Below are positions 1-35,492 of a stretch of 35,492 bases of DNA, piece by piece (position 1 is the first letter of the stretch; each line of letters opens with the position of its first letter). Source of the stretch: Actinomycetota bacterium (GTDB lineage: Bacteria > Actinomycetota > Acidimicrobiia > Acidimicrobiales > Ilumatobacteraceae). The stretch is taken from positions 1 through 35,492 of the forward strand of contig SXKB01000256.1 of assembly GCA_005778215.1 (NCBI GenBank). The letters are read 5' to 3'. The notes under the pieces are model-generated. The model was not told the origin of the DNA and did no database searches. It saw only the letters and a list, made by a program, of their open reading frames with translations. The position numbers were made by a program, and so were the translations under genes.

Positions 1-66
1 CAGCGTCGAACTGGTCAGCGTGCCAGCTGGTTCGGCCCTGGTGAACAGCTGACCAGTTCGGGCGAC

Positions 67-2028
67 TCAGCCAGGGGGCAGGTGTGACGCGGCCAGGTGA
101 TGCTGGAACCAGCCGAGCACCCGCGCCGTGAAGTCGATCTGTCCGGGGAACGACCGGACACCGTGCCCCTCGAGCGGATACTCCACGTACCCCGTGGGCA
201 CCCCGCGCTCGGCGAGCGCCCGATGGAACGCCAGTCCCTGACTGGCCGGGGTGATGAGGTCGCGGCTGCCGGTGACCACCAACGTGGGGGTGGTGATGCG
301 GTCCACCGCACCGAGCGGATCGCGACCCGGCCGACCGGCCAGCAGATGATCCTGCGCCGCCATGTCGTTGGTGGTGTAGCGCATGAACGACCACTCGGTG
401 ACCGGGCAGTACGGCACCGACGCCCGGAAGCGATCGGTCGCGGCGATGATCCACGCGGCCATGAACCCGCCGTGGCTGCCGCCGAACACGCCCAACCGAT
501 CGGGGTCGGCGATGCCGGCGTCGATCAGCGCGTCGTTGCCGGTGATCACGTCGTCCACCTCGGCGCCACCGAGATCGCCCAGCACCGCGGCACGGAACGC
601 ATCACCACGACCGCTGCTGCCGCGCGGGTTCGGGTGGAACACGGCGTAGCCCGCGCGGGCGAACAGCAACGTGTACGCGTACCCCATCGACCAACGACTG
701 CGCCACGCCCACACCGGCCCACCGTGGATGTAGGTGATGGTGGGGTGCGGACCCGGGCCGTCGGGCACCACCACCAACCCCTCGATCGTGGTGCCGTCGA
801 CCGACGGCCACGTGAGTGCCTCCACGTGACCGGCATCGGCCAGCACCGCATCGTGCCCCGCGTGCCGCAGCGACGTGACGAGCTTCGGGCCCTCCAAGTC
901 GAGCCGCGCGAGTTCGGGCGGGTGTCGGTAGCCCTCCACCACCAGTGCGATCCCACCGGCCGACACCGCGAGTTCGGGGTACCGCTGCCCGCAGGTGAGC
1001 TCGGTCGACGACCACCGCTCCACGAACGTGTCGGTCGCAGGGTCGAACGTGCCGATCACGGTGTCGAGCCCACGCTGGCCTGCCACCACCAACTCGCCCG
1101 ACGCTCGGAACGCCTGCCACGTCACGTCGACACCGCGCAGGTCGATCTCGCGGCGTTCGCCCGACTGACGATCGACGATCGTGACATCGCCGGCCACCAC
1201 GGTGCGGTCGCTGCACGTGGCCGCCACCGAGGCGACCAGTCGACCGTCGACACTGGCCACCGGCAGGCCCACGCACAGGTCGCCGTGTTCCGACAGCGTG
1301 CGCACCGCGCTGTCGGCGACGCTGATCTCCACCAGGCGCGCCGAGAACCACGCCGCCTCCTCAGGACGATCCGATGCGACGGCCACCACGTGATCGGGAC
1401 CGGCCCAGGCGGCCTCCCAACAGGTGAGCCCCTCCGGCGACAGCTGCTGCCACTGCGCATCACCGATCCGCAGCCACCACAGGCGCCGCCATCCACCCAC
1501 CGGCGTCTCGGCCATCACCACCGGCAACCAGTCGGGCGCGTCACCGCGACCCGTGCGGCCCGAGCCCTGTGCGCCCGCAGCGTCGGCCCCGGGGTCGGCC
1601 ACCAACGCCATCAACGCTGCGCCATCGGGCGACCACCACACCTGCTCGGTGGTGCCGGCCAACGCGGGCAGCAGCGTGATCTCGTCGCCGTGCACCAGCG
1701 CCGGCTGCGGCAGTTTCGGTGCCGCATCCACCACGACAGCGAGCCCCTCGCTGTTCGGCGCGAACCGAGGTGCCCGCACCGATGCGTCGGGCAACGACAA
1801 CACCCGCTCGCCGTCGCCGTCGACCACCAACACCTGCTGTCGCGGCGCGGACTGGAGATCGCTGCGCACCACCACGGTGCACGCCAGCACCGTGCCGGTG
1901 TGATCGATGGCCGGATCGGTCGGCTCGCCGGCGCGACCGAACCCCGGGCCGTGCAGCTCGAGGAAGTGGCGCTCGACGCGATCCCACAGCGCCGTGCCGC
2001 GCAGGTCGGGCCGCACTGCATCGATCAT
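67..2028 (-). CDS. S9 (prolyl oligopeptidase-family) serine peptidase / acyl-peptide hydrolase-like
   Basis: C-terminal alpha/beta-hydrolase domain with GVFGGSHGGFMAAW nucleophile motif, late Asp (VVTGSRDLITP) and His (EGHGV); N-terminal beta-propeller-like region. ATG at 2028 overlaps the upstream stop (ATGA 2025-2028), so the ORF-track start at 2391 is an over-extension. Confidence 0.87.
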   Translation of the reverse strand: MIDAVRPDLRGTALWDRVERHFLELHGPGFGRAGEPTDPAIDHTGTVLACTVVVRSDLQSAPRQQVLVVDGDGERVLSLPDASVRAPRFAPNSEGLAVVVDAAPKLPQPALVHGDEITLLPALAGTTEQVWWSPDGAALMALVADPGADAAGAQGSGRTGRGDAPDWLPVVMAETPVGGWRRLWWLRIGDAQWQQLSPEGLTCWEAAWAGPDHVVAVASDRPEEAAWFSARLVEISVADSAVRTLSEHGDLCVGLPVASVDGRLVASVAATCSDRTVVAGDVTIVDRQSGERREIDLRGVDVTWQAFRASGELVVAGQRGLDTVIGTFDPATDTFVERWSSTELTCGQRYPELAVSAGGIALVVEGYRHPPELARLDLEGPKLVTSLRHAGHDAVLADAGHVEALTWPSVDGTTIEGLVVVPDGPGPHPTITYIHGGPVWAWRSRWSMGYAYTLLFARAGYAVFHPNPRGSSGRGDAFRAAVLGDLGGAEVDDVITGNDALIDAGIADPDRLGVFGGSHGGFMAAWIIAATDRFRASVPYCPVTEWSFMRYTTNDMAAQDHLLAGRPGRDPLGAVDRITTPTLVVTGSRDLITPASQGLAFHRALAERGVPTGYVEYPLEGHGVRSFPGQIDFTARVLGWFQHHLAASHLPPG

Positions 2029-4790
2029 CTCGTCTCCTCCGATCGGCTCACCGCGACGCCGTCGGCACCGAGGTAGGTGGCGATGACCTCCGGGTCGTTG
2101 CGCACCTCGTCGGGCGTGCCCGTGCGCAACGTGGTGCCGGCCGCCATGGCCACCACCGTGTCGGCCACCGACATCACCAGCGGGATGTCGTGCTCGATGA
2201 CCACGATCGTGAGGCCCGACACGTCGCGCAGGTCGCGCAGCACTCGGCCCAACGCCTCCACCTCGCGCTGGGCGAGACCGCTCGACGGCTCGTCGAGCAG
2301 CAGCAACCGCGGCTCCAGCGCCACCAGGCTGGCCAGCTCGCAGATGCGGCGCGTGCCCGTGGACAACTCGGCGATGGGGATGTCGCGCCATGCGGCGAGG
2401 CCCAGCGACATGACCAACCCGTCGGCCGCCTGCTGACGTGCAGCGCGACGCCGATCGACGCCGAACAGACCCAGCACCGCGTTACCGGGGTGGCGTCGCT
2501 CGAGCGCGAGCTCGATGGTCTCCTGCACGGTCAGCGACGGGAAGAGCGCCGCGTCCTGGAATCCGCGCACCAGCCCCATGCGCGCCCGCTGCGCGGGCGA
2601 CGCGCCGGTGACGTCGCGGCCGTCGAACACCACCGTGCCGGTGTCGGGCCGCACGAACCCGGCGAGCAACTCGAAGAACGTGGTCTTGCCCGCACCGTTC
2701 GGACCGATGAGCCCCACGATGGTGCCGGCCTGCACCGTGAGGTCCACACCGCCGACGGCCTGCAACCCGCCGTACCGCTTGCTGATGCCGGTGGCCACGA
2801 GCAGCTCGCCACCTGCCGGTCGGGTGCCGGCGGGCGCGGTGAACCCGCCCAACGTCGTGGCGCGGTCGGGTGCCCCGGCCTCGTGCACGCCTTCGTCCAC
2901 CCGGTGCCGCCGTGCCACCACACGCAACAGCCGCTTCCGCAGCGGAGCGAGCAGCGAGGCCAGACCACCCGGCACGTACATGATGAGCAGCAACCACCCC
3001 ACCGACGACGCGGCCAGCGCGGCCGAGTCGAGCGGCAGGAACTTCGGCAACCCCACGATGTACAGCGCGCCGAGCACCGGTCCGGCCACCAACCCGATGC
3101 CACCGATGATGGTCATGGCCACGATGTCGATGTTGTTCTTCACCGGGAACGACTCGGGCGACGCGGTGCTGAGCGAGTGCGTGTAGATGGCCACGCCGAT
3201 GCCGGCGAACGCGCCGCCGAGGAACAACCCCGCGAGCTTCGTGCGTACCGCCGACACGCCGAACGCCTGCACCCCGAGGTCGTTGTCGCGCACGGCGATG
3301 AGTCGACGGCCGAACGTGCCGCGGCGCAGGTTGCCGGCCAACAGCAGCGCCAACGCCAGGAAGGCGAGGGTGAGCCATGCATAGCGCCGGCCCGTGTCGA
3401 ACGCGAACGTGCCCACCGTGGGCCGACCCGGCTCGGTGCCCGCGCCGAACGCCCACGGCTGACCCAACGCCCACACGCTGGTGGCCACCGCGAACGACAA
3501 CGTGGTGACCGTGAGCAACAGGCCCTTCGCCCGCAACGCAGGCAGCCCGGTCAACACCGACAACGCGCCCGCCGTGACGGCCGAGCCCGCGAACGCCGCG
3601 ACGAAGTTGCCGGTGCTGGTGGCGATGGTGATGGACAACGTGCTGCCCAACGCGCCGAACGCCACCAGGCCCAGCGACAACTCGCCGAGCATGCCCGACA
3701 CGATGGTGGCCCCGAGGCCCACGATGGCCAACGCCATGATGGTGGTGATGCTGTACGCCGTGGCGTTGGTGACCACGGCGATGATCACCGCGGTCGCCAG
3801 CACCGCGACCACACCGACCACCCGACCCAGGTTGCGCACCGGCCACACGGCACGTAGCTCCGACGGCAGCGGCCGCCAGGGCTGCACGTTCGCCCACGAC
3901 GTGTGCTCCACCAACCGCCCACCGATGGGCCGCTGCAGCAGCATGCCCACCACGACCACGACGAACAGCACCACTTCCACCACACCCGGGCTGGTGGTGT
4001 TGTCGATGACCACCTGCTCGATGATGCCGATACCGATGCCGGCCACGAACGCCACAGCCAGACGGTCCATGCGGGCCAGCACCGCTGCCGCCAAGGCACG
4101 CATCAGCAACGACGGGCCGAACGCGGCCGCCGCGGCGAACCCGCGAGTGGGCGACACGAGGATCGCGGTCAACGCCGACAACGCCGCAGCCAGGAACCAC
4201 GCCAACGACGACATGCGCGCGGCGGGGATGCCGTCGAGCCGCGCCGACTCGGGGTTGGCTGCCGCCGCACGCAACGCACGACCCCACCGACTGCGGCGCA
4301 GGAACCAACTCAGCCCCACCACCACGATCGGCCCGAGGATCAGCATCGCGCTGTACGCCGGCGTGATGCGCAACTGTCCGATGGAGAACGTGGGCATCCA
4401 CGGCGGCGACGGGTAGGTGAGTCCCGAGGTGGCCGACGGGTTGATGGCCGACGAGAACGACAGCAGCAACTGCCCGATGCCCAACGTGGCCACCACGCTC
4501 ATCAGTGCCGGCGCCGCGCGCAGGCGGCGGATGGCCACCACCTCGGCCGCGCTGCCGATGGCTCCCGCCGCCAGCAACGCCACCGGCAGCATCAGCCAGT
4601 ACGGCATGCCCCATCGCACCACGAGCAACGAGAACAGCGACGCGCCGAACGCGCCCATCTCGCCGTGCGCGAAGTTCACCACCCGGTTCGACCGGTACAC
4701 CAGCACCAGACCAACGGCCAGCAGGCCGTAGAGGATGCCGGTCAGGGCGCCGAGCACCAGCACCGGCCCGTGGAGCGAGAAGCCGATCAC
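2025..4790 (-). CDS. Triple-fusion branched-chain-amino-acid-type ABC transporter: LivH-like permease + LivM-like permease + LivG-like ATPase in one 921-aa polypeptide
   Basis: LivH motif GLLAVGLVLVYRSNRVVNFAHGEMGAFGA; LivM region (FGRRLIAVRDNDLGVQAFGVS, IVAMTIIGGIGLVAGPVLGALY); ATPase with Walker A GPNGAGKTT, signature variant LSTGTRR, Walker B LLLLDEPSSGL. GTG start in GTGA overlap at 4787-4790. Confidence 0.92.
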   Translation of the reverse strand: MIGFSLHGPVLVLGALTGILYGLLAVGLVLVYRSNRVVNFAHGEMGAFGASLFSLLVVRWGMPYWLMLPVALLAAGAIGSAAEVVAIRRLRAAPALMSVVATLGIGQLLLSFSSAINPSATSGLTYPSPPWMPTFSIGQLRITPAYSAMLILGPIVVVGLSWFLRRSRWGRALRAAAANPESARLDGIPAARMSSLAWFLAAALSALTAILVSPTRGFAAAAAFGPSLLMRALAAAVLARMDRLAVAFVAGIGIGIIEQVVIDNTTSPGVVEVVLFVVVVVGMLLQRPIGGRLVEHTSWANVQPWRPLPSELRAVWPVRNLGRVVGVVAVLATAVIIAVVTNATAYSITTIMALAIVGLGATIVSGMLGELSLGLVAFGALGSTLSITIATSTGNFVAAFAGSAVTAGALSVLTGLPALRAKGLLLTVTTLSFAVATSVWALGQPWAFGAGTEPGRPTVGTFAFDTGRRYAWLTLAFLALALLLAGNLRRGTFGRRLIAVRDNDLGVQAFGVSAVRTKLAGLFLGGAFAGIGVAIYTHSLSTASPESFPVKNNIDIVAMTIIGGIGLVAGPVLGALYIVGLPKFLPLDSAALAASSVGWLLLIMYVPGGLASLLAPLRKRLLRVVARRHRVDEGVHEAGAPDRATTLGGFTAPAGTRPAGGELLVATGISKRYGGLQAVGGVDLTVQAGTIVGLIGPNGAGKTTFFELLAGFVRPDTGTVVFDGRDVTGASPAQRARMGLVRGFQDAALFPSLTVQETIELALERRHPGNAVLGLFGVDRRRAARQQAADGLVMSLGLAAWRDIPIAELSTGTRRICELASLVALEPRLLLLDEPSSGLAQREVEALGRVLRDLRDVSGLTIVVIEHDIPLVMSVADTVVAMAAGTTLRTGTPDEVRNDPEVIATYLGADGVAVSRSEETR

Positions 4791-6934
4791 GTCGGTGCCT
4801 CACCGAGGAACACCGAGCGCAGCAGGTCGTCGCGTTCCAGCAACGCCGAGCTGGCACCTTCGAACTGCACTCGTCCGCGCTCCATGAAGTACGCCCGATC
4901 GGCCAACGACAGCGCGACGTTGATGGACTGCTCCACCAACAGCACCGCGGTGCCCTGCTGGTTGATGGTGCGCACCGTGCCCAACAGTTCGGCCACCACC
5001 GACGGTGCGAGGCCCAACGAGAGCTCGTCGATCAGCAACACCTTCGGCCGCACGATGAGCGCCTTCGCCAGCGCGAGCATCTGCTGCTCGCCGCCCGACA
5101 ACGTGGCCGCCGGCTGGTCGCGCCGCTCGGCCAGCCGCGGGAACACGGCCATGGCCTCGTCGAGCCGCGACTCCACGAGTCGCCGGTCGCCGCCCAACGT
5201 GTACGCGTGGGCGCGCAGGTTGTCGACCACCGACAGCGGACCGAATGTCGCTCGCCCGCCCGGCACCTGGGCGAGACCCAGCGCGAGTCGTCGTTCGGGA
5301 TCGAGCCAGGTGATGTCGCTGCCGAACAGCCGCACCGAACCGCGTGTCGGCAGGTTCAGCCCGCACATCGCGCGCAGCACGGTGGACTTGCCGGCACCGT
5401 TGGTGCCCAGCAGCGCCACCATCTCACCGTCGGCCACGCGCAGGTTCACGTCGAACAGCACCTGGATCGAGCCGTAGCCGACGTCGAGGCCCTGACACAC
5501 CAGCGCATCGGAGCGCTGACCCGCCCGCCGCTGCCGCGCCAGCTCGGTCTCCTCGATCATCTCGTCGAGCATCTGATCGAGGTCGTCGTTCACCGTGCGC
5601 GAGCAGCCGTACAGCAGCCACGCGCCCACCAGACCGGGGATGACGATGGCCACGAGCGCACCCGCTGTGCCGAACCGGCGATCGACGGTGCCCAACAGCA
5701 GCGCACCGGCGAACCCGCCGATGCCCGCGCTGTACATGCCGGCAAGTGCCGCGAGATGCGGACGGAACTCGGCCGGCACCACACCGAGCATCGTCACCAC
5801 CAGCGATGGGCCGAGCGCGGCGGCCAGCGCCGACGACCCGATGAAGAAGATCAGCATCGGCACCAGGTACGGCACGAGCGCACCGCACGCGATGGCGACC
5901 ACGCTCGCCGCGAGCAGCGTCGACGCCAGCCGGATGAGCCGCGCCGGATCGTTCTGGAACAGTCGCTCGCCGGCCGGCCCGAAGAACCGCAGGGCCACCA
6001 CCGCGCCGCCCGCCGACACCGCGAAGAACACCGACCGAGCGCCCGGGCCGAAGTTCCACCGCTCGTCGAGGAAGAACAGCAGGAACGCCGAGTACGGCAC
6101 GATCAGCACGCCGAACACCGCCTGCGCGACGAGCGCACGGCGCACGGTGGGGATGATGAGCAGGCGGCGCACCACCTCCGCGAACCGCAATGGTGGCACC
6201 TGGATCTCGTCGCCGTCACCGGTGAGCAGCACCTCGCCCAACGAGTCGCGCTCGGCCCGGCCGACGCCCGGATCGCGCAGCCGCACCGACACGACGGCCA
6301 CCACCAGCGACACCACCGACACCACCAGGAACACGCCGCGCCACGTGAGATCGGCGCGGGTGGTGAGCAACCCCACCAGCAACGGTGCGGCGATGCTGCC
6401 GATGCTGACCGCTGCGGAGTACGCGGTCTGGATGCGCACCCGAGCGGTGGCCGGATAGAGGTCCATCAGCAACGGCTGGTGCAGCACGCGCACGCTGCCG
6501 CTCGACAGGCCATCGATCACCACCACCAACAGCAGGCCCCACGGCCCGATGACGATGACCGCCAGCATCGACGCCGCGGTCCACACGAACGCGGTGACGA
6601 TCGCGATGGAGGCCCGCCACGGACGCCGCTGCACCAGCGCGGCCATCGGCAGCGTGGCGATCGACACCGCGAGCAGCTTCGCCGAGAGGATGGCGGCGAA
6701 GGCACCCTTCGTCATGCCCAGGGTGCGGCTGATCTCGGGGCCGAGCACGGCGAGCGTGAAGCCGAACAGCTCGTCGACGATGACCAGCGCGCAGATGGCG
6801 AGCAGGGGATACCACCCCGCCGGCGACGTGCGCACCGCGGTGGCGAGCGCCACACGCGGATCGTGCGTGTCGGCACCGGTGACGCCCATGGCGCGCCGAG
6901 CGGCGTCGCGCGTCGCAGTGCGGTCGTCGGTCAC
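4787..6934 (-). CDS. MFS-like membrane domain fused to LivF-like ABC ATPase (about 715 aa)
   Basis: N-terminal ~12-TM-like hydrophobic region (WYPLLAICALVIVDELFGFTLAVLGPEI..., LTWRGVFL, FFLDERWNFGPG, VPAEFRPH), then an ATPase: GYGSIQVLFDVNLRVADGEMVALLGTNGAGKST, LSGGEQQMLALAKAL, LLIDELSLGLAP. GTG start in GTGA overlap 6931-6934; the ORF-track start at 7171 is too far upstream. Confidence 0.9.
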   Translation of the reverse strand: MTDDRTATRDAARRAMGVTGADTHDPRVALATAVRTSPAGWYPLLAICALVIVDELFGFTLAVLGPEISRTLGMTKGAFAAILSAKLLAVSIATLPMAALVQRRPWRASIAIVTAFVWTAASMLAVIVIGPWGLLLVVVIDGLSSGSVRVLHQPLLMDLYPATARVRIQTAYSAAVSIGSIAAPLLVGLLTTRADLTWRGVFLVVSVVSLVVAVVSVRLRDPGVGRAERDSLGEVLLTGDGDEIQVPPLRFAEVVRRLLIIPTVRRALVAQAVFGVLIVPYSAFLLFFLDERWNFGPGARSVFFAVSAGGAVVALRFFGPAGERLFQNDPARLIRLASTLLAASVVAIACGALVPYLVPMLIFFIGSSALAAALGPSLVVTMLGVVPAEFRPHLAALAGMYSAGIGGFAGALLLGTVDRRFGTAGALVAIVIPGLVGAWLLYGCSRTVNDDLDQMLDEMIEETELARQRRAGQRSDALVCQGLDVGYGSIQVLFDVNLRVADGEMVALLGTNGAGKSTVLRAMCGLNLPTRGSVRLFGSDITWLDPERRLALGLAQVPGGRATFGPLSVVDNLRAHAYTLGGDRRLVESRLDEAMAVFPRLAERRDQPAATLSGGEQQMLALAKALIVRPKVLLIDELSLGLAPSVVAELLGTVRTINQQGTAVLLVEQSINVALSLADRAYFMERGRVQFEGASSALLERDDLLRSVFLGEAPT

Positions 6935-7392
6935 GGTTCCACCAGCTCGAACTGCGTGGTGGCCGACGTCTCGCCGTCGCGGCGCCCATCGGCGTCGAGC
7001 CGCACGATCGTGAGCTCGTGGAACGTGTTCGACCGCTCGCCCTTCAGCTCGGGCACGATCGCGATCTCGACCGAGGTGCTCGCCGCGACGGTCACTCCGC
7101 GACGAGCGAGGTACAGCTCGTCGGGACAGGCGGCGCTGGCTGCGCAGTCGGCGTCGCCCTTCGCGAACCACTCGACGGTCTCACCCGGTGGCATCGGCGC
7201 ACGATCGATGAGCACCAGGTACGAGCCGCCCGGCTTCGGGGTGGCGTCGGTCCAGGTGACCGTCAACGGCGCCGTGACACCGGCCCGATCGGCCGGTGCC
7301 GCGATGGCGATGGAACGATCGGCGCGCAACGCGAGCCCGTCGACCGCGAACTGCGAGCAGCCCGCGAGCACGGCCACGGCGGCCACTGCCAT
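6931..7392 (-). CDS. Small lipoprotein of unknown function, paralog of 30721-31206
   Basis: Lipobox AVLAGC after a short hydrophobic stretch; body shares VDGL-x-x-R, C-x5-CPD-x-YL, FHE-x-TIV and GRR-x-GET motifs with 30721-31206. Start ATG 7392 or adjacent GTG 7395 (ambiguous). Confidence 0.78.
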   Translation of the reverse strand: MAVAAVAVLAGCSQFAVDGLALRADRSIAIAAPADRAGVTAPLTVTWTDATPKPGGSYLVLIDRAPMPPGETVEWFAKGDADCAASAACPDELYLARRGVTVAASTSVEIAIVPELKGERSNTFHELTIVRLDADGRRDGETSATTQFELVEP

Positions 7393-7413
7393 CACCGCTC
7401 GGAGCGAGCGGTG
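7393..7413 (-). promoter_or_regulatory. Intercistronic hairpin between substrate-binding-protein gene and lipoprotein gene
   Basis: Perfect 9-bp inverted repeat, 3-nt loop: CACCGCTCG-GAG-CGAGCGGTG (plus strand). Fills most of the gap between stop (7421) and next start (7392). Confidence 0.6.
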
Positions 7414-7420
7414 CCGCAGG

Positions 7421-8809
7421 TCAGTCGATCGGGGTCGGGTCACCGGCTCGATACTTGTTGCACGCGCAGGCGCTGTCGTAGTCGGTGATGTAGTACTCGG
7501 CCACACCGTCGTGACGACCCGGACCGAACACCGACTTCAGTGCGGCCGGCGACTCGTAGGTGTCGCCCAGGCCTTCGATGGCGGCAGCGAGGTCGGCCGC
7601 CGCGACCGGCGCACCCGCACCGGTGACGCCGGCCTCCAACAGCCACGTCGCGTCGCAGAAGCGCAGCGTTTCGCTGGTGGCGTTGGGCGAGGTGAACACG
7701 GCACGGGTGCTGTCGATCAGGTCGAGGCACTTCGTGGCCGCAGCCGACTCGGGCAGCTGATCCGCGTCGGGCACCTCACCGATGGGCGACCAGGCCACGT
7801 TCGTGCCACCGGTCTTGATGTTCTGCACCAGGGTCTGACCGCCCGACAGCGAGCTGAAGCCGAGCAGCGGGGTGAACCCCTGGCTGGCCGCGTTGCTGAG
7901 GAAGAAGAACGGCGCTGCGCCACCCGACTCGAAGAACACCAGATGGGTGACCCCGGCCTCCTTCATCTTCAGCACGGCCGCCGCGGCCTCCGACGAGAAC
8001 CGGCCGATGTCGTCACTGGTCTTGATGCTCGCGAGCGCCGCCGTCTCCACCGGCGTGATGCCGGCTGCGGCCAGCGCCGGCTCGAGGCTGTTCGTGGCAG
8101 CGGCATCGAACTCGGGGCTGGTGAGGCGCACCAGACCCACCTTCGCATCGGCCGTGAAGAAGCCGGCCGTGTCGAGCCCCTCCACGAGCGCCGTCGCGGC
8201 GCGATCGAGGTTGATGCCCGACGGGTTGAAGTAGAACGGGTTGGCGTCGTACACGCCCTGATCGGCGAACGAGAACGTCGCACCGCTCGACGCGATGAGC
8301 GGCACCCCCGCCTCGGTGAGGCAGGCGAGCACCTCGGCGCCCGGATCGTTGATGCTGAGGACGGCGTACACCTCGTTGTCCTCGGTGAACGTCGCGCACA
8401 CCGCGCTGGCGTTCGCCGCCGGGTCGGTGTCGGTGAGCAGGTCGGTGACGTGCAGCACCGGCACGACCTCCTTGCCGCCCAGGCCGCCGCGCCCGTTGAT
8501 GTCGTCGACCAACGTGGCGACCACTTCCTGGTGATCCACGAACGTGATGCCCGTGGTGCCCAACTGCGCCTGCGCCTCGGCCTGGTTCTCGGCGACGAGG
8601 AAACCCACCTTCACGGTGTCGCCGTCGACGCCCGGCACCGGTGCCGGCGGTTCGGTGGTCTCGGGTTCGGTGCTCGCCGGGTCGGTGGTGGCCGGGTCGG
8701 TGCTGGCCACCGTCGTCGGCGTGGACGTCTCGGCGCTGTCCTTGGCGGTCGAGCCACAGGCCGACACCAGCAGCACGCAGGCGATGCCCGCAATCAGTCG
8801 AATACGCAC
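7421..8809 (-). CDS. LivK-like periplasmic substrate-binding lipoprotein of the ABC transporter
   Basis: Lipobox LLVSAC, Thr/Pro-rich tether (TSTPTTVASTDPATTDPASTEPETTEP), then type-1 binding-protein fold sequence (VKVGFLVAENQ..., DDINGRGGLGGKEV, VPLIASSGATFSFAD...). GTG start 8809 with upstream GGGAGGA Shine-Dalgarno. Confidence 0.88.
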   Translation of the reverse strand: MRIRLIAGIACVLLVSACGSTAKDSAETSTPTTVASTDPATTDPASTEPETTEPPAPVPGVDGDTVKVGFLVAENQAEAQAQLGTTGITFVDHQEVVATLVDDINGRGGLGGKEVVPVLHVTDLLTDTDPAANASAVCATFTEDNEVYAVLSINDPGAEVLACLTEAGVPLIASSGATFSFADQGVYDANPFYFNPSGINLDRAATALVEGLDTAGFFTADAKVGLVRLTSPEFDAAATNSLEPALAAAGITPVETAALASIKTSDDIGRFSSEAAAAVLKMKEAGVTHLVFFESGGAAPFFFLSNAASQGFTPLLGFSSLSGGQTLVQNIKTGGTNVAWSPIGEVPDADQLPESAAATKCLDLIDSTRAVFTSPNATSETLRFCDATWLLEAGVTGAGAPVAAADLAAAIEGLGDTYESPAALKSVFGPGRHDGVAEYYITDYDSACACNKYRAGDPTPID

Positions 8810-8890
8810 GTCAGATCCTCCCCAGATGATCGATCGCCCCAGTCTGACCCGTGGCCGATGGTGTGAACCGCCGACGAGCGGAGGTGCTGA

Positions 8891-8906
8891 TTGTGTGATC
8901 CCACAA
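8891..8906. promoter_or_regulatory. Candidate operator palindrome upstream of the substrate-binding-protein gene
   Basis: TTGTG-T-GATC-C-CACAA, near-perfect 16-bp palindrome (one mismatched pair), in the 98-bp gap upstream of the GTG start at 8809. Confidence 0.35.
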
Positions 8907-8907
8907 C

Positions 8908-9807
8908 TCACACCGCGAGCTGCGCGCCCACGACGACCACCGCCAGGCCGACGACGATGTACGTGCGGATGTCGCGACCGGTGCGCGTCCACATCGGCCC
9001 GCCGAGCGCCTTCGACCACACGTTGGTGCCACCGTGGATCATCACGGCCGGCCACACGCTGCCGGTGTGGTGCCACGCCACGGTCATCAGCCCCGACAGC
9101 GCCACGCAGAGCAGCACGAACTGGGCCTGGAGGGTGATGAACCGACGCCACTTCGGCTGGTGCAACAGGGCCGGCACCTCGCGCGGCAGGTGCCACGCCC
9201 ACCAGGCCACCGCCAGCACCACGGTGGGCCACCACATCGTGCCCGTCGTGGCCACCAGCACCGGCAGTGCGAAGCCGCGCCACCCCAGCTCCTCCAGCGA
9301 GCCACCCTCGTCGACGAACATGCCCCCGACGATGCGCCGCCACCGTCGAGTGACCGGTTGGTCGCGCAGCAGTGGTGGCACCGGCTCCACCGGGAAGCGC
9401 GCCGCCACGCGCAGGTACGCCACCGAGACCACCACGAACACGGCGAGGATGACCGCATAGGTGATGAGTGCCGCGGTGGTGCTGCGGTCGTGCCATGGCG
9501 CCAGTCGCCACAGCAGTGCCCGGACACCGGCGACACCGCTGCCGAACACCGACGTCACGATCGCGGCGATCGACGGGGCCGCGGCGAACACGAGGATGAT
9601 GGTGGCGAACGGTTGCGTGCGGCAGAAGCGCGCGATCGACACCGTGTTCGCGTAGGTGTCGTGCGCGTCGAACCAGGCGAACATCTCGGGGAACACGCGC
9701 CGCGTCTCGGGCCGTGCGGCCTGCACGCGGCCGGCGTAGACCATCACGCCGCACACCACCGCCAACGCGATCGCGTAGTACAGCCCGAGTGACGCCCAGC
9801 CGGTCAC
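8908..9807 (-). CDS. CPBP-family (Abi/CAAX protease-like) intramembrane protein
   Basis: Multi-TM sequence with EELGWRG (EExxxR), WHLP and HGGTN motifs typical of CPBP proteins. GTG start in GTGA overlap at 9804-9807. Confidence 0.78.
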   Translation of the reverse strand: MTGWASLGLYYAIALAVVCGVMVYAGRVQAARPETRRVFPEMFAWFDAHDTYANTVSIARFCRTQPFATIILVFAAAPSIAAIVTSVFGSGVAGVRALLWRLAPWHDRSTTAALITYAVILAVFVVVSVAYLRVAARFPVEPVPPLLRDQPVTRRWRRIVGGMFVDEGGSLEELGWRGFALPVLVATTGTMWWPTVVLAVAWWAWHLPREVPALLHQPKWRRFITLQAQFVLLCVALSGLMTVAWHHTGSVWPAVMIHGGTNVWSKALGGPMWTRTGRDIRTYIVVGLAVVVVGAQLAV

Positions 9808-10925
9808 TTGTGCCCCGATGCGCCGAAGTGATGGGGGGCCGCGTGCAACGCGAACGGGTTGTCGTGCCACCCCGTGTCGTCGGCGAGGTCGGCCAGGCGT
9901 CGCCCGATCTCGGGAACGAACTTGAACCCGTGCCCACTCAGCCCCACGCCCACCAGGATGTCACCGATTCGGTCGAGCACGAAGTCCTCCGTCGGGGTGG
10001 ATGCGTACAGGCACGTCGACGCGTCCACCGGTGTCGGGTCGACGCCGGGCAGGTTCGCCGCCGCCCACTCCTGCAGGCGCTGCCACGACGTGGGTTCCAC
10101 CTCGTACGTGCGGTGGTCGGGATGCACCACCGGACCCGTGTGGTGCTCGCCCACCTTCACCAGCCCCTCGGGCGTGGTCATGCCGTAGTGCCGCAACTTG
10201 GCGCGATCGATGAATGTCGGCCAGGCGAACTGCCCACGCGGTCGGAAGAACGCGAGCTGTTCCTTGGTGACGCGATACCCGGGCAGGTCGACCACGCCCG
10301 CCAGCAGCGACGGCGCCCACGCGCCCGTGGTGACCACCGCAACGCCGGCGCGCACCGTGCGGTCGCCCAGGTGCACCACCACACCCGCGTCGGTCTGTTC
10401 CACCCGCGTGACCTCGGTGACGGCCTGCAGCGTCGCACCGTGCTGCACCGCCAGGCGACGCAGCACCGACACGGCCCGATCGGCGTGCACCGTGCCGCCG
10501 TCGGCGTGGAACAGGACGTCGCCGTCGAACCGCATGCCCGGGTAGCGACGCTGCGCGTCGACCGCGTCGAACCGCTCCATCGCCACGCCCACGGCAGTGG
10601 TGCACTGTTCGATCTCGTCGAGCTCCTCGGCGAAGCCCGTGTCGATGGCACCCGTGCGCGACAGCAGCGGCACGCCCGCTGCACGTTCGAGTTCGCCCCA
10701 CCCGTCGAGCGCATCGAGTGCGAACCGCACGTAGGCCGGATCGGTGTGACCCAACCGCACGATGCGCTCGGTGCCGTGCGACGAACCCCGCCGATGGCCG
10801 GGCTCGAACCGGTCGACCGCCAACACCGAACGGCCTCGCCGCGCGCAGTGCCAGGCCGTGGCCGAACCGGCAGCGCCACAACCGACCACCACCACGTCGA
10901 ACACGTCGACGCGGTCGGCACTCAC
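9804..10925 (-). CDS. FAD-dependent sarcosine oxidase / N-methyl-amino-acid oxidase (MSOX/MTOX family)
   Basis: N-terminal dinucleotide fold VVVVGCGAAGSATAWHCARRG; GSSHGTERIVRLGH; TCLYASTPTEDFVLDRI (covalent-FAD Cys region of the MSOX/MTOX family); GLSGHGFKFVPEIG. GTG start in overlap 10922-10925. Confidence 0.87.
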   Translation of the reverse strand: MSADRVDVFDVVVVGCGAAGSATAWHCARRGRSVLAVDRFEPGHRRGSSHGTERIVRLGHTDPAYVRFALDALDGWGELERAAGVPLLSRTGAIDTGFAEELDEIEQCTTAVGVAMERFDAVDAQRRYPGMRFDGDVLFHADGGTVHADRAVSVLRRLAVQHGATLQAVTEVTRVEQTDAGVVVHLGDRTVRAGVAVVTTGAWAPSLLAGVVDLPGYRVTKEQLAFFRPRGQFAWPTFIDRAKLRHYGMTTPEGLVKVGEHHTGPVVHPDHRTYEVEPTSWQRLQEWAAANLPGVDPTPVDASTCLYASTPTEDFVLDRIGDILVGVGLSGHGFKFVPEIGRRLADLADDTGWHDNPFALHAAPHHFGASGHK

Positions 10926-11761
10926 TGGTTCCACGCGCCGGCTTCGAAGTCGGCGACCTCGACCGCCAGCCATGCGCGTTCGAATGCGCTCGGCACGTCG
11001 TGTGCCGTGATGCGCACGGTGCGCACGTCGACACGTTCCACATCGACGAACCGCTCGATGCGATCGGCCTGACGGTGCGAGAGCGTGTCGATCTCGATGA
11101 CGGTCGGCGTGTTCACCACCAGCGGCGCCACCGCGGCGCGGTTGCGCACTGCTGCTTCGGCCGCCATGCGGATCATCTCGGTGGTGGTGGGCAGCGGCAG
11201 ACACCGTGCGTTCTGCCGCCCGGTCGTGTGCTTCACGGTGACCGCAGTGATGCCCGGCACGAACTGCGCCGCCTCGTCGGCGACGTACTGATCGCCCGTC
11301 ACCCGCACCACCGGCAGACCGTGGTGACCTGCCACGGCGGCTGTGATGGCCGTCTCGCCGATCGGCCGGCCGTTCAAGCGGAACTGCCCCACCACGCCGC
11401 CGTGCCACGTGTGGGACAGCAACCCGTCGGTGCCCGCCATCGAGTGGTAGCCCACCAGCAGCGCGCACGAGAACGACGAGTCGAGACCCTCCACCTGGCA
11501 CATCGTGCGGCCGGCCGCAGGGCCACGATGGGCCACCACGCCGGCTGGCAGGTCGTCGAACAACAGGTTGCGCATGCCGGCATGGCCGTCGACCACCAGC
11601 ACCTCGGTGGCCCCTGCCGCGAACGCACCCTCCGCAGCGGCGATCACGTCGCCGGTCATCCACCGACGAGCGCGTTCCCAGCCTGCGGTGCCCTGCGTGA
11701 GCTCCTCGCCGTGCACCACACCGCTGATGCCCTCCATGTCGGCGGAGATGAACACCTTCAC
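10922..11761 (-). CDS. M55-family D-aminopeptidase (DppA-like)
   Basis: VKVFISADMEGISGVVHGEEL start, VVDGHAGMRNLLFDDLP, HTWHGGVVGQFRLNGRPIGET: characteristic of M55 D-aminopeptidases. GTG start in overlap 11758-11761. Confidence 0.87.
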   Translation of the reverse strand: MKVFISADMEGISGVVHGEELTQGTAGWERARRWMTGDVIAAAEGAFAAGATEVLVVDGHAGMRNLLFDDLPAGVVAHRGPAAGRTMCQVEGLDSSFSCALLVGYHSMAGTDGLLSHTWHGGVVGQFRLNGRPIGETAITAAVAGHHGLPVVRVTGDQYVADEAAQFVPGITAVTVKHTTGRQNARCLPLPTTTEMIRMAAEAAVRNRAAVAPLVVNTPTVIEIDTLSHRQADRIERFVDVERVDVRTVRITAHDVPSAFERAWLAVEVADFEAGAWNQ

Positions 11762-13506
11762 GAGCGAGCCTCCGGACCGGGTTGTGCGCCGCGCACCACG
11801 TGGCCCGGTGTGGCACCGGTCCACTGGCCGTCGACGAACGTGATGGCACCGGACTTCACGGTCCAACGGTAGCCATCGGCCGCTTGCAGCAACCGGGTGC
11901 CGCCGGCCGGGAGGTCGGCCACCAGACGGGGCGGGTGCAGCTGCAGCGCAGCGAGGTCGATCACGTTCAGGTCGGCCAGATAGCCGGGGGCCACCACACC
12001 GCGATCGTGCCAACCGACGTGGCGCGCCGGGCGCTGCGTCTGATGGTGCACCACGTGCTCGAGCGGCAGCCCGGGGCCACGGGTGCGATCACGGCACCAG
12101 TGCGCCACCGCGGTGGTGGGGAACGTGGCGTCACAGATGAAGTTGCAGTGCGCGCCGCCGTCGCTGAGCCCGAACACCACGTTCGGCGCCGTCATCATCT
12201 CGCGCACGTCGTCGAGGTTGCCGCCCGCGTAGTTGTTGAGCGGCATGTAGAACATGTCACCGCCGTCGTTCGCCACCAGCAGGTCGTAGGCGAGGTCGAT
12301 CGGGGCGCGACCCGACCGTGCCGCGAGCGCCGCCACCGACCGGTCGGCGGTGGGCTCGTAATCGGGCGGATCGCCCAGCGGGAACATGCGGTCGAACGCG
12401 CTCAGCACCATCGACACCAGCCCTCGCGGCATGTGGTGCGGGTGCTCCTCGATGATGCGCGCCTTCACGCTGTCGTCGCGCAGCGCGGCCACGCGTTCGG
12501 CGAGCGACAGCTTCGCGATGCGTCGATACGTGGGCGTGGCCTGCAACGGGTTCACCGACCCCGACAGCCCGAGCAGCAGACCGATGGGCCGCGGCGCCAC
12601 CTGCCCCTTCACGTCGAGCCCCTCGGCACACAGCTCGTCGATCACTGCGAGCATGTCGCGCCAGCGATGAGCGACCGCGTCGACCTGCTCCACCGTGAAC
12701 GACAACGGCCGCCGCACCTCGCGGGCGATGCGGCGCAGCAGCGCGATCTCGCGTTCGGCATGGTCGGGCTGGTCGGTGAGGTACAGGTCGCTCACCAGCT
12801 GCACCACGCCACGTCCGCTGGTGGTGAGCGCCGACGCGATGCCGATGAGCTCCTCAGCGCTCGCGGTCATGGTGCCGACGTACTCGCCTGTGCCCGTGCG
12901 ATGGATCATCGTGCGCGACGTCGCGAAGCCCAGCGCGCCGGCATCGAGCGCCTCGCCGACCAGACGGCTCATTGCTTCGATCTCGTCGGCGGTGGGGGCG
13001 ACGGTGTGGTCGGCGCCGCGCTCGCCCATCACGTAGGCGCGCAGCGCGGCGTGCGGTACGTGCGAGCCGATGTCCACCGTGTGCGGCACGCGGTCGACGG
13101 CGTCCAGATACTCGGGGAAGCTCTCCCAGTCCCACGGCAGACCCTCGGCGAGTGCCGTGCCCGGGATGTCCTCCACGCCCTCCAGCAGGCCGATCAACCA
13201 GTCGTGGCGATCGGGGCGCGCGGGCGCGAACCCGACACCGCAGTTGCCCATCGCGATCGACGTCACGCCGTTCACCGACGACGGCTCCACCACGGGGTCC
13301 CAGGTCACCTGGCCGTCGTAGTGGGTGTGGATGTCGACCCAACCGGGTGCCACCACCAGGCCGTCGGCGTCGATGTGCTCGCGGGCGTCGCCGAGCGACG
13401 GTCCCACCTCGACGATCCGCCCCCCGGCGATCGCCACGTCGGCCACACGGCCGGGCGCCCCGGTGCCGTCGACCACCAACCCGTTGCGGATCACGAGATC
13501 ATGCAT
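11758..13506 (-). CDS. N-acyl-D-amino-acid deacylase / D-aminoacylase (amidohydrolase superfamily)
   Basis: MHDLVIRNGLVVDGTGAPGRVADVAI, PGWVDIHTHYDGQVTWDP, GLSDGGAHCNF: D-aminoacylase-type amidohydrolase. ATG at 13506. Confidence 0.87.
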   Translation of the reverse strand: MHDLVIRNGLVVDGTGAPGRVADVAIAGGRIVEVGPSLGDAREHIDADGLVVAPGWVDIHTHYDGQVTWDPVVEPSSVNGVTSIAMGNCGVGFAPARPDRHDWLIGLLEGVEDIPGTALAEGLPWDWESFPEYLDAVDRVPHTVDIGSHVPHAALRAYVMGERGADHTVAPTADEIEAMSRLVGEALDAGALGFATSRTMIHRTGTGEYVGTMTASAEELIGIASALTTSGRGVVQLVSDLYLTDQPDHAEREIALLRRIAREVRRPLSFTVEQVDAVAHRWRDMLAVIDELCAEGLDVKGQVAPRPIGLLLGLSGSVNPLQATPTYRRIAKLSLAERVAALRDDSVKARIIEEHPHHMPRGLVSMVLSAFDRMFPLGDPPDYEPTADRSVAALAARSGRAPIDLAYDLLVANDGGDMFYMPLNNYAGGNLDDVREMMTAPNVVFGLSDGGAHCNFICDATFPTTAVAHWCRDRTRGPGLPLEHVVHHQTQRPARHVGWHDRGVVAPGYLADLNVIDLAALQLHPPRLVADLPAGGTRLLQAADGYRWTVKSGAITFVDGQWTGATPGHVVRGAQPGPEARS

Positions 13507-13587
13507 CGCCCCAGGTTGGTGCCGGGCGGCTGTGCCAAGTCGCCAACGAAGCGCGCAGCTCGCTGTGCGATCGAACAACGCCGCGCG

Positions 13588-13923
13588 TCAGTCGAGCATC
13601 TTCATCTCGTCGATCTGACCGTCGGTGAGGTGGAATGCCACGGCCGCCTCGAACTGCCGACCGCTGTCGTCGTCGATGCGTTCGTGATCGACCACCCAGT
13701 CGCCGACCGCGATGCGGTTCAGGATGGTGGCGCGCCGGCCCACCACGGCGAACACCGGCACGTACGCCTCGCGCAGTTGCTCGTAGCCCTCGGCGCGCAC
13801 GGTGCCGTTGCCCGTGGTGAGGCGGATGGTGGGCGCGAAACACGCCACGAAGTCGTCGAGGCGGTGCTCGTTGTACGCGGCCAGTTGACGGTTCACCGGG
13901 TGATCGTCGGGCAGTCCGTTCAT
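13588..13923 (-). CDS. SnoaL/NTF2-like small protein (paralog of 24708-25052)
   Basis: Small alpha+beta protein DDHPVNRQLAAYNEHRLDDFVACFAPTIRL...VRAEGYEQLREAY..., steroid-isomerase/SnoaL-like pattern; ATG in ATGA overlap with upstream PucR gene (13920-13923). Confidence 0.75.
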   Translation of the reverse strand: MNGLPDDHPVNRQLAAYNEHRLDDFVACFAPTIRLTTGNGTVRAEGYEQLREAYVPVFAVVGRRATILNRIAVGDWVVDHERIDDDSGRQFEAAVAFHLTDGQIDEMKMLD

Positions 13924-15521
13924 CGCAACCTCCACTGCAGCTCCAGCACGAATCGTGCGACCGGGTCACCGAGGTCGAGGTCGATCAGTTCGTGGATGCG
14001 CTTCAACCGATACCGCAGCGTGTTCGAGTGGATGTCGAGACGTGCTGCGGCCGCGCTCACGTCGCCGAACGCGTCGAGATAGGCCCCGAGCGTGGCCAGG
14101 TGATCGGTGTGATGCTCGGCATCGTGGCGCGCGAGCAGGTCGAGATGTGGGGTGCGGCAGCGCGGATCACCGACGAGACGTTCGCGCACGTGCCGCATCA
14201 CCACGTCGGACTGCACGTCGGTGATGGCGGCCACCTGCGACGTCGGGCGATCCTGCGCGAGCAGCGCGGCAAGGGTCTGCTCGGCCTCCCAGCGCGACGT
14301 GGCGAGTCCGCCGATGTCGACAGCGGCGCTACCGATGCCGGCGAACACGTCGCGCTTCAACGCGTGCGTGGCGCGCTGGGTGACGTCGCCCACCACTTCA
14401 CGGATCCGACGCGCCGTCACGCGGTCCGACTCCGGCACGATCACCAGCACCACACCGTCGAGGTCGACCGCGGCCGACCGGTCGTCGAGCAGCTCGAACT
14501 GCAACGACGCCACCTCGGCCAGCCGGCGCTGGCGCATGATGGCCGACGCTGCGTCGAGATCGCTGCGCTCGTGCACGCGCAGTGCCACCACCCGCAGCCG
14601 TTCACCGTCGCGTGGAGCCAGCAGCGAACCGGCCGACCCGTCGAGCGCCGCACGCACGGCCTCGGCGCGGCGGCGGCGCGCGACTTCGCCGGCACGTTGG
14701 TGCTGCAGCAACAACAGTGCCGCCTGTGCGGTGCTGGCCACCAGCGCGCGTTCGGCGTGGTCGTCGAACGGCATGTCGCCCTGCACCACCCAGATGGTGC
14801 CCAGCACCTCGTCGCCCGCGCGCACCGCGACCCCCAGGCGAGCACGCACCGGTGGTTCGGCGGTGGCCGGCAGGTGCACCACGGGCCCGTCGGCGAACAA
14901 CCGGCGGTACAGCGCCACCATGTCGTCGCGCGCCATCACGTAGTTGGGCACGCCGCGCCCGAGGATGGAGTCGCGGCGCACGTCGTCGATCGGCTGATCG
15001 AGGTTCGAGTACGCCACCACGCGCAGCTCGCGGTCCTCGATGGTGGTGGCGCCACCAACGGCCGCGGCGATGGCGTTCGCCAGCGCGAACAGGTCGCTCG
15101 GCCCGCCGTCGCCGGGGCCGGCCACGCCGGGCATCTCCACCAGCGTGCGCAGCAGCACGAACACCTGACCCCAGTCGGAAGTGCCCGGCGGCACCGCCAC
15201 GGCCACGGCGCCTGCGTCAGCGCGACTGCGCGCGACGGCGAGTTGATCCGGTGCCAGCTTCGCGATCAGCAGGGCGGCACCAGCGTCGTGAGCGCGGCGC
15301 AGCACGGCGTCGAACGCGTCGTCGACGGAGGAACAACCGACCAGGAGCACCACGTCGCCCGGCGCGAGCGCCGTGCTGTCGTCGGGGCTGACGATGAGCA
15401 CGCGGCGGGCCTCCACATCGACACCCGACGGCGCCGCCACCAACTCGAGGACCAGCGGAGACAGCCGCTCGAGCATGACACCGACCGTCAACGGAGCGTG
15501 CTCGGCATCGACGACGACCAT
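13920..15521 (-). CDS. PucR-family transcriptional regulator (CdaR-type C-terminal HTH)
   Basis: N-terminal PucR-like domain, SDLFALANAIAAAV middle region, C-terminal DIHSNTLRYRLKRIHEL HTH_30. ATG 15521. Confidence 0.88.
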   Translation of the reverse strand: MVVVDAEHAPLTVGVMLERLSPLVLELVAAPSGVDVEARRVLIVSPDDSTALAPGDVVLLVGCSSVDDAFDAVLRRAHDAGAALLIAKLAPDQLAVARSRADAGAVAVAVPPGTSDWGQVFVLLRTLVEMPGVAGPGDGGPSDLFALANAIAAAVGGATTIEDRELRVVAYSNLDQPIDDVRRDSILGRGVPNYVMARDDMVALYRRLFADGPVVHLPATAEPPVRARLGVAVRAGDEVLGTIWVVQGDMPFDDHAERALVASTAQAALLLLQHQRAGEVARRRRAEAVRAALDGSAGSLLAPRDGERLRVVALRVHERSDLDAASAIMRQRRLAEVASLQFELLDDRSAAVDLDGVVLVIVPESDRVTARRIREVVGDVTQRATHALKRDVFAGIGSAAVDIGGLATSRWEAEQTLAALLAQDRPTSQVAAITDVQSDVVMRHVRERLVGDPRCRTPHLDLLARHDAEHHTDHLATLGAYLDAFGDVSAAAARLDIHSNTLRYRLKRIHELIDLDLGDPVARFVLELQWRLR

Positions 15522-15569
15522 TCGGCCACGGTAGCCCTGCGCTTGACGGACGTCATACCGTGTCCCCCG
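15522..15569. promoter_or_regulatory. Compact divergent promoter/operator between PucR and serine hydrolase genes
   Basis: TACCGT (TANNNT-type -10) 6 nt before the minus-strand ATG (15533-15528) and 8 nt before the plus-strand ATG (15556-15561); perfect inverted repeat TGACG-GA-CGTCA at 15544-15555; no clear Shine-Dalgarno on the plus side. Confidence 0.55.
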
Positions 15570-16619
15570 ATGGCGCCCCTGCACACCCTCCTCGACGACT
15601 TCCTGGCTGCGCACGACGACATGCCGGGCGTGCTGCTGCACGTCGAGGCACCGTCGCTGGGATGCAGTTGGTCGGGTGGTGCCGGTGTGGTCGAGCGCGA
15701 CGGGTCGCCGCTGGCCGGCACCGAGTGCTTCCGCGTCGCCAGCATCACCAAGACGTTCGTCGCCGTCGCGGTGCTGCGGCTGGTGGAGCGCGGCGTGCTC
15801 GACCTCGACGACATCGCCCTGCCGCACATCCCCGAACCGGCCGCCTCGATGTTCCAGCGCGCCGTACCCGACGCGCCCGCCATCACCGTGCGCCATCTGC
15901 TGCAACACACCAGCGGCGTGTACGACTTCGGCAACGACACCCACTACCGACGCGCCATCGGCACCGACCCACAACGCGAGTGGTCGGCCACCGACCTCAT
16001 CGGCATCGCCTTCGAGCACGGCACGTCGTACTCGGCCCCCGGCGCCGAGTTCCACTACAGCGACACCGGTTACGTGCTGCTCGCACTGCTGCTCGAACAC
16101 CACACCGGGCTGCCCTTCGCCGCAGCACTCCGCGCCGAATCGGGCATCGACCAACTCGGTCTCACCCACACCTGGCTCGAGGGCAAGGAACCACTGCCCG
16201 GTGCCGCGCCGACCCGGGCCCATCAGTACCTCGGACCCAACGACACGTACGGCTTCAACCCATCGTTCGACGGGTACGGCGGTGGCGGGTTGGTGTCCAC
16301 CGGACGCGACCTCGCCACCTACGTGCGCGCCGTCGTGCACGGCGAGTTGCTGTCGCCCGCCACCACGGCCGCGATGCTCGACTGCTCCGTGCCCACCGAC
16401 CTCGGCGACCTCGGCCAGCGGATGGGCCTCGGCATCTTCCAGAGCACCATCGACGGCATCGAGCGCGTCGGTCACGAAGGATTCTGGGGCACGTGGATGT
16501 ACCACCTGCCCGAACACGACATCACCGTCGCCGGCGCACACACCTCCATCCCGTTCGACATGCCGGCCAAGCAACGGCTCATCAATGGGGCGGTGCAACT
16601 GCTGGCGGGTGGCGGGTGA
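15570..16619 (+). CDS. Class-C beta-lactamase-fold serine hydrolase (S12 family)
   Basis: SITK (SxxK) motif in FRVASITKTFVAVAVLRLVERG, YSDTGY second motif, HLLQHTSGV. ATG 15570. Confidence 0.87.
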   Translation: MAPLHTLLDDFLAAHDDMPGVLLHVEAPSLGCSWSGGAGVVERDGSPLAGTECFRVASITKTFVAVAVLRLVERGVLDLDDIALPHIPEPAASMFQRAVPDAPAITVRHLLQHTSGVYDFGNDTHYRRAIGTDPQREWSATDLIGIAFEHGTSYSAPGAEFHYSDTGYVLLALLLEHHTGLPFAAALRAESGIDQLGLTHTWLEGKEPLPGAAPTRAHQYLGPNDTYGFNPSFDGYGGGGLVSTGRDLATYVRAVVHGELLSPATTAAMLDCSVPTDLGDLGQRMGLGIFQSTIDGIERVGHEGFWGTWMYHLPEHDITVAGAHTSIPFDMPAKQRLINGAVQLLAGGG

Positions 16620-17080
16620 CCCCGTTCGAACGCGTCGTCGCCCACCTCGACGAGCTGGGCATCGAGTACCGGCTGATGCACCATGCCCCCACGCTCACCA
16701 GCCTGGAAGCCGCCGAGATCCGCGGTGTCGACGCGTCGCGCGGCGCGAAGTCGTTGGTGGTGAAGTCGAAGGACGGCATGGCGCAGTTCGTGGTGCCGGG
16801 TGACGCATTGCTCGACTGGGGTGCGGTGAAGGCCGCAGGGTTCCGCAAGCCACGCCTGGCCGACGAGGACGAACTGCTCGCCGCCACCGGTCTCACCAAG
16901 GGCAGCGTGCCGCCGTTCGGCAACCTGTTCGGTCTGCCCGTCTTCATCGACGAGGACGTGATCGACGTGCCGCTCGTGCAGTTCAACGCCGCATCGCTCA
17001 CCGACTCGGTGGAGATCGCCGGTGCCGAACTCGTACGCGCCACCGGCGGCACCATCGGTCGCTACCGGGCCCGACCGTGA
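16616..17080 (+). CDS. YbaK/EbsC-family aminoacyl-tRNA deacylase (editing domain)
   Basis: HHAPTLTSLEAAEIRGVDASRGAKSLVVKSKDGMAQFVVPGD..., GSVPPFGNLFGLPVFIDEDV. GTG starts in GTGA overlap at 16616-16619. Confidence 0.87.
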   Translation: MTPFERVVAHLDELGIEYRLMHHAPTLTSLEAAEIRGVDASRGAKSLVVKSKDGMAQFVVPGDALLDWGAVKAAGFRKPRLADEDELLAATGLTKGSVPPFGNLFGLPVFIDEDVIDVPLVQFNAASLTDSVEIAGAELVRATGGTIGRYRARP

Positions 17081-18417
17081 CCGCGACGGCGCACCTGGGG
17101 CACCTCCGGCTCGACGAGCTGTGCTGGCGGTTCGACATCGTCGGCGCCGTGGTGGGCGTCAGCATCGGCGGGGAGCACTCGGTGGCGGTGCACGGTGTCG
17201 CTCACGCCACCAACGACACCGCGCTGACACGCGACACGTTCCTGATGGCCGGGTCGGTGACCAAGGCGATGACCGCCACCATCGTGGCGTTGCTGCGCGC
17301 CAAGGGTCGCCTCGACCTCGATGCGCCCGTGGTGTCGGTGGTGCCCGAGTTCCGCGTGCACGACGAGGCCGCCACCGCATCCATCTCCCTCCGCCACCTG
17401 CTCACCCACACCGCCGGCTTCGACGGCGACATCTGGCCCGATCTCGGTGAGGGCGACGATGCGATCGACCGTCTGGTGGCGAGCCTGTCCACGTGTGCGC
17501 AGCTGTCGCCGCCCGGGACTGGCTTCTCGTACAACAACGCGGCGTACGCCGTGCTCGGCAAGGTGATCGAACGCGTCACGGGCCAGTCCTTCGAACATGC
17601 GCTCGCCGAACACGTGGCCACGCCCTGCGGTGCCACCATCACGACCGACCTGGCGCGGTTGCGCGGTGCCTCGACGGCCATCGGACACGTGGTCGATGCC
17701 GACGGAAGGCCGCAGCCGCTGGCCACCGCATTCGGGCCTGCATGCTTGGCGCCCGCAGGATCGCGCACGTGGTCGACCATCGACGGGCTGTTGGCGTTCG
17801 GCGAACTGCACCTCGGTCGGCACGGCACACCGGCCACGCACGCAGCCCTTCGCGCGATGCGCGAGCCGCAGATCGTGGTCGACGATCCCAACAACGGTGG
17901 CACGATGGCACTCGGGATGTTCCTCGACGACCGATGGGGCACACCGGTGGTGTTCCACGACGGCGGTGTGCAAGGACAGTCGGCGTACCTGCGTGTGCTG
18001 CCCGAACTCGACGCGGTGCTCGCGGTGATGAGCACCGGGGGAGTGCCACAGGTGTTCCACCGCCACGTCTTCGCGCAGCTCGCTGCTGCGTTGCCGGGCG
18101 TCGCAGCGCCGCTCGGCGTGGTGGCCGACCCGACCTGCGCGCTCGACCCAGCCCGCTACGTCGGCCGGTTCGAGGCGTCGGCCACTCGCGTCGACGTCAC
18201 CGAGATCGACGGGTCGTTGCGCGCGGAGGTCGTGTGGGGCCACGGCACCGACACGCCCGTGAGCACTGGCGCGCTGCCGCTGTCGCCGTACTCGACCGAG
18301 GTGCTGCTCGCCCCGCTCGACGGGCGTGACTACGTGCTGGTGTACCCACCTGCGACTCGACCGGCCGACCACCTGCTGGCCGGGCTGCGGCGCCTCAACC
18401 GAGTGCCGCTCGCCTGA
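17077..18417 (+). CDS. Class-C beta-lactamase-fold serine hydrolase (S12 family)
   Basis: FLMAGSVTKAMTATIVALLRAKGRLDLD (SxxK), FSYNNAAYAVLGKVIERVTG (YxN), HLLTHTAG. GTG start in overlap 17077-17080. Confidence 0.88.
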   Translation: MTATAHLGHLRLDELCWRFDIVGAVVGVSIGGEHSVAVHGVAHATNDTALTRDTFLMAGSVTKAMTATIVALLRAKGRLDLDAPVVSVVPEFRVHDEAATASISLRHLLTHTAGFDGDIWPDLGEGDDAIDRLVASLSTCAQLSPPGTGFSYNNAAYAVLGKVIERVTGQSFEHALAEHVATPCGATITTDLARLRGASTAIGHVVDADGRPQPLATAFGPACLAPAGSRTWSTIDGLLAFGELHLGRHGTPATHAALRAMREPQIVVDDPNNGGTMALGMFLDDRWGTPVVFHDGGVQGQSAYLRVLPELDAVLAVMSTGGVPQVFHRHVFAQLAAALPGVAAPLGVVADPTCALDPARYVGRFEASATRVDVTEIDGSLRAEVVWGHGTDTPVSTGALPLSPYSTEVLLAPLDGRDYVLVYPPATRPADHLLAGLRRLNRVPLA

Positions 18418-18419
18418 CC

Positions 18420-19532
18420 TCAGCCCTCGGGCAGCACCAGCGTGAAGGTGGAGCCGACGTCGACAGCGGACTGCACCTCGAGCCGGCCATGCATCGCCTC
18501 GGCCAGGCTCCTCGCCACCGCCAACCCGATGCCGGTGCCCTCGATCCCGGTGCGCTCCGCACCCAGCCGGTCGAACGGCTGGAACAGCCGACCGAGCATC
18601 TCCGGTGCGATGCCCGGGCCGTCGTCGGCGACCTCGATGCCCACCATGCCGTCCTCGACGTGGACGCAACTGACCCGCACGGTGCCCGACGGCCGGTGGT
18701 ACTTCACCGCGTTCGAGAGCAGGTTCAGCATGATCTGCACGATGCGCTGCCGGTCGGCGAGCACGGAGTGGCCGCAGCCGTCGATGTTCACCGGCACGAC
18801 CGTGACATCGACACTGGCCGCCAACCCGCGGACCAACTCGATCGTCTCGGCCACCACGTCGGCGAGCGCGACCGTCTCGAGCGTCATCGTCACCCGCCCC
18901 GACTCGATGCTCGTGATGTCGAGCACCTCGTTGATCAGATCGAGCAGGTGACGACCACCCGTGACGATCTTCTCCACCGAACTCGACTGCGTGGGCGTGA
19001 GTGGTTCGAGCTGCAGCAACTGCGCGAACCCGAGCACGGCGTTCAACGGTGTGCGCAGCTCGTGGCTCATGCGCGACAGGAACATGGTCTTCGCGCGGCT
19101 GGCCTCCTGCGCCTCGCGCTCCGACACCTCCAATGCCTCGCGCAGCGTGTACTCGGCGGTCACGTCGTGCCAGCCGGCCACCCGGCCGACCACGTGGCCG
19201 TGCTCGTCGACGACCGGCGCGAGGCGCGCCGACATCCAGCGGTACACGCCGTCCTTGGTGAGGAAGCGCAAGTCGTTGCGCACCACGTTGCCCGACATCA
19301 CGTTGTCGCGCGCCCGCTGGCCACGGGCGACGTCGTCGGGATGCATGCGATCGAAGATCGACGTGCCCACGATCTCGTCGACCCGCCATCCCAACACCTC
19401 CTCGATGGCCGGGCTGATCCACACCACGCGGCTGTCGGCGTTGATCTGCATCGCCACGTCGGACGCCATCTCCGCGAGCAGGCGGTACGGCGGTTCGTGG
19501 CCGTCACGTTCGCTCCCGTCGGTGGTGGTCAT
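18420..19532 (-). CDS. PAS-domain sensor histidine kinase (soluble, hybrid receiver absent)
   Basis: PAS/PAC region (YRLLAEMASDVAMQINADSRVVWISPAIEEVLGW...), H-box SRMSHELRTPLNAVLGFAQ, N-box NLLSNAVKYH, G-boxes DDGPGIAPE and GTGIGLAVA. Confidence 0.9.
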   Translation of the reverse strand: MTTTDGSERDGHEPPYRLLAEMASDVAMQINADSRVVWISPAIEEVLGWRVDEIVGTSIFDRMHPDDVARGQRARDNVMSGNVVRNDLRFLTKDGVYRWMSARLAPVVDEHGHVVGRVAGWHDVTAEYTLREALEVSEREAQEASRAKTMFLSRMSHELRTPLNAVLGFAQLLQLEPLTPTQSSSVEKIVTGGRHLLDLINEVLDITSIESGRVTMTLETVALADVVAETIELVRGLAASVDVTVVPVNIDGCGHSVLADRQRIVQIMLNLLSNAVKYHRPSGTVRVSCVHVEDGMVGIEVADDGPGIAPEMLGRLFQPFDRLGAERTGIEGTGIGLAVARSLAEAMHGRLEVQSAVDVGSTFTLVLPEG

Positions 19533-19583
19533 CCTGAACCCGTCCTTCGTGGTCAGCCCATCGACACCCTAGGACAATGCCCT

Positions 19584-19606
19584 CGCCGATCTTCAGGCGA
19601 TCGGCG
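19584..19606 (-). terminator. Stem-loop between mannosidase and histidine kinase genes (candidate terminator or operator)
   Basis: Perfect 8-bp inverted repeat CGCCGATC-ttcaggc-GATCGGCG immediately downstream of the minus-strand mannosidase stop; no U-tract. Confidence 0.35.
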
Positions 19607-19619
19607 GCACGGGAAGCGG

Positions 19620-22265
19620 TCAGGTTGATCCTGCGGGTTCGTGCGACCGCAGTGTGAGCAGTGCGTGTCGACCGAGGACGAATGGCTGTGGTTCGGCCTC
19701 GGGGGACCGCGCCGTGTCGATCGAGCCCGACCGTGCTTCGCCGAGGTCGCAGTCGTGGAACACGCGTGCCGGTCCGGCCGCGTCCAGCCGAGCCGCTGCG
19801 GGCGAGTCGGTGGGGTTCCACAGTCGCCACACCACGCCGTGCCCGTCGTCGGCGGGCTTCATCGCGGTCATCACCGCGTCGGTCACCGTGACGCCAGGGA
19901 TGTCGGGATCGACCAGCGGCTGCGCGCCGACGGCGACGATGATCGGCGTCAGCTCGAAGGCCTCCAGCGCGGCCCAGCGCCCCACTTGGTCGACGGGATC
20001 GGGGAGCACCGCGATGCGCGCCGAGACGCCCTCGGCGCACTGGGCGCCGGGCACCGGGATCGCCGGACTGGCCCGACCGGGCCGGGTGCGCAGATCGGGC
20101 CTCGACATCCATCCCACCGCGCGGAGCAGCGTGACCAGCACGGCGTCGTCGTCGACGTCGGCCTCGGGCAGACCCGGGGCGAGCAGCAGGCTCCCACCGC
20201 GCGCCACCCACCCCTGGTGGCAGCACGTGCTCGGGGTGGGATGCACCCAGTTGGCCGGTCGTTGCACCGTCCCGTCGAACTCGTCGTGTCCGAACGTGAC
20301 CGCCCGGATCGTCGTGCCCCCTCCCACGGGCATCCGCAGCTGCAGACGATGGTCGCGGGCAGTGGTGCTGCAGTGCACGTCGATGTCGAGCCGGCCGCCG
20401 GGGGACAGGCGCGCCACCGTGACGAGCGTGAGCACTGTCGAGTCGGTCGTGCGGTGCTCCCGTGATGCGGCGAGGCCCGTCGGCACGTCGAACGTGCGTG
20501 TCACGGTCAGCTCGCCGGATCCGTTCGGGTGTCGTCGGCGGACGACGTCGACCGCACGCAGCACGAGCAGGTGCGCGTCGTCGAGCACGTCGGCGTCGTA
20601 CGTGTCGCCGCGGTCACCGCGATCGACGACACCCATCAGGCCGTGCCGAGTGACACCGCCTGCCGTGTACGACAACGTGCCGTCGTCGGCCACTTCGACC
20701 GCGGCCCCTCCGAACGCGATGGATCGACCGTCGTCGACTGCGTCGTCCTCCCGTGTCCCCCGGGCGACTCGTAGACGGGTCCAACCCAACGGCGGCAACG
20801 TCGCCTCGACCTCGAGGTCGATCAACTCCTGGTCCGGCGAGAACCGGTCACGGCGCTGATCGGCGGCGGCGACCATCCGGGCCGGCCGACCGTCGACCTC
20901 GAAGCCAACGCTGTCGAGCGAGGCGACGTGTCCCGGGTGCCGCTCGATGCCGTCGTTCCGCACCCGGAACGCGGGCCAGCCCTCGACGGGGATGCGCACC
21001 ACCTCGCGTCGTTCGAAGGGCGAGGGGTTCCACACCGCCACGTCCCACTCGTCGGCCCAAGGCGCCAGATGGTCGGGACCGAGACCCGACAGCGCCTCGC
21101 ACAGCCGGCGGCTCAGCGCATCGGCGGCGGCGATCGCGGTGCCGCTGCGCGTGGCCATCGTGGCATGGACCCCGTCGACCGAACAGCCGCCGATGGAGTC
21201 GTGCGCCTGGTTCTGCAGCAACAGCCGGCGGACGCGACGCAGTGTCGGCCGTTCGTCGGCCAGCCCCGACAACGACGCCAGCGCGGCGATTCGCTCGGCG
21301 CGCCACAGCGCCGACTCGGCGTGGCGGTTGGCCAGCTTGAGGGGCATCCTGCTCGACCACACGCCGGGGAGCAGGTTGGCGTCGCGACCACCGGTCAGTG
21401 GCCCCTCCCACTCAGCGTCGGGGCGAGGCAGTGCTCGCACCGCGTCGTCGAGGGTGGATCGATGCACGGTCCATCCGGTGCGTCGGCCCAGCTCGAGCGC
21501 CACCGCCTCGGTGTGCGGGTCGGGCACAGAGTGGTCGACACCGTTCATCAACAGCACGCGGTCGGGCGAGCGGACGGCGAGCACCGAGGCCAGGTCGCGC
21601 AATCTCGTCGCCGCGACGTCGACATCGCGCTCGAGGTTCGCCGCCGCCAGGTAGCTCCCTTCGAGGTGCCAGGCGAGCACCTCGCTGGTGTCACTCGCTC
21701 GCCAGATCCACCGGGCCGGCAACGCGTCGCGCTCGCTCCCATGACCGCGCCAGTACACGAACGCGTCGAGCCCGAAGCCGCGGAACAACTGCGGGAACGC
21801 CGCCGGATGCCCGAACGAGTCGGGCGTGTAGGCCACGCGCGACGTACCGCCGTGTGCCTCGCAGACCATCCGTCCCTCGAGCAGGTTGCGGATGTGCGCC
21901 TCGCCGGACGGGAGCAGTGAGTCGGGCTGCACGTACCACGGCCCGATCGTCAGGCGCCCGTCGGCCACGGCGCGCCGCACGTCGTCGGCACGACCCGGCC
22001 GGGCCTCGAGGTAGTCCTCCACCACGATGGCCTGCCCGTCGAGCACGAATGCCCAGCCGGGGTCGCGGTCGAGCAGGTCGAGCACGCGGTCGACCGTGGT
22101 GACGAGCCGACCTCGGAACCACTCCGCCGACTCGTACCACTCCCGATCCCAGTGGGTGTGCGACACGAGGTGCACCGTCAGCTCGGCGGGTGGGATCGGC
22201 ACCTCGGGCAGCGCACGGAACGGCCAGGCCCCGCTCCCGGTGGGTGTCGGCTCGGACGCGGTCAC
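19620..22265 (-). CDS. Glycoside hydrolase family 38 alpha-mannosidase
   Basis: VHLVSHTHWDREWYESAEWFRGRL, YTPDSFGHPAAFPQLFRGFG, LLLQNQAHDSIGGCSVDGVH: GH38 catalytic motifs. GTG start 22265. Confidence 0.9.
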   Translation of the reverse strand: MTASEPTPTGSGAWPFRALPEVPIPPAELTVHLVSHTHWDREWYESAEWFRGRLVTTVDRVLDLLDRDPGWAFVLDGQAIVVEDYLEARPGRADDVRRAVADGRLTIGPWYVQPDSLLPSGEAHIRNLLEGRMVCEAHGGTSRVAYTPDSFGHPAAFPQLFRGFGLDAFVYWRGHGSERDALPARWIWRASDTSEVLAWHLEGSYLAAANLERDVDVAATRLRDLASVLAVRSPDRVLLMNGVDHSVPDPHTEAVALELGRRTGWTVHRSTLDDAVRALPRPDAEWEGPLTGGRDANLLPGVWSSRMPLKLANRHAESALWRAERIAALASLSGLADERPTLRRVRRLLLQNQAHDSIGGCSVDGVHATMATRSGTAIAAADALSRRLCEALSGLGPDHLAPWADEWDVAVWNPSPFERREVVRIPVEGWPAFRVRNDGIERHPGHVASLDSVGFEVDGRPARMVAAADQRRDRFSPDQELIDLEVEATLPPLGWTRLRVARGTREDDAVDDGRSIAFGGAAVEVADDGTLSYTAGGVTRHGLMGVVDRGDRGDTYDADVLDDAHLLVLRAVDVVRRRHPNGSGELTVTRTFDVPTGLAASREHRTTDSTVLTLVTVARLSPGGRLDIDVHCSTTARDHRLQLRMPVGGGTTIRAVTFGHDEFDGTVQRPANWVHPTPSTCCHQGWVARGGSLLLAPGLPEADVDDDAVLVTLLRAVGWMSRPDLRTRPGRASPAIPVPGAQCAEGVSARIAVLPDPVDQVGRWAALEAFELTPIIVAVGAQPLVDPDIPGVTVTDAVMTAMKPADDGHGVVWRLWNPTDSPAAARLDAAGPARVFHDCDLGEARSGSIDTARSPEAEPQPFVLGRHALLTLRSHEPAGST

Positions 22266-22384
22266 CCGCTCACGATGGCAAACGCGAGCGCGCGCGGGCT
22301 ATGTGCACCGGCACGGATCGGTGTGCGCCGGTCGTGCGGTGGGACGAGATCCGGCACCGCCGGTGTCGGGCAGGATGGGTGAAC

Positions 22385-24700
22385 ATGGACGATCTCGCGA
22401 CCCTGGAAGCGGTGCAACGGCGGGTCCTCTGGCTGGCCGTCCGCATGATCGACTCGGCGAACCACGACCGCCCGGCCGGTGAGGTGAAGGTGGGCGGTCA
22501 CCAGGCATCGTCGGCCTCGATGGTGGGCATCATGACCTCGATGTGGTTCGGTCACCTGTCCGGCGACGACAAGGTGGCCGTGAAGCCACACGCCTCGCCG
22601 GTGTACCACGCCATCAAGTACCTCACCGGCGAACTCGACCGTTCGTACCTCACCCGGCTGCGCGAGTTCGGCGGGTTGCAGGCCTACCCGAGCCGCACCA
22701 AGGATCCCGACGTCGCCGACTTCTCGACGGGCTCCGTCGGCCTCGGCGTGGTGGCACCGCTCTTCGCCGCCGCCGTGCGTCGCTATGTGGAGGCCCACTC
22801 CGGTGCACCCGCCGAACGCCCCGCACGGTTCATCGCGCTCGCCGGCGACGCCGAACTCGACGAGGGAAACGTGTGGGAGGCCATCTCCGACCCGGCCCTG
22901 CAAGGGCTGGGCAACGTGATGTGGGTGGTCGACACCAACCGGCAGAGCCTCGACCGGGTGATCCCCGACCAGAAGATCAAGAAGCTGATGGAGTTCTTCG
23001 ACGGTGCCGGCTGGCATGTGGTGGAGGCGAAGTACGGCGCCCGGCTGCAGGACGCGTTCACCCGTCCGAACGGGGACGTGTTGCGCCGCCACATCGACGC
23101 GATGTCGAACGAGGAGTACCAGTCGCTGTTCGCGCACCGCGGCAGCGAACTCCGCGAACGGTTCCTCGCCGGTGCCGACTCGTCGGTGCGGCGCTTCCTC
23201 GACGACTACGACGACACCCAACTCGCGCCGCTGGTGCACAACCTCGGTGGTCACGACCTCGGCGTGCTGATCGACCGCTATCGCCAGTGCGATGCCGTCA
23301 CCGACCGGCCCAGCGTGGTGTTCGCCTACACGATCAAGGGTTGGGGTCTGCCGATGGCGGGCGACCCGCTGAATCATGCGGCGCTCCTCTCGGTCGAGCA
23401 GATCGATGCACTGCGCGCCGAGTTCGGACGCACCCGCGACGACGAATGGGACCGCTTCCCGGTCGACACGCCGGAGGGCCGGATGTGCACTGCCGTCGGT
23501 GGCGAGCTCAACAACCGCCCGACGCCGGCCCGCCCGACGGTGCCGGTGCCCGACGCCGTCGGCGGGAACCTCGGCGGCAAGGCGGTGAGCACGCAGGAGA
23601 CGTTCGGCCGCCTGCTCACCAGGCTCGCCGAGATCCCCGAGGTGGCCGCACGCATGGTGACCACCTCCCCCGACGTGAGCGTGAGCACCAACCTCGGCGG
23701 ATGGATCAACAAGATGGGTGTGTTCCACCCCGCCGAACAGCGCGACTACCTGGGCGACTCGCGGGCGCTGAAGTGGCGGCAGTCGTCGGCCGGGCACCAC
23801 GTCGAGCTGGGCATCAGCGAGATGAACCTGTTCCTCCTGCTGCACGCGCTCGGCCTCGGCCACGAACTCCACGGTGAACATCTGCTGCCCATCGGCACCG
23901 TCTACGACCCGTTCGTGTGCCGAGGCCTCGACGCGCTCGTCTATGCGCTCTACAACGGTGCTCGCTTCGTGGTGGTCGGCACACCGGCCGGCGTGACGCT
24001 CGCGCCCGAGGGTGGTGCCCACCAGAGCACCGTCACGCCGTCCATCGGGCTGGAGCTCCCCGGGATCGCGTACGCCGAGCCGGCCTACGCACTGGCGCTC
24101 GACTGGTTGCTGTGCGACGGCCTTCGGCGGCTGTCGGACCCCGATGGCGACAGCCTGTACCTGCGGCTGTCGACTCGACCGATCGATCAGGCGCCCTTCG
24201 CCGCGACCGTCGAACGCCGCGGCGAGGACGCATTGCGCGCCGACGTGCTCGCCGGCGGCTATCGCCTTCGCGAACCCGTCGCCCGGCCGGCGGAGGTGGT
24301 GATCGCCACCTGCGGGCCGCTCGTACCCGAGGCGGTGGCCGCCGCCGCGATGCTCGACGACGAGGGCGTGCCGTCATTGGTGCTCGACATCACCAGCTCC
24401 GACCGCCTCTACCGCGAATGGCGCAACGGCCTGCGCGACGCGACGCGTGGGGCGAGAGCCGCAGCCCCGGTGCACCAACTGGCGCGACTGCTCGCACCGC
24501 ACGAACGCCACCTGCCGATCGTCACGGTGCACGATGCGGCGAGCCACCACCTCGCCTGGCTCGGCGGTGTCTTCGGCTCGCGCACACTGCCGGTGGGGGT
24601 GGACGCATTCGGGCAGTCGGGCAGCATCGCCGACCTCCATCGTTGTTTCGATCTGTCGGCCGAGCAGATCGTGAACGCTGCACTGGTCGCCACGGCCTGA
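22385..24700 (+). CDS. Thiamine-diphosphate-dependent transketolase / pyruvate dehydrogenase E1 (AceE)-like protein
   Basis: ALAGDAELDEGNVWEAISDPALQGLGNVMWVVDTNRQSLDRVIPD (ThDP-binding GD...N region of homodimeric E1 type), GISEMNLFLLLHALGL and GGAHQSTVTPSIGLELPGI in the Pyr domain. ATG 22385. Confidence 0.82.
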   Translation: MDDLATLEAVQRRVLWLAVRMIDSANHDRPAGEVKVGGHQASSASMVGIMTSMWFGHLSGDDKVAVKPHASPVYHAIKYLTGELDRSYLTRLREFGGLQAYPSRTKDPDVADFSTGSVGLGVVAPLFAAAVRRYVEAHSGAPAERPARFIALAGDAELDEGNVWEAISDPALQGLGNVMWVVDTNRQSLDRVIPDQKIKKLMEFFDGAGWHVVEAKYGARLQDAFTRPNGDVLRRHIDAMSNEEYQSLFAHRGSELRERFLAGADSSVRRFLDDYDDTQLAPLVHNLGGHDLGVLIDRYRQCDAVTDRPSVVFAYTIKGWGLPMAGDPLNHAALLSVEQIDALRAEFGRTRDDEWDRFPVDTPEGRMCTAVGGELNNRPTPARPTVPVPDAVGGNLGGKAVSTQETFGRLLTRLAEIPEVAARMVTTSPDVSVSTNLGGWINKMGVFHPAEQRDYLGDSRALKWRQSSAGHHVELGISEMNLFLLLHALGLGHELHGEHLLPIGTVYDPFVCRGLDALVYALYNGARFVVVGTPAGVTLAPEGGAHQSTVTPSIGLELPGIAYAEPAYALALDWLLCDGLRRLSDPDGDSLYLRLSTRPIDQAPFAATVERRGEDALRADVLAGGYRLREPVARPAEVVIATCGPLVPEAVAAAAMLDDEGVPSLVLDITSSDRLYREWRNGLRDATRGARAAAPVHQLARLLAPHERHLPIVTVHDAASHHLAWLGGVFGSRTLPVGVDAFGQSGSIADLHRCFDLSAEQIVNAALVATA

Positions 24701-24707
24701 GCTGACG

Positions 24708-25052
24708 ATGCACCCGGCAGGCACCCTCCCCGACGACCACCCCGTGGTCCGTCAGTTCGATGCGTACAACGCGCACCTGCTCGACGAGTTCGTGCGCTGC
24801 TTCGCGCCGACCATCCGGCTCACGCGCAGCGACGGCTCGGTACGCGCAGAGGGACACGAACAGCTGCGCGCCGTGTACGAGCCGGTCTTCGCCATCCCCG
24901 GCCGGCGCGCCACGATCCTCGATCGCATCGTCGTCGGTCACCGGGTGGTGGACCACGAACGCGTCGACGACGACAGCGGCCGTTCGTTCGAGGCGATCGT
25001 CACCTACCGACTGGAGCATGGCGAGATCGTGGAGATGACCGTCCTCGACTGA
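24708..25052 (+). CDS. SnoaL/NTF2-like small protein (paralog of 13588-13923)
   Basis: DDHPVVRQFDAYNAHLLDEFVRCFAPTIRLTRSDGSVRAEGHEQLRAVYEPVFAIPGRRATILDRIVVGHRVVDHERVDDDSGRSFEA aligns without gaps over most of its length with the 13588-13923 product. Confidence 0.77.
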   Translation: MHPAGTLPDDHPVVRQFDAYNAHLLDEFVRCFAPTIRLTRSDGSVRAEGHEQLRAVYEPVFAIPGRRATILDRIVVGHRVVDHERVDDDSGRSFEAIVTYRLEHGEIVEMTVLD

Positions 25053-25078
25053 ACGAACGGCGCGGCCCGGCGGCCGGA

Positions 25079-26512
25079 TCAGCCCACCCGAGCGAGGCGG
25101 AGCGCCGCCGACACCGCATCGCCCTGACGCCGCCGATCGGGGCCGGGGTACTGCGCCGACACGAGCGACCCGACGATCAGGTCGGCGCGCTCGCCCGGGG
25201 ATGGCGGGGTGGGGCGACCGTCGACCAGGTTCACCGGCTGCGCGTCGAGGTGGCAGATCGACGCGGAGGGGGCCAACGGGTGCGGCGCGGACACCATGGC
25301 GTGGCCGAGCACCGCGTCGGGTTGCACGTGCGGCATGACCACATCGGTGACGGCATCGGCCACCCGCAGGGTGATGCGCGGCCCCGCAGTGTCGAGCACC
25401 ACCGGCAGCGTGTCGTCGCCCCACTGCGCGACACCCTCCCACCGCCCGACGAGCAACGGATGGGCTGCACCCACCTCCCACGGGGGAGCGGCGGTCGGGG
25501 GTGCGTACTGCGGCACGGTCGCGTCGAGCACCGTTGCCACCGCGGCGGCCAGCACTTCCGTCTCGATGTTCGCCAGTGCGGCAACCACCAGCCCGAGCGC
25601 AGGCACCACCGTGAGATGCGCACCCACACCGCCCATCCGCCCACCGTGCACGAGCACGCGGACGCCGGCGTACTCCCGCGTCACCCACCCGAGTGCGTAC
25701 GCGGCCCCGTCGGGTTGGCGCGGTGCCCATGGTTCGGCGAGCAACTGGTGGCTCGACGCGGAGAGCAGCGACGAGCGCGCGTGCGCGAGCCCGAACGTCA
25801 GCAGGTCGTCGATGGAGCACCACGCCTCCGACGCAGGCGGGTGATCGGTGACATAGCCCGGGTAGGCCTCGGTGGTCGACAGATGACGTACCGCCGCCCC
25901 GTCGGGTCCCGACGCACCGCCCCAGGCCGAGTGGCCCATCCCGAGCGGCCGGAAGACGTGCCGGTGCACCAGCTCCTCCATCGTGTCGCCCGTGGCGCGC
26001 TCCATCGCCAGCTGCAGCACGCCGTAGCCGAGGTTCGAGTACCGCCACTGCCCTCCGATGGGCAGCGTCGGCCGGGCCAGCGTGCGCACCGCCTCGGCGA
26101 CATCGACCGGGGCTCGCTCGTCGGCGTAGAAGAACCGGTGGTGGGTGCCCAGCCCCGCGGTGTGGGACGCAACCTCTCGCACCGTCGGTGCCCGGTCGGT
26201 CCACAGCGGCGCCGGGAACTCGGGTACCAGCGTGGTGATGGGGTCGTCGAGATCGAGCAACCCCTGGTCGCGGATCGCGGCCAGCACCGTGGTGGCCATC
26301 GGCTTCGTGGTCGATGCCAGGCAGAACGGCGTGGTGGTCGTGACGGCGCGCCCGGTGCGTGCATCGGCGGCACCGCATGCGTCGACCAGCACCACGCCGT
26401 GATCGGCATGCCCCACCGCGAACGCGGCACCGGGCAGCGCACCGTCGTCGACGGCGCGCCGGATGACGGCGGCACCGGCGGCGGCCGCGTCGCGCAACGA
26501 CGGCGTGGTCAC
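25079..26512 (-). CDS. Class-C beta-lactamase-fold serine hydrolase (S12 family)
   Basis: FCLASTTKPMATTVLAAI (SxxK), WRYSNLGYGVLQLAMERATG (YxN). GTG start in GTGA overlap with PucR2 at 26509-26512; longer ORF 25079-26866 is an over-extension. Confidence 0.88.
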   Translation of the reverse strand: MTTPSLRDAAAAGAAVIRRAVDDGALPGAAFAVGHADHGVVLVDACGAADARTGRAVTTTTPFCLASTTKPMATTVLAAIRDQGLLDLDDPITTLVPEFPAPLWTDRAPTVREVASHTAGLGTHHRFFYADERAPVDVAEAVRTLARPTLPIGGQWRYSNLGYGVLQLAMERATGDTMEELVHRHVFRPLGMGHSAWGGASGPDGAAVRHLSTTEAYPGYVTDHPPASEAWCSIDDLLTFGLAHARSSLLSASSHQLLAEPWAPRQPDGAAYALGWVTREYAGVRVLVHGGRMGGVGAHLTVVPALGLVVAALANIETEVLAAAVATVLDATVPQYAPPTAAPPWEVGAAHPLLVGRWEGVAQWGDDTLPVVLDTAGPRITLRVADAVTDVVMPHVQPDAVLGHAMVSAPHPLAPSASICHLDAQPVNLVDGRPTPPSPGERADLIVGSLVSAQYPGPDRRRQGDAVSAALRLARVG

Positions 26513-28098
26513 GTCGAGCCGTCGGACTCGTCGAGCAATCGCAGCTGCAGGTGTGCCATCAACCGCTCCACCGGATCGTCGAGATCGATGCCGGCGGTGT
26601 CGAGCGCGCGACGAAGCCGGTAGCGGAACGTGTTCGGGTGCACGCCGAGATCGGCCGAAGCGTTGATCACGTCGCCGAAGCGATCGAGGAACGCCCGGAG
26701 CGTCGCCACGTAATGGGTGTCGCGGTCGCGGTCGCTCTGCAACAGCACCTCGATGCGACCCGCCCGCAACTCCGGCTGTGCTGCTGCCGCGCGCCGCCAC
26801 CGCACCAGCAGCACCTCGCCGAGCACGTCCTCGAACTCGGTGAGCGTGCCCGGCCGCGCGTCGCACACGCTGAGGACGTCGTCGACCAACTGCCGGGCCG
26901 GCACCACGGCGCCGAGCCCGTCGGTCGACCGTGCCACGGCCACCTTCACCGGCACGTTCACGCTCTTGCGCGCCCGATCGGCCAACTCGTGGAGGATGGC
27001 ATCGAGCCGGTCGCCGGCCGCGACCACCACGTGCAACGTGTCGGCCGACCAGGTGAGCGCGAGCTGCAACTGCTCGGAACGCCGGAACAGCGAGATCACG
27101 CTCGACAACCGGCCGAGGTGCATGGTGCTCTCGACCTCGTCGGCGCTCACGGGGCGCAGCCCGAGGACCGCGACGCGCTGTCCCTTCCGCACGGTGATGT
27201 GCTCGCTGAGCGACGTGGGCGGCACACGCCCGGCCAGCACCGCCTTCAGCAGCTCGGCCTCCTGCCGGCGTTCGAGATCACCGGCGAGATGCCGGGCGAG
27301 GTGCAGCGCGGCCAGCGGCGCGACCTCGCACAACAGGCGCTCGTGCTCGTCACCGAGCGGTTCGCTGCCCTCCTGGATCCAAATGCTCCCCACCGCCTCG
27401 CCACCGGCGCGCACGGCGATGACCAGGCGGTCGCGGTAGCCGGGTTCACTGGTGGAGTACGAGATGCGCACCGGACCCTCGCCACGCCAGATGCGCTGGA
27501 ACACGCCGTCGTTCTGCAGACGGCGCACCCACGACTCGGGCACCCGCCGCCCCAGGATGGTGTCGCGGCGGTACTCGTCGATCTCCTCTTCACCCGTCGA
27601 GTAGGCGAGCACCCGCGACTGCGCGTCCTCGATGGTGACCGGTCCGTGGGCACGTACGGCGATGGCGTTCGCCAGCGCGAACAGGTCGCCGAGCGGGATG
27701 TCGCCGTCGCGCTGCGTGCCGCCCGTGGCCGTCACCATCCGCAGCAGCGCGTGGAACTGACCCCACTCGACATCGCGCGACAACCGGAGGAGGGCGATGT
27801 TGCACCGCTCGGCCGCGGCCACCACCGCCGTCGACTCCTCGCCGTCGATCAACTTCGCGATCACGGCGGCGGCGCCGGCCCGACCCGCCGCCTCCAGCAG
27901 GTCGAGCAGTTCGCGCCCGCGAGGATCGACACCGACGGCCAGCACCACGTCGGCGGCCATGATGCTCGTGCCGGCCAAGCGGTCGTGGATGACCGGATCG
28001 CCGACGGGGACGTCGAGACCGCCGGGGGCCACCTCGACGCGCACCACTTCGTACCCGAGCCCCTCGAGCAGGTCGGTCAGCGTCAGTTCGCGCAGCAT
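26509..28098 (-). CDS. PucR-family transcriptional regulator
   Basis: MLRELTLTDLLEGLGYEVVRVEVAPGGLDVPV N-terminal PucR-type domain, GDLFALANAIAVRA, C-terminal GVHPNTFRYRLRRAL HTH. ATG 28098. Confidence 0.88.
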   Translation of the reverse strand: MLRELTLTDLLEGLGYEVVRVEVAPGGLDVPVGDPVIHDRLAGTSIMAADVVLAVGVDPRGRELLDLLEAAGRAGAAAVIAKLIDGEESTAVVAAAERCNIALLRLSRDVEWGQFHALLRMVTATGGTQRDGDIPLGDLFALANAIAVRAHGPVTIEDAQSRVLAYSTGEEEIDEYRRDTILGRRVPESWVRRLQNDGVFQRIWRGEGPVRISYSTSEPGYRDRLVIAVRAGGEAVGSIWIQEGSEPLGDEHERLLCEVAPLAALHLARHLAGDLERRQEAELLKAVLAGRVPPTSLSEHITVRKGQRVAVLGLRPVSADEVESTMHLGRLSSVISLFRRSEQLQLALTWSADTLHVVVAAGDRLDAILHELADRARKSVNVPVKVAVARSTDGLGAVVPARQLVDDVLSVCDARPGTLTEFEDVLGEVLLVRWRRAAAAQPELRAGRIEVLLQSDRDRDTHYVATLRAFLDRFGDVINASADLGVHPNTFRYRLRRALDTAGIDLDDPVERLMAHLQLRLLDESDGST

Positions 28099-28123
28099 CA
28101 GGTCGATTCTCGCGCCTGCGCAC

Positions 28124-28987
28124 TCACCGACGGTCCTCGTCGGGCCGGAAGCGGTAGTGGCCGTCGAGGGTGACGAGGTCGGCGACGAGGCCCGCCTCGA
28201 ACGCCAACGAGAACGCGGTGCGGATCGATCGCCGCCACGCGAGCGCCGCCTCGGGGCGCGCCTGGCGCAGGCCGACGATGTCGTCGGGGGTGGCCACCAA
28301 CACGGCCGGCGCGTCGATCCCGTGCAACACCGGGGTGCCGTCGGCGTCCGCCGTCAGCAGCGCACCATGGCCGTCGCGCAGCAGGTCGCCCGAGTTGCCG
28401 GCCGGTGTGGGACCGGGATGCACGGGTGACGTCCAGCTGACCACGCACCGGTCGGTGGCCTCGGATCCGTTGAGCCCGTCGTCGAGCGGCCCGTAGAAGT
28501 CGGGCACGAACCGCACGATGCGCGCGCCGAGCCGAGAGAGGTTGAAGTGCGCATTGCGGCGCACCAGCGGATCGAAGGTCCAGGTGATGCGGCGCATGCC
28601 GTGCTCGGCGGCCCACCACTGCTGATGCCGCTTGATCGCCTCACCCACACCGCGGCGAGGCTGCAGCACACCGGTCACCTGACTGCGCAGGCACGGCTCC
28701 CCGCCGTCGAGATACGTCACCCCGAACGACGCGCCCACCAGCGAGTCGTCGGCCCACGAACCCACCACGTATCCGCCGGTGTCGGCGATGGCGGTCAACA
28801 CGTTCCGCGGGCCCGGTGACGCGGCTGGCGGCGTGCCCCACACCTCGGCGAGCAGTTCACTGATGCGGCGGATCTCCTCGTTCGAACGCGCGACCCGCAC
28901 TACCACGCCAGCGCGCGCGGCGCTCTCGTCGGCCGCCTGCCGCAGGTGCGTGGTGGTCATCGACTCGACGGCGGTCACGTCCTCCAC
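28124..28987 (-). CDS. GNAT-superfamily-like acetyltransferase (predicted)
   Basis: GNAT-like stretch (ISELLAEVWGTPP..., VGSWADDSLVGASFGVTYLDGG, SQVTGVLQPRRGVGEAIKRHQQWWAAEHGMRRITWTFDPLVRRNAHFNLSRLGARIVRFVPDFYGPLDDGLN). Start uncertain (28987 GTG or internal, e.g. ATG 28960). Confidence 0.65.
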   Translation of the reverse strand: MEDVTAVESMTTTHLRQAADESAARAGVVVRVARSNEEIRRISELLAEVWGTPPAASPGPRNVLTAIADTGGYVVGSWADDSLVGASFGVTYLDGGEPCLRSQVTGVLQPRRGVGEAIKRHQQWWAAEHGMRRITWTFDPLVRRNAHFNLSRLGARIVRFVPDFYGPLDDGLNGSEATDRCVVSWTSPVHPGPTPAGNSGDLLRDGHGALLTADADGTPVLHGIDAPAVLVATPDDIVGLRQARPEAALAWRRSIRTAFSLAFEAGLVADLVTLDGHYRFRPDEDRR

Positions 28988-29019
28988 CTTGCCCGAGTGG
29001 GGTTCACCCGTGTTTCGTG

Positions 29020-29043
29020 GCGGCGACCGAATTCGCGGCGACC
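29020..29043. repeat. 9-bp direct repeat GCGGCGACC x2 flanking GAATTC, upstream of the GNAT/PucR2 genes
   Basis: GCGGCGACC at 29020-29028 and 29035-29043 with spacer GAATTC, in a 75-bp intergenic gap. Confidence 0.4.
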
Positions 29044-29062
29044 AGGTTGTGAGCGCACACCG

Positions 29063-30601
29063 TCACGGTGACGACGGCTCGACCAGCCGCACCAGTTCGA
29101 GGCCTTCGGCGCGATGCAGCACGACCCGTCCCCGACGACCGTCGCGATCGAGCTCGAGCAGCCCCCACGGCGCGGCGAACACCCAGCGGCCGTCGCGAGC
29201 GCCGACCGGTCGGAGCGGCTCGCGGGGCGCCTGACCCCGTCGAAGCCACAGCTCGCCGCCGTCCTGTGCCACCTGCAGCGCGGTTCGTGCCGACGCGCAC
29301 CACCACCACCCGGTGAATGCCGACATCGACGCCGCCGGCAGTGGATCGCCGCCGACCACCGACAGCCGAGCCACTTCGGCCGACCGGTCGCGCACGACGA
29401 ACTCGTCACCTTCCCAGCCGGCCGTGTGCGTCGGCATGCCGTCGACCTGCCAGCCGTCAGCCGTCGGTACCAACCGGAACGCCAACGAGTCGACGGCCAC
29501 CTCGATCGAGGCGGCGTCGGACGACGTCTCGTCGCCCGGGCGGAAGTGCCATGGCGCGCCACCCGCGCCCACGAGGGTGCCCGAGGGTGCCGCTGCTTCC
29601 CGTCGCACCGGCAGCGCAGCGGCCACCGGCTCCGGCAGGCCCAGCGTGCGCGCCAGCTCGTCGAGACGGCGCCCGGGTCGCCCGTCCTGACGGTTGGTCA
29701 TCGCCCCGATCGCCACGCCGTGTTCCGGGTACACCCGCAGCTCGGCGGCGAAGCCCGTGAACTCGGCGATGCCGCCGAACCACGAGCCGTCGGCCGCAGT
29801 CGTGCAGCCCGTGGCCAAGGTCGGCAGTGGCCCGTCGGGAAGGGGTACCCGTTCGCGCATCGCCGCCACCTCGGGCGGATTGCTCAGCAGCCAGCGGCCG
29901 AACGCCGCCATGTCGGTGCCGGTCCACCACAGCCCACCGTCGCCCGTCGAGGCGAGCCCCATCACGGCGCGCCGGTAGCCCTGGCCGTCGCGCACATACC
30001 CTGCCGCAGCGCGCGCCACGACCGCGTCCGAGTGCTCCTTCACCAGCGCACCCACCAACCCGGCCGGTTCGAGGACGAGGTGTTGCGCCGCCTCGGCGAA
30101 CGACTCGCCCGTCACGTCGGCGACGATCATCGCCAACATGGCGAAGTTGGTGTTGTTGTACGAGACACGACTGCCCGGCTCGAACCACACCGACATGCCG
30201 TCGACCAGTCGGCGCACGTCGCGGTGCTCGAGACGATCGTCGACCGAGCAACCCGCCACGAGCCGCAGCGCGTGGTACTCGGGCAGGCCGCTGCGGTGCA
30301 ACAGCAACTGCCGCACGGTGATCCTCGGCCCGTCGGCAAGGTCGGGGAACCACTCGGCGACGGGCTGGTCGAGTTCCAGCCGGCCGTCGCCCGCCAGTCG
30401 GTGCACGCAGGCAGCCGTGACCAGTTTCGCCAGCGACGCCGCGTAGACACGGGTGTCGATGGCAAGCGGCACCGAGTGCTCCACGACGGCCGTCCCGGTG
30501 GCGGCGACGGTGCCGGCGCGGGCGTCGGTCGCCATGAGCACGACGCCCGGTGCGGTCGGGTCGTCGTCGCGGAGCGCCGACAGTGCCACCTCGAGATCCA
30601 T
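29063..30601 (-). CDS. Class-C beta-lactamase-fold serine hydrolase (S12 family) with C-terminal extension
   Basis: VYAASLAKLVTAACVHRLAGDGRLELD (SxxK), VSYNNTNFAMLAMIVADVTGESF (YxN), QLLLHRSGLPEY. ATG 30601. Confidence 0.87.
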   Translation of the reverse strand: MDLEVALSALRDDDPTAPGVVLMATDARAGTVAATGTAVVEHSVPLAIDTRVYAASLAKLVTAACVHRLAGDGRLELDQPVAEWFPDLADGPRITVRQLLLHRSGLPEYHALRLVAGCSVDDRLEHRDVRRLVDGMSVWFEPGSRVSYNNTNFAMLAMIVADVTGESFAEAAQHLVLEPAGLVGALVKEHSDAVVARAAAGYVRDGQGYRRAVMGLASTGDGGLWWTGTDMAAFGRWLLSNPPEVAAMRERVPLPDGPLPTLATGCTTAADGSWFGGIAEFTGFAAELRVYPEHGVAIGAMTNRQDGRPGRRLDELARTLGLPEPVAAALPVRREAAAPSGTLVGAGGAPWHFRPGDETSSDAASIEVAVDSLAFRLVPTADGWQVDGMPTHTAGWEGDEFVVRDRSAEVARLSVVGGDPLPAASMSAFTGWWWCASARTALQVAQDGGELWLRRGQAPREPLRPVGARDGRWVFAAPWGLLELDRDGRRGRVVLHRAEGLELVRLVEPSSP

Positions 30602-30668
30602 CCGGTCATCCTGCCCGCTGTGGACCGGCCGTCCGGCAGCGCGCGCCGCACCAAGCGCGGTCGTGGTC

Positions 30669-30686
30669 TTCGTCCGTGTGGACGAA
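30669..30686. promoter_or_regulatory. Candidate operator in divergent intergenic region of cassette 2
   Basis: Perfect 7-bp inverted repeat TTCGTCC-gtgt-GGACGAA, located between divergent starts at 30601 (-) and 30721 (+). Confidence 0.4.
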
Positions 30687-30720
30687 CGCCGCGATCGGCG
30701 ATTCGTGCGACGATGCCCGA

Positions 30721-31206
30721 ATGCCCGTGCGACGCGCCCTCGTTCTCGCGCTCTGCCTCGCGCTCGCCGGCTGCTCCGTCGACGGTCTCTCGTTCCGTAC
30801 CGACGATCGCCTGCAGATCGTCAACCTGCCCGACCGCAGCACCATCGAGATCCCGTTCGAGTTGGAGTACACCTTCGACGGCACGCTCTCCGCCGACGGC
30901 ATCGCCGCGTTCGGCATCCTCATCGACTGGACACCGCCGCCGCCCGGCGATTCGCTGGCCAGCCTGCTCGACGACGACCCGGTGTGCCAGGGCGAGACGG
31001 GCTGCCCCGACGGGTACCTCGAACGGAACCGCATCACCATCACCACCGACACGACCTTCCTGATGGACAACGTGCCGGTCGGCACCGACCGGCAGGAGCG
31101 CCGCGGCTTCCACGAGGTCACCATCGTGCTCGTCGACGCCGAAGGGCGGCGTGTGGGCGAGACGGCCGCGTTCACCCGCTTCCGCACCCCAGGGGTGAAC
31201 GCGTGA
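30721..31206 (+). CDS. Small lipoprotein of unknown function, paralog of 6931-7392
   Basis: MPVRRALVLALCLALAGC lipobox; body motifs VDGLSFRTDD, C-x5-CPDGYL, GFHEVTIVLVDAEGRRVGETAA match the cassette 1 lipoprotein. Confidence 0.82.
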   Translation: MPVRRALVLALCLALAGCSVDGLSFRTDDRLQIVNLPDRSTIEIPFELEYTFDGTLSADGIAAFGILIDWTPPPPGDSLASLLDDDPVCQGETGCPDGYLERNRITITTDTTFLMDNVPVGTDRQERRGFHEVTIVLVDAEGRRVGETAAFTRFRTPGVNA

Positions 31207-33386
31207 GCAGCGGCGTCGGGCTCGAGCGCATCGAGGTCATCGATGCCGACCGCGCGCAGGCCCGCAGCCTGCTCGGGCTCGGCGGTGAGCGCGCCGACCA
31301 CACCGACCACGGCGACCGCCGGCCACTCCGCCAGGTGATGCGCGACCACCACGTCGGCTGGTACGTGGTGCTGGCCCTCGGCCTCCTCGGTCTCGCCGAC
31401 ACGCTGCAGGGCTACGCCTTCGGGGTGATGGCACCCGAGATCGCGCGCACACTCGGCATCAGCCGAGGTGAGCTCGCCACCCTCAACGCGGCGAAGACGC
31501 TCGCCACGGCAGCGCTCACCATCCCCCTCGTGATGACCGTGCAGCGCACACCCCGGCGCGCCCTCGTGTCCGTCGTGGCCGCCTTCGTCTGGGCGGTCTT
31601 CGCGCTGATGACCGCGTTCGTCACCACGCTCGCCGGGCTGGCCGCGGTGCTCATCGTCGACGGGGCCACCAGCGGCGCATGCGGCACGATGCACATGCCA
31701 CTGCTCGCCGACAGCTACCCGCCGCGGGCCCGGGTGCGGGTGCTGGCCTGGTACTCCGGCCTCGGCGCCGCCGGCAACATCATCGCCCCCCTCGCCGTGG
31801 CGGGGCTGAGCACGTGGGCCGGCCTCACCTGGCGCGGCGTGTTCCTGTTCACCGGCGCGTTCACGCTCGTGGTCGCCGTGGTCGCGCTGTGGTTGCGCGA
31901 CCCTGGCTTCGGTCACTGGGACACCGAGCAGCTGCGCGAGGCGCAGGGCGGCGACGCACCCGCACGACCCGACCGCGACGATGAACCGCGCCTCGGCTTC
32001 AGCGAGATCGCGCAACGCCTGCTGATGGTGCCCAGCATCCGCCGCCAGCTCGCGGGCTTCATGGTGCTCGGTGTGATGGCCGTGCCGCTCGGCACCTTCA
32101 TCACGTTCCTCCTCGACGAACGGTGGGGCGTCGGCCCGGGTGGCCGCGGTCTCCTCGCTGCGCTGCAGGCCGCCGTCGCCCTCGTCACCCTTGCGGCGTT
32201 CGGCCGCGTCGGTGAACGGATGCTGCACCGCGACCCGTCGGCGGTGGTGCGGCTCGCCTCGGTCTTCATCGTGGTGTCCACGGCCGCCACCGCGCTCGCC
32301 GCGGTCAGCCCGGTGTTCGGCCTGGTGATCGTGCTCCTCGTGGTGGGCACCGCCGGCTTCGCGATGCTGTCGCCCGCACTCGCCGCGCTGCAGATGAGCC
32401 TGGTGCCCGCCGAGATGCGGCCGCACGCCATCGCGCTCGGTGGCCTCGCCACCGGCTTCGGCGGGTTGACCGGCTCGCTGTACCTGTCGGGCATCGACCG
32501 CCGGTTCGGTGTCGCCGGCGCCATCGTGGCGCTGGCCATTCCCGGGTTCATCGCCGCCCTCATCGTGCGCAGCTGCGCCCGCACCCTCGAGTCCGACATC
32601 GACCGGATGGTCACCGACGTGATCGAGGAGGCGCGGGTGCGCACCGCCCGAGCGAGCGGCGCCACGCTGCCACTGCTGTCGGTGCGGGGCGTCGATGCGA
32701 AGTACGGCGACGTGCAGGTGCTGTTCGACGTCGACGTCACGGTCGACGAAGGCGAAGTTGTCGCGCTGCTGGGCACGAACGGTTCCGGCAAGTCGACGCT
32801 GTTGAAGGTGGTGTCCGGGCTGCTGCTGCCGAGCGCGGGGTCGGTGCGACTGTCGGGGGCCGACGTCACGTTCGTGAGTGCCGAACGCCGGGTGGGCATG
32901 GGGATCACCCAGATCCCGGGAGGACACGCGGTGTTCGGTCCGCTCACCGTGGTGGAGAACCTGATGGCCTACGCCGACACCCTCGACCTCGGTTCGCGGT
33001 CGGCCCCGGAGATCGAACGCTGTTTCGAGCTCTTCCCGGCGCTGGCGGATCGCCGCAACCAGCCGGCGAGCACCCTGTCGGGTGGTGAGCAGCAGATGCT
33101 GGCGCTCGCCAAGGCCGCCATCCTGCGGCCGCGGCTGTTGCTCATCGACGAGCTGTCGTTGGGCCTCGCGCCCGCCGTCGTGGGAGAACTGCTCGATCGC
33201 GTCGGCGACCTCCGCGGCGCCGGCAGCACGATCGTGCTGGTCGAGCAGTCGGTGAACCTCGCCCTGTCGGTGTGCGAGCGCGCCTACGTCCTCGAGCGCG
33301 GTTCGGTGCGCTTCTCCGGTCTCGGTAGCGACCTGCTCCGGCGCGACGACCTGCTGCGTGCCGTGTTCCTGGGGGATCACGAATGA
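31203..33386 (+). CDS. MFS-like membrane domain fused to LivF-like ABC ATPase (about 727 aa), paralog of 4787-6934
   Basis: MFS part WYVVLALGLLGLADTLQGYAFGVMAPEIARTLG..., LTWRGVFLF, FLLDERWGVGPG, VPAEMRPH; ATPase part YGDVQVLFDVDVTVDEGEVVALLGTNGSGKST, LSGGEQQMLALAKA, LLIDELSLGLAP. GTG start in GTGA overlap 31203-31206; the ORF-track start at 30453 is an over-extension. Confidence 0.9.
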   Translation: MSSGVGLERIEVIDADRAQARSLLGLGGERADHTDHGDRRPLRQVMRDHHVGWYVVLALGLLGLADTLQGYAFGVMAPEIARTLGISRGELATLNAAKTLATAALTIPLVMTVQRTPRRALVSVVAAFVWAVFALMTAFVTTLAGLAAVLIVDGATSGACGTMHMPLLADSYPPRARVRVLAWYSGLGAAGNIIAPLAVAGLSTWAGLTWRGVFLFTGAFTLVVAVVALWLRDPGFGHWDTEQLREAQGGDAPARPDRDDEPRLGFSEIAQRLLMVPSIRRQLAGFMVLGVMAVPLGTFITFLLDERWGVGPGGRGLLAALQAAVALVTLAAFGRVGERMLHRDPSAVVRLASVFIVVSTAATALAAVSPVFGLVIVLLVVGTAGFAMLSPALAALQMSLVPAEMRPHAIALGGLATGFGGLTGSLYLSGIDRRFGVAGAIVALAIPGFIAALIVRSCARTLESDIDRMVTDVIEEARVRTARASGATLPLLSVRGVDAKYGDVQVLFDVDVTVDEGEVVALLGTNGSGKSTLLKVVSGLLLPSAGSVRLSGADVTFVSAERRVGMGITQIPGGHAVFGPLTVVENLMAYADTLDLGSRSAPEIERCFELFPALADRRNQPASTLSGGEQQMLALAKAAILRPRLLLIDELSLGLAPAVVGELLDRVGDLRGAGSTIVLVEQSVNLALSVCERAYVLERGSVRFSGLGSDLLRRDDLLRAVFLGDHE

Positions 33387-35492
33387 TCGGGTTCGAGGTG
33401 CTGGGCTGGGACATCCCCGCCGAGATCGTCGTTCTCGGCGCCATCATCGGCGCGTCCTACGGTCTGCTCGCAGTGGGCCTGGTGCTGGTGTACCGCAGCA
33501 GCAAACTGGTGAACTTCGCCCACGCCGAGACCGGCGCGTTCGCCGCCACCATCCTCTATGTCGGCGTGAACCGCTGGGGGTTGCCCTACTACGCCGTGCT
33601 GCCCCTCGCCCTCGCCGTGGCCGCGCTGCTGGGCATGGGGGTGGAGGCCATCGTCGTGGGTCGGCTCGGCAAGGCACCCCCGTTGATGAGCATCGTCGCC
33701 ACGCTCGGCGTCGCCCAGCTGTTGTCGGCGCTCGCCGCGGCCATCGCGGCGGGCGGCGGCGAACAGTTCGCGTTCCCCTCACCCCCGGGCATGCCGACGT
33801 TCGACATCGGCGCCCTGCGGCTGACCGGCGACTACACCGCCACGCTGATCTTCGCCCCCATCGTGGTGGTGGCGCTGGCCCTGTTCCTGTCCCGCACGCG
33901 CGCCGGCCTTCGCGTACGCGCCACCGCCGCGAACAAGGACGCCGCGCGACTGGCGGGCATCCCGGCGGTGCGCACCTCCCGGCTCGTCTGGGCACTCGCC
34001 GGGCTGTTGGCCGCCATGACCGCCATCCTCGCCGCGCCGTCGAAGGGCCCCGGCTTCGCCGCCGCACTCGGGCCCGGGCTGCTGCTGCGCGGTCTCGCTC
34101 CGGCACTGGTGGCGAAGATGCGCAGCCTGCCGGTCGCGCTCGCCGCCGGTGTGGTGCTGGGCATCATCGAGCAGGTCGTGTTCTGGAATCAACGCAGCGC
34201 GCAGAACGTCGATGCCATCCTGTTCGTCGTCATCCTGCTGGCGCTGCTCGCCCAGCACCACGGGCACGAACGCAACGCCGGCCAGGCGGGTTGGGCCGGC
34301 ATCGAGACCTGGCGGCCGCTCGCCACGAAGCTGCGCGCCCATCCGCGTGTGCGGATGATGGCGCCCACGGCGCTCGTGGTGTTCGCCGCGCTCGCCGCGT
34401 TGTTGCCGCTGGCGCTCGATCGCACGCGGGCCGTCACGCTTGCGAGCATGGTCGGGTACGCCGTCATCGGCGTGGCCCTCGGTCTGCTCACCGGGCTCGC
34501 GGGGCAGCTGTCGCTCGGCCACTTCGCCATCGGCGCCATCAGCGGCACGGCGTCGGTGATCGTCGCGAACCACACCGGCAACTTCGCGCTCGGTCTGGCG
34601 GCGGCCGCCGTGGTGGGCGGTGCGGTCTGCCTGCTCGTCGGTCTCCCGGTACTGCGCGCTCGCGGCATCTTCCTGGCGGTCACCTCCCTCGCGCTCGCGG
34701 TCACCACCACCAGTTGGCTGCTGCCGAAGGACTGGATGATCGGCACCGGTCGCGAACCACCGAAGCCCACGGTCGGCACGCTCGAGATCACCGGCGCTCG
34801 CGGGTACTACTGGTTCGCGCTCGTCATCGGGCTCGTCGTGTTCGTGGTGGTCGCCGCCGTCCGCCGGGGTGGTTTCGCCCGAGTGCTCATCGCGATGCGC
34901 GACGGCGAGGACGTCGCCCGCTCGTTCGGCATCTCCGTGCCCACTCGCAAGGTGCAGGCCTTCGTGGTGTCGGGTGTGGTCGCCGGTATCGGCGGTGCGC
35001 TGTACGCGCACACCTTCTCGCGCATCACGGTCGCATCGTTCCCGGCCTCGGCCAGCATCGACGTGGCGGTGATGGTGGTGGTGGGCGGCGCCACCCTGCT
35101 CGCGGGTCCACTCGTCGGCGTGCTGTTCGTGATCGGCGTACCGGCGTTCCTGCCGCTCGACGCCGCAGGGCTGGCGACCACCAAACTCGGGCTGTTGCTG
35201 CTCATCATCTATCTGCCCGGTGGATTCGCGCAGTTGCTGCTGCCACTGCGCAACCGGCTCGCAGCGCGCCTGGCCCGCCACACCCCCGACGCCACACCCA
35301 CGGCGCCACCGACACTGACCGCGGTGCACGACACCGACGATCCGGCCGACCCGATCGACGTGACCGCGCAACCAGTGGTGCTCCGCGCCACGGCCCTGGT
35401 GAAGCAGTACGGCGGCGTGCGGGCGGTCGACGGCGCCACCATCGCCGTGCACCGCGGAGAGATCCTGGGCGTGATCGGCCCCAACGGCGCCG
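33383..35492 (+). CDS. LivH-LivM-LivG triple-fusion ABC transporter protein, truncated by window end (paralog of 2025-4790)
   Basis: Own translation from ATG 33383 (ATGA overlap): MIGFEVLGWDIPAEIVVLGAIIGASYGLLAVGLVLVYRSSKLVNFAHAETGAFAATILYVGVNRWGLPYYAVLPLAL...; LivM part RVLIAMRDGEDVARSFGIS; ends at Walker A ...GVIGPNGA. Not in the supplied ORF track because no stop codon occurs before the window end. Confidence 0.9.
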   Translation, partial: MIGFEVLGWDIPAEIVVLGAIIGASYGLLAVGLVLVYRSSKLVNFAHAETGAFAATILYVGVNRWGLPYYAVLPLALAVAALLGMGVEAIVVGRLGKAPPLMSIVATLGVAQLLSALAAAIAAGGGEQFAFPSPPGMPTFDIGALRLTGDYTATLIFAPIVVVALALFLSRTRAGLRVRATAANKDAARLAGIPAVRTSRLVWALAGLLAAMTAILAAPSKGPGFAAALGPGLLLRGLAPALVAKMRSLPVALAAGVVLGIIEQVVFWNQRSAQNVDAILFVVILLALLAQHHGHERNAGQAGWAGIETWRPLATKLRAHPRVRMMAPTALVVFAALAALLPLALDRTRAVTLASMVGYAVIGVALGLLTGLAGQLSLGHFAIGAISGTASVIVANHTGNFALGLAAAAVVGGAVCLLVGLPVLRARGIFLAVTSLALAVTTTSWLLPKDWMIGTGREPPKPTVGTLEITGARGYYWFALVIGLVVFVVVAAVRRGGFARVLIAMRDGEDVARSFGISVPTRKVQAFVVSGVVAGIGGALYAHTFSRITVASFPASASIDVAVMVVVGGATLLAGPLVGVLFVIGVPAFLPLDAAGLATTKLGLLLLIIYLPGGFAQLLLPLRNRLAARLARHTPDATPTAPPTLTAVHDTDDPADPIDVTAQPVVLRATALVKQYGGVRAVDGATIAVHRGEILGVIGPNGA

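Follow-up and report, generated by a model that had tools for sequence, protein, structure and literature searches.

ABC transporters count as primary and MFS transporters as secondary, and the two are regarded as distinct superfamilies that draw on different energy sources. In SUR-Kir6 (the K-ATP channel), an ABC protein is physically associated with another membrane transport protein, and one of the two regulates the other. The ABC systems closest to the locus described here are the Liv-type (HAAT) importers, LivFGHM and UrtABCDE, with which it shares the LivH, LivM, LivG and LivF domains, the ATPase motifs and a nearby putative binding protein. On the MFS side, the sensor kinase-MFS proteins (SK-MFS, 2.A.1.34) consist of an MFS domain joined to another functional domain (PMC3924187). 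Coupling residues are described for two carriers: in HnSPNS, Glu129 is the intracellular protonation switch, with participation of Asp41, Arg42, Arg122 and the motif A residue Asp87 (PMC9440201), and in DgoT, D46N and E133Q abolish active transport (PMC6532931). We found no description of an MFS-ABC fusion in the open-access literature, in which the MFS-LivF fusion reported below appears undescribed; unnamed database entries of such fusions very likely exist.

Two operons with an MFS-LivF fusion

The window—the whole stretch of 35,492 nucleotides analysed here—contains two operons of this kind, with the following features:

2025..4790, minus strand: LivH-LivM-LivG fusion, 921 aa, with two BPD_transp_2 stretches, ABC_tran and BCA_ABC_TP_C (Pfam)
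4787..6934, minus strand: MFS-LivF fusion gene, GTG start at 6934, stop at 4789-4787, 715 aa
4799..5509, minus strand: its LivF ATPase domain, residues 476-712 (Pfam, NCBIfam, ATPase motifs)
5525..5593, minus strand: its linker helix, residues 448-470, containing D451 (AlphaFold2 model and alignment)
5603..6811, minus strand: its Spinster/DgoT-like MFS domain, 12 TM helices, residues 42-444 (MFS_1 match, PDB profile matches)
6931..7395, minus strand: orphan lipoprotein with lipobox LAGC, 4-bp overlap with the MFS-LivF start; start codon uncertain
7421..8809, minus strand: putative substrate-binding lipoprotein, divergent kin of Peripla_BP_6 (LivJ/K); GTG start assigned by eye
30721..31206, plus strand: lipoprotein of the second operon, homologue of the first operon's lipoprotein
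31203..33386, plus strand: second MFS-LivF fusion gene, encoding 727 aa with 48% identity to the first, 4-bp overlap with both neighbours
33383..35492, plus strand: second LivH-LivM-(LivG) fusion, cut by the window end just inside LivG

On the minus strand, the first operon reads from the binding protein (8809..7421) through the lipoprotein (~7395..6931) and MFS-LivF to LivHMG (4790..2025). Overlaps of 4 bp (GTGA) flank MFS-LivF on both sides, at 4787-4790 with the LivHMG start and at 6931-6934 with the lipoprotein end. An earlier, sequence-only reading of this DNA had described at 4787-6934 a 12-TM MFS-like domain lacking an ABC permease signature and followed by a complete LivF-like ATPase; the coordinates were correct (the gene lies on the minus strand), and so was the domain assignment. 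Pfam placed MFS_1 at residues 56-411 of the 715-aa protein (E 9e-21; 74.6 bits, cut-off 33.4) and ABC_tran at residues 494-637 (E 2e-24), with no match to ABC permease families anywhere in the chain, which rules out that the N-terminal region is itself an ABC permease. For the C-terminal part, LivF took the top NCBIfam rank (4e-56, under the equivalog cut-off), and Walker A (GTNGAGKST, 510), signature (LSGGEQQ, 612) and Walker B (LLIDEL, 633) motifs are all present. The AlphaFold2 model (mean pLDDT 88.9, pTM 0.84) comprises, in order, 12 long helices, the linker helix and an ABC ATPase fold. When the whole model was submitted to Foldseek, ABC chains ranked first, a result that leaves the MFS half uninformed.

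The remaining parts of a Liv-type importer are encoded next to the fusion. As the sequence-only reading had proposed, the partner chain (2025-4790) supplies both permease domains and the second ATPase, its Pfam matches including two BPD_transp_2 domains and ABC_tran, and the LivG-like and LivF-like ATPases each have Walker A, signature and Walker B motifs, as in Liv-type/HAAT systems. The window's binding protein had no Pfam match of its own; its phmmer homologues are the binding proteins of two other loci (L139 and L231), which match Peripla_BP_6. Taken as annotated, the ABC core (LivH, LivM, LivF, LivG) appears to lack no part and would be expected to import in the manner of other Liv systems.

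The fusion of the MFS domain to LivF is real. That an assembly error or a frameshift had joined two separate genes was worth considering, given a host assembly that is fragmented (356 contigs) and 75% complete, but the probability of such an artefact is now negligible. The host genome holds three MFS-LivF genes, all in frame: besides the first copy, a full-length one on the plus strand of the same window (48% identity), again flanked by a lipoprotein gene on one side and LivHM(G) on the other, each overlapping it by 4 bp, and one elsewhere in the genome (37% identity; contig C50), where LivH-LivM is followed by an MFS-LivF-LivG single chain and then by a binding protein. About 80 other genomes, some assembled as one contig, have open full-length fusions without internal stops, and the fused LivFs form one clade (see below). 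These independent copies refute the artefact, and the claim of a fusion survives.

Architecture, distribution and ancestry of the family

Similar MFS-LivF fusions beside LivH, LivM and LivG in other genomes, whose existence the sequence-only reading had surmised, were recovered; 45 of them, from retrieved loci, make up with the two copies of the window an annotated set of 47. In all 47, the MFS domain immediately precedes LivF in the chain, and LivH and LivM are encoded close by; LivG is present at every fusion locus except L153, where it was not found, and the partner set otherwise consists of one H, one M and one G. The Walker and signature motifs of LivF are intact in the fusions, and the LivF switch position is Gln in 47/47. 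Three operon types can be told apart. In type I, to which the window belongs, MFS-LivF accompanies LivH-LivM-LivG, mostly together with a lipoprotein and often with a binding protein; type II has LivH-LivM, MFS-LivF-LivG and usually a binding protein; type III pairs MFS-LivF with LivH-LivM-LivG and has no lipoprotein. For one natural MFS-LivF-LivG chain (L010), the predicted model had a pTM of 0.66, too low for domain placement. Open frames of 1,700-1,970 aa were considered as LivHM-MFS-LivF-LivG single chains and rejected, as LivHM lies in a different, overlapping frame.

Full-length MFS-LivF in one open frame, with no internal stops, occurs in at least about 80 of 296 genomes of the host's class, across ~29 families—a lower bound, since at most three candidates per genome were scored in the match table from which the count was taken (E <= 1e-140). 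Some of these fusion-positive genomes are assembled as one contig. Across the phylum, 25 of 397 sampled genomes counted as fusion-positive, and a sister class of three genomes has several fusion copies in each. Named records gave four full-length matches, all from Actinomycetota and three of them labelled Acidimicrobiales/Acidimicrobiia, so that the window very probably belongs to Acidimicrobiia. Among 50 genomes reached via named loci, a full-length match was present only in the four already known to bear the fusion, and all other matches spanned just LivF. Sampling the phylum of a Chloroflexota record returned one genome of 251 (G758; loci L246-L248) with three full-length MFS-LivF fusions, which may reflect transfer, misplacement or an old lineage. 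Missing from the sequence-only reading had been the wide, clade-level spread of the fusion, the second window copy and the lipoprotein component.

In trees from quick searches without bootstrap, the 47 fused LivFs formed one clade relative to 76 unfused LivFs (SH-aLRT 100), within which types I, II and III were each a clade (support 86-97). The MFS-domain tree showed the same split of I+III versus II (supports 97 and 98), which argues for co-inheritance of the two domains. One same-genus fusion (L225, 7787-10030) departs from this pattern, its LivF grouping with type III and its MFS domain falling outside the main MFS clade, owing either to a domain swap or to fast divergence.

MFS-less relatives consist of LivH-LivM-LivF-LivG in one chain or two. 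At several of these loci (L170-L182; for instance L170, 2997-6986), which are nested in the fused clade, all four domains occupy one open frame of ~1,250-1,330 aa. When LivFs of the MFS-less H-M-F-G systems were added to the tree, they branched within type II at several points, for the most part modestly supported; this nesting suggests one gain and several losses of the MFS domain, which is apparently dispensable for the ABC core. In the MFS tree, type II likewise contains stand-alone MFS proteins of this family. One of them (L217, 7962-9374, minus strand) is encoded near an MFS-less H-M-F-G operon, ~1.4 kb away from that operon's binding-protein gene and on the other strand.

The lipoprotein family of the window operons matched nothing in Pfam or the PDB; an alignment of 13 sequences revealed a conserved Cys pair. 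It was found only with type I MFS-LivF operons: 13 of the 14 type I loci first examined encode it, and among the 296 genomes of the class its nine copies, in four genomes, each lie in or within a few kb of a type I operon. The exception, L151, is the earliest-branching type I member and retains the motif B Arg. Gain of the lipoprotein and loss of MFS coupling residues (see below) coincide on one branch, and hence count as one event rather than a statistical association.

A peptide/amide hydrolase cluster (67-19532 and 25079-30601) lies around and between the two operons of the window, and includes S9 and M55 peptidases, Amidohydro_3, three beta-lactamase-type hydrolases, an FAD oxidase and two PucR-type regulators. 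Such neighbours hint at peptides or D-amino-acid compounds as the substrate, but this is only a lead, because similar beta-lactamase-type hydrolases occur at just 3/12 type I and 1/29 type II loci. Also encoded in the window are an alpha-mannosidase-type glycoside hydrolase (GH38; 19620-22265, minus strand) and a transketolase/pyruvate dehydrogenase E1-like protein (22190-24700, plus strand).

Coupling residues of the MFS domain

Pfam, a PDB profile search and AlphaFold2 agree on a 12-TM MFS fold nearest to Spinster and DgoT. The best PDB matches of a profile built from the 47 MFS domains were the bacterial Spinster 6e8j (E 2.8e-39) and DgoT 6e9o (E 3.1e-28). In the one alignment on which residue pairing with HnSPNS and DgoT rests, the position of the TM4 switch (HnSPNS E129, DgoT E133) is Glu in none of the 47 domains; it is occupied by Lys or Arg in 25 of the 35 type II and III domains, by Ser or Thr in 11 of the 12 of type I, and by Asp in two. 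Other coupling positions differ by type. The motif A Asp is present in every domain of type II (25/25) and type III (10/10), and the motif B Arg in most of them (24/25 and 8/10, respectively); type II also retains Asp41 (24/25) and Arg42 (20/25). In type I, neither Arg42 nor the motif A Asp survives in any domain (0/12 each), and Asp41 and the motif B Arg are each kept in a single one (1/12). At the five positions, the window copies read F/G/Q/V/S and Q/G/Q/L/S. Five more type I proteins aligned later showed the same losses, one of them being gapped at TM1 and poorly aligned.

Other polar residues are kept. R107, D158, R199 and D451 are conserved in 12/12 type I domains, D451 of the linker helix being invariant in all 47 fusions, and D54, H152, D158, R199 and R300, located in or at the ends of predicted helices, are conserved in type I. 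Helices 1, 4, 7 and 10 are only slightly more conserved than 3, 6, 9 and 12. Within type I, identity is 0.44 for the MFS domain versus 0.65 for LivF, which would fit either relaxed constraint or substrate diversification.

The absence of the switch Glu in 47/47, together with the further losses in the window type, makes an independent proton-driven second transporter less likely; judged from these residues, the MFS domain probably does not run on protons. Of the earlier proposal that an MFS carrier is tethered to a Liv-type importer, the tethering stands, given the covalent joining seen in Pfam and in the in-frame copies, and an independent proton-driven carrier is, on the same residue pattern, less likely than the sensing device that the proposal also raised. 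In types II and III, carrier activity by uniport or exchange is possible, as motif A and mostly the motif B Arg are kept, and type II mostly has the TM1 Asp-Arg pair along with a cationic switch position.

Role of the MFS domain and relation to known transporters

The reading we favour, with a probability of about 0.5, is a Liv-type (hydrophobic amino acid/urea family) importer whose LivF bears at its N-terminus a complete Spinster-like MFS, acting as a tethered accessory domain without proton coupling and with a regulatory, docking or substrate-handling role. The LivH/LivM/LivF/LivG core would import a solute handed over by the binding protein. The MFS domain, held to the importer via LivF and presumably no longer a proton-coupled carrier, may sense or present substrate, or it may dock partners outside the cytoplasm, which in the window type would be the dedicated lipoprotein; the linker helix would relay its conformational state to the paired LivF and LivG ATPases. 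An accessory role is suggested by the existence of MFS-less sister systems; we infer it, as we do complex formation, the importer direction and the loss of proton coupling in practice.

Three other readings were weighed against the accessory domain. The MFS might be a working carrier—an exporter, exchanger or uniporter—beside the importer, expelling a product or co-ion, for example. The confidently predicted 12-TM fold (AlphaFold2) speaks for such a two-module transporter, as do motif A in 35/35 of types II and III, the motif B Arg in most of these and the TM1 Asp-Arg in most of type II; a Lys or Arg at the switch position in types II and III would suit an anionic substrate, and stand-alone members of the same MFS family exist, one of them close to an MFS-less operon. 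With the switch Glu gone from every fusion and further coupling positions missing in the window type, we nonetheless consider a working carrier somewhat improbable. A passive scaffold, in which the MFS merely anchors LivF or fixes stoichiometry and its cavity has no role, would account for the lost coupling residues of type I, for an MFS domain that evolves faster than LivF and for MFS-less relatives nested in the clade. Yet twelve TM helices kept over ~29 families would be a costly anchor, the polar D54, H152, D158, R199 and R300 have stayed conserved in type I, and type I acquired a dedicated lipoprotein, so that a fusion of mere convenience seems unlikely. A hybrid transporter class, with the MFS domain and the ABC importer working as a single machine, is likewise doubtful: ATP hydrolysis by LivF-LivG would drive or gate MFS cycling in place of the lost proton coupling, the window type adding its dedicated lipoprotein.

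A conserved, single-origin fusion devoid of the proton switch raises the question of whether an ABC ATPase can run, gate or read an MFS fold, for which the natural MFS-less sister systems and the three types are ready-made controls. The family may also bear on how uncultured bacteria related to Acidimicrobiia feed, since it occurs in many of their lineages and some genomes carry several copies.

Relative to described Liv-type/HAAT importers, the present systems differ by the 12-TM MFS domain on LivF, by fusion of H with M and G (or of H with M and of F with G) and, in type I, by an additional lipoprotein. HnSPNS (6e8j) and DgoT/SLC17-like carriers are the best PDB matches of the MFS domain, and most of type II shares with them the motif A region, the TM1 Asp-Arg and the motif B Arg; here, however, the switch Glu is absent from all 47 domains, the MFS is fused to an ATPase, and nearly all of type I, both window copies included, lacks the TM1 Asp-Arg along with the motif A Asp and the motif B Arg. 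Unlike in SK-MFS proteins, the MFS domain is joined here to an ATPase from another transporter superfamily, one that also has permeases of its own. And whereas the partner in SUR-Kir6 is a separate ion channel, here an MFS domain resides on one of the NBD chains.
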